DNA of 53,347 nt from positions 1 to 53,347 of the forward strand of contig NZ_KB889703.1 in assembly GCF_000372745.1 (NCBI RefSeq). Direction: 5' to 3'. Under the pieces are notes generated by a model. The model saw only the letters and a program-made list of their open reading frames with translations, was not told where the DNA came from and did no database searches. Positions 1-53,347 of the stretch are shown here, in pieces (position 1 is the first letter of the stretch; every line of letters starts with the position of its first letter). The position numbers and the translations under genes were made by a program. Source of the DNA: Embleya scabrispora DSM 41855 (GTDB lineage: Bacteria; Actinomycetota; Actinomycetes; Streptomycetales; Streptomycetaceae).

Positions 1-145
1 GCCTCGGAGCCGGCGGCCGACACCTCACGCAGCGACAGTCCACCGCGCTTTCAACCAACGAGGTGGCGGGCACGTTACGACGCCGGCGACACACCACCGT
101 CCGCAGGCTCGCCACGCGGGTGACCGTCGGTGCCCACGACACGCC

Positions 146-163
146 TGCTAGCATTTGCTAGCA
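146..163 (+). promoter_or_regulatory. Double palindromic operator of the toxin-antitoxin pair
   Basis: Two perfect 8-bp palindromes, TGCTAGCA, lie at 146-153 and 156-163, one helical turn apart. They end 7 bases before the antitoxin start codon. Such paired half-sites are typical operators for ribbon-helix-helix antitoxins that repress their own operon. TAGCAT within the repeats also resembles an actinobacterial -10 box, and no Shine-Dalgarno sequence is visible, so the transcript may be leaderless. The palindromes are seen directly; the regulatory role is inferred. Confidence 0.6.
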
Positions 164-170
164 TCGACTT

Positions 171-389
171 ATGGCGAAAACACAACTCAACGTGCGCCTG
201 GACGAGGACGCGGCCGACGCCGCCCGCCAGGCCGCCGAGACCAGGCACATGACCCTGCAGCAATACATCGAACACCTCGTGCGCAGCGACACCGATCCGC
301 TGCGGGCGGCGTTCGTGGCGTCCGCGCGCGATGTGATCACGGAGTACGGCGATCTCATCGAGGAGCGCGCGCGTGCACCTCGCGGTTGA
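171..389 (+). CDS. Ribbon-helix-helix-type antitoxin
   Basis: A 72-residue acidic protein beginning MAKTQLNVRLDEDAADAARQ, the pattern of a ribbon-helix-helix DNA-binding strand and helix (residues 3-45). It would neutralise the toxin encoded next and repress the operon through the double palindrome just upstream. The toxin reading frame starts 17 bases before this gene ends, so the two are probably translationally coupled. The ATG at 171 is the only sensible start, although no ribosome-binding site precedes it. Such short antitoxins vary greatly in sequence, so the assignment rests on the N-terminal pattern, length and gene order. Confidence 0.7.
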   Translation: MAKTQLNVRLDEDAADAARQAAETRHMTLQQYIEHLVRSDTDPLRAAFVASARDVITEYGDLIEERARAPRG

Positions 390-744
390 CCTGACCTGGA
401 TCCTGGAGATCGCGCGCCTCGCAGGCGAACAGGATCCTTCCCCCGACGACTTCGGGGTGCCCCTGGCCGCGGTCGAGCGCCACAAGGCCGTCCTGTTCGA
501 TCGTGACGTCTACGACGGCGTCCACGCGCGCGCCGCCGCCCTCGCGCACACCCTGGGCCGCCTGAACTGGCTCGAGCGCTCGAACATGACGGTCGCCGTC
601 GCGGTCGCCGTCGCCTACCTCCAGGCATCCGGCAGGTCGGTCAAACCCGGGCCCGAGGAGATCACCCGGCTCGTCGACGAGCTGCGCCGCGAAGACTGCA
701 GCGCCCACTCCGTCACCGCCCTCCTGCGCTCCTGGCCCGCCTGA
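373..744 (+). CDS. Fic/Doc-type toxin, degenerate active-site motif
   Basis: A 123-residue protein resembling the short actinobacterial proteins annotated as the toxin of a Fic-family toxin-antitoxin system. The helix after the active-site loop is recognisable around residues 75-95 (LERSNMTVAVAVAVAYLQAS). Canonical Doc/Fic proteins carry HxFx(D/G)xN(K/R)R there; here the His and the terminal basic residue are absent and only the Asn-containing turn (ERSN) remains. It may therefore work by different chemistry or be inactive. It overlaps the antitoxin gene by 17 bases. The family call comes from length, context and the conserved C-terminal pattern. Confidence 0.65.
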   Translation: MHLAVDLTWILEIARLAGEQDPSPDDFGVPLAAVERHKAVLFDRDVYDGVHARAAALAHTLGRLNWLERSNMTVAVAVAVAYLQASGRSVKPGPEEITRLVDELRREDCSAHSVTALLRSWPA

Positions 745-825
745 CCACCCCGACCCCCGGTCGGCGGACGGGGAGGCCCGGACCCACCCGATACTCGCGA
801 ATCCCCTCGCTCTGGGAGACGAAAG

Positions 826-1972
826 ATGCGGAATCCCCCACCCACGTCGATCCCCCGGCGAGCGCGCCACACAGCTCCGGCGCTGCGGCCTCACCAACGC
901 GACGCCCTCGAGGCGATCGTCCGCGAACTGGAGAACCCCGACCCTCAAGCGGTCGCAAGCGCCCCGTACAGCGGACGCCGGGCCACCCGCGGTGATGGCC
1001 TGCGGCACCGGCAAGACCTGGGTCGCCGCCGGAGCGGCGGCCACCCTCGCCGCCCACGAGCGCGTCCTGGTCCTGGTGCCCACCCTCGACCTCCTCGTCC
1101 AGACCGTCCGGGCCTGGCACAGGGCCGGACGCGTCGGCGGCAACCAGCTCGCGGTCTGCTCCCTGGCCGGTGACCGGGCACTGGGCGACGCCGGGGTACA
1201 GGCGACCATGAGCGCGCCGTAACTCGCCCTGTGGGCCAACCGGGACGGGCCGCTGATCGTGTACGCCACGTATCAGTCGCTGGGGACGATCCTGGACGCC
1301 CACGCGGGTGTGTACGGGCTGCGATTGGCACCGTGGCGGCTGGTCTGCATCGACGAGGCACACCGAACGAGCGGTTGGCTGGGGAAGGAGTGGGGGCCGT
1401 CCACGACGACGAGCGGCTCCCGGCCGGGGGGCGGCTGTACCTGACCGCGACCCCGCGCGTGTGGGAACCGCCCGGCAACAGCACGTACGGCGAGGGCACC
1501 GGCGAAGGCGAGGCCGAGCGGCCGTCGGTCCTCGCCGGCGACGCGGCGTGGGAGGACCCGGGGGCGGCGGGCCCGGCGGGTGGGATCGAGGAGCCCACCG
1601 ACGGCGGGGACGGCCAGGGAGACGAGGACGAGGGTGACGCCCGGCCGCCTCGTGTGCGCGGTGGACGCCCGGTCCATTCGTCGCTGCCGCCTCACGCGGT
1701 GGCGTCGATGGAGGACGAACGGATCTTCGGCCCCACCGTCCATCGGCTGGAACTCGCGGCAGGGGTGCGTCTTGGCCTGCTCGCGAGACCGCGGATCGTC
1801 GTGGTCGACGTGGCCTACCCCACCGTCCAGGGTTTGGCCACGGCCGGCGGTGTCGATCTCAACCGGGGGCCGGGCCGGCGCGGCCTGGAGGAGGTCGAGG
1901 AGTACCGGGCCGCACGCCTGGCCGCCCTGCAAGCCGCCGTCCTTCGCGTCGCAGCCAACCAGGGGCTGACAG
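826..1972 (+). pseudogene. DEAD/DEAH-box helicase relic, several frame breaks
   Basis: Pieces of one superfamily 2 helicase lie in order but in different frames. The N-terminal LRPHQRDALEAIVRELE is in the frame of 826. Walker A (MACGTGKT, near 998) follows in another frame, with an in-frame TAA at 1220-1222. The DEAH box (CIDEAH, near 1350) comes after that stop, and motif III (TATPR, near 1448) returns to the first frame. Similarity to helicases of the Streptomyces helicase-associated-domain type continues through ERIFGPTV to RLAALQAAVLRVAA, then stops near 1972. At least two frameshifts, one nonsense codon and a missing C-terminus make it a clear pseudogene. Confidence 0.85.
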
Positions 1973-2356
1973 GCGACGGGACACGTCGGGGACGGGGCGC
2001 GTCGTCCGGGCCCCGACAAACGTCCGCGTTCGGATGGTCATGGAGGGCAGACGCAGCATCACACCGGTCGGAATTCCGTCCGGACTGGATTCAGGCCCGC
2101 CCGCCTGGTCCAGGTCCTCGAAACCGAGAACCACCTGCTGCGACGCACCACCCCCGACACCGGTCCCCTGCGTCTCGCCCGCGCGAGCGAACGCGGGAGG
2201 CGCCCGTCGACCACCGCGTGAACGCGCGTTCGCCCGAGGCGCGGACGTCGACCACCGAGCGCATCCGGCCCTGGCGCCTGCGGTCACAACACGCCGAGAA
2301 CGTGCATTTCAGGCCACAGGGCGGGGCACCTCAAGGAGGGCTTCGTCGCAGAGCCG
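1973..2356. other. Stretch without a recognised gene
   Basis: About 380 bases between the helicase relic and the end of the first HEAT-like gene. Open frames here have poor actinobacterial coding character and no recognised motif. It is probably decayed sequence. Confidence 0.5.
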
Positions 2357-3454
2357 TCAAAAGGGCGGGTCGTCGGCGCATCCCTCGGCCTCTGCCCAAG
2401 GGTCGTCGGCGCTCGCCGGGCGTCGGCACGAGTCGGGGTCGAACATCCGCGCCAGGGTGCGGTCCAGTCCGTCGCCGTCGTGGTCGACCTGCCGCATCCA
2501 CGGCACCGAGCCCATCGCGCGGCCGAGTTCGACCGTGACGCACTCGTCGAGAACCGCGCGCACCGCGTCGGGCACGGGATCGTCGACCAGACACAGCCAC
2601 CCCAAGGCGGCGCACACACGATCCTCGGCGCGGCGGGCGGGATCGGACCAAAGGGCGTGGGTGAAGGCGGCGGCGTCCTCGTGCCGGTGTTCCCGGGCCA
2701 GTTGCGCGATCGCCAGGAGCAGGCTCGCGCGGACACGCCCGTGGTCCTCGGCCAGGAAGCGGTCGTGCAGCGCGGTGGAGATCTCGCCCGCCCGGCTTGT
2801 CAACGCCGCCAGGACATACGCGGCCGCCTCCCGGATCTCGGGGTCCGGGTCGTCCAGGAGCGCGATCGGGATGTGCGCGTCCGCGGCGATCGCGTCCCGC
2901 GCCGCCTCGACCGTCCAGTTCTGGAAGTAGCCGCCCATGTCGAAGTGCCAGGGATCGTCCTCGAGGGAATCGGCGACCTTGAGCAGATCGGCGCGGGAGC
3001 CGTCCTCCCAACAGTTGCGGCGCGCCACGGTCGCGACCAGGGTGAGTGCGTCCGCGCGAGGGTGTGTGGAGGGGTCGGCGGCGATGCGCAGCAGGAACGG
3101 GACCGCGAGCGGCGCGACCGAACAGCGCGTGCCCTGATGGCAGATCGAGCTCCACAACGCCCCGAGCGCCCCTTGTGCCGCCGCCGGGTCGGCGGACCGC
3201 GTCCTGTTCAGATAGTCCGGGACGTTCACGCCCGAGCCGTGGGTGTGGGCGAACCGGTTCCACGGCACCTGGTCGTAGACGAAGCCGTCCCGCACCTCGA
3301 CCGGCATCCGGGCCACCACCACCCGCACGTCCCGATCGGTCCCCTCCCACCGCTCCGACCAGTGCTCATGCACTCGCTCCGCAGCGCTCCACGCCTGACG
3401 CAACGACTCGCTCCACGCCTCGTACAGCGCCTTCGCGTCGACACTGTCGTCCAT
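2357..3454 (-). CDS. HEAT-repeat-like protein, paralogue 1
   Basis: A protein of about 365 residues built mainly of helix-rich repeats like those of HEAT/PBS-lyase scaffolds. The second half contains units such as DAIAADAHIPIALLDDPDPE and LLLAIAQLAREHRHEDAAAF, and it ends in DDPPF. The ATG at 3454 was chosen because the frame upstream is low-complexity and conservation with the neighbouring paralogue starts only after it; a GTG at 3607 in the same frame is the alternative. It is closely related along its length to the gene at 3964-5007, so the two arose by tandem duplication. HEAT proteins usually mediate protein-protein contact; no specific role can be given. Confidence 0.75.
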   Translation of the reverse strand: MDDSVDAKALYEAWSESLRQAWSAAERVHEHWSERWEGTDRDVRVVVARMPVEVRDGFVYDQVPWNRFAHTHGSGVNVPDYLNRTRSADPAAAQGALGALWSSICHQGTRCSVAPLAVPFLLRIAADPSTHPRADALTLVATVARRNCWEDGSRADLLKVADSLEDDPWHFDMGGYFQNWTVEAARDAIAADAHIPIALLDDPDPEIREAAAYVLAALTSRAGEISTALHDRFLAEDHGRVRASLLLAIAQLAREHRHEDAAAFTHALWSDPARRAEDRVCAALGWLCLVDDPVPDAVRAVLDECVTVELGRAMGSVPWMRQVDHDGDGLDRTLARMFDPDSCRRPASADDPWAEAEGCADDPPF

Positions 3455-3603
3455 CCTCGCCCGACCCCCGAATCCCCCGCCCGGCGCGACCGCGACCCTC
3501 GACGCGCCGTCACACGCCCCCCGACCCTCCCCGGGCCGGCGGACGCGCAGCGTACCCGGCGCCACCGACACGGACGTGCCGGCTTGTGTAGGCCCTGAGT
3601 TGG

Positions 3604-3748
3604 TCACTGAACGCTGACGCAGTCTTCGAAGAAGGGCGCGAAGGTGTCGAGGGCGTTCTTCCAGTGTGGCGCGACCGGGTTCGGATCGCGTACGCGTGGT
3701 TCGATCTGCTCACGAACCGCGAGGTGGAGGACCTTGAGCGCGGTCCTG
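3604..3748 (-). mobile_element. C-terminal relic of an IS256-like transposase
   Basis: On the minus strand a short frame reads ...TALKVLHLAVREQIEP... then WKNALDTFAPFFED and stops at 3604-3606. This is like the end of IS256/MULE-type transposases (a LKxLYLAxR helix followed by W..AL..FA..FE). Nothing of the catalytic region remains. It lies between the two HEAT paralogues, so the duplicated pair has been invaded and the element later decayed. The family call rests on only about 45 residues. Confidence 0.5.
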
Positions 3749-3963
3749 TTTGGTCGGAGGTCGCCTTCCGCCGTCGCGGGCCTCGGGCAATATCGAAACC
3801 CCAGGGCCGACCGGGTGGTCGGGCGCTGCTATCGCTGCCCGGACTGCGGCGGCCGGCACCCGACGAGTCGGGTGTAGCGGATCCACGCCCCGACTCGCCG
3901 GCCCGCCACCGATGCGTGACGTCCCGTCGGGGTCGGCGGTGGAGCCCGCTCGCCGATGAGCTG

Positions 3964-5007
3964 TCAGAAGGGCGGGGCGTCGACGGACCACCCGGTCTCT
4001 CCCCAGGAGTCGGGGAAGGCGGTGCGGCGTCGGACGGGGCCGAGCATGTGCTCGAGGGTGCGCGTCAGTCCGGCGCCGCTGTAGTGGTCGACCTGCCCTA
4101 TCCAGGGCACCTCGGCCATCAGGCGGCCGAGTTCGGGCGTGACGAGATCGGCCAGGACGGCACGCAGCTCGGCGGGCGGCGGATCGTCGACCAGGCACAG
4201 CCACCCCAGCGCCGCGGCGACGCGGACCTCGGCGGGGCGTTCGGGGTCCGTCCAGCACGCGTGGGTGAAACCGGCCGCGTCCTCGTGACGGTGCTCCCGC
4301 GCCAACTGCGCGATCGCCAGGACCAGACCCGCCCTCAGACGAGGGACCTTCTCGACGCGCAGGCGCTCGTGCAGGGCGGCGGAGAACTCCCCGGCGCGGC
4401 CCGACGAGGCCGCCGACACGCATGCCGCCTCCTCCCGCACCTGCGGATCCGGGTCGTCCAGGAGGGCGATCGGGATGTGCGCGTCGGCCGCGATCGCGTC
4501 GCGCCCGGCCCGCACCGACCAGTTCTGCAGGTAGCCGCCGCCGTCGAAGTGCAGTTCGTCGTCGGGGTCGGCGACCCGCAACAGACGCTCGCGGGACCCG
4601 TCGCCCCAGTGGTTGCGACACGCCACCGCGGCGACCAGGCCCAGCGCGTTCGCCCGTTCGTGCCCGAGACGGTTCGCGGCGATCCGCAACAGGAACGGCA
4701 CCGCGAGCGGCGCCACCGAACCCGTCGTGCCCTGATGACACACCGAACCCCACAACACCGAGCACGCGCGCATCGCCCCGGTCGCGTCCGCGGAACGCAT
4801 CAGCTCCAGGTGGCCGGGCACGTCCTCGCCCGAGCCGTACGCGTGGGAGAACCGACCCCAGGGCACCTCCCCGAGGAGGAACCCGTCCCGAACCGCCCTC
4901 GGCAGGCCAGCGACCACGACCCGCACGTCCAGCGCGGTCCCCTCGTACACCTCGAACCCGTCCACACACGCCCGCCGGTAATCGAACACGAGTTCCTCGG
5001 ACGTCAC
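3964..5007 (-). CDS. HEAT-repeat-like protein, paralogue 2
   Basis: A 347-residue protein with the same layout as its neighbour at 2357-3454. Shared blocks include VAPLAVPFLLRIAA, DAIAADAHIPIALLDDPDPQ and LAIAQLAREHRHEDAA, and it ends DAPPF. The GTG at 5007 follows a good ribosome-binding sequence (GGGAGG, five bases upstream). The repeats predict an alpha-solenoid scaffold in the cytoplasm, with no signal peptide or membrane segment. Neither flanking genes nor motifs point to a pathway. The paralogues differ mainly near the N-terminus and in the last 40 residues, suggesting different partners. Confidence 0.75.
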   Translation of the reverse strand: MTSEELVFDYRRACVDGFEVYEGTALDVRVVVAGLPRAVRDGFLLGEVPWGRFSHAYGSGEDVPGHLELMRSADATGAMRACSVLWGSVCHQGTTGSVAPLAVPFLLRIAANRLGHERANALGLVAAVACRNHWGDGSRERLLRVADPDDELHFDGGGYLQNWSVRAGRDAIAADAHIPIALLDDPDPQVREEAACVSAASSGRAGEFSAALHERLRVEKVPRLRAGLVLAIAQLAREHRHEDAAGFTHACWTDPERPAEVRVAAALGWLCLVDDPPPAELRAVLADLVTPELGRLMAEVPWIGQVDHYSGAGLTRTLEHMLGPVRRRTAFPDSWGETGWSVDAPPF

Positions 5008-5357
5008 GATCGCCTCCCACGGATGTCACCGGCCGAAGCACTCTTGCGTACCACCGGACACCGACACCACCTCACGGAAACGCGATCCGCACACCGGGGG
5101 CAGGACACCACCACGGCACAGTCGCCCGAGCCCGCTCGACAGGACCGACCGCCGCCCCGCAGCCGTCCTCGCGCCGGGCCGACCCGGACCGGTCGTCCCG
5201 CGTCGGCGGTGTACACCCGCGACCGGCGGAGGCGACCGGACCTGCCCTTCCCGGTGAAATCCTCCGATCCGTGAGGCACGCCGACCGTGCGTCGCGCCGG
5301 CCGGGAACCGGAACCCGCCCGGGTGAGGCTCCCGGGGGGCACCGATACGCTGGGGCG

Positions 5358-5792
5358 ATGACCGGGTTCGACGACACCGACCGACGGCAACTCGCCCTGT
5401 TGTTGCACGAGTACGCCGAGCACGTCCTGGACGAGTCGGCCCTGCTGCGGGTGCGGACGAAGTACGGGGACGTGTACCTCGAGATGTTCCGTACGTTCCC
5501 CCCGGGCACCACCGACGGCTACTTCCACTCGATCGACCGTCTGCTGCCGCCGCTCGGCGCGCGGGAGAACCGATTCACCCCCGATCACGAGATCCGACTC
5601 GCCGTCCTGGTCCACGCGTACGCCGAACACGAACTCGACCAGTGGACCGCGCTGGAGACACGTACCACCCGCGGGCCGGTCCACATCGGGATCACCAACT
5701 CGACTCCCCCCAGCGGGACCCACGACGACGCCCGATCGCTCGATCACCTCCTCCCCGCACCGGGCATCGACGACCGAATCGACACCCGCTGA
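5358..5792 (+). CDS. Hypothetical protein made of two tandem repeats
   Basis: A 144-residue protein of unknown function. Its two halves are visibly homologous: residues about 10-62 (LALLLHEYAEHVLDES...SIDRLLPPLG) and 76-134 (LAVLVHAYAEHELDQW...SLDHLLPAPG). Each half carries an HxYAEHxLD motif and ends in a (S/D)xDxLLP motif, which suggests a duplicated helix-plus-strand unit, perhaps forming an internal pseudo-dimer. The ATG at 5358 is the first Met before the first repeat. No signal peptide or membrane segment is seen. It stands alone on the plus strand between minus-strand genes. Confidence 0.6.
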   Translation: MTGFDDTDRRQLALLLHEYAEHVLDESALLRVRTKYGDVYLEMFRTFPPGTTDGYFHSIDRLLPPLGARENRFTPDHEIRLAVLVHAYAEHELDQWTALETRTTRGPVHIGITNSTPPSGTHDDARSLDHLLPAPGIDDRIDTR

Positions 5793-6068
5793 ACCCGCGG
5801 GAACGAGGCGGATCCCGTGGGCCCGCACGCGGGTTGCGGACGCGGGAGGGGGCGGGGCGGACGGCCGGTCCTCGGGTCGCGGCCGCGTCCGTGGCGGCTG
5901 ATCGACGCCGCCGGCGCCCGCGACGCTCCCCCGACGCGCGGAGGCTCTTCGACGAACGGCTCGACGCTCTCGCGGATTGCGTGCGCTCCTCTCCCGCCAC
6001 GCAAGGCCGCCATTCTCCGGCGGCGACGCTCCCGCGAGGTACGGAGCCCGGTCGTCGCGCGCTCCGGC

Positions 6069-6206
6069 GGCCGGTATAAAAGCCCGGTGTGCGCGAGCGG
6101 CGACTTCCGCGAGGTCACGCCGGCCGGCGAGCCGATACGCGAGGTCGACCACGTCCGGGATCTCGCCGGAGGCGGCCGGAACCACCCGGAGAACGTGATC
6201 GCCGCC
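6069..6206 (+). pseudogene. HNH endonuclease C-terminal relic
   Basis: A short plus-strand frame reads EVDHVRDLAGGGRNHPENVI, the core of an HNH nuclease (x-V-D-H-x-x-x-L-x-x-G-G-x-x-x-P-x-N-x-x). The second zinc-binding cysteines and the final H/N are missing, because the frame runs into the 3' end of the DUF2716 gene on the other strand. No start codon or N-terminal domain is visible. It is a remnant. Confidence 0.55.
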
Positions 6207-6216
6207 GCGGGGCGGG

Positions 6217-6753
6217 TCAGTCGGCGGGTGCCCCGTCCCGGCGCTGGGGTCGTCCCAGTAGGCGTTGCATGTCCTGTTCGATCGCGTCCAGGAGTTCCGC
6301 GCCGAATACGCAAAGGGTGTGTTCCCAGGGGTGCCCGAAGGTGCCGAATCGCAGGTCCTCCGCGAGGAAGACGTGGTAGTCCCCGTCCGGGTAAGGGCCG
6401 AACGGCCAGCCCTCGCGCGAGCGCCCCTCGAGCACGCGCGGCAGGAACATGTCGGTCTCCGGGATATCGGGGCGCAGCCGGTAGCACGTGTGTTGCCAGT
6501 CCAGGATCCACAGCGACTCCCCCGGCGCGCAGCAGGCGGCGAGCCCGTCCTGGACGACGTCGACCAGGCGGTCGAGGTTGCGGTCGCCGGGGTCGTCGCG
6601 CAACGCGTCCAGGCTCCACGTGATCGACGGCGAAGGCTCCGTGATCCCCGGAAACTCGCACACACCGGCCCTGAACGCGAACCGGGCGTCGAAACGGTCC
6701 CAGACATCGGTGTATTCGGGACGGGACAGGTGGCGCAGGCGTTCGACGGTCAC
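6217..6753 (-). CDS. DUF2716 domain protein
   Basis: A 178-residue cytoplasmic protein that fits DUF2716, a family frequent in Streptomyces. Diagnostic blocks are LWILDWQHTCYRLRPDI (residues about 80-97), PDGDYHVFLAEDLRFGTFG and HPWEHTLCVFGAELLDAI towards the end. No enzymatic function is established for the family as far as I know. The start is the ATG at 6753. The downstream end abuts the HNH relic on the opposite strand. Confidence 0.8.
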   Translation of the reverse strand: MTVERLRHLSRPEYTDVWDRFDARFAFRAGVCEFPGITEPSPSITWSLDALRDDPGDRNLDRLVDVVQDGLAACCAPGESLWILDWQHTCYRLRPDIPETDMFLPRVLEGRSREGWPFGPYPDGDYHVFLAEDLRFGTFGHPWEHTLCVFGAELLDAIEQDMQRLLGRPQRRDGAPAD

Positions 6754-6762
6754 CGGGCGAAC

Positions 6763-7464
6763 CTATCGTCGCGTGGCCCGTCCGCCGGTGGTGCCGGCGC
6801 CTCGACCGGTCACCCGCCCTCGCAACCGAGGTCGTGAGGACGGTCGTCGGGCGCGCGGCGTGGCGGGCGTACACGGTCGCGCCGTCGTCGACCACGAGGA
6901 AGTCGCCCCGGGGACCGACGGGTTCGGGTTCGGCGGTCGCCGGCGCCGCCGGTGCGTCGTGCCGGCAGCGCTCTCGTCCTGTGGGCTCCCTCCTGCATGA
7001 CGGGCGGTACTACGACCCATACCGCCTGTCACGCTCGCTGCTTGACATCTTCTCCATTGGGAATCCCGGTCCTCCCGGATCGGCCGCTCGTACACGCCGG
7101 TCGGGCGCTCCGACGTGATCGTGACGTGCGTGTCCGACACCGGGCCGCGCTCGTCCGGCCACGTCGTCGTGCCGTGCCCGGCGTGGGAGATCACCCAGTC
7201 GGTATCGGCGACCGCCGCGTACTCCCCGGTCCCGGGCGATCCCTCGGGGACGGCGACCGTGAGCGGCGCGTCGTCGGGCAGGCCCGCCAAAGCCTCGCGG
7301 AGCCGGCCCACCGTCCACGCGTCCGCGACGTGATGGACACGCTCGTACGCGGTCGTCGGGCCCGCCTCTCGTTCGAGTGCGACGGCTTCCGGGGGCGTGA
7401 CGGTCGGGTCCGTCGTCACCGGGCTCGACGTGCGATCACCGGAGGCCGGTCCCTCCACGGCCAT
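6763..7464 (-). CDS. DUF6225-like protein, C-terminal half possibly out of frame
   Basis: Residues about 40-125 (WTVGRLREALAGLPDDAPLT through DWVISHAGHG to SDTHVTITSERP) match the DUF6225 pattern, an 80-90-residue domain common in Streptomyces. After about residue 135 the composition turns Arg/Pro/Thr-rich and looks non-coding. Another minus-strand frame over 6770-6960 (GDFLVVDDGATVYARHAARP) looks more protein-like. The last third is therefore probably a frame slip or run-on, and the true product may be shorter. The ATG at 7464 is the farthest start; GTG codons nearer the domain are possible. Confidence 0.55.
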   Translation of the reverse strand: MAVEGPASGDRTSSPVTTDPTVTPPEAVALEREAGPTTAYERVHHVADAWTVGRLREALAGLPDDAPLTVAVPEGSPGTGEYAAVADTDWVISHAGHGTTTWPDERGPVSDTHVTITSERPTGVYERPIREDRDSQWRRCQAASVTGGMGRSTARHAGGSPQDESAAGTTHRRRRRPPNPNPSVPGATSSWSTTARPCTPATPRARRPSSRPRLRGRVTGRGAGTTGGRATRR

Positions 7465-7515
7465 CGGGGGGACGCCGGAGCAGGCTCCCGGTCGGAGGCT
7501 GTCGTGTGTCGGGTG

Positions 7516-8529
7516 TCAGTGTGGCGTGGTCGGTTCGGGGTGCAAGCGGATGCCGAAGGTGGTCTCAACGTCGGTCACCAGGCCGACCAGTGTGTCGGCG
7601 AATGCGGTCGCTGTGGCGTTCTCTCGGGCGACGATGGTCAATGCCCGGAGGGTCGAGCACCAGATGCCGGGGCCCAGGGGCGAGTCGGGTTGGTGTCCGA
7701 GTTGTTGGATCAGCCAGCCCGCGCTTGCGCGTTGGGTTCCGTCCGGGGTGCGGTGGACGGGTCCTCCCGCAGCGCGTAGGGCTGTGGCTTGGTGGGCGGT
7801 GACGGGCGGGTTGAGGAAGACGGAGCCGACCTGGCGGGCGTCGGGGCCGTGGGTGGGCAGCAGGAGTCCACGCGCCCTGCGGTCGGCCGCTACGCCGGCG
7901 GCGGCTTCGGCCAATGGTGGGGTCGCCCCGAGGGGGACGTCGAGGGATTGCGCCAGGTGCCGGTAGGTGATCGGTGCGGCGTGGGCGCGTGGCGTCAGGC
8001 GCAGGGTGACGTCGAGGATGGTGAAGCGGCGGGGTTCGGTCTTGAAACGGCTGGTGCGGTAGCCGAATCGGCATTGTTCGCGGGTCAGGCGCACGGTGCG
8101 GCCGGTGTGGTGGTCGTGGGTGGTGAGGGTGGTGAGGGTGTCGGCGATCTCCTGTCCGTAGGCGCCGGCGTTCTGTACGGGTGCGGCGCCTGCGGTGCCG
8201 GGGATGCCGGTCAGGTACTCGATTCCGGAGAGGCCGTGGGCGACGGTGTGCGCGACGAGGTTGGCGAGGGGTTCACCGGCGCGGGCGGTCACCTCGACGG
8301 TGCCGTGTGGGCCGTGGGTGGTGGTGATGCCGCGGGTGGCCATGATCACCACGACGCCGCGGTGTCCGGCGTCGGGCGCCAGGACGTTGCTGCCGGTGCC
8401 CAACACCCACGGACGGCATGGCAGTCGCGCGACGAGGTCGGGCCAGGTAAGTGGGTCGGTGTGGGTGTGGAGTCGGTCGGCGGGGCCGCCGAGGCGCAGG
8501 GTGGTGTGATCGGCGAGAAGGTCACCCAT
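7516..8529 (-). CDS. murB: UDP-N-acetylmuramate dehydrogenase (MurB) paralogue
   Basis: A 337-residue FAD-dependent enablement of peptidoglycan precursor synthesis: MurB reduces UDP-GlcNAc-enolpyruvate to UDP-MurNAc with NADPH. The FAD-binding blocks GTGSNVLAPDAGHRGVVV and GIPGTAGAAPVQNAGAYG are present, followed by CRFGYRTSRFK and, in the substrate domain, GSVFLNPP with the catalytic Ser region. Length fits type I MurB. The ATG at 8529 follows a GGAGG. It lies 21 bases after a truncated beta-lactamase-type gene on the same strand. Actinomycetes normally carry a housekeeping murB elsewhere; this accessory-region copy may be a second one, possibly linked to tolerance of a wall-active compound (inference). 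Confidence 0.9.
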   Translation of the reverse strand: MGDLLADHTTLRLGGPADRLHTHTDPLTWPDLVARLPCRPWVLGTGSNVLAPDAGHRGVVVIMATRGITTTHGPHGTVEVTARAGEPLANLVAHTVAHGLSGIEYLTGIPGTAGAAPVQNAGAYGQEIADTLTTLTTHDHHTGRTVRLTREQCRFGYRTSRFKTEPRRFTILDVTLRLTPRAHAAPITYRHLAQSLDVPLGATPPLAEAAAGVAADRRARGLLLPTHGPDARQVGSVFLNPPVTAHQATALRAAGGPVHRTPDGTQRASAGWLIQQLGHQPDSPLGPGIWCSTLRALTIVARENATATAFADTLVGLVTDVETTFGIRLHPEPTTPH

Positions 8530-8550
8530 GGTGAGCCTCCGAGGTGGGGG

Positions 8551-8985
8551 TCAGGTGGCGGTGATGGTCTTGCGGGCGAGGGTGCGCAGTGAGGCGAGGC
8601 GGGGGCCGGGTGGGCCGTGGTAGACGGCGTTGGTGCAGATGGCGATGTAGCGGCCGGTGGTGGGGGCGAGGAAGAGGCTCGTGCCGGTCCAGCCGTGGTG
8701 GTAGACGACGTTGCCGTCGTCCGCGACCAGCCACGCGAGTCCCCGGTCGAGGCCCGGTTCGATCGGGGCCTGGGGCGCGCGGGAGGTGGTGAGCCAGGTG
8801 TGGAGCGGGTGTTCGGGGTCGAGGAGGTGTTCGGCGTAGCCGGCGAGGTCGTTCGCGGTGGTGAAGGTGCCGGCGTGGCCGGCGGTGCCGCCGAGGAGGG
8901 CGGCGTTGTCGTCGTGGACGCCGCCCCAGATCCGGGGTGCCCCGGTGAGGCGCTGTTCCGTGGGTGCGACGTGCGAGTGCGTGTC
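8551..8985 (-). pseudogene. Serine beta-lactamase/DD-peptidase-type hydrolase, 5' truncated
   Basis: The C-terminal 145 residues of a class C beta-lactamase-like serine hydrolase. Recognisable parts are VHDDNAALLGGTAGHAGTF, DLAGYAEHLLD and the third active-site motif region YHHGWTGTSLFLAP (HxG in place of KTG, normal for this family). The SxxK nucleophile motif and the YxN motif are missing, since a full protein has about 350 residues. Upstream the frame runs on with unrelated residues over the promoter of the ku stub on the other strand, so the break lies near 8990. The intact 3' half leads directly into murB. Confidence 0.75.
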
Positions 8986-9094
8986 CGACTCGCCTCGCCG
9001 GCCTCGGTCGATGACGAAGCGTTCCTGGCCACCACCGCACCGATCCCATACGCTCGAAAAGCGGTCATTTTGTGTCATTTGGCAAGGAGTGTGT

Positions 9095-9208
9095 ATGCGG
9101 GCGACATGGAAGGGGTCCGTCTCATTCGGGTTGGTGAGCATCCCGGTCGAGTTGTATCCCGCAACCGTTTCGGAGAGTCGCTCCGCTGCGCATCAGGTTC
9201 ACGTGTAG
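9095..9208 (+). pseudogene. ku: Stub of the NHEJ protein Ku
   Basis: The first 37 residues of bacterial Ku are present: MRATWKGSVSFGLVSIPVEL, then HQVHV and a TAG at 9206-9208. The ATG at 9095 is preceded by a fine ribosome-binding site (AAGGAG, about seven bases upstream). Bacterial Ku has about 270-320 residues and continues past HQVH with the core beta-barrel; none of that follows here. The stub still looks translatable but cannot form the DNA-encircling ring. It marks a rearrangement point between unrelated genes. Confidence 0.8.
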
Positions 9209-9319
9209 GTTCTCGTTTTTCGTTGCGTCTCGTCTCACTCCGACCAGGCATTCTTCACCCTGTTCCGCCCCGTGCCGGAGGGTTGCGGTCTCAACGATGA
9301 CGGCTCTGACTCGTTGTGA

Positions 9320-9688
9320 TCACGGCATGCCGGGACGGTTCTCTTGATTTCGGACTTCGAGCAGCCGGCGAAGGCGCCGGATCTCCGCAACGAGGCGGGG
9401 GATGTCGTGGCGGGCGTTGGCGATGAACTGGGCGTTCTCGTCCCAGCGTTTGTCGGCGACGTCGACGTAGCGTGGGTCCTGGACGAGGGTCGCGGCCACG
9501 ATTTGTTCATGGTCGAAGTCCGGCCAACGCTCACCGAGCCCGGTGTCCGGGACAGTGCTGACGGCGACGAAGCTCATGGCTTCGTCGTCGTCGAGTTGTC
9601 GCACGTGCCATGGACCGGGGGTCGTGGCCGCGGCGAGTTCCTCGATCTCGGTGAGGTCTTCGTCGGTGAGAGGCTCGGAAGTATCCAT
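9320..9688 (-). CDS. Conserved hypothetical protein
   Basis: A 122-residue acidic protein with ELAAATTPGPWHVRQLDDDE near the N-terminus, then WDENAQFIANARHDIPRLVA and a basic helical tail (EIRRLRRLLEVR). The motif order (TPGPW... FIANAR.D.P.LV) is known from many short actinomycete and phage-related hypotheticals. The ATG at 9688 is chosen because residues upstream are low-complexity and lack conservation. The C-terminal heptad-like segment may form a coiled coil. No function is known to me. Confidence 0.7.
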   Translation of the reverse strand: MDTSEPLTDEDLTEIEELAAATTPGPWHVRQLDDDEAMSFVAVSTVPDTGLGERWPDFDHEQIVAATLVQDPRYVDVADKRWDENAQFIANARHDIPRLVAEIRRLRRLLEVRNQENRPGMP

Positions 9689-10910
9689 CCGGACGTCGGC
9701 TCCTTGCTTTCGAACATGGTTGCGTGAACCATGCCTCGGCGCGGACCGGGACGGCCAGGGAGAATTCGCCGACGCAGATGGGATGGAGTAGGAATCGGCC
9801 GGGTTGGATGGGATGGTGCTCGGCACCTCGTCTCGCTCCGGCGAGTCACGGTCGTCCCGTTGAGGCTCGTGATCAGCGCCATCGATCACGCTCCGGTCGG
9901 CACGACGCAGGCTCACCGTTCCCGAGGCCGCCCTCACCCGCCACGATCCGTCCCCGCACCTGTGGTCGACACCGCCGACTGTGATTCACGGTGCCGGCGG
10001 CGGGGCGGCCTTGGTCGGGAGCGAGGTCGCCCCGACCACTGGCGTGTCACACGGCGACCAACTGCCGCCGGCGGTCACGGTCTTCGTTCCCCGCGTCCTG
10101 CTGCTTGATCGGCTGGGTTCGCAAGTAGTTGTCCCGGAGCGGTGTTTCGGAAGGCCCGGTCGCCCAGGGCCGGTTGATCCGGCTGGTGACCTCGGGTTCG
10201 TCCTCGGGGCGCGAGGCAACGAAAGGTCGGCCGCCGACTCGTTGGCGTATGGGATGTGAAGAGGTCCGAGATGCGGTGAGGCTGTCGGCGAGCGCCGAAG
10301 CCCGGTGAAGGAGACCGAGGCGTTCTCCCCCTGGAGCGCGGTGTGGTCGCCGCCGTCGACCGGTGCGTGCCCACCGCGACCGCCCGGTGCGGAACGCCGG
10401 AGTGGAGCCCCGCCCGCCGGCCGGCCCCGAGGTCGGTGACGGGCCTGGTGCCGGTCACAGGCCGCGGCGTCGAAACCGTTCACCTCGAGCAGCTACCGAA
10501 GCCGACGCGGAGACCTTGCACCGACTTCGCGACCGCCGCGGTCCCGCGGATCGCCGGCTTCGTCTCCCGCTCCGGAACCCCGGCCGTCACCGCCACGCCG
10601 GCCCGGGGCCGGGACGAAGTACGAGGGGTGGAAACCGCGGCCCGCCCCGAGACGGCGGAGCCGGCCGAGAGGGTTACCGGCTCGGGGTGTCGATCGTCTC
10701 GTGAATCCCCCGTTTCCCTTCGTCCCGGAGAGAGCCGGGACGCGTCGCGCCCGAGTCGGGAAACCCCCGACGCAGTCGGCACCGGCGAACTCGGCCGTAC
10801 CGGAGACGGTCCGGGTGTACGACCCGTGACTCCCGTCCTGGAAATCGAGCTTGGCGGTCCGACGGCCGAGGTAGACCCAGGGCGGCGGACCGCGGCCCGA
10901 AGGCGGTTGG
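9689..10910. other. 1.2-kb stretch without a recognised gene
   Basis: Both strands hold only open frames rich in Arg, Pro, Ser and Thr that look like GC-driven artefacts. No domain, RNA gene or repeat was recognised. The 3' end of the regulator gene begins at 10911. This is probably degraded gene material. Confidence 0.5.
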
Positions 10911-11798
10911 CTAGCTGTTCCGTCTCCGAGAGGGTGAGACGGGCGCCGTCTCGCCGGATCCGACGGACGGGCCGGAGGCGAGGTCGAGGAGCGTCATCTT
11001 GTCGTGGTCCGGGCTGCCGGGCGGCGCCATGTAGATGACGAGGCGCTGGCCTTGTGCTCGGTTGAGGGACAGCCCTTCGTGTGAGAGCGTCATCGTGCCG
11101 ACCTCCGGGTGTCGGAGCGTCTTCTCGCCGTCGCCGATCGTGTGCACTTCGTACCGCTCCCAGAGCCGGTTGAAGTCGGGGCTCTTGACGATTAGCTCAC
11201 CTACGAGTGCGGCGAGATCCGGGGCATCCGGATCGGTGCCGGCGATCGCCCGCAACTGGGCGACGCACCCCTTGGCCTTCTGTTCCCAGTCCGTCCACAG
11301 CTCGCGGGCAGCCGGGTGCAGGAAGGTGTACCGGACGGTGTTGCGCTGCCGCTCCGGCCAGTCGGTGATGCCGTGGAGCAGCCGCAGCCCGCCGGGGTTG
11401 GCCGCCAGCAGGTCGTTGGTGCGGCTCACGACGTACGCCGGGTTGGGCCGGAGCGTCTCCAGAAGCTGCGTGAGGGTCGGACGGACCCGCCGTGACGGCA
11501 GGGGACGGGGCTCGGATGCACGCCGCGCCGCGCGCGCCGCCAGCTCGTGCAGGAAGCCGCTCTCCTCCTGGTCGAGGCGGAGCGCGTTGGCCAGCGCCTC
11601 GACCACGGAGGGGCTCGGATGGGTCTCCTTGCCGCGTTCCAGACGTATGTAGTAGTCGATGCTCACACCGGCCAGCGCCGCCAGCTCTTCCCGGCGCAGA
11701 CCCGGCGTACGGCGCGTGCCGGTTCCGGCGGGCAGTCCGACGTCTGCCGGGCGTACGTCGCCACGGCGAGCCCGCAGGAACTTCCCGAATTCGGTCAT
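10911..11798 (-). CDS. XRE-family transcriptional regulator with MmyB-like domain
   Basis: A 295-residue regulator. Residues about 5-75 form a helix-turn-helix (FGKFLRARRG... RREELAALAGVSIDYYIRLE RG). The remainder is the MmyB-like ligand-binding domain typical of Streptomyces regulators (LLETLRPNPAYVVSRTNDLL, AANPGGLRLL, FLHPAARELW, TLSHEGLSL). The ATG at 11798 is used because the helix-turn-helix starts directly after it. It is divergent from an MFS drug exporter with 125 bases between them, the usual layout for a local regulator of that exporter. Ligand and operator are unknown. Confidence 0.88.
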   Translation of the reverse strand: MTEFGKFLRARRGDVRPADVGLPAGTGTRRTPGLRREELAALAGVSIDYYIRLERGKETHPSPSVVEALANALRLDQEESGFLHELAARAARRASEPRPLPSRRVRPTLTQLLETLRPNPAYVVSRTNDLLAANPGGLRLLHGITDWPERQRNTVRYTFLHPAARELWTDWEQKAKGCVAQLRAIAGTDPDAPDLAALVGELIVKSPDFNRLWERYEVHTIGDGEKTLRHPEVGTMTLSHEGLSLNRAQGQRLVIYMAPPGSPDHDKMTLLDLASGPSVGSGETAPVSPSRRRNS

Positions 11799-11923
11799 GT
11801 CGTCATTCTGCCGGCGTGTGATCAGGGGTCCAGCCCGGAGCCTGACCCTGTTGCACCCACCTATGGCGCACCCCGGGAGATCACGGTCTGCCTCGCCCTC
11901 GCGAGCCTCACCAGTCTGGACGG

Positions 11924-13309
11924 ATGACCACTCTCGAACCAGTCCGCGCCGTACAGGATGCCCGGCAACGCACGGCCGCACCGAAGCTGATCCTGGCGAC
12001 CACGTTCATGGGCATCTTTCTGCTCAACCTCAACACCATGGCGATGAACGTGGCGCTGCCCGCGATCGCGCGGACCTTCGGCGGCAGCACGGCGGGGCTG
12101 CAATGGATCGTGGACGCCTACACGCTGATGTTCGCCGCACTCCTGCTTTCCTCGGGCACGCTCTCCGACCGCATAGGGGCGAGCCGCGCGTACGGCGCCG
12201 GCGTCGCGGTCTTCACGATCGCCTCGGCGGCCTGCGGACTGGCGCCGGGGCTGGGCGAGCTGATCGCCGCCCGCCTGATCCAGGGGAGCGCGGCGGCGAT
12301 CATGCTGCCCTCCTCGCTGGCCCTCGTCCGGCAGGCCTTCCCAAACGCGGCCGAACGGGCACGGGCCATCGCGCTGTGGACCGTTGGCGGAGCCGTCGCG
12401 GTTGCCGCCGGCCCGGTGGCCGGCGGGGTGCTGTCCAGCACTCTGGGCTGGCGGGCGATCTTCGTCGTCCACCTGCCCGTCGGCATCGCCACCCTCGCGG
12501 TGTTGACCCGCGTGGAGCGCTCGCCGCGCCGTGCCACGCCGCTCGATCCGTACGGTCAGCTCACGGCGATCGTCGCGCTCGCGGCGCTCACCTTCGCGGT
12601 GATCGACGGAGGGGAGAACAGCTTCGGCGAGCCCGTGGTGCTGGGCTGCCTGGGGCTCGCCGCGGTGGCGACGGCCGCGTTCATCATGATCGAGGCACGT
12701 ACCGCCGCGCCGTTGGTCCCGCTCGACCTCTTCCGTTCGCGCACGGTGACGGTTTCGGTCGCGATCGGCTTCGTCGTCAATGCCGCGTTCTACGGGCTGG
12801 TGTTCGTGCTGAGCCTGTTCTTTCAGGACGTTCTGAACCTGTCCGGCATGGCCGCGGGGCTCATGTTCCTACCGATGATGGCCGTGATCGCCGGAGCCAA
12901 CCTGGCCTCGGCCAGGGCTGCGGCACGCTTTGGGCCGCGGATGCCGATCGCCATGGGACAAGCGATCTTCGCGCTGGCGATGATCGGCCTGCTCTGGATC
13001 GACGAGGGCACCAGCAGACCGGTGATCGCGGCGATGCTCATCCCGGTCGGCCTCGGCCTGGGTTTCCTCGTACCTTCCCTGACCGCCATCCTGCTGAACG
13101 ACATCGCCGCAGATCGGGCCGGAATGGCCGCCGGGATCCTGAACTCCTTCCGGCAGACGGGCGGCGCGCTCGCCGTGGCCGTCTTCGGAGCCTTGGTCGC
13201 GGACCGGGGTGAGTTCATGGTGGGCCTGCGGGTAGCCTTGTGCGTCGCGGCTGTGATGCTGATAGCCACCACGGCCGCAGCCTGCATGCTGCCGCGCAGC
13301 CGTAGCTGA
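11924..13309 (+). CDS. MFS multidrug exporter, DHA2 (EmrB/QacA) type
   Basis: A 461-residue membrane protein with about 14 predicted helices. It carries the DHA2 signature at the first loops: FLLNLNTMAMNVALPAIA, then LQWIVDAYTLMFAALLLSSG and LSDRIGASRAYGAG (motif A-like). These proteins export hydrophobic drugs by proton antiport in the cytoplasmic membrane. It is transcribed away from the XRE/MmyB regulator at 10911-11798, which probably controls it. It is 3.5 kb from the peptide cluster and interrupted from it by relics, so a role in exporting that product is possible but not favoured. Confidence 0.9.
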   Translation: MTTLEPVRAVQDARQRTAAPKLILATTFMGIFLLNLNTMAMNVALPAIARTFGGSTAGLQWIVDAYTLMFAALLLSSGTLSDRIGASRAYGAGVAVFTIASAACGLAPGLGELIAARLIQGSAAAIMLPSSLALVRQAFPNAAERARAIALWTVGGAVAVAAGPVAGGVLSSTLGWRAIFVVHLPVGIATLAVLTRVERSPRRATPLDPYGQLTAIVALAALTFAVIDGGENSFGEPVVLGCLGLAAVATAAFIMIEARTAAPLVPLDLFRSRTVTVSVAIGFVVNAAFYGLVFVLSLFFQDVLNLSGMAAGLMFLPMMAVIAGANLASARAAARFGPRMPIAMGQAIFALAMIGLLWIDEGTSRPVIAAMLIPVGLGLGFLVPSLTAILLNDIAADRAGMAAGILNSFRQTGGALAVAVFGALVADRGEFMVGLRVALCVAAVMLIATTAAACMLPRSRS

Positions 13310-13646
13310 CAGGACGGTGACGGGGATGTCTGGCGCGGGCCCGGTAATCGTCAACCGCCCGCTTGTCCAGCAGAGTACTCAGCACCTGCTCGGCTGAACC
13401 CGGTGAACCTGCGCCGGCGCCCTCGGCCACCCCACCGGCGGACCGTAGGATCGAATCCACGTCACCGCCGCCGTACGCACCACCCCATCCGCGCGGCTCG
13501 AACAGACCCACCCCGGCGCCCTCATCGTCATGCCTGGGGCACCTTGCGTCCGGGCGAAGCGCAGGTGTGGGAGGTGTCGATCGTGGGCGCGGTCGGGCGA
13601 TCACCATTCGCCCGGCGCCGGTGGTGTCGGGTCGGGTCGCAGTATC
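13310..13646. other. Intergenic stretch between convergent genes
   Basis: About 340 bases between the ends of the MFS exporter and the lipoprotein gene. No coding pattern and no obvious strong terminator hairpin was found by eye. Confidence 0.4.
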
Positions 13647-14333
13647 TCACTCGGGGGTGTAGTCGGCGCAGGCGAGTAGAAAGCCCTTGGGGGCTTGGGC
13701 GTTGGGGACGGCGGCGGCGATGACGCATCCGCGCGGCAGGACGGGCCGGGTGGGCGGTCGCGGTCGGGTGTCGGCCGGGTCGTGCCGGGTGGTCGCCGCG
13801 GCGTACGCCCGGCCGAGTTCGCGGGCCGCCAGGTATTCCGAGCAACTCGGTTGTGACTCGTGGGCGAAGCAGCCGTGGTCGGCGGCCTTGACCACGCGGT
13901 CGGATCGTGGGTCGAGGCCGCGTGCGCGCAGTATGCGGGCCTTCTCCAGGGCGGCGTTGGTCTCGGCGATGGAGGGTTGGGCGGGCATGCGCGGGATTGC
14001 CGGTCCGGCAGGGGCGCGGGTCCCGCCGGCCGCCGTCGGGGCGTCCTCGACGGCGGGCGCTGCGGGCGGCGGCTCGGCTTGCGCGGGAGCGCCCGTGCCG
14101 GCCGTCGGGGAACCGGGAGTCGTCGCCCCGGACGGTGGGGGGTCGACCGCGTCGGGGCCCGGTGTCGGCGGTTTCGTCCCGGTCTCCTGTGCCGCTTCCG
14201 CGCGGGGGTGGCGGTCCTGGGTCTGCGTGCACGCGGCCGTCATCAGGACCGCGCTTGTCGCGACGACAACGGCGACGATGCGTCCGGTCACGGCATCGGC
14301 GCCGATACGGCCGATGCGTCGCGCGCGGTTCAT
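13647..14333 (-). CDS. Putative secreted lipoprotein
   Basis: A 228-residue protein with a lipoprotein signal: basic N-terminus, hydrophobic stretch VAVVVATSAVLMTAA and a lipobox ending at Cys (LMTAAC, about residue 35). A long Pro/Ala/Gly/Thr-rich linker follows (residues 40-125), then a small domain with four cysteines (DHGCFAHESQPSCSEY and a later CVIAA...LLACADY) that could form two disulfides. The ATG at 14333 follows GAGGAG. It would sit on the outer face of the membrane. The domain is not recognised. The gene's upstream end abuts an IS5-type relic. Confidence 0.75.
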   Translation of the reverse strand: MNRARRIGRIGADAVTGRIVAVVVATSAVLMTAACTQTQDRHPRAEAAQETGTKPPTPGPDAVDPPPSGATTPGSPTAGTGAPAQAEPPPAAPAVEDAPTAAGGTRAPAGPAIPRMPAQPSIAETNAALEKARILRARGLDPRSDRVVKAADHGCFAHESQPSCSEYLAARELGRAYAAATTRHDPADTRPRPPTRPVLPRGCVIAAAVPNAQAPKGFLLACADYTPE

Positions 14334-14339
14334 GATGTG

Positions 14340-14969
14340 ACTCCTCGATGGATGAACTCGGCGTGTCCGCCGGGGAGATCATGCCGGGTAGGAGCAGAGG
14401 AAGCGACAGGGAATCCGCTCTCCTGTTCATCCGGCGTCCGAAGGCCCCTCGCCAGAGTGGCTTCCGGCCCTGTTCGCAAGCCAGATAAATCTTCGTCGTC
14501 AGCCCGCCGCGCGAGCGCCCGAGTGCGTGGTCGTCGGGCTCGACGGCGACACCGCCGGGCGGCTCCCTCTGGAGTGCCCCTTTTTGCGGGCCCCGGCGGC
14601 GTGTTGGTGCGCGCGGCAGATCGTGGAGTCGACGTTGACGTCCCAGGTGATCGGTCCCTGTGCGTCGGCCTCGGCCTGGAGTCGCTCCAGGACGCGTTTC
14701 CAGGTGCCGTCGCGTTGCCATCGACGGAACAGGCCGTAGACCGTCTGCCACGGCCCGTACCGCTCCGGAACGTCACGCCACGGAACCCCGGCCCGCGTCC
14801 GCCACCGGATCCCGTCGATCAGCTGCCGTTTCGTCCGTATCGGTGGCCTTCCGGACTTGACGCCGACCGGCAACAGCGGTTCCAGGCGCGCCCATTGACC
14901 ATCCGTCAGATCTCCCCGTCCCACACGATGATCATGACAGATCAAGATCAACTTCTGAAACAGGCCCTA
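14340..14969 (-). mobile_element. Truncated IS5-family insertion sequence
   Basis: The transposase N-terminus reads LTDGQWARLEPLLP, GRPPIRTKRQLIDGIRWRTR and AGVPWRDVPERYGPW (14951 downwards), with WDVNVDSTICRAHQH leading to the first catalytic Asp. The frame then shifts, and RSRGGLTTKIYLACEQGRKP continues in another frame near 14460-14530, after which the sequence decays before the lipoprotein gene. The outer end near 14948-14969 has the terminal repeat GGCCTGTTTCAGAAGTTGAT. The other end is missing. The two frames may reflect either programmed frameshifting or decay; the lost 3' end makes it non-functional either way. Confidence 0.8.
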
Positions 14970-15178
14970 GGGGTGGTCGTGTCGACGACCAGGGGGCACT
15001 CGTTGTCGGGAGAAGCGCCCTGGTACATCGACAACAGGTCCTTGTTGTCCCCTCCCCACGGGTTCGCATGCAACTGCATCAAAGGGATCCACACTTCGTC
15101 GTTCGTCAGGTCCTCGATGGGGGTGTAAACGAGCGAGTTCGCCGGCGCACCATGCGGGCTGAGGCGGTCCCGGACACG
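14970..15178 (-). pseudogene. dndC: dndC fragment cut by the IS5-type element
   Basis: On the minus strand from 15178 the frame reads SLVYTPIEDLTNDEVW, HANPWGGDNKDLLSMYQGAS and NECPLVVDTTTP. This is the internal part of DndC, the PAPS-reductase-like sulfurtransferase protein of DNA phosphorothioation (PIED(W/L)..DEVW, NPWG.DN.DL, ECPLVVDT(S/T)TP are its hallmarks). The frame then runs into the IS terminal repeat (RACFR and a stop), so the insertion removed the Cys-rich C-terminus. An in-frame stop at 15179 removes the N-terminal PP-loop half as well. No other dnd gene is in the window. Confidence 0.8.
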
Positions 15179-15500
15179 TCACAGAGGCCCTGAGCCACCT
15201 GGAGAGTGCGGCTACTCGCACCGGTGCCGATCACGCATCGGCGCCGGCGCTTGGGTCCGGGTGAGGCTGGTGGCCGTTGCGGGTCGTGATCGTCGGCCGG
15301 GCCGGAGCGGGTCGCCGCGGAGTTCGGTACCCGCGGACTGCTCGACGGCTACCGACGCGGGCAACGTCCTCACCCGGATCCGGGTGCTCACCACGAATCG
15401 GGCGGACGGGTCGAATGCGCCGTCGACGTGTTGGTGCCTGCCGGGCGCCATCCCTCTCGTCTCCCGTTCGTCGGGGCCGGCCGGCTGCCAGACTGGGGCG
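15179..15500. other. Region upstream of the MFS exporter
   Basis: About 320 bases with no recognised gene. A minus-strand open frame (roughly 15212-15450) has no start context or known motif. Promoter elements for the MFS gene at 15501 should lie here, but none is clear by eye. Confidence 0.4.
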
Positions 15501-16802
15501 GTGACTACGGCGAAATCGGCGGCATCGCAGGGGCTTCCGGCGTCGAGGCTGGGCAGGAAGTTCACGCTGCTGTGGTCGGCCTCGTCGGTCTCCGCCGTGG
15601 GTGACGGCATGCGGGACGCGGCCCTGCCCTTGTTGGCCGCCACGGTGTCGTCGTCACCGAGCGCCGTGGCGTTGGTGACGGTGGCCGGAACGCTGCCCTG
15701 GCTGGTGATGTCCTTGGTGGGGGGTGTCCTGGCCGACCGGTTCGACCGGCGGCGCCTGATGTGGCAGGTCGACCTGGTGCGCGCCGTGGTGGTCCTGGGC
15801 TTCGCCGCGTGGGTGCTGGTCGCGAGCCCGCCGTTGGTGGTGCCGGCCCTGCTGGCCTTCGTGCTCGGATGCGGCGAGACGGTCTTCGTCAACGCGTCCA
15901 CGTCCGCCCTGCCGGATGTGGTGCGGCCCGAGCAACTCGAGGCCGCCAACGGTCGTCTGGAGGGCGGTCTCATCGTCGGCGGACACTTCGTCGGCCCGCT
16001 GCTGGGCTCCGCCCTGTTCGTCGTCGGCGCGGGGTACCCGTTCGCCGTGGACGGCGTCTCCTTCGTCCTGGCCGCCGCGCTGGTGGCCGCGTTGGGTCGG
16101 TCGAGCGCGAGCACGCCGTCACCTCGTCGCCCGGTGGCGGCGGACATCCGCGAGGGCGTTCGCTGGACCTGGACGCACCGCGGGATCCGGCTGCTGGCCA
16201 TCGTGGCCGCAGTGGCGTCGATGGCCTTCTATCTGGCGGTCACCATGCTGGTGCTGCTGTTGACGAAGACCCTGGGGGCGTCGCCCGTGGCGTACGGCAT
16301 GGTGTTGGCCTCGGGTGCCGTCGGCGGAGCGTTGGCCGGCGTCACCTCGGGCCGGCTGCGCAACCGCCTCGGCCTGACGGCCAGAATCGGTCTGTCCTTC
16401 TTCCTGATGGGAGCCTCACTGCTGGGTCTGGGGGTCGGCTCCTCCGTGGCCTTGGCGGCCGTCTTGTATGCCGTGGCCAGTTTCGGTGTGGTGACCTGGA
16501 ACGTGCAGGTGGTCTCCCTCAGGCAACGGGTCGTACCGCGTCGGCTTCTCGGTCGGGTCAACAGCTGCTACCTGTTGCTGAGCCGTCTGGGGATCTTGGT
16601 CGGCGCCGGGCTCAGCGGCTGGCTCGGTTCCGCGTTCTCCGTGCGCACCCCCGCCATTCTCGGCGGTGTCGTCCTGCTCGCGTCCCTCGTCGTGGTCCCC
16701 AGGTTGGCGAGTCTCGAGGCGGTTCGAAGCCGACCCGCCGGACTCGACGGCGCAGCCGATCCGGATCCGGATCCGGTCGACGATCCGACGCTCCCCCGGT
16801 GA
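15501..16802 (+). CDS. MFS exporter (MFS_3 / enterobactin-exporter type)
   Basis: A 433-residue membrane protein with 10-12 predicted helices. Motifs of the MFS_3 group are present: LLWSASSVSAVGDGM at the first helix, GGVLADRFDRRRLM (motif A) and VSLRQRVVPRRLLGRVNS before the last helices. The GTG at 15501 is chosen since hydrophobic and conserved sequence begins about 20 residues later. It converges on the 4-alkylproline operon, whose last gene ends 60 bases away. Exporters of this group often sit in peptide antibiotic and siderophore clusters, so it is a plausible exporter of the cluster product or of an intermediate. Confidence 0.85.
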   Translation: MTTAKSAASQGLPASRLGRKFTLLWSASSVSAVGDGMRDAALPLLAATVSSSPSAVALVTVAGTLPWLVMSLVGGVLADRFDRRRLMWQVDLVRAVVVLGFAAWVLVASPPLVVPALLAFVLGCGETVFVNASTSALPDVVRPEQLEAANGRLEGGLIVGGHFVGPLLGSALFVVGAGYPFAVDGVSFVLAAALVAALGRSSASTPSPRRPVAADIREGVRWTWTHRGIRLLAIVAAVASMAFYLAVTMLVLLLTKTLGASPVAYGMVLASGAVGGALAGVTSGRLRNRLGLTARIGLSFFLMGASLLGLGVGSSVALAAVLYAVASFGVVTWNVQVVSLRQRVVPRRLLGRVNSCYLLLSRLGILVGAGLSGWLGSAFSVRTPAILGGVVLLASLVVVPRLASLEAVRSRPAGLDGAADPDPDPVDDPTLPR

Positions 16803-16861
16803 CCGGGCACCGCTTTCCGCAAGGCCGGGCGCGACTCCCACGGCGCCCGTCCCGTCCACGG

Positions 16862-18658
16862 TCACCGAACGACCGCGTACGCCTGTTGCCCACGCGGACT
16901 CGCCGCCGCCAGCACGCCGCCGTGCGAGTCCGGGCCCGTGGCACACACCTTGCCCAGGGTCATCGGCGCGACCGTCTGCACCTCGTGGCCGCGCCGGCGA
17001 AGCTCGGTCAGGACGGCCGGATCGAACCCGTCCTGCTCCACGACCGCGGCCAGTGGCCGCGCCCGACGGGGCGTGAACGAGCTCGGTACGTGATCGGTGT
17101 GGAAGGTCGCCGCTTCCACCGCCTGCTGGGGGCTCATGCCGAAGTCGACGTGGTTGACGAAGAAGTTCAGGGTCCACTGGTCCTGTTGGTCGCCGCCGGG
17201 CGTACCGAAGGCCAGGTAGGGCGCGCCGTCCCGGAGCGCCAAGGTCGGACTGAGCGTCGTACGGGGCCGTTTGCCGGGAGCGACGGAGTTGTTGTGCCCC
17301 TCGTCCAACCAGGCCATCTGGCCTCGGGTGCCCAGCGGAAATCCGAGACCGGGGACCACCGGGGAGCTCTTGAGCCACCCGCCACTGGGGGTGGCGACCA
17401 CCATGTTGCCGTCGCGATCGGTCGCACTCACGCAGCACGTGTCGCCCTTCGCCGCCGTCCGCTGCAGGACGGTCGGGATGCCGTCGGCCAACTGCCGCAG
17501 CCAGTCCGGGTCGCCGGAGGAGGCGGACACGTCCAGTACCGGGGGAATCCACGGTTTCCGACCGTCTGGGGAGCCGGGGCGCAGGACATCGGACGCCTCG
17601 GATCCGATCAGGGTCCGGCGGGCCGCCGCGTAGACGGGGTCGAGGAGGCCGGCCAGCGGCACGTCGGCGTGCTCCGGGTCGCCGTACCACGCCTCCCGGT
17701 CCGCGAAGGCCAACTTGGCGGACTCGATCACCGTGTGCACGTGGTCCGCGCTCCCGAAGCCCATCGCGTTGATGTCGAAGCCCTCCAGCAGGGCCAGTTG
17801 CTGGAGGAAGACCGGGCCTTGGGACCAGGGACCCGCCTTGTGCACGCTGTGACCGCGGTAGTCGAGGGCCACGGTGGCCTCGACGGGTACCCGCCAGCCG
17901 GCCAGGTCGTCACCGGTGAGCAAGCCGCCGTTGTGCCGGCCGGTGGAGTCGATCGGCTCCTCGGTCGCCATGAACCGGTCGACGGCCTCGGCGACGAATC
18001 CCTCGTAGAAGGCCGAGATCGCGGCGTCCGCCTGTGCCTCGCGCGTTCGTCCGCCCGCCGTGGCCTCGGCGAGGATGCGGCGATACGTCCGGGCCAGCGC
18101 CGGATTGCGCATCCGGGCGCCGGGCGCGGGAGCCGCGCCGTGGTGCAGATAGGTACGGCCGGACTCGGTCCACTCGTCGCGGAAGAGCGGCGCCATCACC
18201 TCGATCATCGCGGCGGTCTTGGGCAGCAGCGGATATCCGTCCTCGGCGTAGCCGATCGCGGGCTCCAGCACGTCCTGTACCGTCAGCCGGCCGAAGTCGC
18301 GCAGCAGGCGCATCCAGGCGCCGAAGGCCCCGGGCACGGTGGCCGCCAGCAGTCCGGAGCCGGGTATCACCGCCAGCCCGCGCCGGCGAAACGCCTCGGG
18401 CGTCGCCTGCCGCGGCATCGGACCCTGTCCGCAGACGATCTGGGTGGACCCGGTCGCCGCGTCGTAGACCATGATCGGGACGTCTCCGCCGGGGCCGTTG
18501 AGATGCGGCTCCACCACCTGGATGACCAGGGCCGCGGCGGTGGCGGCGTCGAACGCGTTCCCGCCGCGGTCGAACATCGCCACGCCCGCCGCCGAAGCGA
18601 GCCAGTGCGTGGAGGAGACCGCGCACGCGGTGCCGTGCAGTTCCGGACGATGCAGCAC
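16862..18658 (-). CDS. lmbA-like: Gamma-glutamyltransferase homologue, LmbA type
   Basis: A 598-residue Ntn-hydrolase of the gamma-glutamyltransferase family. The maturation/catalytic site is GDTCCVSATDRDGNMVV with nucleophile Thr about residue 407, and NGPGGDVPIMVYD and PTLALRDG...AFGTPGGD are the usual substrate-pocket blocks. No signal peptide is present, unlike secreted GGTs. In lincomycin, hormaomycin and pyrrolobenzodiazepine pathways the LmbA-type homologue cleaves a C-C bond, removing an oxalyl unit from the ring-opened DOPA product. Here it is the last gene of a six-gene operon that contains all the partner families, which favours that role over glutathione metabolism. The GTG at 18658 follows GGAAGG. 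Confidence 0.85.
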   Translation of the reverse strand: MLHRPELHGTACAVSSTHWLASAAGVAMFDRGGNAFDAATAAALVIQVVEPHLNGPGGDVPIMVYDAATGSTQIVCGQGPMPRQATPEAFRRRGLAVIPGSGLLAATVPGAFGAWMRLLRDFGRLTVQDVLEPAIGYAEDGYPLLPKTAAMIEVMAPLFRDEWTESGRTYLHHGAAPAPGARMRNPALARTYRRILAEATAGGRTREAQADAAISAFYEGFVAEAVDRFMATEEPIDSTGRHNGGLLTGDDLAGWRVPVEATVALDYRGHSVHKAGPWSQGPVFLQQLALLEGFDINAMGFGSADHVHTVIESAKLAFADREAWYGDPEHADVPLAGLLDPVYAAARRTLIGSEASDVLRPGSPDGRKPWIPPVLDVSASSGDPDWLRQLADGIPTVLQRTAAKGDTCCVSATDRDGNMVVATPSGGWLKSSPVVPGLGFPLGTRGQMAWLDEGHNNSVAPGKRPRTTLSPTLALRDGAPYLAFGTPGGDQQDQWTLNFFVNHVDFGMSPQQAVEAATFHTDHVPSSFTPRRARPLAAVVEQDGFDPAVLTELRRRGHEVQTVAPMTLGKVCATGPDSHGGVLAAASPRGQQAYAVVR

Positions 18659-18681
18659 GAGACGTCCTTCCGAGGGGTCGG

Positions 18682-19560
18682 TCAAGGGGATTCGACGGGG
18701 TACGCGAGGTGTCCGGAGGCGACCGGTGTCACCCGGCCGGTCACGCTGCCTCGCACCACGAGGCCGTTCTCGACCGTCACCGTGCACTCGAGCAGTGCGG
18801 GGCGGCCCGCCTCGGCTCCCTGGCGGACCGTGTATCCGTGCTCGCCGTTCGTCGCGGGCAGTCGGCCGGCGACGATCAGCCACCCGCCCAGGGCCATGGC
18901 CACCGGTCCGCAGGCGGGGTCCTCGGGGATGCCGAAGCCGGGGGCGAACAGCCGGGCCCGGGCGAGGCGATCGGCCGGGTCCCAGGTGAACAGGCACAGA
19001 GCCGGCAGCGCGACGTCGCGCATGTGCGCGTAGTCGGGTCGGGCCCGAGCGATCGCGCCGGCGCGGACCGGGAGCACCGCGAAGCCCCCGCCGAAGCCCG
19101 CCAGTCGCGGCCCGCCGTCGCCGTCCGCATCGGCGAGGTCGGCCTCGGTCAGCCCCACCGCGTCGAGCAGTGGTTGCCGATCCAGCGGTTCGCCGCGCAC
19201 CGGCCCGGTCGCGTGCAGCGTGGCGCGGTCGGCCCGCGCCGCGAGCACCTGGCGTCCGGTGCCACATTCCTGCACCACGTGGCCGGTGGGAACGCGGCCC
19301 AACCGAGCCAGCGTGGCGGCGGTCCCCACGCCGGAATGCGCGCCGTGCGGTGATTCGGCGTCCGGACCGAAGACGCGTACCCGGTACGACGCGTGGGGCG
19401 AGGTCGCGGGGAGGACGAAGGCGGTTTCCGCGGCGCCGAGTTCCGCCGCGACGCACTGCATCACGGCGGACGAGAGTCCCGTCGCGTCGGGGACCACGGC
19501 CAGGGCGCTGCCCGTGAAGGGACGGTCGGTGAACATGTTGACGAGCTCGTAGCCGATCAT
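18682..19560 (-). CDS. lmbX-like: PhzF-family isomerase, LmbX type
   Basis: A 292-residue protein of the PhzF/diaminopimelate-epimerase fold. The catalytic Glu is in place: AAETAFVLP with Glu at residue 45, as in PhzF. The second-lobe motif EDPACGPVAMALGGW corresponds to the DPATGSA loop. In the 4-alkylproline pathway the LmbX homologue shifts a double bond in the side-chain/pyrroline system before reduction. The ATG at 19560 overlaps the stop codon of the upstream reductase gene (ATGA), showing translational coupling; the GGT-like gene starts 23 bases downstream. Other PhzF functions are possible, but gene order makes LmbX the best match. Confidence 0.85.
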   Translation of the reverse strand: MIGYELVNMFTDRPFTGSALAVVPDATGLSSAVMQCVAAELGAAETAFVLPATSPHASYRVRVFGPDAESPHGAHSGVGTAATLARLGRVPTGHVVQECGTGRQVLAARADRATLHATGPVRGEPLDRQPLLDAVGLTEADLADADGDGGPRLAGFGGGFAVLPVRAGAIARARPDYAHMRDVALPALCLFTWDPADRLARARLFAPGFGIPEDPACGPVAMALGGWLIVAGRLPATNGEHGYTVRQGAEAGRPALLECTVTVENGLVVRGSVTGRVTPVASGHLAYPVESP

Positions 19561-20459
19561 CGTGTGTCCGTCGACGTGAAGAGCTTGCCGGCGATCCGCT
19601 CCACGACCTCGGGGCTGCCCTGGTAGGGGAAGTCGGCTCGGGGCCAATGGACGACCAGGTCGGTGAAGCCGATGTCCGCGAACAGCCCGCAGGCGTCCTC
19701 GTAGGCGTCCACCGAATCGATCACGCCGGTGATCATCGCGCCGGTGACGACCAGGCGGCGCACCGTCGAGGGGTCGCGGCCGATGTCCGCGCACGCCGCG
19801 TCGAGGGCTTGCGCCTGTGCGCGAAGGTTCGCGATCGCCGGTGCGTAGCCGCTCGGTTCACCCCAGCCGGGGTCGCCGGCCGTCACCCAGATGTCGGCGT
19901 GGCGAGCCGCCAGCCGGATGCCTCGGGGGCCGGTCGCGGCGATGGCCAGGGGCAGGCGCGGGCGCTGGACGCAGCCCGGCACCATGAAGGCGCCGTGGGC
20001 TTCGAACCAGGCACCCCGGTGGTCGGTCACCCGTCGGCGCAGCAGCAGGTCGGTCATTTCGACGAACTCCGCGAAACGGTCGTGGCGTTCGGCCGGGGAC
20101 GGGGGTGTGTGGCCCAGCACCCGGTCGTCGTGGCCTCCGGCGCCGGCGCCGAGTCCGCAGATCAGCCGGCCGTCCGAGATGTCGTCGAGGGTCATCAATT
20201 CCTTGGCGAAGGTCACCGGGTGCCGGTAGGACGCGCCGGCGACCATCGTCCCGAGTCCGATCCGGGAGGTGGCCTCGGCCGCGGCCGCCAGCGTGGGGAC
20301 GGCGCCGAACCAGGGCTTTTCGCGCAACCATCGCCACATCAGGTGGTCGTAGGTCCACGCGTGGTCGAAGCCGAGTTCCTCGGCGTGCGTCCACAGTCGC
20401 CGCGCGTGCGACCAGCGCTGCTCGGGCAGCAGGATCACCCCGTGCCGCATGGTGCTCAC
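19557..20459 (-). CDS. lmbY-like: F420-dependent LLM-class reductase, LmbY type
   Basis: A 300-residue luciferase-like (TIM-barrel) oxidoreductase. Typical blocks are GFDHAWTYDHLMWRW near the N-terminus, SRIGLGTMVAGASYRHP, GRLICGLGAGAGGHDD and LPLAIAATGPRGIRLAARHA. Family members bind coenzyme F420. LmbY-type enzymes reduce the imine (1-pyrroline) of the 4-alkylproline precursor, the final step of the unit. The GTG at 20459 overlaps the stop of the upstream hydroxylase gene by four bases; an ATG three codons later is the alternative. Its own stop overlaps the start of the isomerase gene. Confidence 0.85.
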   Translation of the reverse strand: MSTMRHGVILLPEQRWSHARRLWTHAEELGFDHAWTYDHLMWRWLREKPWFGAVPTLAAAAEATSRIGLGTMVAGASYRHPVTFAKELMTLDDISDGRLICGLGAGAGGHDDRVLGHTPPSPAERHDRFAEFVEMTDLLLRRRVTDHRGAWFEAHGAFMVPGCVQRPRLPLAIAATGPRGIRLAARHADIWVTAGDPGWGEPSGYAPAIANLRAQAQALDAACADIGRDPSTVRRLVVTGAMITGVIDSVDAYEDACGLFADIGFTDLVVHWPRADFPYQGSPEVVERIAGKLFTSTDTR

Positions 20460-21421
20460 GAGGCGGTCATCTCCTTGGCCACCCGGGCCGCGGAGAAGCC
20501 GGCGGCCAGACCGGCGACGCGAAAGAGCGAGGGGGTCAGATCCTCCTCGCACTCCACGATGTCGGGGTGTCGCATCTCCGCCAATGTCTCGTCCCGGCTC
20601 TCCGGCGACCCCGGGTACAGGCCGTTCGTGGCGAGGTCCATCACGATGGCCTTGTTGCGCCGCAGCAATTGCGCCAGGATCTCCTGCCGCGTGGTCGGCG
20701 CCCGCAGGGTCAGGAAGTAGCAGTCGAAGATCCCCTCCCACATGCGGGGCTGGTTGGCGTCGCGTTGCGCGACCGACTGCTGGAGCAGCGACCTGCCGCC
20801 TTCTACCAGCTTGGCCGCGACCCCCAGGTGGATGCGGTGGCTCAACTCGACCTGTCGGAGCAGCCGTTCCCGCTCGGAGTCGACCACGGGCGGCAGTTTC
20901 CGGCCTCGGAACAGGCTTCGTACCGGCGGGTAGTCCGGCGCCCAGGTACCGCTGAAGGTGCTGTGCAGCCGATGCATGCTCGGTCGGATGTCCGCGTTGT
21001 AGATGGCGCTGTTGCACGAGCCCGTGTACAGCAGCATCCCGCAGTACGCCCGCACGTATTCCGTCACGGCGACCGAGGCGGCCTCGCGGTCCTTCGGGTT
21101 CGAGGACAGTCGCGACAGTTCGTCCGCCAGCAGGCGCCAGATCACGAAGGAGACGTGATGGCCGATGATCCAGCGAAACCAGAACAGTTGCCCCAGGCGG
21201 CTGTCGTCGACGGGCGGGGTGATCCCGAAGCCCTCCTTGGCCCGGGCCAGAAAGCCCAGGCACGCGTCGTCGAGGTCGGCTTCGTCGCGACTGCCGCCGT
21301 CGGGCGCGGCGCTGTTCGGCGCCGGCATCGTCAGCGGTTCCAGGCCGTAGGGGTAGTCGCCGAAGTCCCAGCCGTTGGTGCCGGGCAGGGAGAGTGCGGC
21401 GACGGCCGACGGGCGCCTCAT
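20456..21421 (-). CDS. lmbB2-like: Heme-dependent L-tyrosine 3-hydroxylase, LmbB2 type
   Basis: A 321-residue protein similar to the LmbB2/Orf13/SfmD-type family of histidine-ligated heme enzymes that hydroxylate L-tyrosine to L-DOPA with hydrogen peroxide. It begins with the family-like WDFGDYPYGLEPLTMP, followed by GQLFWFRWIIGHHVSFVIWR and later VELSHRIHLGVAAKL; several conserved His residues (GHHVSF, SHRIH) are candidate heme ligands. No signal peptide. The ATG at 21421 overlaps the stop of the upstream dioxygenase gene (ATGA). Its position next to an LmbB1-type dioxygenase supports the call strongly; the heme ligand itself cannot be assigned from sequence alone. Confidence 0.8.
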   Translation of the reverse strand: MRRPSAVAALSLPGTNGWDFGDYPYGLEPLTMPAPNSAAPDGGSRDEADLDDACLGFLARAKEGFGITPPVDDSRLGQLFWFRWIIGHHVSFVIWRLLADELSRLSSNPKDREAASVAVTEYVRAYCGMLLYTGSCNSAIYNADIRPSMHRLHSTFSGTWAPDYPPVRSLFRGRKLPPVVDSERERLLRQVELSHRIHLGVAAKLVEGGRSLLQQSVAQRDANQPRMWEGIFDCYFLTLRAPTTRQEILAQLLRRNKAIVMDLATNGLYPGSPESRDETLAEMRHPDIVECEEDLTPSLFRVAGLAAGFSAARVAKEMTAS

Positions 21422-21897
21422 GCGTTTTCCCCCACTGCTCCCCCGATGCAGGTGAACTCGAATTCCAGGCCGTTCACGTCGAGACAGTAGAAACTTTGGG
21501 TGCCCTGCGCGTCGGTCACGATCTCGGTGGGTTGCTCCGGGTCGACGAACGCGTAGCGGTGCGAACCGGAGAGTTCCAACCAACGGCTGCGCCAGGTACG
21601 CAGTTCGGCGGGCGTTTCGACGCTCAGGCACACGTGTTGGAAACGAGGTGCGTCCGGCGCGGCCCGGCGCTCGGCGGGAGTGCCGCGTTCGAAGAGATGG
21701 AAGTGCGCGGCCCCGACGGCCAGTTCGGCCATCCGCACGACGCCGGGCAGGCGGGATACGGTCAGGTCCGAGAATATGTCCGTCGCCCAGGTCAGCCGGC
21801 CGCCGAAGAAGTCCTCGTACCATGAAATCGAGTTGTCGAGGTTGTCCGTCTGCACCGCGATGTGGTGCAGAACGGGCACCGATTCGAGATCGGGCAT
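21418..21897 (-). CDS. lmbB1-like: L-DOPA 2,3-dioxygenase of the VOC fold, LmbB1 type
   Basis: A 159-residue vicinal-oxygen-chelate protein. Metal ligands of a 2-His-1-carboxylate site are visible: LHHIAVQT (His12), RFQHVCLSVE (His88) and GLEFEF (Glu145 or 147). LmbB1-type enzymes cleave the aromatic ring of L-DOPA extradiol-wise, and the product cyclises to a dihydropyrrole, the start of the 4-alkylproline ring. The ATG at 21897 follows GGAGAGG. The stop overlaps the start of the tyrosine hydroxylase gene, so the enzymes of steps one and two are coupled. A glyoxalase or other VOC function is possible in isolation but unlikely in this operon. Confidence 0.82.
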   Translation of the reverse strand: MPDLESVPVLHHIAVQTDNLDNSISWYEDFFGGRLTWATDIFSDLTVSRLPGVVRMAELAVGAAHFHLFERGTPAERRAAPDAPRFQHVCLSVETPAELRTWRSRWLELSGSHRYAFVDPEQPTEIVTDAQGTQSFYCLDVNGLEFEFTCIGGAVGENA

Positions 21898-21956
21898 ACG
21901 AATCCTCTCCGGTGGCCGGCGGCCTGCGTCGGCCCGGTTCCGACATCCTGCGTGGC

Positions 21957-22955
21957 TCAGAGCTTTTCGAGTTCGAAGATGACCTCGCCGACGGCGATGT
22001 CGATCGAATTTTTACTCCTGAGCCGCCAACCGCCTTCCTCGAAAACGGATTCCCAGTCGCGCACGGTCGGAATGAAGGTGCCCATCATGTCGTGCGCGAC
22101 CTCGAATCCCAGCGCGAAGATCGGCAGGTCACGGTCGGCGACTCCCTCGCTGCGGGTGGCGTCACCCAGCAGGAATCTGCGCGCCCGCGGGAACAGGATG
22201 CGCAGCCGCCGAAGGTTTTCGATGCACCTTTGCCGGGGCCAGAAATCGTGCCCCATCATGAAACAGGTCAGGAGTTCGACCTCTTCGAACGCCGGAACCG
22301 GGGCCATCGTCAGCACGTCGGCCTGCACGAACGTCATCCGGTCGGCAAGGCCGGCCGCGGCCGCCGCGGCGGTTGCCATCCGTACGGCCGGCTGGGCGAT
22401 GTCGATGCCCACGGCCCGGGTACCCGGATGGCGGCCGAGGAGTTGCATGAGCCGCTCGCCGCTGCCGCAGCCCAGGTCGGCGACGACGTGAAAGTCGAAG
22501 TCCAGGCCCTGCACCGTCTGCCAGAACCAGGGGTCGTAGCAGAACTCGCTGATCTCCCGGCACGCGAAGGCGATGGCGGCGCTGTCGCGCGGGCAGAAAT
22601 TTCCCACCCTGTTCTCGGTACGCACGACCTCGGGCGCCCGCCGGAACAGATCGGCACTCCCCCTGGTGAGCCAGTGAAAGAACGATTTGTTTCGGTATGC
22701 CTCGGAGAAGTGGACGCCCGGTAATATCTTGAACTCTTCGCGCTCGACGATCTCGACCGCCGACAGTGCCCGAAAGAGGCCGAGAACGGAAACGGTGTCG
22801 AGTCCCCGTGCGGCCGCGAAACTCTGCACGTCGAGCATTCCCTGCGTGTGTAACTCGTCAAACATACCGAGTTCCCAGGCGGCACCGATGGCCGAAGCCG
22901 CCACCGCAGAATTGTATATGTGGGTTATCGCTCTTTCGCTGTCCCCCGGCGTCAC
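21957..22955 (-). CDS. lmbW-like: SAM-dependent C-methyltransferase, LmbW type
   Basis: A protein of about 332 residues with an N-terminal helical dimerisation/winged region and a Rossmann methyltransferase domain. The SAM motif is VVADLGCGSGERL (about residues 154-166), with GTRAVGIDIA and FVQADVLT following. LmbW-type enzymes add a methyl carbon to the side chain of the 4-alkylproline precursor, so its presence predicts a three-carbon chain (propyl or propenyl), as in lincomycin, hormaomycin and anthramycin. It is the first gene of the operon. The GTG at 22955 is chosen because GAGAGGG lies six bases upstream; a GTG two codons earlier has no spacing. Confidence 0.8.
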   Translation of the reverse strand: MTPGDSERAITHIYNSAVAASAIGAAWELGMFDELHTQGMLDVQSFAAARGLDTVSVLGLFRALSAVEIVEREEFKILPGVHFSEAYRNKSFFHWLTRGSADLFRRAPEVVRTENRVGNFCPRDSAAIAFACREISEFCYDPWFWQTVQGLDFDFHVVADLGCGSGERLMQLLGRHPGTRAVGIDIAQPAVRMATAAAAAAGLADRMTFVQADVLTMAPVPAFEEVELLTCFMMGHDFWPRQRCIENLRRLRILFPRARRFLLGDATRSEGVADRDLPIFALGFEVAHDMMGTFIPTVRDWESVFEEGGWRLRSKNSIDIAVGEVIFELEKL

Positions 22956-23041
22956 ATCCACCCCTCTCACGCAAAATGGTGAGAAACAAAAATTTACGAC
23001 AGGCGACATTTAATATCCATGATCACGATCGGATAACGCAA

Positions 23042-23097
23042 GTGACGTGCGTCACATCGGCGTCGTGTTGACAGGGCGACCGCACCGACGGCAGGTT
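23042..23097 (+). promoter_or_regulatory. Candidate promoter and operator of the synthetase operon
   Basis: The gap between the two divergent operons is unusually AT-rich for this DNA. It holds a palindrome GTGACG-TG-CGTCAC (23042-23055), and 12 bases downstream a consensus -35 box TTGACA (23068-23073) with CAGGTT 18 bases later (23092-23097) as a -10 candidate. A palindrome just ahead of the -35 box suits an activator or repressor serving one or both operons. The repeats are seen directly; function is inferred. No regulator gene is adjacent. Confidence 0.4.
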
Positions 23098-23251
23098 CAC
23101 CATGACCCACCTGGACGACCAGGGCCGCCGACCACTCGGCACGCCGGGACGGCGGCTGGAATTCATGTCACCCCGCCTGCCTTGCGGCCTCCCTGGATAG
23201 GGCTTGGCGCGACCGTCGGACCGGAATGCGGCAGAGTGACTGGAGTTCACG

Positions 23252-24358
23252 TTGTCCGATTCGTCAGCAGACATACCCTTACCAGGAAATTCTTCCGTCT
23301 CGTCATATACCGAGTGGGATCCACTCGAAGAAGTGATTGTCGGGATAGTTGACGACGCCACGTTTCCCCCGTGGCACGCGTCACTGGAACCGGTCATTCC
23401 GGCGCACCAGCACGAGACCTTCCGCCGCTGCGGCGGGCAACCGTTTCCCGCGGAGCTGATCGCCGCGGCCCGCAAGGAACTCGACGAGTTCGTGCACATC
23501 CTCGAAGCCGAGGGGGTGACGGTCCGACGCCCCGAGCCGGTCGCGCAGCGCACGCCCTACGCCACGCGCGACTGGACCAGCACCGGTCTGTACGCGGCCA
23601 TGCCGCGGGACTGCCTCCTGGTGGTGGGCGAGGACGTCATCGAGTGCCCGATGGCCTGGCGCTCCCGGTACTACGAGACCCTCGCCTACCGGCCGCTCCT
23701 GAAGGAGTACTTCCGGACCGGCGCCCGGTGGAGCGCCGGACCCAAGCCCGAACTCACCGACGAACAATACGACTTGACCTGGACCGAGCCGGCCGAGGGG
23801 ATGCCGACCCGGCTGATCGTGACCGAGTTCGAGCCGACCTTCGACGCGGCCGACTTCCTGCGGCTCGGGCGCGACATCGTCGCGCAGAAGAGCAACGTCA
23901 CGAACGAGTTCGGCATCGACTGGCTGCGCCGCCATCTCGGTGATCGATACCGGATCCACGTCCTCGAGTTCGACGACACGCACCCCATGCACATCGACGC
24001 CACGCTGGCCCCGCTGGCTCCCGGGAAGCTGCTCGTGCACCCCGAGCGGGTGTCGAAGGTACCCGCGATCTTCAAGGGCTGGGACGTGATGCGCGCCCCC
24101 CGGCCGGTGATTCCCGACAGTCACCCGCTCTACCTGACCAGCAAGTGGATCAACATGAACGTCCTGATGCTGGACGAGAACCGCGTCGTGGTCGAACGCG
24201 GCGACGAGCCGATGATCTCCGCGATGAAGGAGTGGGGCTTCACCCCCATTCCGTGCAGCTTCCGCAACTTCAACAGTTTCGGTGGCTCCTTCCACTGCGC
24301 CACCCTCGACGTGCGACGCAGCGGCGGACTCGACTCCTATCTCGACCACCCCGGCTGA
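23252..24358 (+). CDS. Arginine-type amidinotransferase
   Basis: A 368-residue member of the arginine:glycine/inosamine-phosphate amidinotransferase family, which moves the amidino group of arginine to an amine to make a guanidine. The catalytic triad is complete: Asp198 ([10 protein letters not shown]), His247 ([12 protein letters not shown]) and Cys349 ([13 protein letters not shown]), with spacing close to human AGAT. The start is a TTG at 23252 with GGAG six bases upstream. It heads the synthetase operon, 50 bases before the first NRPS gene. The acceptor amine is unknown; glycine, a diamino acid or an amino-acid side chain are options. A guanidino group in the final peptide is the likely result. 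Confidence 0.9.
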
Positions 24359-24408
24359 CCCACCGCAGGGAGCACCTCGCCAAGCGTCGTCTCGATCTGG
24401 AGTGTGAG

Positions 24409-27400
24409 ATGTCGGACCGCAGCGCCGGACGTATCGAGCTCATGGCAGGGCAGCGGGGCCTGTGGTACGCCCATCGATTCGACCCCGAGAGCCCGATCCT
24501 CAACGAGGGCGAGTATCTCGACATCGACGGCTCCCTCGACATCGGCCTGTTCGAGGAGGCATTGCGGCAGACCGTGTCCGAGGCGGAGACCCTGCGGCTG
24601 AGATTCTTCGAGGACGAGGACGGGCTCCGCCAAGAGGTCGACCCGGACCTCGAACATCGCCTGCACGTCGTCGACGTGAGCGCGGACCGGGACCCGCACC
24701 GGTCCGCGCTGGAGTGGATGAGTGCCGATCTGGCCCGCCCGCGCGACCTCGAACGCGGGCCGCTCGTCACGTTCGCGCTCTTCAAGCTGCACGATCGGCG
24801 TTTCCACTGGTACCAGGGCTGCCACCACATCGTGAACGACGGATTCGGCTTCCCCCTGGTGGTCGCCCGCGTCGCCGAGCTCTACACCGCCCTGTTCGAG
24901 GGCGGCTCGGCCGACGGCGAACCCTTCGAGTCCGTGCAGGCCCTCGTCGACGCCGATGCGGCGTACCGCGCCTCCCCCGCGTTCGACGAGGACCGGCGGT
25001 ACTGGCTCGACCTGCTGGCGGACCGGCCCCGCCCGGTGTCCCTGGCCGGCGGGACGGTGCAAGGACCGGCCCGCGCGCGCCGGCGCGAGACGAGGAACCT
25101 GGACCCCGCGGCGGCCGACCGACTCCGGTCCGCCTGCCGCGGCTTCGGAACCAACCTGGCCGGCCTCGCGGTCGCGGCCACCGCGCTCTTCGCCGCCCGG
25201 GCCACGGGCGAGACGGACGTGGTCATCGGCTTCGCCGTACCCGGCCGCGGCCCCGGCATCGAGCAGACGATTCCCGGAGTCGTGGCCAACGTGGTCCCCA
25301 TCCGCCTGTCGGTGCGTCCCGAGACGACCCTGGCGGACCTGGTCGACCGAAGCGTTGTCCAGGTCCTGGAGGCGATGCGCCACCAGCGATACCGCTATGA
25401 GGACATCCGCCACGACCTCGGCCTCGCCCCGGGGGAGGTGCCCTGGGCGGTCTCCCTGAACGTCATGCCGTTCGACTACCGAGTCACCCTCGCCGGCCGG
25501 CCCTTCGTCGCCCACAACCTCGCCACCGGGCCCTTCGAGGAGATCTCCCTGAACCTGTGGGACATCTCGCGCGACGGCAGCCTGCAACTGGCCGTCGACA
25601 CCGACCCCGACCGGTTCGACGAGCGCACGCACGCCGGCTGCGCGCGCCTGCTCGACGAAGCGCTCGACCGCGTCGTCGACACGCCGGGCAACACCCCGGT
25701 GGGCCGAATCGACGTGCTGCCGGCCGCCGTTCGGCGGCTGCTCCTGACCCGGTGGAACCCGCCGTCCGCACCGCTCCCCCCGCGCACCCTGTCCGAGCTG
25801 CTCGCCGAGCAGGCCCTGCGCACCCCGGAGCGGACCGCGCTGGTGTACGGGGACACCTCCTTGACGTATGCCGAACTCCGGGCCCGGGCGGGGCGGCTGG
25901 CCCGCGTGCTCACCGAGCGGGACGTCGGACCCGAGCGGTTCGTGGCCGTACTGCTGCCCCGCTCCCCGGCGGGCGTGGTGGCCTTCCTGGCCACGCTCAC
26001 CGCCGGAGGCGCCTACGTGCCGATCGATCCCGGGTACCCGCCGGAGCGCATCGCGTACATGCTCGACGACGCGCGACCGGCTCTGGTGGTGACGACGGCG
26101 GACCTGGCGCGGGGACTTCCACCAGGCTGGACCGGGCCACGGTGTCTGGTGGTGGACGAGGTCACCGGCGCCGCCGACCGGACGCCCCTCGCCGAGTTAC
26201 CCGACGCACCCGCGCCCGACCTCCTCCCGGCGCATCCGGCGTACGTGATCTACACCTCGGGGTCGACCGGACGTCCCAAGGGGGTGGTGATCGAACACCG
26301 GTCGATCGCCCGGTACGTGGCGCACGCCGTCCAGGCGTACGGCGTGGGCGAGCAGGACCGTGTCCTGGCGGCGTACGCCTTCACCTTCGACGGTTCCATG
26401 CTCGAACTGTGGGTCTCCCTGGCCGCCGGGGCGCAGATCGTGCTGGCCGACGACGACCAACGGCTCGACGCCGAAGCCCTGCAACGGCTGATGGCCGCCC
26501 ATCGGGTCACCGTCGCGCATCTGTCCCCGGCCCTGATGCATCTGCTGCGGCCCGACGAACTGCCCGCGCTGCGCACGGTGTCCGCCGGTGGCGAGCGCGT
26601 GCCGGCAACGCTCGTGGACCAGTGGGCCGCGGACGGACGAAAGTTCTGGAACGGATACGGACCCACCGAGACCACCGTCGACGCCGCGCAGAAACTGTGT
26701 GTCGCGCCCTCCGACGGCCGATCGCCGCCGATCGGCCCACCGGTCGCCCACGCCGCGGCGTACGTGCTGGACGCCGGTCTGCACCTGCTGCCCCCGGGCG
26801 CCGTCGGCGAGCTCTACGTCGCCGGACCCGGCCTGGCCCGGGGCTATCTGCGGCGCCCCGGCCTCACCGCCGAGCGCTTCGTCCCGAACCCCTTCGGTGC
26901 GCCCGGATCGCGGATGTACCGTACCGGGGACCTGGTGCGCTGGACGTCGGACGGCGATCTGGACTTCGTCGGGCGGGCGGACCGCCAGGTCAAGATCCGC
27001 GGCTTCCGGATCGAGCCGGGCGAGGTGCAGGCCGCCCTGGCCCGGTGCGCCGGCGTCGCCGCCGCGCTCGCCGTGGTGCGCGAGGACCCCGGCACCGACA
27101 AGCGCCTGGTCGGCTACCTGGTGCCCGCGGCGGGAGCGCGGCCGGACATCGCGGCGATCCGTGCGCAGGTGGCCGGCTTCCTGCCCGACTACATGGTGCC
27201 CGCCGCCTTCGTCGTGCTGGACGCGCTGCCGTTGACCACCGCGGGGAAGGTGGACGAGCGCGCCCTGCCTGCACCTTCCCGCCAGGCCCCGAGCGGCGGA
27301 CGCGAGCCCGGCACACCCGCGGAGAAGGCGCTGTGCGCGATCTTCGCCGAGGTGCTGGGCCTGACCTCGGTCGGCGTCGACGACAGCTTCTTCGCGCTGG

Positions 27401-30400
27401 GCGGCCACTCCCTGTCGGCGACGCGCCTGCTCACCCGGATCCGGACCGTGCTCGGCCGGGAGACGGGCATTCGGACCGTGTACGAGGCACCGACCGTCGC
27501 GGCGCTGGCCGCCCGGCTCGGCACGGCCGGCCCGGCCCGGCCCGCACTGGTCCCGGCGGTGCGGCCCGACCGGATCCCGCTGTCGTTCGCCCAGTCCCGA
27601 CTGTGGTTCCTTCGACAATTCCAGGGGCCGGTCGCCACGTACAACGAGGGCATGGGGCTGCGTCTGCTCGGTGCCTTGGACGTCGCCGCCCTGCGCGCCG
27701 CGCTGCGCGACCTGGTGGGCCGGCACGAGGTACTGCGCACCGTGTTCCCGGCCGACGACGGCCATCCGTATCAGCACGTGCTCTCCGCCGACTCGGTTGA
27801 CCTCGACCTGCCCGTGGTGCCGATCGGCCGGGCCGACCTGGCACAGGACCTGGCCCGGGCCACCCGGCGGGCGTTCGACCTGGAGTCGGAGATCCCACTG
27901 CGCGCGCGGTTGGTCGCCCTGTCGCCCAGGGAACACGTCCTGTTGCTGGTGATGCACCACATCGCCGGCGACGCCTGGTCGTTGCGTCCGCTGTTGGCTG
28001 ATCTGGGCCGGGCATACACCGAGCGCGCCGCCGGACGGGAACCCGGCTGGGCGCCGCTCCCGGTCCAGTACGCCGACTACACCCTGTGGCAGCGGGACCG
28101 GCTCGGCTCGGCGGCGGATCCGGACAGTGTCCACGCCGGACAACTGGCCTACTGGCGGCGGGCCCTGGCCGAGCTGCCGCAGGAGATCAGCCTCCCGTCG
28201 GACCGGCCCAGGCCCGCCCTGCCCTCCTACGCGGGCGACTCGGTTCCGCTGGAGATCCCGGCGCACGTGCACCTGGGGCTGGTGAACCTGGCCCGGGCAC
28301 ACGACGCGAGCACGTTCATGGTGCTCCAAGCCGTGCTGGCCGTGCTGCTGTCCAAGCTCGGAGCCGGCGACGACGTCCCCATCGGTGCGCCGGTGGCCGG
28401 ACGTCTGGACGACGCGCTGGAGGAGCTGGTGGGGTTCTTCACCAACACCCTCGTGGTGCGTACGGACCTGTCGGGAGATCCGACCTTCACCGAGTTGCTC
28501 GCCCGGGTGCGGGAAACCTGCCTGGACGCCTACGCCCACCAGGACGTCCCCTTCGAACTGCTGGTCGGCGACCTGGCGGTGGAGCGTTCCCTGGCCCGGC
28601 ATCCCCTGTTCCAGGTGGCGCTCGTGCTGCGCAACACTCGCTCGGGCGAACTGGTGCTGCCCGGCATCGAGGTGCACCCCGAGTCGGTGTGGACCGGCAT
28701 GTCCCCGTTCGACCTGGTGGTGGAGTTCGACGACGAGTCCGCCGGGTCGCAGGGCCCCACCGGACTGAGCGGCGCCCTGCTCTTCGGCACCGACCTGTTC
28801 GACCGGAGCACCGCGTTGTCCATCGCGGACCGGCTGCGGCGCCTGCTCGCACAGGTGGTGAGCGAGCCCACCCGCCGGATCGGCGCGTTCGAACTGTGGG
28901 CGCCCGGCGAGCGCGAGCGGGTGGTGCGGGACTGGAACGACACGGATCACCCGGTCGTCGAGACCACGCTGCCGGCCCTGTTCGAGTCCCGGGTCGAGCA
29001 GGGCCCCGAGCGCACGGCGGTCACCGCGCCCGACGGGAGCATGACGTACCGCGAGTTCAACGCCCGGGTGAACCGGCTGGCGAGGCTGCTGGTGGCCGCC
29101 GGGGTGGGGCCCGAATCCGTGGTCGCCCTGGCCGTGCCGCGCTCGCTCGACCTGGTGGCGGCGGTGTGGGCGGTGCTCAAGGCGGGTGCGGCGTACCTGC
29201 CGCTGGATCCGCAGTATCCGGCCGAGCGGATCGCCTTCCTCCTCGACGACGTCCGGCCGGCCCTGCTGCTGACCACCGTGCGCACGAGTGCGGAACTGCC
29301 GCCCGGCGTCCCGCGCCTGCTCCTGGACGAGCCGCGGACCGGCGCCGCGGCGGCCGCCGAGTCGGCCGACGACCTGCGCGACGACGAACGGACCGGGCCG
29401 TTGTCGGCGCTGCACCCGGCGTATGTGATCCACACGTCCGGCTCGACCGGCAGGCCCAAGGGCGTCACCATGGGTACGGGTGCGATGGTGAACCTGGTGC
29501 AGGCGCACGCCCGGTGGGTCCGGCGGGAGCGGACGGGCATCGGCGGCCCGGTGGCGCAGTTCGCGGCGATCAGCTTCGACGTCTCGGCCTGGGAGATCAT
29601 CGAGACCCTCACCTCCGGCAGGCACCTGGTCGTCCCCGACGACGAGGTCCGGCGCGACCCGGCGGCGTTCACCAGATGGCTGGACAAGCACGAGGTGGAG
29701 CAGTTCTGCGCGCCGAACGTGATGGTGGAGGCGGTGTGCGAGGCGGCCCTGGCCCAGGGGTTGGCGCTGCCGGCACTGCGCGACATCGGACAGGGCGGCG
29801 AGGTGCTGCGACTGACCCCCGGGGTCCGGGAGTTCCTGTCCGCGCGGCCGAAGGTGCGGCTGCACAATCTCTACGGCCCCACCGAGACGCATCTGGTGAC
29901 CGCCTTCTCGCTGCCGGCGGACCTGACGCACTGGGAGTCCTCGACCGCGCCGTTGGGAACGCCGATCTGGAACACCCGTATGTACGTGCTGGATCGGACC
30001 CTGCGGCCGGTTCCGCCGGGGGTGACCGGTGAGTTGTACATCGCCGGCGCGGCCCTGGCCCGCGGGTACTGGAATCGTCCCGGCCTGACCGCCGACCGGT
30101 TCGTGCCGAACCCCTTCGACGGCCCCGGCGAGCGCATGTACCGCACCGGCGATCTGGTGCGCTGGTCCGGCGACGGCCGGTTGGACTATGTGGGTCGCGT
30201 CGACGATCAGGTCAAGGTGCGCGGGTTTCGGATCGAGCCCGGAGAGGTGGAGGTGGTGCTCGCCCGGCACCCGGACGTCGACCGGGTCGCGGTCGTCGTG
30301 CGCGAGGACCAGGCGGGAGAGAAGCGGCTGGTCGCCTACGTCGTGCCGGCCGCGGGCACCCGTCCGGACCCGGTCGCGCTGCGCCGCTTCGTGGCCGAGT

Positions 30401-30828
30401 CGGTGCCGGACTTCCTGGTGCCCACCGCGGTGCTGATCCTGGCCGACCTGCCGCTGACCGTGAGCGGCAAGGTCCATCGCCGGGCGCTGCCCGCCCCGGA
30501 CTTCGCGCAGTTCGCCTCGACCCGGACACCGGCTACGCCGGAAGAGGAGGCCCTGTGTGCGCTGTTCGCGGACGTACTGCGACTGGAGCGGGTCGGACCG
30601 GACGACTCCTTCTTCGACTTCGGCGGTCATTCGCTCCTGGCCACCCGACTGACGAGCCGGATCCGGACCGTGCTGGGCATCGACGTCGAGGTGGGCGCGG
30701 TGTTCGAGGCGCCGACGCCGGCGGCGCTGGCCGCCCGGGTCAAGGGCACGAAACGTTCGCGCCGGCCGGCGTTGCGGCGGATGCCCCGCCCGGGGCCCGC
30801 GGCCGAAGAACGGAGCGACGGCTCGTGA
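24409..30828 (+). CDS. Two-module NRPS: C-A-PCP-C-A-PCP
   Basis: A 2139-residue synthetase. C1 has HHIVNDG at residues 139-145. A1 spans about 460-960 (A3 core [11 protein letters not shown] at 615) and PCP1 carries GGHSL with Ser1001. C2 has HHIAGDA at 1183-1189, with Ala in place of the usual Gly. A2 spans about 1520-2020 ([11 protein letters not shown] at 1675), and PCP2 has Ser2075. Hand-aligned ten-residue codes are DGLHSGGVDK for A1, not matched to a substrate, and DVWFGGLLVK for A2, which aligns with the proline code DVQFIAHVVK but with smaller residues. A2 is therefore proposed to load the 4-alkyl-L-proline. The N-terminal C domain implies an upstream donor, perhaps the free A-PCP protein. 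No TE or E domain. Confidence 0.93.
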
Positions 30829-30862
30829 TCCACTCGGACCGCACCCACCTGGGGTACCGCTG

Positions 30863-33800
30863 ATGATTCCGCTGTCGTACGCGCAACACCGGATCTGGTT
30901 CCTCAACAAGCTGGACGACGGGACGGGCTACCGCATCCCGTTGGTGTACCGACTCTTCGGGGAGCCGGACGTGGCGGCGCTGCGGGCCGCGTTCACCGAT
31001 GTCCTGGCCAGACACGAGAGCCTGCGCACGGTCTTTCCCGAGTCCGACGGCGCCCCCCGCCAGGTGGTCCTGGAGGACTCCGCGGCCTGGCCCGTCCTGG
31101 CGGTCGAACGAATTCGGCCGCCGGAACTGCCCGGGGTCCTTCGAGCCGCGGGAGCGCACGTCTTCGACCTCACCACGGAAGCGCCCGTGCGGTTCACCCT
31201 GCTCTCGCTCGGACCGGACGAGCACGTCCTGCTGATCCTCCTGCACCACATAGCGGCGGACGGCTGGTCGCGAGAACCACTCCTGCGCGACCTGGCGACC
31301 GCCTATGGGGCGCGGTGCGCGGGGCGGGCGCCGGGCTGGGATCCGCTGCCGGTCCAGTACATCGACTACACCCTGTGGCAGCGTGAACTGCTCGGCGACG
31401 AGGCTGATCCGAACAGTCTGATCAGCGAGCAACTGGCCTACTGGCGCGGCGCCTTGGCCGGCATCCCGGAGAATCTGTCGCTGCCCGTGGACCGGCCTCG
31501 GCCGGCCGCGGCCTCCCATCGCGGCGAGACGATCCCGATGCTGATCGCAGCCCGGACGCACCTGGCCCTGATCGAGCTGGCCAGACAGGAGCGGGTCAGT
31601 CTCTTCATGGTGTTGCAGGCCGGGCTCGCCGCCCTGTTGACCCGGCTGGGCGCCGGCACCGACATCCCCATCGGCTCGGCCGTCGCCGGCCGGTCCGACG
31701 AGGCGATGGACGATCTGGTGGGGATGTGCGTCAACACGCTGGTGCTGCGCACCGACACCGGCGGTAATCCGTCCTTCCAGCAACTCCTGGCCCGGGTACG
31801 GGAGACGGACCTGGCGGCGTACGCACGTCAGGACGTGCCGTTCGAACGGCTCGTCGACGTGCTCGCCCCCTCCCGTTCGGCGGCGTGGAACCCGCTGTTC
31901 CAGGTCATGCTCGTCCTGGAGGACCGCACCACGAACCTCCCCTACCTCCCGGGCCTGCCGGCCACCGAGGAACCGATCGACAACCCGGACGCGAAAGTCG
32001 ACCTGTCGCTCCACCTCCGGGAGCGACAGACCGACGACGGCAGCCCCGACGGCCTGGAAGGCGGCCTGGAGTTCGCCCGCGATCTGTTCGACTCGATCAC
32101 CGCCGAACACATGGTCGAACGGCTGGAGTCGGTGCTCGCGGCCATGGCTGCGGACCCGGACCGCTCCATCGGCGACGTGGAGATTCTCCGGCCCGGTGAG
32201 CGCGGCGCCCTCCTCGGCGCGTGCCGCCCGGCCCCGGCTCGAACCCGGGAGCAGTTGCTCCCCGGGCTCTTCGAGGCGCAGGTGGCGCGTACTCCGGAGG
32301 CGACGGCACTGATTGCCGGGCAGGCACGGACGACCTACCGGGCACTGAACGCGCGGGCCGACCGGCTGGCCCGATGGCTGACCGGCCGGGGTATCGGCGC
32401 CGAGGACATCGTGGCGCTGCTGCTGCCCCGCTCCATCGACGCGGTCGTCGCCATGCTCGGCGTGCTCAAGGCCGGCGCCGCGTACCTGCCGGTGGACCCG
32501 GATTACCCGGCCGCCCGGATCGCCTTCATGCTCACGGACTCGGCGCCCACGCTGCTCATCACCACGGGGAGCGCGGCCGGCCCGGCCGGGGCGGGCACCG
32601 TCCCCGTTCTGGACATCGCCGCCTGGCAGCACGAGGCGGCGGATATGCCGCCCGAAGCGGGACCGACCCGCAGTGCGCGGGCCGGTGTGCCGCACGAGGC
32701 GAACGCCGCCTATGTGATCTACACCTCCGGTTCCACCGGCCGCCCCAAGGGCGTGGTGGTGGAACACCGTTCCCTGGCCGCCTATGTGGAACAGGCACGG
32801 GCGGCGTATCCGAGCGCGGCCGGGTCGAGCCTGGTCCATACCTCGCTGTCTTTCGACCTGACGGTGACCGCCCTGTACACCCCGCTGGTGAGCGGCGGGC
32901 ACGTGCGGTTGGACGAGTTGGCCGGGCCCCACACCGGCCCGCTCCGCCACTCCCTCTTGGACGTCACGCCGAGCCATCTCGACCTGATGGCGGCGATGCC
33001 GGTGGATCCGTCGCCGACCCGATGCCTGCTGATCGGCGGTGAGGCGTTGCGCGGGGAGTCGCTGGCCAGGTGGCGGGAGCAACACCCGGACGTCGTGGTC
33101 CACAACCTCTACGGCCCCACCGAGGCGACCGTGGACTGTGCCCGGTTCCGGCTCGACCCGGGCGAGCCCACACCGCCCGGACCGGTTCCCATCGGCCGCC
33201 CCCACGAGGGCCTGAGCATGTACGTCCTGGACGAGCGGCTGCGCCCGGTGCCGAGCGGCGTCGCGGGCGAACTGTACGTGGCGGGTCCGGCCCTCGCGCG
33301 AGGCTATCTGGGCCGGTTCGTGCTGACGGCCGAGCGTTTCGTGGCGGATCCGTTCGGCCGGGCCGGTACCCGGATGTATCGCACCGGTGATCTGGTCCGC
33401 CTGCGCTCCGACGGCGAACTCGAATACGTCGGGCGGGCGGACCACCAGATCAAATTGCGCGGCCACCGCATCGAGCCGGGCGAAGTGGAGGCCGCGCTGC
33501 TGGCCCTGCCCGGGATCTCCCGGTGCGCGGTCGTGGTCCACGAGCGTTCTTCCGACGACAGACGCCTGATCGGGTATGTCGTCCCGACCGGTCCGGTCGC
33601 GAGCGTGAGCCCGGCAGCCGTCCGGGCGGCCCTCGCCGACGCACTGCCCGCGCCGATGGTCCCCTCGGCCGTCGTGGTCCTTGCCCAACTGCCGGTCACG
33701 CCACACGGCAAGCTCGACCGCGCCGCTCTTCCGCCGCCGGAGACCGACGCACCGGTCGGTGACCGGCGGGCGCCGCGTACCCCGGCGGAGGCGTCGCTGT

Positions 33801-34744
33801 GCCAGGTGTTCGCCGAGGTGATCGGCGTCGACACGGTCGGCATCGACGACGGATTCTTCGAGTTGGGCGGGCACTCGCTGCTCATGCCGCGGTTGCTCAC
33901 CCGGGCCAAGGAGGCCCTGGGGCTGGAACTGACCCTGAAGCAGTTGTTCGTGCGACCCACCGTGGCGCAGCTGCTCCGGGACCAGCCCGCGACGGCGGAC
34001 CTGCTCGGCCCGCTGATCCGCCTACGCGGCGGAACGGGTCGGCCGCTGTGGTGCATCCATCCGGGGAGTGGCCTGGGCTGGAGTTACGCGGGCCTGCTGC
34101 CGTACATTCCGGCCCGACACCCGGTGTACGCCCTCCAGGCGCGCGGTCTCGACGGCTCCACCGCCCTGGCCGGCAGTTTCCCCGAGCTCGTCCGGGACTA
34201 CTGCGCGCGGATCGTCGACATCCAACCGAACGGGCCGTATCTGCTTGCCGGTTGGTCCTTCGGCGGAGCCGCGGCCCATGCCGTCGCGGTCCGACTGCGC
34301 GCGTCGGGGCATGCGGTCGCTCTGCTCGCCGCCATCGACGCCTGGCCGGCGGGCGCCCGTACCGATCGCGACACCGAAGAGCCCTCCGACGTCCGGCTGG
34401 TGGCCTTCGACGGCGGGGAGGCGATGGCGGCCCTGGACGAGGAGTCGGTGGCCGCGCTGCTGCGGGCCACCGGCAACAACATCCGCCTCCTGCAGGATCC
34501 GGGGATCGTCCCGGAGTTCTTCGACGGCTCGCTGCTGCTCTTCGAGGCCGCGCCCGGCGGCCGAGGAACGCAGGCCGGGCAACGGTGGCGGTCCTGCATC
34601 GGCGGGGACATCGCGGTGGTGCCGGTGGACAGCGAGCACCTGCGGATGATGCGCCCCGCGGCGCTGCGCGTGATCGGACCGGTCCTCGCCCGGGCGTTGC
34701 GATCGACGATGCCCCTGTCGCCGGCGATCAAGGAGCGGATCTGA
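30863..34744 (+). CDS. Terminal NRPS module: C-A-PCP-TE
   Basis: A 1293-residue synthetase that adds the last residue and releases the peptide. C has HHIAADG at residues 128-134. The A domain spans about 470-965 ([11 protein letters not shown] at 620). The PCP has GGHSLL with Ser1005. The thioesterase has GWSFGG with Ser1132 and probable His1259 (SEHLRMM). The hand-aligned adenylation code is DLTDLGLVDK; acidic residues at code positions 4 and 9 suggest a basic side chain, perhaps a guanidino or diamino acid, which would fit the amidinotransferase. The gene begins 34 bases after the first synthetase. Whether release is by hydrolysis or cyclisation cannot be seen. Confidence 0.93.
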
Positions 34745-34745
34745 C

Positions 34746-36605
34746 ATGTGCGGCATCACCGGGTCCATGGTCCTGCACAACGCTCGACCGACGACGGCCG
34801 AGGTACTGGAGCGGATGAGCGATACGTTGACGCACCGCGGCCCGGACGCGGCGGGCACCCTGATCCAGGACGGCGTGGCGCTGGCCTGCCGCCGGCTGAG
34901 TCTGGTCGACCTCGCCGGCGGCGGGCAGCCGATGTCCAACGAGGACGGCAGCGTCACGATGGTGTGCAACGGCGAGATCTTCAACCACGTCGAGCTGCGC
35001 GCCCTGTTGCTCGCCCGGGGCCACCGATTCGAGTCATCCTGCGACGTCGAGGTGATCCTGCACCTCTACGAGGACGAGGGGCCCGAGCTGTTGGCGCGAC
35101 TCAACGGGCAGTTCGCGTTCGCGATCCACGACCGGCGCAGGCGACAGCTCTTCCTCGCGCGCGACCACGCCGGGATCGCTCCCCTGTACTACACGGACAC
35201 CGGCGGTCACTTCGTCTTCGGATCGGAGATCAAGTCGATCCTGGAACACCCCGGCGTACCGCGCGACGTGGACCTCACCGGTCTGGACCAGGTCCTCACC
35301 TTCCCCGGGCTGGTGAGTCCGCGCACCATGTTCCGCGGCATCGAGAGCGTGCGCAACGGCCACTACCTGATCGTGCGGGACGGTGTCGTCACCGACCGGT
35401 GCTACTGGGCCCTGGGCTACCCCCGCGAGGACGTCGCGCACCGGCCCGACGAGTTCTACCCGGAACACCTGCGTGAACTGCTCACCCGGGCCGTTCGGCT
35501 CCGGATGCGGGCCGACGTCGAGGTCGGTTTCTATCTCAGCGGCGGCCTCGACTCCTCGCTGATCGGCGCGCTGGCGTCGCAATCGGGGCCCCCCGCCCAC
35601 TCCTTCTCCATCACCTTCCCCGACGCGGCCATCGACGAGTCCGGGTATCAGCGCCTGATGGCGACCAAGGTGGGGTCCGTGCACCACGAGGCGGTCTTCA
35701 CGGAGCAGGACACCGTCGCCGAACTCCAGCGCATGGTGCGCCATGCCGAGTGCCCGGTGAAGGAGACCTACAACACCTGCTCGCTGGTCCTGTCGGCGCT
35801 CGCGCGAGAACACGGCGTCAAGGCGATCCTGACCGGCGAGGGGGCCGACGAACTCTTCGGCGGGTATCCCGGGTACCGGTTCGACGCGGGTGGGCGCGGC
35901 CCGGTGGTGTCGGGTGATCCGCTGGAGGACGCCTTCGAGGACGACCTTCGCGCCCGGCTGTGGGGCGACCCGGAGCTCTTCTACGAGCGCCGGTACCACG
36001 CGTGGCGGGACGCGAAGTTCGAGCTCTACTCCGAGCAGGCCCGGGCCGCCTTCGCGGAGTTCGACTGTCTGCACCACCCGGTCGTCGACCACGAGCGCCT
36101 GGTGGGCAGGCCGCGGCTCAGTCAGCGCTCCTATCTGGACTTCACCCTGCGGCTGTCGGACCACCTGTTGACCGACCACGGGGACCGGATGGCCCTGGCC
36201 AATTCCGTGGAGGCCCGCTACCCGTTCCTCGACCGCGCCGTGCTCGATTTCGCCACGCAGGTTCCCAACCGGCTCAAGGTGGGCGCGCGGGGCGAGAAGC
36301 TCGTGCTGAAACAGGCCGCGGAGGGACTGGTCCCGCCGGAGATCATCCGCCGGGAGAAGTACGGGTTCCGCGCGCCCGCGAGCCCTCGGCTGCTCCGGCG
36401 CAACGTCGAATGGGTCGACGACCTGCTGTCCCCGGCGCGCATCGCCCGTCAGGGCTACTTCGATCCGGCGGTCGTGGAGCAGTTGCGCTCGCGCAGCCTG
36501 GACGCGGGCTTCGACCTGCACCCGCACCTGGACGACGATCTGTTGCTCGTCGTCCTGACGTTCGGAATTCTGCTGGACACCTTCAACCTTCCCGGTCACG
36601 TGTGA
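34746..36605 (+). CDS. asnB: Asparagine synthase (glutamine-hydrolysing) homologue
   Basis: A 619-residue class II glutamine amidotransferase. The glutaminase nucleophile Cys2 is intact (MCGITGS), with THRGPD and CNGEIFNH in the first domain. The synthetase domain has the PP-loop SGGLDSSL (about residue 262) and GEGADELFGGY. Class II enzymes adenylate a carboxylate and transfer ammonia. In peptide clusters such homologues can amidate a substrate or catalyse other ATP-driven amide formation. The gene starts one base after the NRPS stop, so it belongs to the operon. Substrate unknown: supply of L-asparagine, amidation of the peptide, or ammonia for the PP-loop protein two genes downstream are all possible. 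Confidence 0.92.
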   Translation: MCGITGSMVLHNARPTTAEVLERMSDTLTHRGPDAAGTLIQDGVALACRRLSLVDLAGGGQPMSNEDGSVTMVCNGEIFNHVELRALLLARGHRFESSCDVEVILHLYEDEGPELLARLNGQFAFAIHDRRRRQLFLARDHAGIAPLYYTDTGGHFVFGSEIKSILEHPGVPRDVDLTGLDQVLTFPGLVSPRTMFRGIESVRNGHYLIVRDGVVTDRCYWALGYPREDVAHRPDEFYPEHLRELLTRAVRLRMRADVEVGFYLSGGLDSSLIGALASQSGPPAHSFSITFPDAAIDESGYQRLMATKVGSVHHEAVFTEQDTVAELQRMVRHAECPVKETYNTCSLVLSALAREHGVKAILTGEGADELFGGYPGYRFDAGGRGPVVSGDPLEDAFEDDLRARLWGDPELFYERRYHAWRDAKFELYSEQARAAFAEFDCLHHPVVDHERLVGRPRLSQRSYLDFTLRLSDHLLTDHGDRMALANSVEARYPFLDRAVLDFATQVPNRLKVGARGEKLVLKQAAEGLVPPEIIRREKYGFRAPASPRLLRRNVEWVDDLLSPARIARQGYFDPAVVEQLRSRSLDAGFDLHPHLDDDLLLVVLTFGILLDTFNLPGHV

Positions 36606-36631
36606 ACGCGGGTCGAGCAAAGGAAACCGCA

Positions 36632-38464
36632 ATGGCGTTCGAACCGATCCAGTCGCTTGTCGCCCGCGCGATCGACCGCTTCCCCGACCGAGTCGCCGTA
36701 CAGACCGCGCACGGCTCGCTGCGCTATCGCGAACTGGACCAACGCGTCGACGCCGTCGCGGCCGAGCTGTATCGGTGCGGAGCACGCGGCGCCTCCGTCG
36801 TCGCGGTCCTCGCCGGCGACCGGGCCGAGCTGACCGCGGCCCTGCTCGCCGTCCTGCGGCTGGGCGGTGTGGTGGTCCCCCTCGACGTGGGCACCCGGCC
36901 GGATCGGCTGGGCTGGATGCTGCGCGAGGCGGACCCCGATCTCCTGGTCGTCGGCGCCGACGACGGCGACCTCGCGGAGGACGTGCGCGACACGTGCGAC
37001 CGGGCCACCCTGGTCGATCTCGGCACGGTCAAGGACCGACCCGGGAACGACTACCCGCCCCACGTGCCGGCGCCGGACGATCCCTGCTACCTGTTCTTCA
37101 CCTCCGGCTCCACCGGCCGGCCCAAGGGGATCCTCGGCCGGCTGAGCGCGGTGGACCACTACATCCGCTGGGAGGCGGAGCTGCTCGGCGCCGGTCCCCA
37201 ATGGCGGGTGGGCCAGCTGATCTCGCCCGCGTTCGACGCCGTGCTGCGCGACCTGCTCCTGCCGTTGAGCGTGGGCGCGACGGTATGCGTGCCGGCCGAG
37301 GACGTCCGGCTCGACCCGGTCGCCCTGTGCCGGTGGCTGGACCGGGAACGGATCGATCTGATCCACTGCGTGCCCTCGGTCTTTCGCGCCCTGGCGGGCG
37401 CGATCGACACGGTCCGGCCGGGGTTCGAGGCGCTGAAGTGCGTGGCCCTGTCCGGCGAGCGCGTGCTGCCCGCCGACGCCGCCGGCTGGTTCGACCGCTT
37501 CGGCGAGCGGATCCGGCTGCTGAACCTCTACGGGCCCTCGGAAACCACCATGACGAAGACCTTCCACTTCGTCACCGCCGCCGACGCCCGGGGCAGGTCC
37601 GTCCCGATCGGGCGCCCGATGCCCGACACCGTCGTATTGCTGCTCGACGAACGCGGCCGGGAGGTACCGCCGGGGCGGGTCGGCGAGATTCACCTGCGTA
37701 CGGCCTACCGCAGCCTCGGGTACCACCGCAGGCCGCAGGAGACCGAACGCGCCTTCATCGCCGACCCCACCCGGCCCGGCGACGACGAAGTCGTCTACCG
37801 GACCGGTGACTTCGCCCGCCTGCTGCTCGACGGCACGCTCGACTTCCTCGGCCGCCGGGACCGACAGGTCAAGGTCGGCGGCGTGCGGGTGGAGTTGGAC
37901 GGGGTGGAGCAGCTCCTGCGCGAGGACCCGTCGGTCGCCGAGGCGGCCGTCGTGTCGGTCGAGCCGGACGACGCCCCGCCGTACCTGTGCGCGTTCGTCG
38001 AGACCGGCACCGGGACGGACCCCGAGGAGCTTCGCTCCCGGCTGAGCGAGCATCTGCGCGCACACCTGCCGGACGGCGCGATCCCGGGGGTGATCGTGCC
38101 GCTGGAGTTCATCCCGCGCACCATCAGCGGCAAGATCGACCGCAAGGCGCTCACCGTGCCCGTGCGGTCCCCCGCCCGACCGGACGCGGACGCCGTCGCA
38201 CCGCGCACCGCCACCGAACGCACGATCGCCGGGATCTGGGCGCGTACGCTGCCGGCCCCGGTCGACGACGTGCACACCCGGTTCTTCGACGTGGGCACCT
38301 CGCTGGCCGTGATCTCGGTACTGGCGCGGCTGACCGAGGAGTTCGGGGTGTCCGTCCCGCTGGCGGACTTCCTGGCGAACCAGACGATCGAGGGCCTGTC
38401 GCACCTGGTCGAGCGCTTGCTGCTCGCCGACGACGACGCCGACGACGACCTCTTCGGGAGCTGA
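36632..38464 (+). CDS. Free-standing A-PCP didomain
   Basis: A 610-residue adenylation plus carrier protein. The A domain has [11 protein letters not shown] (about residue 156), LYGPSET, YRTGDFARL and the catalytic lysine region ISGKIDRKAL. The hand-aligned code DARHASLMTK begins with Asp, so an alpha-amino acid is expected, but I cannot name it. The PCP has DVGTSL with Ser557. The start ATG at 36632 follows AAAGGAAA. Such didomains hold an amino acid as a thioester for tailoring, then hand it to a C domain. Here the tailoring candidates are the following PP-loop protein and the acyl-CoA dehydrogenase at the operon end; the acceptor may be the N-terminal C domain of the first NRPS. Confidence 0.88.
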   Translation: MAFEPIQSLVARAIDRFPDRVAVQTAHGSLRYRELDQRVDAVAAELYRCGARGASVVAVLAGDRAELTAALLAVLRLGGVVVPLDVGTRPDRLGWMLREADPDLLVVGADDGDLAEDVRDTCDRATLVDLGTVKDRPGNDYPPHVPAPDDPCYLFFTSGSTGRPKGILGRLSAVDHYIRWEAELLGAGPQWRVGQLISPAFDAVLRDLLLPLSVGATVCVPAEDVRLDPVALCRWLDRERIDLIHCVPSVFRALAGAIDTVRPGFEALKCVALSGERVLPADAAGWFDRFGERIRLLNLYGPSETTMTKTFHFVTAADARGRSVPIGRPMPDTVVLLLDERGREVPPGRVGEIHLRTAYRSLGYHRRPQETERAFIADPTRPGDDEVVYRTGDFARLLLDGTLDFLGRRDRQVKVGGVRVELDGVEQLLREDPSVAEAAVVSVEPDDAPPYLCAFVETGTGTDPEELRSRLSEHLRAHLPDGAIPGVIVPLEFIPRTISGKIDRKALTVPVRSPARPDADAVAPRTATERTIAGIWARTLPAPVDDVHTRFFDVGTSLAVISVLARLTEEFGVSVPLADFLANQTIEGLSHLVERLLLADDDADDDLFGS

Positions 38465-38465
38465 C

Positions 38466-40925
38466 ATGACCGACCAGCCACTGGACGCCGAGCAGACCGA
38501 GTCCGTCGAACGCCGGGTGCGGACGGCCGTGTTGGACCAGGACGGCGTCCTCGACTGCGCCGTCGTGCTCAACGAGGCCGACCCCGCGGCGGCCGGCGCC
38601 CGCGCCTGTGTCCGGTGCGGGATCAGCGCCGCGTACCCGGGACTGCGCTTCGACCCGGACGGGGTCTGTTCGCTGTGCGCGCGCTACGCCGCCCATCGAT
38701 CGGCGATGCACGCCTACTTCCGTGACCCACGGGAGCTGGCGCCGCGGCTGCGCGAGGCCGCGCGAGGGCGCGGATCGGACTACGACTGCCTGCTGCTGTT
38801 CAGTGGCGGCAAGGACAGCACGTATGTGCTCTACCAGCTCGTGGGACTGGGTCTGCGGGTGATGACCTTCACCTTCGACAACGGGTTCATCTCGCGGACC
38901 GCGCTGCGCAACGTCGAGACCGTCACCGCCGAACTGGGCATCGAACACGTCACCGCCACCCACGCCGAGCAGAAGCGGATCTTCCTGAACTCGCTCCAGG
39001 AGCACAAGAGCGTGTGCAACGGGTGCTTCCGCTCCCTCCTGGACCTGAGCACCGAACTCGCGCACCAGCGCGACATCCCCACGGTGGTCACCGGGCTCTC
39101 CCGCGGCCAGATCATGGACGAGCGGCTGTCCTGGTTCCACGAGCAGGGCATCTTCGACGTGGCCGAGATCGAGGAGAAGCTGCGGCTGGGCCGGGAGGTG
39201 TACCACCGGGCCGCGGGCACGGTCGACGCCGCCGCGGTGAACGCGGTCCAGGTCGTCGACTACTTCCGCTACTCGGCGGTGACGAAGGAGGACGTGCGAG
39301 CCTTCCTGCGCGAGCGCTCGTCGTTCTGGGCGCAGCCCACCGATACGGGGTTCTGCAGCTCGAACTGCATGATCAACGATGTGGGCACCTACGTTCACGC
39401 CGCGGAGCGCGGTTTCCACAACTACGAGGCGCCGACCCGCTGGGAGGTACGGCTCGGGCATCTGGACGTCGCCGAGGCGGACGCGGAGCTGCGCGCCCCG
39501 GTGGAGACCGCGCAGGTGAAACGGATGCTGGCCAGGATCGGCTATCCGGACCCGGCCGACGCCGACCGGACGGGTGCCCGGCTGGCGGTCTACTACGTTG
39601 CCGACCGAAGCGCGTCGGGCGACCGGCTCGCGGCCGCGGTGGCCGATGCCCTGCCGCCCGCACTGGTACCGGCGCAGTGGGTGCAGGTGGCGGAGATCCC
39701 CAGGGTCGCGGGCGCCGTGGATCAGTGGGCTCTGCGCGGGATGCACCGCCCGAAGGCCCCGGGCTCGCGGGGCGGGGGCGTCACCGCGGACGCGGATTCC
39801 GATCGCTCGGTCGCGGTCCGTCCGGTACAGCGTCGGATTCTCGATCGGGATCCGGTCCGGGCGGCGCACCGGGCCCGAGCCCTGTTCCTGACCTCGGAGG
39901 CCGGTTTCCCGGTCACCGACCTGAAGCGGGTGTGGCTGCAACTGCTTTTGCACCACGAGGCGTTGCGGCTGCGGTTCGGCCACGGGGATCAGGGCTGGCG
40001 GCAGTCCCGGGGCGGCCTCGGCGGTGCGGTCCACGTCTCGCGGGTGGACCTCACCGACCAGGACCCGGGCGCGCAGGGGCAGGTGCTGCGTCGGCTCACC
40101 GACCGGATGCGGGCCCGGCTGCACGTCGATCGGGGTCCGCTGCTGCGGGCCGCGGTGGTCGACCGGGGTACCCGGCCGGCGGGTCTGTTGATCGTGGTGC
40201 ACGAACTGGCCGCGGATGTCGAGTCCTGGCGGGTGCTGTTGGCGGACCTGGCCCTGGGGCTGGGACAGCTCCAGGCGGGCTCGGACGTCCGGTTGCCGCC
40301 TGCCGCGTCGTTCCTGGACCACCCGGCCGAGCTTGCCGACGTCGAGGACGAGGCGGGCCCCGAGGTCGCCGGGGCCGGCTGTGTCCTCCCGGGTTCGCCC
40401 GCACCCGAGCCGATCGCCGAGGAGCCGCTCGAAGCGCGCTGCCCGGTGCGCGCGGCGACGGCCCGCGACGTCGCCGCTGCGATCGCGCACGTGCTGGTCG
40501 AGGAGTTCGGCGGCGGGCGACTGGTCGCGGACGTCCTCGATCACACCACGCGCAGGCCCGCGGCACGGGTGATCGGTCCGCTGGCCGAAGCGGACCGCTG
40601 GGTGGTGACCCCACTCGCGCGGGGAGCGAGCGTCGTACGGGTCGCGGGAGCGGCCGAGCCGGCCCGGGTGCGCTACGAACACTTCGGCGATCCGGCCGCC
40701 GCGCTGCTTCCGTCGGGGGTGGCCTGGACGCTGCGCGACACGGTGTGGCGGGACTTCGCCGGGCCGGGGCACCCGGGCGACACCGATGCGACGATCACCG
40801 GTGTCGTCGACGCCGGCGAGCTCGTGCTCACCTGGTGGTGTCCCGCCTCCGTGGGCACGCGGCTGGCGGCGGCCCACATCCCCGAGCGCGTCGCGCAGCG
40901 GCTGATCGGGGAGCAGGCCGGCTGA
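38466..40925 (+). CDS. PP-loop ATPase domain inside an adenylation C-subdomain, fused to an epimerization-like domain
   Basis: An 819-residue chimera. Residues 12-40 (ESVERRVRTAVLDQDGVLDC) look like the first strands and helix of an adenylation C-subdomain. From about 46 an N-type ATP-pyrophosphatase is inserted: Cys48/51 and Cys68/71 as a CxxC pair, SGGKDST at 113-119, CNGC at 184-187, and Cys297/301. It resembles WbpG/PseA-type sugar amidotransferases and sulfurtransferases. At about 371-428 the adenylation subdomain resumes (RLAVYYVAD... LPPALVPAQWVQVAEIP) but ends AGAVDQWAL, without the catalytic Lys. From about 447 a condensation/epimerization-like domain follows, with HELAADVESW (579-588) replacing HHxxxDxxSW. 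It starts one base after the A-PCP gene. Its role is unknown: amidine or thio-group formation on a carrier-bound amino acid is a guess. Confidence 0.75.
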   Translation: MTDQPLDAEQTESVERRVRTAVLDQDGVLDCAVVLNEADPAAAGARACVRCGISAAYPGLRFDPDGVCSLCARYAAHRSAMHAYFRDPRELAPRLREAARGRGSDYDCLLLFSGGKDSTYVLYQLVGLGLRVMTFTFDNGFISRTALRNVETVTAELGIEHVTATHAEQKRIFLNSLQEHKSVCNGCFRSLLDLSTELAHQRDIPTVVTGLSRGQIMDERLSWFHEQGIFDVAEIEEKLRLGREVYHRAAGTVDAAAVNAVQVVDYFRYSAVTKEDVRAFLRERSSFWAQPTDTGFCSSNCMINDVGTYVHAAERGFHNYEAPTRWEVRLGHLDVAEADAELRAPVETAQVKRMLARIGYPDPADADRTGARLAVYYVADRSASGDRLAAAVADALPPALVPAQWVQVAEIPRVAGAVDQWALRGMHRPKAPGSRGGGVTADADSDRSVAVRPVQRRILDRDPVRAAHRARALFLTSEAGFPVTDLKRVWLQLLLHHEALRLRFGHGDQGWRQSRGGLGGAVHVSRVDLTDQDPGAQGQVLRRLTDRMRARLHVDRGPLLRAAVVDRGTRPAGLLIVVHELAADVESWRVLLADLALGLGQLQAGSDVRLPPAASFLDHPAELADVEDEAGPEVAGAGCVLPGSPAPEPIAEEPLEARCPVRAATARDVAAAIAHVLVEEFGGGRLVADVLDHTTRRPAARVIGPLAEADRWVVTPLARGASVVRVAGAAEPARVRYEHFGDPAAALLPSGVAWTLRDTVWRDFAGPGHPGDTDATITGVVDAGELVLTWWCPASVGTRLAAAHIPERVAQRLIGEQAG

Positions 40926-40926
40926 G

Positions 40927-41718
40927 GTGGCGCGCTCACGCACCCTCGGTGTGCTCGGTGGGATGGGACCGGCGGCGACGGCGGAGTTCCTGCGGCTGCT
41001 GGCCGTGCGCGTCGCGGCCGGCAGCGACCAGGAGCACCCCCGGATCCTGATGCTGTCCGAGCCGGGCATCCCGGACCGGACCGCCGCGCTGCTCAGGGGC
41101 GACGACGCACCGCTCCTGCCGATCCGGCAGGCGCTGTTCACCCTTGCCGACTGGGGCGCGGAGCTGCTCGCGGTGCCCTGCAACACCGCGCACGTCTACA
41201 TCGATCGATTCCGCAGCCGACTGCCGGTGCCCCTGGTGCACATCGTGGAGGCGAGCGTGCGGGCCGCCGAGGTCGCCAGTCCCGACGGGGCCTGGTTGAC
41301 GGCGACCGCGGGTACCGTCGCCGGCGGCATCTATCAGCGCTATGCGCAGCACCGGGGATACCGACTCCTGCTCCCCCACGAGGCGCTCCAGCAGCGCATC
41401 CACGCCGCCACCGTGCTGGTGAAGGCGAACCGGCTGCCGGCTGCCGGCGCGACCCTGGGTTCGGCGGTCCACGAGCTGCTGCGCATTCGGTGCCTGCCGG
41501 TGATCAGCGCCTGTACCGAACTCCCGCTCGCCTACGCGCACAGCGGGCTGCCGGCGGAATTCCAGGTGTCCAGCGTCGACGCGCTGGCGTCGGCCTGCGC
41601 GCACGCCCTGTACCCCCACCGCGGACCCGTACCGGGCCTGCTCTCGTCGACGGCCCGACGGGCGGTCGCCGGGTCCGGCTCCGGGTCCACGTCCGATCCC
41701 CCCGAAGGAGCACGATGA
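40927..41718 (+). CDS. Aspartate/glutamate racemase-family protein
   Basis: A 263-residue PLP-independent racemase homologue. Both catalytic cysteines are visible: AVPCNTAH (Cys85) and VISACTELPLAY (Cys196), and it opens with LGVLGGMGPAATAEF, typical of the aspartate racemase branch. The GTG at 40927 lies one base after the preceding stop. The end overlaps the acyl-CoA dehydrogenase start (ATGA). It may supply a D-amino acid for one adenylation domain. This would fit the absence of an intact epimerization domain in the synthetases. The actual substrate (Asp, Glu or another amino acid) is not determined by sequence. Confidence 0.88.
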   Translation: MARSRTLGVLGGMGPAATAEFLRLLAVRVAAGSDQEHPRILMLSEPGIPDRTAALLRGDDAPLLPIRQALFTLADWGAELLAVPCNTAHVYIDRFRSRLPVPLVHIVEASVRAAEVASPDGAWLTATAGTVAGGIYQRYAQHRGYRLLLPHEALQQRIHAATVLVKANRLPAAGATLGSAVHELLRIRCLPVISACTELPLAYAHSGLPAEFQVSSVDALASACAHALYPHRGPVPGLLSSTARRAVAGSGSGSTSDPPEGAR

Positions 41719-42869
41719 CACGCTCACGCCTGTCGAAGGAACGCCGGCTGCTGCGCGAGACGGTCGCCGACTTCGCCCGCGCCAAGGTGGCTCCGGTGAT
41801 CGCCGATATCTACCGACGCGAGGAGTTTCCCTACGAACTGGTCGCCGCCATGGGCCGCATGGGCTTGTTCGGACTGCCCTTCGAGGAACGCTACGGCGGC
41901 ATGGGCGGGGATGTGTTCACCCTGTGTCTGGCCATCGAGGAACTGGCCAGAGTGGACTGCTCGGTGGCCGTCGCACTGTCCGCGGGCGTGACGCTCGGCG
42001 CGATCCCCATCCATCGGTTCGGCACCGCGGCACAGAAGGAACGCTGGCTCCCCGCCCTGTGCACCGGCGAGCGGATCGCCGGCTTCGGGCTCACCGAACC
42101 CGGCGGCGGGACCGACACGGCGGCGGCCCGCACCAAGGCGGCACTCGACGGCGACGAATGGGTGATCAACGGCAGCAAGGCGTTCATCACCAACTCCGGC
42201 ACCGACATCACCAGCCTGGTCACGGTGACGGCGGTGACCGGTACCCGCGCCGACGGCGCCAAGGAGATCTCCGCGCTCGTCGTGCCGTCGGGCACCCCGG
42301 GCTTCACGGTGGCGCCGTCGTACTCCAAGGTGGGCTGGTGCGCCTCGGACACCCACGAACTCGGTTTCGCCGACTGCCGGGTGCCGGCCGAGCACCTGCT
42401 CGGCGAACGCGGCCTGGGCATCGCGCAGTTCATGTCGGTGCTGGACGAGAGCAGGATCGCGATCTCGGCCGTCGGAGCGGGGATGGCCCAGGGCTGCGTG
42501 GACGAGTGTGTGCGCCATGCCAAGGAGCGGACGGCGTTCGGGCAGCGCATCGGCGCGTACCAGTCGATCCAGTTCAAGATCGCCGACATGGAGACGCGCG
42601 CCCACACCGCACGCCTGGCCTACTACTCGGCTGCGGCCTCGATGCTGCGCGGCGAATCCTTCTCGAAGGAGGCGGCGATGGCCAAGCTGGTCTCCTCCAG
42701 GGCGGCGATGGACAACGCCAGGGACGCGACCCAGATCTTCGGTGGCTCCGGCGTGATGAACGACAGCCCCGTGGGCCGCTTCTACCGCGACGCCAAGATC
42801 CTGGAAATCGGCGAAGGCACCACCGAGGTACAACAGATGATGATCGCCAGGCACCTTGGCTTGTCCTGA
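41715..42869 (+). CDS. Acyl-CoA dehydrogenase-family flavoenzyme
   Basis: A 384-residue flavin dehydrogenase with the usual segments: FGLTEPGGGTDTAAARTKA, WVINGSKAFITNSGTD, RTAFGQRIGAYQSIQFKIAD and ATQIFGGSGVMND. The catalytic base Glu367 is in IGEGTTEVQQ, the position used by short-chain enzymes. In peptide pathways related proteins oxidise aminoacyl-PCP thioesters, for example prolyl-PCP to pyrrole. The free A-PCP protein three genes upstream is the likely carrier, so alpha,beta-desaturation of that amino acid is proposed. An ordinary fatty-acid role is less likely given the four-base overlap with the racemase gene (ribosome-binding site GAAGGAG). It is the last gene of the operon. Confidence 0.9.
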   Translation: MTRSRLSKERRLLRETVADFARAKVAPVIADIYRREEFPYELVAAMGRMGLFGLPFEERYGGMGGDVFTLCLAIEELARVDCSVAVALSAGVTLGAIPIHRFGTAAQKERWLPALCTGERIAGFGLTEPGGGTDTAAARTKAALDGDEWVINGSKAFITNSGTDITSLVTVTAVTGTRADGAKEISALVVPSGTPGFTVAPSYSKVGWCASDTHELGFADCRVPAEHLLGERGLGIAQFMSVLDESRIAISAVGAGMAQGCVDECVRHAKERTAFGQRIGAYQSIQFKIADMETRAHTARLAYYSAAASMLRGESFSKEAAMAKLVSSRAAMDNARDATQIFGGSGVMNDSPVGRFYRDAKILEIGEGTTEVQQMMIARHLGLS

Positions 42870-43033
42870 CCCCACCGCCGGGCAGCGCCGCGACGCGTCA
42901 TCTCCGGGTTCGCCGACCTCCGAGTGGCCCTCGGCGAGTTCGGGAAGGGCCGACGCCATTGCCGGCCGGTCACCGGATCCGGACGCGCGCGGCCCGACCC
43001 CGGGAGTCCGAGGCTGCGCCGACTGCCCGGAAC

Positions 43034-43066
43034 GTCGCGGCCGGCCACGCTCGGTCCGGCCGCGAC
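43034..43066. terminator. Bidirectional terminator hairpin
   Basis: A perfect 11-bp GC-rich inverted repeat, GTCGCGGCCGG / CCGGCCGCGAC, with an 11-base loop, followed by CTTTCT. It lies 165 bases after the operon's last gene and 24 bases from the end of the chitinase relic on the opposite strand. It is well placed to end the synthetase operon. Confidence 0.7.
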
Positions 43067-43089
43067 CTTTCTCGGGTGGGGCGAGTGGG

Positions 43090-43476
43090 TTATCCCAGTC
43101 CGCGGTCGAGGGCGGCGGCGAGTTCGCCGTTCTCGGTGTCGCCGCTCAGCTCCCAGAAGAAGGCGCCGCCCAGCTGCTGTTCCCTGGCCCACTTCGTCTT
43201 GACGGCGAGGCTGGCCGGGGTGTCGTAACCCCACCATTCGTTGCCGCAGTGGCCGTACGAGGTGCCGCCGGCCAGGCCGGTGGCGGGGCAACGAACCTTG
43301 AGCGCGCGGTAGCTTCCGTCACCCGACGCGGGCGCGGTCGCGGTGCCGCCCGGTTCGCTCTGGGTGACGCCCGTCCAGCCGTGGCCGTAGAAGGGAACGC
43401 CGAGCAGCAGCTTCTTCGCGGGTACGCCCTGCGTCCGGAGCTTGGCGATGGCATCGGCCGAGTTGAAGTTCGGCAC
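43090..43476 (-). pseudogene. C-terminal fragment of a GH18 chitinase
   Basis: About 128 residues from the end of a family 18 glycoside hydrolase. KLLLGVPFYGHGWTG, then NEWWGYDTPASLAVKTKWA and LGGAFFWELSGDTENGEL are the last barrel strands. The catalytic DxxDxDxE motif and the signal peptide are missing. Upstream, at about 43477, the frame runs into a reverse-transcriptase fragment, so the gene was cut by a group II intron or recombined with one. The remainder cannot make an active chitinase. Confidence 0.85.
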
Positions 43477-43601
43477 TGTCCTCGTTGAAGACCAACCCCC
43501 GGGGCCCGAGCCACGCGGACAGCCGTGCCTTGACCTCCTCGGCCTGTTCCCGTGAATGACACAAGGCGAGGAGATCGTCGGCATAGACGACCAGAGCCGG
43601 G
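43477..43601 (-). mobile_element. Group II intron reverse-transcriptase fragment
   Basis: A minus-strand frame reads LVVYADDLLALCHSREQAEE, then RLSAWLGPRGLVFNED. YADD is the reverse-transcriptase active site, and the following helix is typical of group II intron maturases (RYADDFV..C.S...A......L...GL..). Only about 40 residues remain. It joins directly onto the chitinase relic. No intron RNA domain V hairpin was identified. Confidence 0.75.
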
Positions 43602-43624
43602 GAGTCACGCGCCAGGATCGCGGC

Positions 43625-43880
43625 ATCACTGCCGACGCGCTCCCGTGGCACCGGTTCCCGCACTTGGTCGGGGACGCTCTCGCCCGGTTGCGCGTCGTCG
43701 ACGACCCCGTTCTCGACGAAGCTCTCCCGACCTTCCGGGACGATCTTCGGGTTCTTGCCGTCGACGCACTCGACCGGGTGGTCGCCGAGGATCCCGAGTT
43801 CGCCGCGCTGTGGGACGAGACCCCGGATGGCCCGAAGTGGCCGGCAGGCATTCGCCGCCTCCGCGCCGTCCTGGCCCCAC
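43625..43880 (+). pseudogene. DUF4259 C-terminal fragment
   Basis: On the plus strand a frame reads LPTFRDDLRVLAVDALDRVV, AEDPEFAALWDE and WPAGIRRLRAVLAP. This is the end of DUF4259 proteins (...LA..ALDR....DSELA.LW.E....W...L..LR..L). The N-terminal block (GTWGxGPFDNDxAxDF) is missing; upstream the frame overlaps the reverse-transcriptase fragment on the other strand. The frame remains open to about 44161 but without similarity. It is a truncated gene. Confidence 0.6.
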
Positions 43881-44261
43881 GGTTCGAGCCCGGGTCGGCG
43901 GCGGCACTTCGACACCACCACAACGTACGTCGCGGGGAGGGTGTTCGTGCACGTCAGAGCCCTATGCCTCTGGTGTGGGGCTCTTGGCGGGCCGGTGTCC
44001 TACCTGTGTGGGTTCCTCGTTTCGAGGGCCGCGCCGTGCGGGAGTGCGTCCGCAGCGAACGGGATGCGGGCGAGAAGATGTCCGTCACGCAGGTCGAGCA
44101 TGTTGACCCGGGCTTCGTCCGGGGCGATCACGGCTGCCGAGGTCCGCCGGGCCACGAATGATCCAGGGGGAGGCCGGGAGGGGCGCTGCCGCGGCTGCGA
44201 AGACTCGGGCGCGGGGGAGAATGGAACCGACGGGTGTCCTCCACACGAGGGAGAAAGGCCC
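43881..44261. other. Region upstream of the ABC exporter genes
   Basis: About 380 bases without a confident gene. A minus-strand frame near 44000-44165 (RVNMLDLRDGHLLARIPFAA) looks protein-like and may be a fragment, but it has no recognised family. The ribosome-binding site for the ABC gene (GGGAGAAAGG) is at 44250-44259. Confidence 0.45.
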
Positions 44262-45236
44262 GTGAACGAGGCGATTGACGTCGAGGACCTCGGCAAGCGG
44301 TTCGGCGCTGTGACGGCTCTCGAATCGGTGGACTTCCGTGTCGCCGCCGGGACGGTTTTCGGCCTCCTGGGCCCGAACGGCGCGGGCAAGAGCACGGCGA
44401 TCCGCATCCTGACCACGATCGCGCGTCCCACCGCCGGGCGGGCCTTCGTGCTCGGGCACGACGTGGTCCGCGATGCCGCCACGGTCCGGAGCATGATCGG
44501 GCTGGCCGGACAGTACGCAGCGGTCGACAAGAACCTCACCGGCCGGGAGAACCTGCGCCTGATCGGGCGCCTCACCCACATCCGGCGCTCCCGTGTCCGA
44601 GCCCGGGCGGCAGAGCTCTTGGAACGGTTCGACCTCGCGGAAGCGGGCGACCGCCCTGCCCGAACGTACTCCGGCGGCATGCGCAGGCGGCTGGACGTCG
44701 CTGCGGCTCTGGTCCCCGATCCGCCGGTGCTCTTCCTCGACGAGCCCACCACCGGACTTGACCCGCAAAGCCGCAATGCGTTGTGGGAGATGATCCGCGG
44801 CCTTGTCGCCGATGGGACCACCGTGCTCCTCACCACCCAGTATCTGGAGGAAGCCGACCAACTCGCCGAGCGGGTGGTGGTCATCGACCGGGGGCGGGTC
44901 ATCGCCGACGACACGCCGGCTGCGCTCAAGGCCCGCCTGGGCAACACGGTCATCGAACTCGACCTGGAGGAGGCCGGCCGGGGAGAGTGGGCAGCGCAAC
45001 TCGTGAGCGCTCGGTTCTCCACCCGCGCGGACGTCGAAGGCTCCCGATTGCGCTTGACGTCCCACGACGGGTCGCGGCCGCTGCTGGACATCCTGCGCCT
45101 CCTCGATGCCCACGGTCTGGTGCCCGGCGCTGTGGCGGTCCACGAGTCCAGCCTCGACGACGTGTTCCTGGAACTGACCGGCCGCCGCGCAAACGCCGCC
45201 CCGGAGTCCGCTCGAACCTCTCCGGATGAGTCGTGA
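44262..45236 (+). CDS. drrA-like: ABC transporter ATPase, DrrA type
   Basis: A 324-residue ATPase of the daunorubicin-resistance (DrrA) group. Walker A GPNGAGKST, signature YSGGMRRRLDVA, Walker B LFLDEPTTGLDP and the switch region LLTTQYLEEADQLA are all present. The C-terminal 90 residues, containing SSLDDVFLELTGR, form the extension typical of DrrA. It powers the membrane partner encoded next. The GTG at 44262 follows a strong GGGAGAAAGG. It lies to the right of the cluster beyond the chitinase relic; such pairs commonly give self-resistance to the cluster product. Confidence 0.92.
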   Translation: MNEAIDVEDLGKRFGAVTALESVDFRVAAGTVFGLLGPNGAGKSTAIRILTTIARPTAGRAFVLGHDVVRDAATVRSMIGLAGQYAAVDKNLTGRENLRLIGRLTHIRRSRVRARAAELLERFDLAEAGDRPARTYSGGMRRRLDVAAALVPDPPVLFLDEPTTGLDPQSRNALWEMIRGLVADGTTVLLTTQYLEEADQLAERVVVIDRGRVIADDTPAALKARLGNTVIELDLEEAGRGEWAAQLVSARFSTRADVEGSRLRLTSHDGSRPLLDILRLLDAHGLVPGAVAVHESSLDDVFLELTGRRANAAPESARTSPDES

Positions 45237-46087
45237 CCAGGCCAGGCGCGTCCCCCGCGACAGTTGCCCGTAGCGGCCGGGCCGGCGGAGTCTCGGCGCC
45301 GTCGACGCGCGGAGCGCTGTCCCTCGTTCGTACCGTTCAGGACGGACTCGCCATCGCGTGGCGGAACCTGATCGCCCTGCGCCGAGTGCCACGGTTGCTG
45401 ATCTTCTCCACCATCCAGCCGCTGGTCTTCGTGTTGATGTTCCGGTACGTATTCGGCGGCGTCGTACAACCGGCCCTGCACGGGGTCGATTACGTCGACT
45501 TCCTGATCCCGGGAATTTTTGTGCAAACCGCGGTGTTCGGCGCCATGAACACCGCGATAGGGCTCGCCACCGACATGGACACCGGCCTGATGGAACGGTT
45601 CAGATCCCTGCCCATGGCCCGCTCCGCGGTACTTGTCGGCCGCACTACCGCCGACCTCGCCAGGAACGTCTTCGTCGTGGCACTGATGGCCGCGGTCGGC
45701 TTCGCCATCGGATTCCGCATCCACGCCGGAGTCCCGGCCTTCCTCGGCGCCATCGTGTTGGTCCTGGCCTTCGGCTTCGCGATGTCGTGGATCTTCGCGG
45801 TGGTCGGCATGGCAGTCGGCGATCCGGAGACCGCCCAGGCCGCGGCCTTCCCCGTGCTTGCTCCGCTGGTCTTCGCGTCGTCGGCGTTCGTTCCCGTGGC
45901 AACCATGCCGGGGTGGCTGCAGGCCTTCGCGGAGCATCAACCGGTGTCACGCAACGCCGACGCAGTACGCGCTCTCGTACTGGGCGGCCCCACCGCCACC
46001 GACGTCTGGCAGGCTTTGGCGTGGGACGTCGCAATCGTCGCCGTTTTCGCGCCGATCGGGGTATGGCTGTACCGCAGGGAACCCTAG
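45233..46087 (+). CDS. drrB-like: ABC-2 type permease, DrrB type
   Basis: A 284-residue integral membrane protein with six predicted helices and the ABC-2 permease features IAWRNLIALRRVPRLLIFST, then QPLVFVLMFRYVFGG, FLIPGIFVQT and LMERFRSLPMARSAVLVGR. It forms the exporter together with the ATPase encoded upstream. The GTG at 45233 overlaps the ATPase stop codon by four bases (GTGA). Final helix AWDVAIVAVFAPIGVWLY and a short charged tail end the protein at a normal length. The substrate is not known; drug or peptide export is inferred. Confidence 0.9.
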   Translation: MTRPGASPATVARSGRAGGVSAPSTRGALSLVRTVQDGLAIAWRNLIALRRVPRLLIFSTIQPLVFVLMFRYVFGGVVQPALHGVDYVDFLIPGIFVQTAVFGAMNTAIGLATDMDTGLMERFRSLPMARSAVLVGRTTADLARNVFVVALMAAVGFAIGFRIHAGVPAFLGAIVLVLAFGFAMSWIFAVVGMAVGDPETAQAAAFPVLAPLVFASSAFVPVATMPGWLQAFAEHQPVSRNADAVRALVLGGPTATDVWQALAWDVAIVAVFAPIGVWLYRREP

Positions 46088-46349
46088 ACCCGGGACCTGA
46101 CCCGTGTTCCGGGCGGACGCTCCGCGCGCTCGTATCGGCCGTGTTCGGTGTCGGTGGCCTTACCGCGCGATGCCGCGCGATCGCCCGGCCCGGGACATCG
46201 AGCACCGCACGACCGTTCGCGCGCTGCGGTCAACAACCCAACGCATCGACTCGGGCAAGTCGTTCGGCCTCGAATGCGGTTCGATCGTCGCCGTGACGAT
46301 TCACCCGACGGGTCCCTCGCAACGCCCCTCAACCTGTTTACCGGCTATG

Positions 46350-46895
46350 TCACGTTGGTGCTGCGTAGCAGCGGATGGCCACCGTCTGGTGCGGGCTCCA
46401 CTGTTGCTGGACTGTGGCCATCAACTGCCAGCCCAGGCGCTCGTACAGGTCTGCCGCGGCCGTGTCGGACGTGACGACGTCGAGCACCGGATGCAGGCCG
46501 CGATGCCGTGCCTCCTCCACTGCTCGGTCGATCAGCACTGCGCCGATCCGATGTCCCCTCGCCTGCGGGGCGACGAAGAGTGCGCCGACCACGGCGGTAG
46601 CGCTCCTCCCCGCCCCATGTCGCTCGCTCCACAGCCCCGGAGCCAGATCGCCTTCGCCGACCTGCGACAAGCAGACATGCCCGACCAGGCGCCCGTCGAC
46701 TTCGGCGACCCAGGAGCCCAACAAGGGACCGCGTGACAGCCACTCGCCGGGCTGATCGGGCCAGTTCACCGGATAGCCGTCGCGCGCGTGGACTTCCGCG
46801 AGGACGCGCACACACTCCTCGATATCGCCATCCGCCCGCCGCCGGACGCGGTGGCTCGGCCGCTCGTCAGGCACCCCGGAGTTCTCGATGTTCAC
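46350..46895 (-). CDS. GNAT-family N-acetyltransferase
   Basis: A 181-residue acetyltransferase. The acetyl-CoA site is in VVGALFVAPQARGHRIGAVL (Q/RxxGxG/A-like: ARGHRIG), followed by VEEARHRGLHPVLDVVTSD and AADLYERLGW, the classical motif B. It starts with GTG at 46893-46895. GNAT enzymes acetylate amines of small molecules or proteins; the substrate cannot be predicted. It is convergent with the ABC exporter genes. An inactivating role for an amine-bearing cluster product is possible but has no direct support. Confidence 0.85.
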   Translation of the reverse strand: MNIENSGVPDERPSHRVRRRADGDIEECVRVLAEVHARDGYPVNWPDQPGEWLSRGPLLGSWVAEVDGRLVGHVCLSQVGEGDLAPGLWSERHGAGRSATAVVGALFVAPQARGHRIGAVLIDRAVEEARHRGLHPVLDVVTSDTAAADLYERLGWQLMATVQQQWSPHQTVAIRCYAAPT

Positions 46896-47213
46896 GGTGC
46901 AATGGGAACACAGGCCACAGAGTCGGAACCAGCCACTTCACGCCGCTGTTGGGGCGCGCCATTCACCGAACACGGCTACGTTCGTGTGCGACTGGGGATC
47001 CACCCCGCGCGCGTCCGCGGCACAGTCACGGTCCGCCTGTGAGACGGCCCGCTCAGCCGGGTCGAGGAACGGCGTTTCGGTCACAGGGAAGGACCACGGC
47101 CGCCTCTACGCTCGAATCATGACGTGCCGGTGTATGGGCGTTCGCGCGGACGGGTACCCGCGTCGCGACCCGGCGACCGAGAACCGACTAACCGGTCCCA
47201 GGAGGCCACCCGC
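46896..47213. other. Intergenic stretch without a recognised gene
   Basis: About 320 bases between the acetyltransferase start and the catalase relic. It should hold both promoters, but no clear motif or coding pattern was seen. Confidence 0.4.
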
Positions 47214-47440
47214 ATGGACCCGAAGAACCAGGACGTCACCCATCGACGCTCCGACGCTCCGACGCCCCGCACGACGCCAAGGACGCCCAACTGGAGCAGT
47301 ACCGCGTCCGTCCCACGGCCAAGCACCTGACCACGAACCAGGGCGTCCGCGTGGACGATGACGACGACTCGCTCCGAGCCGGGTCCGCGGTCCCACGCTC
47401 CTTCGACGGCTTGTACGCCCGTTCGGGTGAACGCCCGTAA
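47214..47440 (+). pseudogene. katE: N-terminal fragment of a large-subunit catalase
   Basis: From the ATG at 47214 (MDPKNQDV), after a frame change near 47270, the sequence reads DAKDAQLEQYRVRPTAKHLT, then TNQGVRVDDDDDSLRAG. This is the conserved N-terminal arm of KatE/HPII catalases (QLEQYRV....LTT.QGV.V.D.D.SL.AG). It then loses similarity at the point where GPTL(L/M)EDFHFREK should follow, and stops with TAA at 47438-47440. The heme-binding and catalytic His regions are gone. Frameshift plus truncation make it a pseudogene. Confidence 0.75.
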
Positions 47441-47564
47441 CGACCCACCGGGCCTGCCTCGTTGCACGATCGCAGTCCCGTTCGCGCAGCGCCCGTGGGC
47501 GATGCACGCACCATCGTCCTCGTCCCGCCACCCCAACGGCCACATCCATCTGCGAGGTTGACCC

Positions 47565-48122
47565 ATGAACGCCACGCGACTCCTCGGCATGGGACTCGTC
47601 GCCCTTCCGGCCGTGATGGTGCTCATCGCGGCGGGCACGGCGAGTCCGGCCGAACCCACCGCGTCGGCGCTGCCTGTGCCCGTGGTGCAGACCTGCACCG
47701 GGTTCCAGACCGAGACCTTCACCCCGGGGCTGAACGCGACCCTGCGTCAGGTTGTCGGCGAAGGCAACGGCGAGCTGACCTCCTGTGTGCCGTTCGGCGA
47801 CTCGCTGCCCGCTTCGGGCCGCGTGACCTCCACTATGGCGGGGATGATGAGCTGCGGCGGGGGCACTCGCACTCGGAACACGACCATCACCTGGGACGAC
47901 GGCGGGAGCAGTACTCTCCAGGAGTCCGGCAGTGTCGAAAGCCCGGTCGGTGGCGGGCGGGCGGCGGTCTTCACGGGGAAGATCCTCTCCGGACGCTTCG
48001 CCGGCGCCACGACGGTCACCACTCGAACCCTGTCTCCGCTGCCGAAGCCACAGTGCGCGACCGAGGCGGGTCTCACCGAAGCCGGCGGCCCCCTGACGGT
48101 GGAGATCACCCACGTGCCCTGA
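47565..48122 (+). CDS. Secreted hypothetical protein
   Basis: A 185-residue protein with a Sec signal peptide: MNATRLLGMGLVALPAVMVL followed by IAAGTASPAEP, cleavage expected near residues 26-29. The mature part is rich in Thr, Gly and Ser and has four cysteines (QTCTGFQT, LTSCVPFG, MMSCGGGT, KPQCATEA) that could form two disulfides. Beta-rich patterns such as TTITWDDGGSSTL suggest a small beta-sandwich. Similar secreted proteins of unknown function are common in Streptomyces. The ATG at 47565 has a GAGG six bases upstream. Confidence 0.75.
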   Translation: MNATRLLGMGLVALPAVMVLIAAGTASPAEPTASALPVPVVQTCTGFQTETFTPGLNATLRQVVGEGNGELTSCVPFGDSLPASGRVTSTMAGMMSCGGGTRTRNTTITWDDGGSSTLQESGSVESPVGGGRAAVFTGKILSGRFAGATTVTTRTLSPLPKPQCATEAGLTEAGGPLTVEITHVP

Positions 48123-48935
48123 CCCGGTTCCAACCGCCACCACGTCGTCCGCGACGGTAAAGGCACCGCGCCATGCTCGTCGACGAAGACCATGGCGACA
48201 AAGCGGTCGTTGCCCCTCGGCGGGTCGACGGCGGATGAAGAAGACGGACGTCCACGCCCTCGTCAGGTCCGAGGACCGGTGCACCGCGACGCCACGATTC
48301 GCGGCGGCCGAGTGCGAAGTGTTCGTCCCGCCCCGGTGGAAGAGACCGTCCGGGCATGTGAACGGGAATCCGGACGCCGCGCCGCGCACCGGCGTGGCGA
48401 TCCGAGGGATGGTCCGGACACCGCCCGCCGGCGGCACCGAACCGGCGCTGTCCGACGTGGTCGGTGCCGGAGGAGCGGTCCGCCCTCTCGGCAACCGAGG
48501 TACCCCGGTTGTTGGCCCGACGCTCCGCGCCGCCCTGCAGGGCAGCCGACCGCGAACAGCGGCACGCCGAGGCATCGCCGCCTGAATCCGCCGCGCTCCG
48601 ACGCCTCGAGCACCCCCACCGCACCGGCCCCGTATCGGTGGCTGTCAACCGTACCCACGGCCGGGCGCACCCTGCCCCGCGGTTCGCCTGCCCGGCGACG
48701 ACGGCTTCGCCCTCGCTCTCCGTCGCCGCTCGAAGTCGATTACCTCAACGCCGCAGGCCGCGCGTCGCCTTCGGATCGGTGAACCCAGCCGCCGCCTGAG
48801 GCAACCGCAACCCGCGGACGCCTCACGGCCGCCGCCCGCACATGCCGTCCGGGACGCGCGGTGATTCGGGCGGCTTCACCCCTCCGTGGTGCGGTGGACG
48901 GCGCGGCCTCGACGGTCATGAACCGCGGGTCGACG
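48123..48935. other. 0.8-kb stretch without a confident gene
   Basis: Open frames on both strands are Arg/Pro/Ala-rich and look like GC-driven artefacts. A minus-strand frame around 48230-48400 (GFPFTCPDGLFHRGG, TRAWTSVFFIRRRP) faintly recalls the end of a 2-oxoglutarate oxygenase, but the similarity is too weak to call. No RNA gene was found. Confidence 0.4.
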
Positions 48936-49352
48936 CTATTTCACGACGAGGGTTCCTTTCATGAACGGGTGAATGGTGCATTGGTAGTCGTAGGTGCCGG
49001 GGGTATTCGGGGCGACGAAGGTCGTGGTGGTGGTGCCGCCGTCGATGGTTCCGGTGTCGAACGCCTGGTCCTTGAGGGCCGTTACCGTATGCGCGACGGA
49101 GTCCTGGTTGACGACGGTGACCGTGGTTCCGGGCTTCACCGTCAACATGGTCGGGGCGAACGCGAAATTCTGGATCGTGATGGTGGACACGTCGGCGGTC
49201 TCGGTCAGCGAAGCGGACGGGCTTGCCGATTTCTTGTTCGATGAGCCGCTTCCGGAGGAGCCTCCACACGCGCAGACCAGGACGAACACGAGCAGCAGGG
49301 CGCCGACGATCGGACCGGTGGGCCGAGGGCGGTAAGAAGAAGCGGAGCGCAC
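48936..49352 (-). CDS. Cupredoxin (plastocyanin/azurin-like) lipoprotein
   Basis: A protein of about 138 residues. The N-terminus has basic residues, a hydrophobic stretch GALLLVFVLVCAC and a lipobox Cys followed by GGSSGSGSS, so it is probably membrane-anchored outside the cell. The cupredoxin domain begins ITIQNFAFAPTMLTVKPGTT. It carries the type 1 copper ligands: His in SVAHTVTA, then Cys, His and Met in YDYQCTIHPFMKGTL. Such proteins carry electrons or copper. The GTG at 49352 has GGAAAGG eight bases upstream; the frame extends further 5' but without conservation. Confidence 0.85.
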   Translation of the reverse strand: MRSASSYRPRPTGPIVGALLLVFVLVCACGGSSGSGSSNKKSASPSASLTETADVSTITIQNFAFAPTMLTVKPGTTVTVVNQDSVAHTVTALKDQAFDTGTIDGGTTTTTFVAPNTPGTYDYQCTIHPFMKGTLVVK

Positions 49353-49366
49353 GAGGCGGGCCTTTC

Positions 49367-49396
49367 CGAAGTCACGAAGAACGAAGTCACGAAGAA
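49367..49396 (-). repeat. Two tandem 15-bp repeats in the cupredoxin leader
   Basis: CGAAGTCACGAAGAA occurs twice without a gap at 49367-49381 and 49382-49396, just upstream of the ribosome-binding site of the cupredoxin gene. On the gene's strand the unit is TTCTTCGTGACTTCG. It could be a binding site or a replication-slippage product. Confidence 0.7.
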
Positions 49397-49530
49397 CAAG
49401 GAGGTGCAGCGCCCCCGGCTCCCCGGTGGTTCGGGACGGCATGCGTTCCTGCCGGATCCCACTCGCCGAAAACGCCTGTTCTGCCACATTCACACCCGAA
49501 CCGGTTCCCGGATGCGTGCGGTTCCCCTGA

Positions 49531-50075
49531 ATGAGCGCCGAGTTCACTGCGACGAGTGACGGCATCCGACATGCCGCCGATGGTTGTCGCGTTCCCCGCG
49601 CGTCACCACGCGTCGGCGTGTACTCGGGCCGGGTGAGGTGCGCGGGCGAGACGCCGCCCGCCGTCGCGCGGGCGGACACCCGGGCCCGGTGCGAGGCGTC
49701 GCGGCGGTCGTGGGAGGCCGCTCGCAGGGAGCGTGTCGTGCACAAGTACGCCGACGGCGAGGCGCCCGACGCGATTGCCGAGGCGGGTGTGCGGGAGGAG
49801 GCGGTGGCGCTGGCGATGCTGCGGTACGCGCCCGAGGCCGGGGTCCTCGACCCGCTGCCGAAGTGGTCGATGCCCCTGTCGGCCGCCGCGGACGAGCAGC
49901 CGGACCTGATCGCCTCGTCCGTGCGTGCCGGCCTGTTGGCGATCCACTGCGACTCGGGCGTCGACGCCTTCGTCTGGGAACCGACCTCGTTCGAGCAGGC
50001 GTTGCGTGCCGCCGAGGGCGTGTACGAGGACGTGCGCCCCGCCGAGCTCACCGGGATGTACCTCCCCCTTTCGCA
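49531..50075 (+). pseudogene. Unknown protein, 3' truncated at an IS110 relic
   Basis: A coding-like frame with an acidic helix-rich sequence (VVHKYADGEAPDAIAEAGVR, LAMLRYAPEAGVLDPLPKW, SFEQALRAAEGVYEDVRPAE). I do not recognise the family. After MYLPLS near 50070 the frame enters transposase sequence, so the natural C-terminus is lost. The start is uncertain: ATG 49531 is the farthest, but the first 60 residues are Arg-rich and may be non-coding. No signal peptide or membrane segment is visible. Confidence 0.4.
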
Positions 50076-50170
50076 CCGACGAGCGCGCCGAGATCACCGA
50101 GTCCCTGCCCGGAATGGGCCCATCCTGGGCGCCGAATTCATCGCCATCGTCGGCGACCTGTCCGGCTGGC
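50076..50170 (+). mobile_element. IS110-family transposase relic
   Basis: The sequence encodes TDERAEITESLPGMGP and then, one frame over, GPILGAEFIAIVGDLSGW. Joined, they give the helix-hairpin-helix block of IS110/IS116/IS902 transposases (I..(I/L)PG(M/I)GP..A..(F/L)...GD...). A one-base loss near 50122 explains the frame change. Only this 30-residue block survives. Confidence 0.7.
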
Positions 50171-50255
50171 GCTCGCCAACGGGCGACAGCGAAAGGCCAC
50201 GTGGCCGCCGGAGCGCGTCGCGGCCTTGACCGGGCTCGGCATGCGATGGAGCTGA
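50169..50255 (+). pseudogene. Helicase-associated domain relic
   Basis: A frame ending with TGA at 50253-50255 reads NGRQRKATWPPERVAALTGL and GMRWS. This is the end of a helicase-associated domain (..QR.....G.L.PERVA.L..LGM.W), the short repeat at the C-terminus of Streptomyces DEAD/DEAH helicases. It is fused to the IS110 relic and has no start of its own. Confidence 0.55.
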
Positions 50256-50576
50256 GACGAGCCCGACGGGAACGCGGAGGGAAGATGGTCGGGGGCCGGA
50301 GGATGGCGTGCGGAGGAGCGCGGGCGATCTTGTCTGCCTGTGCCTCCTCGACGGCAAGGGGCCTTTGCCGGTATTGCTCTCGAGGCTCGGCCATGTGTTG
50401 GCGGAGCACGGCGGCGCCGGCCGTTGCCCGTCCGTGTTCGGATTGTGGGTGAAGGAATCCCGCATCGGCGAGTTGCCCGGTTTCCGTGCCCGCGCCGGCG
50501 GGCTCACGGTGAGTCCCGGTGGTGGCTGACGGCGGTGCGCGCCACGGGCATCTCGCGCCTGCCCGGTCCGGTGACG
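50256..50576. other. Intergenic stretch without a recognised gene
   Basis: About 320 bases following the relics. No domain, repeat or hairpin of note was seen on either strand. Confidence 0.4.
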
Positions 50577-51170
50577 TCAAACGCGAGGCGGCAGGATCTC
50601 GATGATCTCGGCGATGCCGGCGACGGGTTGGGCCTGGTGCATGAGGGCCACGTCACCAGGCTCGAGGTGCTGCCACTGTTGGGGCCGCAGGGGAGCCAGG
50701 CGCACGGTGGCTGTCTCTCCGGGGCCGAGCCGTGGCTGGAACTCCACCCACAGCCTTGCGACGCAAAGTGCTCGTTCTCCGTCCGTGGTGCGACCACCGA
50801 TGTCCCACATCGGCCTGAGCCGACCGTCCCCGGGAAAGGCGGTTCGAGGTCCGCCCTCCTTCGGATCCATCAAATGCAACGTTGCCCGGACCGTGCCGTG
50901 CCGGACTTCCCAGGCCCGCCACCGACACCAACGACGACTGCGGTCGAGCGCCATCCGGCGAGCGGCTTCGGCGAGGAGCTCCCAGAAGTCCACGGACACG
51001 GGATGGACATCCCCGATCTCCTCGAGAACGCCGAGCACCAACTCCCACTCCTGGCGCCCGACGTCCTCGCGAACGTCCCCGACCGTCTGGCCGTTGTCTG
51101 ACACGGCGTCCTCGGGCAGCAGATCGACGGCCTGTCGAAGGAGTGTGAACGCGTCAACCATGCCCTGCAT
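50577..51170 (-). CDS. Conserved hypothetical protein with a beta-barrel-like C-terminus
   Basis: A 197-residue cytoplasmic protein. The N-terminal half is helical (DAFTLLRQAVDLLPEDAVSD, WELVLGVLEEIGDV, FWELLAEAARRMALD). The C-terminal half has the pattern of a translation-factor-like beta-barrel: GPRTAFPGDGRLRPMWDIGG, then LWVEFQPRLGPGETATVRLA and HLEPGDVALMHQ. Similar two-part hypotheticals occur in Streptomyces; no function is known to me. The ATG at 51170 is the first start, with a second Met four codons later. Confidence 0.65.
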   Translation of the reverse strand: MQGMVDAFTLLRQAVDLLPEDAVSDNGQTVGDVREDVGRQEWELVLGVLEEIGDVHPVSVDFWELLAEAARRMALDRSRRWCRWRAWEVRHGTVRATLHLMDPKEGGPRTAFPGDGRLRPMWDIGGRTTDGERALCVARLWVEFQPRLGPGETATVRLAPLRPQQWQHLEPGDVALMHQAQPVAGIAEIIEILPPRV

Positions 51171-51224
51171 TGTCCGTGACCCCGAACGCCCCGTTCAATG
51201 ACCGAGTACGGCGGCCCTGCTTGG

Positions 51225-51470
51225 TCATCGGTGGTTCGAGGCCCGGATCGGGGTCCCTCGCGCCCTGCCCCAGTCCGGTATGGCGGGGTCGGGGTCGGTG
51301 GGTCGGGGCGGTTCCGGGGTGTCGCCGTCGGTGTGGATGTACTCCTCGCCGCGCACGATGCGGTAGCGGGTTCCCAGGACGTGGAGTTCGTCGACGGTCT
51401 CGGTCTCCAGGCGGGCCACCGCCGCCAGGAGTTCGCGGACGCGCTCACGATTTTCCACTACGCGGACTCC
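51225..51470 (-). pseudogene. DUF5954 C-terminal fragment
   Basis: The minus-strand frame reads LLAAVARLETETVDELHVLG, TRYRIVRGEEYIHTDGDTPE and PPRPTDPD. This is the end of DUF5954 proteins (..VDEL.V.G.RYR(V/I)VR.....G.DGPE.PRP.DPD). The frame upstream of about 51470 has no similarity and instead overlaps a DUF6461 fragment on the plus strand, so a junction of two unrelated gene pieces lies there. Confidence 0.6.
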
Positions 51471-51701
51471 GGGGACGTGGTGTGCGGGTTCGACCGGCCC
51501 CGCGACCGCTGGGGCTCCGACCCCGATCGGCTGGTCCCGCACCTGACCCGCGCGGGCCTGCTGCTCCCCGACGGGATCCGACCCGACCACGGCATCGACG
51601 AACGACAACGCCTCACCCACCGCATGATGCACGCCAAGTTCGGCACAACACTGCCCCGCGAGGACGTCGAGCACGGCGAACTCCTCGCCGCGATGTACTG
51701 A
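51447..51701 (+). pseudogene. DUF6461 C-terminal fragment
   Basis: The plus-strand frame reads FHYADSGDVVCGFDRPRDRW, GSDPDRLVPHLTRAGLLLPD and ends GELLAAMY at 51701. DUF6461 proteins have the same (V/A)DG.(V/L)V..F.P......GSDPD.L.P.M...GL ending. The N-terminal part is absent, and upstream the frame is antisense to the DUF5954 fragment. The piece looks uncorrupted at its 3' end. Confidence 0.55.
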
Positions 51702-51936
51702 ACGCGGGCCCGGGAACCAGGCCCGCGTGCCCTCCCCGGGCCTGTGGGCAAGACACGGACACAATGGACGCCACCGGGGAACCGGGCTTCGGGGTCGACG
51801 GCCGTCGTCGCCCCCACTCGCATCCGGCCCGCCCGTACGACGGGCACGATCACGGCCGTCGACCCGCGACGTACAATCGCGATGGGGGCGAAGCGCCGGG
51901 CCGAGATTCCGGCACCGGTGTGAGGGAGGGGCCAGG

Positions 51937-52374
51937 ATGTTCGGTTCGAAGAAGAAGCTCGACGATCTGATGGCGCAGCTCAGGCCCGACCTGAGTCGGG
52001 AATCGCTCGGCGTCGGGCCCGACTTCCCGGGCGTCGCCCCGAACCCGCTCCTGAGCGGTGATGCACGAAAGCGCAATGCGGAACTGCGTACGGGGGCGCT
52101 TGCGCTCGGCGTTCTCGTCGACTGGCGTGAGGTCAACAGCAATCCACGCGTGGTCCTGATGCTCGACGTGGAGACCGCCGACGGCATCTCGTTCCGCGGT
52201 ATCGCGGACGAAGACCTCACGATCACCGAGCTCACCCGACTCGCCCCGGGACAGACGTTGCCCGTGCGCTACCGGCCGGCCGTCATGGACCACTACGTCT
52301 GCCTCGCCCGGGACGCGGACCCCGCCCACGTGCAGCGGCTCTCCGACGAGATCGCGAGCCGCAAGCGGACCTGA
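51937..52374 (+). CDS. Conserved hypothetical protein (DUF3592-like layout)
   Basis: A 145-residue protein. After a short N-terminal region (MFGSKKKLDDLMAQLRPDLS) it has a beta-rich domain: LALGVLVDWREVNSNPRVVL, DVETADGISFRGIA and LAPGQTLPVRYRPAVMDHYV. This order (conversion of a G...V...G...N.NP.V.L.L.V pattern to PG....V.Y.P) resembles DUF3592-type domains. There is no signal peptide or clear membrane helix. The ATG at 51937 follows GGGAGGGG at a good distance. Role unknown. Confidence 0.7.
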   Translation: MFGSKKKLDDLMAQLRPDLSRESLGVGPDFPGVAPNPLLSGDARKRNAELRTGALALGVLVDWREVNSNPRVVLMLDVETADGISFRGIADEDLTITELTRLAPGQTLPVRYRPAVMDHYVCLARDADPAHVQRLSDEIASRKRT

Positions 52375-52446
52375 CCCGAAGCCGTTGGCCGGATCCCGGG
52401 GGCGTGTCCGGCAAAGGTTGAGCGTTCCGGCCGGAACTTCGCTCCC

Positions 52447-52608
52447 GTGTCGCGGTTTCGGTTGCTCTCGGATGCCCGGTGGTCGTTGATCGAGGGGATG
52501 CTCCCGAAGCCGACGGGACGTCCGGGCAGGAAGTTCTCGGATGCGCGGTCGATGGTCGAGGGGATCATCCACCGCTATCGGTGCGGGATCGCAGCCCGGA
52601 TCGCGCCG
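52447..52608 (+). mobile_element. IS5-family transposase N-terminal relic
   Basis: From the GTG at 52447 the frame reads SRFRLLSDARWSLIEGMLPK, then PTGRPGRKFSDARSMVEGII and HRYRCGIAAR. This is the N-terminal domain of IS5-type transposases (..L.D..W..IE.(L/M)LP...GR.GR...D.R...(E/D)G(I)..(R/K)YR.G). It ends near 52608 with no catalytic domain. The sequence GGGCGTGTCCGGCAAAGG at about 52399-52416 may be the element's end. It differs from the IS5-type relic at 14340-14969. Confidence 0.7.
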
Positions 52609-52696
52609 TGCGCATCGAAATCAACCGAACCCCGAGGGCGGGCGTGCGCGAAACGTCGTCCGCCCGTGGTCCTCTCGTCTCGGCGGCGACCGTCGG

Positions 52697-53085
52697 CTAC
52701 CGCGGATGGGAGGAGTTCGCGATCTCCCCGACCCAGACCACCATCACGACCAGGCCTACGGCCCACGCGAGGACCGCGCCGTAGCGCACAGCCCGCACAC
52801 GGGCGAGGATCGCCGCCGTCCCGGCGACGGCGAGGACCGGCCCGCCGAACCACGGGATCCGCCAACACAACGCCTGACCCCTCGCCGTGCAGATCAGACC
52901 GTCCGCCGCCGACCACACGGATCGCTCCCCATCGCCCCCAGCGGCAGAACCAACATCAACACCCCGGTCGCCGCCCACAACAACACCAGCGCCGACGCCA
53001 CCAGCACGCCACGACCCCCGGCACTCGCCCCCGGTGCTCGCGTCCCGCCCACCGCATCGCGCCGCCCCACCGTCTTCGTTGGCAT
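52697..53085 (-). pseudogene. Small membrane protein with a frameshift
   Basis: From the ATG at 53085 the frame gives a helix LVASALVLLWAATGVLMLVL and stops at 52894. The adjoining frame continues with SAADGLICTARGQALCWRIP and two more helices (GPVLAVAGTAAILARV, YGAVLAWAVGLVVMVVWV), ending at 52697. Together they form one plausible three- or four-helix membrane protein with a single frame change near 52910-52935 in a GC-rich run. It may be a real mutation or a sequencing error. Family unknown. Confidence 0.5.
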
Positions 53086-53347
53086 GCACCCACCCTGCCG
53101 GAGCGAGAGAGCACACCCACAGGGGCGACCTACTCAACCGAGCGCGTCCACGTACGCAACCGACCGCGCTCACCCCGGCCGTCGCCAGGACCCACGCGAG
53201 GCGCGGCACAGGCCGGAGACCGGGCCCGCGCGCGTGAACGCCGGGGGCCGCACCCGCGAATGGCGCACCGCGGTGGGTGGTCCACGTACCGTCGGCACGG
53301 CGTTGTGTCGGGACAGGCCCGACACAACGCCGTGAAAGTTCGCCGAG

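What the first reader, a model, noticed from the sequence alone, without database searches (positions are those of the whole stretch)
38466..40925. PP-loop ATPase inserted in an adenylation C-subdomain and fused to a degenerate epimerization domain
The two ends of an adenylation C-subdomain flank a PP-loop ATPase with CxxC pairs and SGGKDST, at the sort of site where methyltransferase domains interrupt adenylation domains. The catalytic Lys is lost (AGAVDQ), and the epimerization active site has become HELAADVESW. The protein follows a free A-PCP gene by one base. It may act on a PCP-bound amino acid with nitrogen or sulfur chemistry.
Basis: partly seen in the sequence, partly recalled or inferred. 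Interest (0 to 1): 0.9.

Follow-up and report, generated by a model that had tools for sequence, protein, structure and literature searches.

The report
Detached nitrile-making domain beside an NRPS
The gene encodes a relative of the enzyme domain that turns a carrier-bound asparagine into a nitrile in the antibiotics albicidin and cystobactamid, but here the domain has left its usual host protein and probably works on a neighbouring carrier protein with a different loading code.

Summary
The 819-aa protein (38466-40925) has two A-domain C-subdomain pieces flanking a PP-loop ATPase, then an epimerization fold without its catalytic His, one base after a free A-PCP gene. The PP-loop part is not an unknown insertion: it belongs to the AMDH (aminomutase/amide dehydratase) family of CysH (cystobactamid) and AlbIV (albicidin); CysH is shown in print to convert PCP-bound Asn to beta-cyanoalanine or isoasparagine. 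Of 80 loci examined (best of 136 found), 59 carry AMDH inside an A domain, and 58 of 58 readable ones have an Asn-type code. The other 21, all Actinomycetota, are split like the window: a separate A-PCP with another code (DARH...), a dedicated asnB (20 of 21; 0 of 59 embedded) and usually an Asp-type racemase (17 of 21; 0 of 59). Split and embedded AMDHs are probably sister clades. The cassette occurs in NRPS clusters and in clusters that look like enediyne clusters. Best reading: a trans-acting AMDH that dehydrates an amide on the free A-PCP to a nitrile, with the dead E fold as carrier dock. Substrate and product are untested. New variant of a known kind.

The parts
38466..40925 (+). split AMDH protein, 819 aa: A_C remnant / AMDH (PP-loop) / A_C remnant / E-like domain
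   Evidence: ORF; homologs; models
38487..38573 (+). N-terminal half of the interrupted adenylation C-subdomain (helix 8-23, strand 28-35)
   Evidence: alignment with embedded homologs; model; weak on its own
38604..39545 (+). AMDH domain (residues about 47-360): CxxC..CxxC 38607-38678, SGGKDS 38802-38819, CNGC 39015-39026, DTGFCSSNC 39342-39368
39555..39740 (+). C-terminal half of the interrupted adenylation C-subdomain; A10 Lys replaced by Ala at 39714-39716
39804..40922 (+). epimerization-fold domain without catalytic His (HELAADVESW at 40200-40229)
   Evidence: Pfam; PDB sequence hits; Foldseek; motif survey; HMM
36632..38464 (+). free-standing A-PCP, A10 SGKIDR and PCP Ser present, code DARHASLMT (tenth position not read)
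   Evidence: Pfam; codes; A10; PCP
34746..36605 (+). asnB-type glutamine-hydrolysing asparagine synthetase, one of three related copies in the genome
   Evidence: NCBIfam TIGR01536 460.8 bits (cut-off 267.1); paralogs 38-42% over part of the length; linkage
40927..41718 (+). Asp/Glu-family amino acid racemase
   Evidence: Pfam; TIGR00035 126.1 bits (cut-off 93.1), CuyB 170.4 bits below its cut-off 190; linkage
41715..42869 (+). acyl-CoA dehydrogenase family protein; a relative at 60% identity or more lies in 9 of 21 split loci (start codon chosen by eye)
30863..34744 (+). NRPS C-A-PCP-TE of the same cluster
   Evidence: Pfam
24145..30828 (+). NRPS with two C, two A and two PCP domains of the same cluster (ORF; true start further in)
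   Evidence: Pfam, NCBIfam

Best explanation
The protein is a split, trans-acting member of the AMDH (aminomutase/amide dehydratase) family. Its ancestor probably sat inside an A domain between motifs A8 and A10; in this actinobacterial lineage the large A subdomain and the PCP of that module are gone, leaving an A_C remnant around the AMDH and an E fold behind it. The neighbouring free A-PCP loads an amino acid. AsnB supplies its side-chain amide, on free aspartate or on the carrier, and the racemase probably sets its configuration because the E fold is dead. The E fold docks the loaded PCP. The AMDH uses ATP at SGGKDS to activate the amide oxygen and eliminates AMP, giving a carrier-bound nitrile (beta-cyanoalanine type); less likely it shifts the amino group to give isoasparagine. 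The product is handed to an NRPS or, in enediyne-type clusters, to another acyl acceptor. Shown here: family membership by sequence, architecture, gene linkage, loss of A10 Lys and of the E catalytic His, changed A code. Shown in print for CysH: dehydration and aminomutation of PCP-bound Asn. Inferred: in-trans action, docking role, substrate, stereochemistry, nitrile outcome.
For: AMDH of the Roseovarius NRPS, 40% identical to the window's, lies in an A domain with A10 Lys and code DLTKVGEVG. The tree puts 23 split and 60 embedded AMDHs together, apart from 2 WbuX-like outgroup rows (SH-aLRT 100), with a stand-alone A-AMDH-PCP of Xanthomonas albilineans (L079, presumably AlbIV) among the embedded. 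CxxC..CxxC, SGGKDS and GLS[RK]GQ are present in 83 of 83 AMDH rows, C[NQ]GC in 79 of 83. In print CysH dehydrates loaded Asn and CysH without the domain does not (PMC7966384, passages). Linkage: asnB 20 of 21 split, 0 of 59 embedded; racemase 17 of 21, 0 of 59, judged in the DNA held. In 394 family genomes an A-PCP match at E 1e-110 or better occurs in the same 6 genomes as the AMDH. The PCP Ser is kept in 23 of 23. The E-like profile's best hits outside split proteins are mostly E domains behind GGDS-type PCPs, several in AMDH modules. An AMP-imidate route from amide to nitrile is proposed for the AS-like enzyme PesC and likened there to the auranthine and preQ0 enzymes (PMC13060819, passages).
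Against: The partner A domain does not carry the Asn code, and what DARHASLMT selects is unknown, so Asn is a guess. The split clade sits on a long branch (2.04) and differs in a conserved motif (DTGFCSSNC against DTGRSTNC), so the reaction could have changed. That the E fold docks the PCP is inferred. L037 and L043 have no racemase in about 10-11 kb on either side. The window's own N-flank is weak, and Pfam's AMP-binding_C misses the window protein. No product of any split cluster is known to me. The pdb_via library was unavailable, and model coordinates could not be measured.
Confidence: 0.6

Rival explanations
1. Same enzyme family acting in trans, but the main outcome is aminomutation (isoasparagine, a beta-amino acid) rather than a nitrile.
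For: CysH's AMDH does both; isomerisation is favoured after beta-hydroxylation by CysJ, and some isoasparagine linker still forms when cysJ is deleted. Split cassettes occur in enediyne-type clusters that also build a beta-amino acid, though these have their own tyrosine aminomutase.
Against: In CysH dehydration is seen mainly when CysJ is absent, and no isoasparagine albicidin is known. I did not search the split loci for a CysJ-like hydroxylase.
Confidence: 0.17
2. The AMDH fold has changed reaction: it uses AsnB-derived ammonia or the activated amide to make an amidine, a cyclised unit or another amide-derived group on a non-Asn residue chosen by the DARHASLMT code.
For: Changed A code in 24 of 24 split A domains read (21 loci, window, L009, sister-genome L012); extra Cys in the split motif, shared with the 2 WbuX-like outgroup rows; asnB upstream in 20 of 20 split loci that hold enough DNA.
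Against: The motifs shared by the AMDH family are kept; WbuX score 102.3 is half its cut-off 203.2.
Confidence: 0.13
3. A sulfur-inserting PP-loop enzyme (TtuA/LarE-like) that makes a thioamide or thioester on the PCP.
For: Foldseek finds YcfA, TtuA and LarE structures behind the N-acetyl sugar amidotransferase; several Cys pairs.
Against: The sequence kin are AMDHs. No sulfur carrier or desulfurase is named among the listed genes of L009 (that gene table is incomplete, and other loci were not searched for one). Pfam's best PP-loop hit is QueC.
Confidence: 0.05
4. Non-catalytic remnant or fusion artefact.
For: A10 Lys and the E catalytic His are lost.
Against: PP-loop and Cys motifs are kept in 23 of 23 split rows over at least six actinobacterial families, with conserved gene order.
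Confidence: 0.03

Closest known systems
AMDH domain of CysH (cystobactamid), Gross et al. 2021, PMC7966384 (abstract, introduction and passages read)
   Same: PP-loop domain with SGGKD, tied to an A domain and acting on its PCP-bound amino acid
   Different: CysH is one protein with A, AMDH and T domains and favours Asn; here AMDH is a separate protein fused to a dead E fold, beside an A-PCP with another code, asnB and a racemase. The paper states that the homologs it found were all inserted in Asn-specific A domains.
AlbIV/Alb04 ANH-like domain (albicidin), reviewed in PMC8949500 (passages read)
   Same: 342-aa SGGKD extension on a stand-alone A-T module thought to feed cyanoalanine in trans
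   Different: part of an Asn-activating A-T protein; L079 (X. albilineans) AMDH is 40% identical to the window's. That L079 is AlbIV rests on organism and architecture only.
WbpG/WbuX N-acetyl sugar amidotransferase (TIGR03573; structure 8wex)
   Same: best solved structure for the PP-loop part by sequence and by Foldseek; same Cys-pair layout in the 2 outgroup rows
   Different: half the family cut-off score; outside the AMDH clade
QueC/ToyM nitrile synthetase
   Same: PP-loop, Pfam QueC hit above gathering score over 74 residues; makes nitriles via an amide (PMC11611611, passage)
   Different: acts on a deazaguanine acid and makes the amide itself; no NRPS parts (recalled)
Methyltransferase-interrupted A domains
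   Same: a tailoring domain inside an A domain (recalled)
   Different: different inserted fold; here the host A domain is only a remnant

Membership tests
AMDH (CysH/AlbIV) domain family | sequence kinship: groups with embedded AMDHs apart from WbuX-like proteins | tested here: met
   a tree with embedded as one clade has lnL 17 higher than the free quick tree, p-AU 0.826. CysH itself was not available; X. albilineans L079 stands for AlbIV
AMDH (CysH/AlbIV) domain family | SGGKD ATP motif | tested here: met
   (83 of 83 rows have SGGKDS); the seven published core motifs are in a supplement that was not read
AMDH (CysH/AlbIV) domain family | inserted in a complete A domain | tested here: not met
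   only C-subdomain remnants remain, A10 Lys lost; hence 'split variant', not standard member
AMDH (CysH/AlbIV) domain family | partner A domain Asn-specific by code | tested here: not met
   DARH[AL][SA][LM]MT in the window and 21 of 21 split loci; DL[TS]K[IVM]GE[VI][GA] in 58 of 58 readable embedded loci. Positions mapped from recalled GrsA numbering; the tenth residue K was appended by the script, not read
AMDH (CysH/AlbIV) domain family | dehydration or aminomutation of PCP-bound Asn | not testable with these tools
   needs biochemistry
WbuX N-acetyl sugar amidotransferase (TIGR03573) | score above curated cut-off | tested here: not met
   102.3 against 203.2 bits
QueC (PF06508) | full-length match | tested here: not met
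   24.7 bits, above the cut-off 22, but only profile positions 2-75 of 210
Functional A domain | N-subdomain and A10 Lys | tested here: not met
   no AMP-binding hit in the protein; A10 Lys is Ala
Functional epimerization domain | E fold | tested here: met
   the top Foldseek hits are entries with E domains (TycA, PvdL, TycB, GrsA, BacC), besides CmnI
Functional epimerization domain | catalytic second His of HHxxxDG | tested here: not met
   absent in 20 of 20 readable split rows of 22

The most novel reading that the evidence does not exclude
A two-ATPase relay on one carrier: the A-PCP loads a D- or L-aspartate-type acid, AsnB amidates it on the carrier and the detached AMDH dehydrates it, so that a carboxylate becomes a nitrile by two separate PP-loop enzymes. 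This would be the first trans-acting AMDH and the source of an unrecognised cyano-amino-acid unit in enediynes and actinobacterial peptides.
Probability: 0.22. Interest if true: 0.78.

Novelty: new variant of a known kind. Interest (0 to 1): 0.6.

Why it matters
AMDH chemistry is known from one characterised enzyme (as far as my searches show) whose mechanism is open, and the domain normally sits in an A domain. A naturally detached form, some members with no A-domain remnants left, offers an enzyme that can be tested against any loaded carrier. It also marks a family of actinobacterial clusters, enediyne-type ones included, that probably make nitrile or isoasparagine-type units not yet described, and asnB plus racemase give a handle to find them.

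Tried and rejected
WbuX amidotransferase: rejected as family because of the low score and the tree. Sulfur transfer: only fold-level resemblance. Split AMDH nested inside the embedded clade: the first quick tree left this open; a tree with embedded as one clade fits better, so I describe sisters, though p-AU over 0.05 does not prove a clade. Origin of the E-like domain from AMDH-module E domains in particular: not shown, because the best outside hit (L083|+|2104) is an E domain of another protein; lower in the list come ordinary condensation domains. Assigning the A code to Ser, Asp or D-Asn: no support beyond partial resemblance from memory. The 'swapped flanks' control was uninformative. In one search, 2 further genomes of the phylum matched at 44% and were not classified. 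Of the 136 relatives only the best 80 were returned; the other 56 were not examined. The held DNA reaches 9.5 kb or more on both sides in 31 of 59 embedded loci and at least 4 kb upstream in 47 of 59, so absence of asnB and racemase there means absence from the DNA held. With the AMDH, CysH/AlbIV and cyanoalanine/isoasparagine terms, the listings showed one paper on the domain's biochemistry that I recognised (Gross et al.) and one review; nothing on a split form was seen in the rows listed. Most subscription papers are not in that library.
Full report
OBSERVATION. The ORF at 38466-40925 encodes 819 aa and starts one base after the A-PCP stop at 38464. Pfam finds a condensation-superfamily domain (2.7e-13, residues 471-625) and a QueC-type PP-loop (24.7 bits, cut-off 22, residues 108-181). 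NCBIfam's best hit is WbuX, N-acetyl sugar amidotransferase, at 102.3 bits against a cut-off of 203.2. The genome holds one copy. The neighbours are asnB, A-PCP, an Asp/Glu-family racemase and an acyl-CoA dehydrogenase, with two NRPS genes upstream.

WHAT THE INSERT IS. A tblastn of plasmid records gave 11 records; the three strongest were a Streptomyces homolog (52%, L009) and two Roseobacter-group plasmids at 39%. In Roseovarius the same PP-loop domain sits inside an A domain, right after motif A8 and before the rest of the C-subdomain, with A10 Lys present. A scan of the genome-contig collection gave 136 relatives, of which the best 80 were returned. Among the 80 loci, 59 (L044-L102) have the domain in frame inside an A domain, 70-136 bases after the core, and 21 (L023-L043, all Actinomycetota) have it on a separate ORF. 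Five of the 59 embedded loci are also Actinomycetota (L058, L092, L093, L097, L099). One embedded case is a stand-alone A-AMDH-PCP of Xanthomonas albilineans (L079, frame of 972 aa), which fits AlbIV of albicidin; it groups with loci of a Myxococcales genome and Rugamonas (SH-aLRT 100). This is the AMDH domain: CysH dehydrates loaded L-Asn to beta-cyano-L-alanine (+96 instead of +114), CysH without AMDH does not, and the domain can instead act as an asparaginyl aminomutase (PMC7966384: abstract, passages and introduction read). The review PMC8949500 (passages) describes the domain in Alb04 as a 342-residue ANH-like extension.

HOW THE SPLIT FORM DIFFERS. Gross et al. report that the homologs they found were all inserted in A domains with Asn specificity by code. 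In my set, the nine code positions read (mapped from recalled GrsA numbering; the tenth, K, was appended by the script) are DL[TS]K[IVM]GE[VI][GA] in 58 of 58 readable embedded loci of 59 (L098 is truncated) and DLTKVGEVG in Roseovarius, but DARH[AL][SA][LM]MT in 21 of 21 split loci, the window, its sister genome (L012) and L009. The window's free A domain keeps A10 (SGKIDR), and the carrier Ser is present in 23 of 23 split A-PCPs. asnB (45% identity or more) is found in 20 of 21 split loci (L024 holds only 1.6 kb upstream) and in 0 of 59 embedded; the racemase in 17 of 21 and 0 of 59 (L029 and L034 end soon after AMDH; L037 and L043 lack it in the DNA held). In four of the 17 it lies about 9.5 kb upstream on the other strand, and in L040 about 7.9 kb upstream. 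The embedded loci hold 9.5 kb or more on both sides in 31 of 59 and at least 4 kb upstream in 47 of 59. The window asnB is one of three related copies in its genome; the others are 38-42% identical over part of the length. In 394 genomes of the family, 8 match the protein at 1e-20: 6 are AMDH-type and 2 are WbuX-like at 30-31%; the A-PCP at 1e-110 occurs in the same 6.

EVOLUTION. In the quick tree the 23 split rows form one clade (SH-aLRT 100) on a long branch (2.04). Holding the 60 embedded rows together gives a log-likelihood 17 higher than that tree, p-AU 0.826. A motif agrees: DTGFCSSNC in 23 of 23 split rows, DTDSCSTNC in both outgroup rows, DTGRS[TS]NC in 59 of 60 embedded. So the two forms are best seen as sisters. 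Because 17 of 22 split rows (window plus 21) still carry A C-subdomain flanks at the same place, the common ancestor was probably embedded. Five loci (L030, L033, L036, L038, L042) have lost the flanks: they start close to the Cys motif and show no match; L009 looks the same by inspection. The flanks are therefore dispensable. The window's A10 Lys is Ala; Lys survives in 1 of 17 split rows with flanks (L027), counted by eye.

FOLD. AlphaFold2 with 38 sequences gave mean pLDDT 85.5, pTM 0.61 for the whole protein and 88.5, pTM 0.80 for residues 1-432. Helix 8-23 and strand 28-35, then the PP-loop domain, then strand 373-379, a helix from 385 and a strand at 404-407 give the order expected for an A C-subdomain. 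By sequence, a profile of the same alignment hits A C-subdomains over positions 364-430 (LgrA and others), with no significant match for the N-flank. Pfam's AMP-binding_C is found in 30 of the 38 rows at E 0.1 or better, but not in the window's. For the full model, 13 of the first 15 Foldseek hits are entries that contain an E domain; ranks 7 and 10 are CmnI.

THE E-LIKE DOMAIN. The second His of HHxxxDG is missing in 20 of 20 readable split rows (L029 and L039 not readable). A profile of split E-like domains finds, outside split proteins, mostly E domains that follow GGDS-type PCPs, then condensation domains at lower scores. Twelve of the 59 embedded loci carry A[AMDH]-PCP and an E-like match on one protein; an HHxxxD motif was picked out in 9 of the 12. 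The simplest history is loss of the A N-subdomain and the PCP from such a module, but the closest outside E domain belongs to another protein, so this is inference. I propose that the dead E fold now docks the PCP of the free A-PCP and that the racemase replaces its function.

CONTEXT. L009 is a Streptomyces plasmid whose genes include tyrosine aminomutase and SgcJ/EcaC near the cassette and, about 28 kb from the AMDH gene, DUF1702, CRTAC1, an enediyne biosynthesis protein and a type I PKS. L030 is Streptomyces sp. CB00455, listed among predicted 9-membered enediyne strains with beta-amino acid and benzoxazolinate genes (PMC5181780, one passage); that its enediyne cluster is this locus is inferred from shared genes. 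L033, L036, L038 and L042 share 8 to 13 of the 31 L009 genes tested, the four cassette genes included. The window and L023 lie beside NRPS genes instead. So one cassette appears to serve different product classes.

MECHANISM. Most likely: amide activation by ATP and elimination of AMP, giving a nitrile on the carrier. Such an AMP-imidate route is proposed for PesC and likened to the auranthine and preQ0 enzymes (PMC13060819, passages and part of the reference list). The amide would come from the cassette's AsnB. Whether AsnB works on free or carrier-bound acid, which enantiomer is used, and what the A domain selects are open. Aminomutation is the main rival. CysH is reported dark brown, hinting at a metal; the Cys pairs kept in 83 of 83 rows are candidates for its site.

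NOVELTY. The insert and its chemistry are known; the detached form with a new A code, AsnB, racemase and a dead E fold was not met in the searches listed under Tried and rejected. That makes it a new variant of a known kind.

Noticed in passing
window 43090-43923 (-): Reading frames look like a chitinase-type (GH18) C-terminal piece next to a piece with a YADD reverse-transcriptase motif, as if a degraded group II intron gene borders the cluster (recognised by eye).
   Followed up: no
window 23252-24355 (+) and 21960-23009 (-): An amidinotransferase-like protein (motifs recalled; no Pfam or NCBIfam hit at the limits used) beside a methyltransferase with weak similarity to 2-ketoarginine methyltransferase (65.3 bits, cut-off 425): guanidino chemistry may belong to the same cluster.
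   Followed up: partly
L010 and L011: Roseovarius and Pseudohalocynthiibacter plasmids share identical protein accessions around the place of an embedded-AMDH NRPS next to polysaccharide genes, pointing to recent exchange between genera.
   Followed up: no
L044-L102: Embedded AMDH modules occur in many phyla (Bacteroidota, Acidobacteriota, Planctomycetota, Gemmatimonadota, Chloroflexota and others), beyond the albicidin and cystobactamid producers, often with an acyl-CoA dehydrogenase and a second A domain some 3-6 kb upstream.
   Followed up: partly
L005 and L039, contig end: The AMDH gene of this genome runs into a long poly-glycine (G-run) stretch at the contig end, probably an assembly artefact.
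   Followed up: no
L007, L008: Two genomes of the window's family carry WbuX-like PP-loop genes (30-31% identical) with CGSC and GW[TS]PGQ motifs, used as outgroup; their own context was not studied.
   Followed up: no
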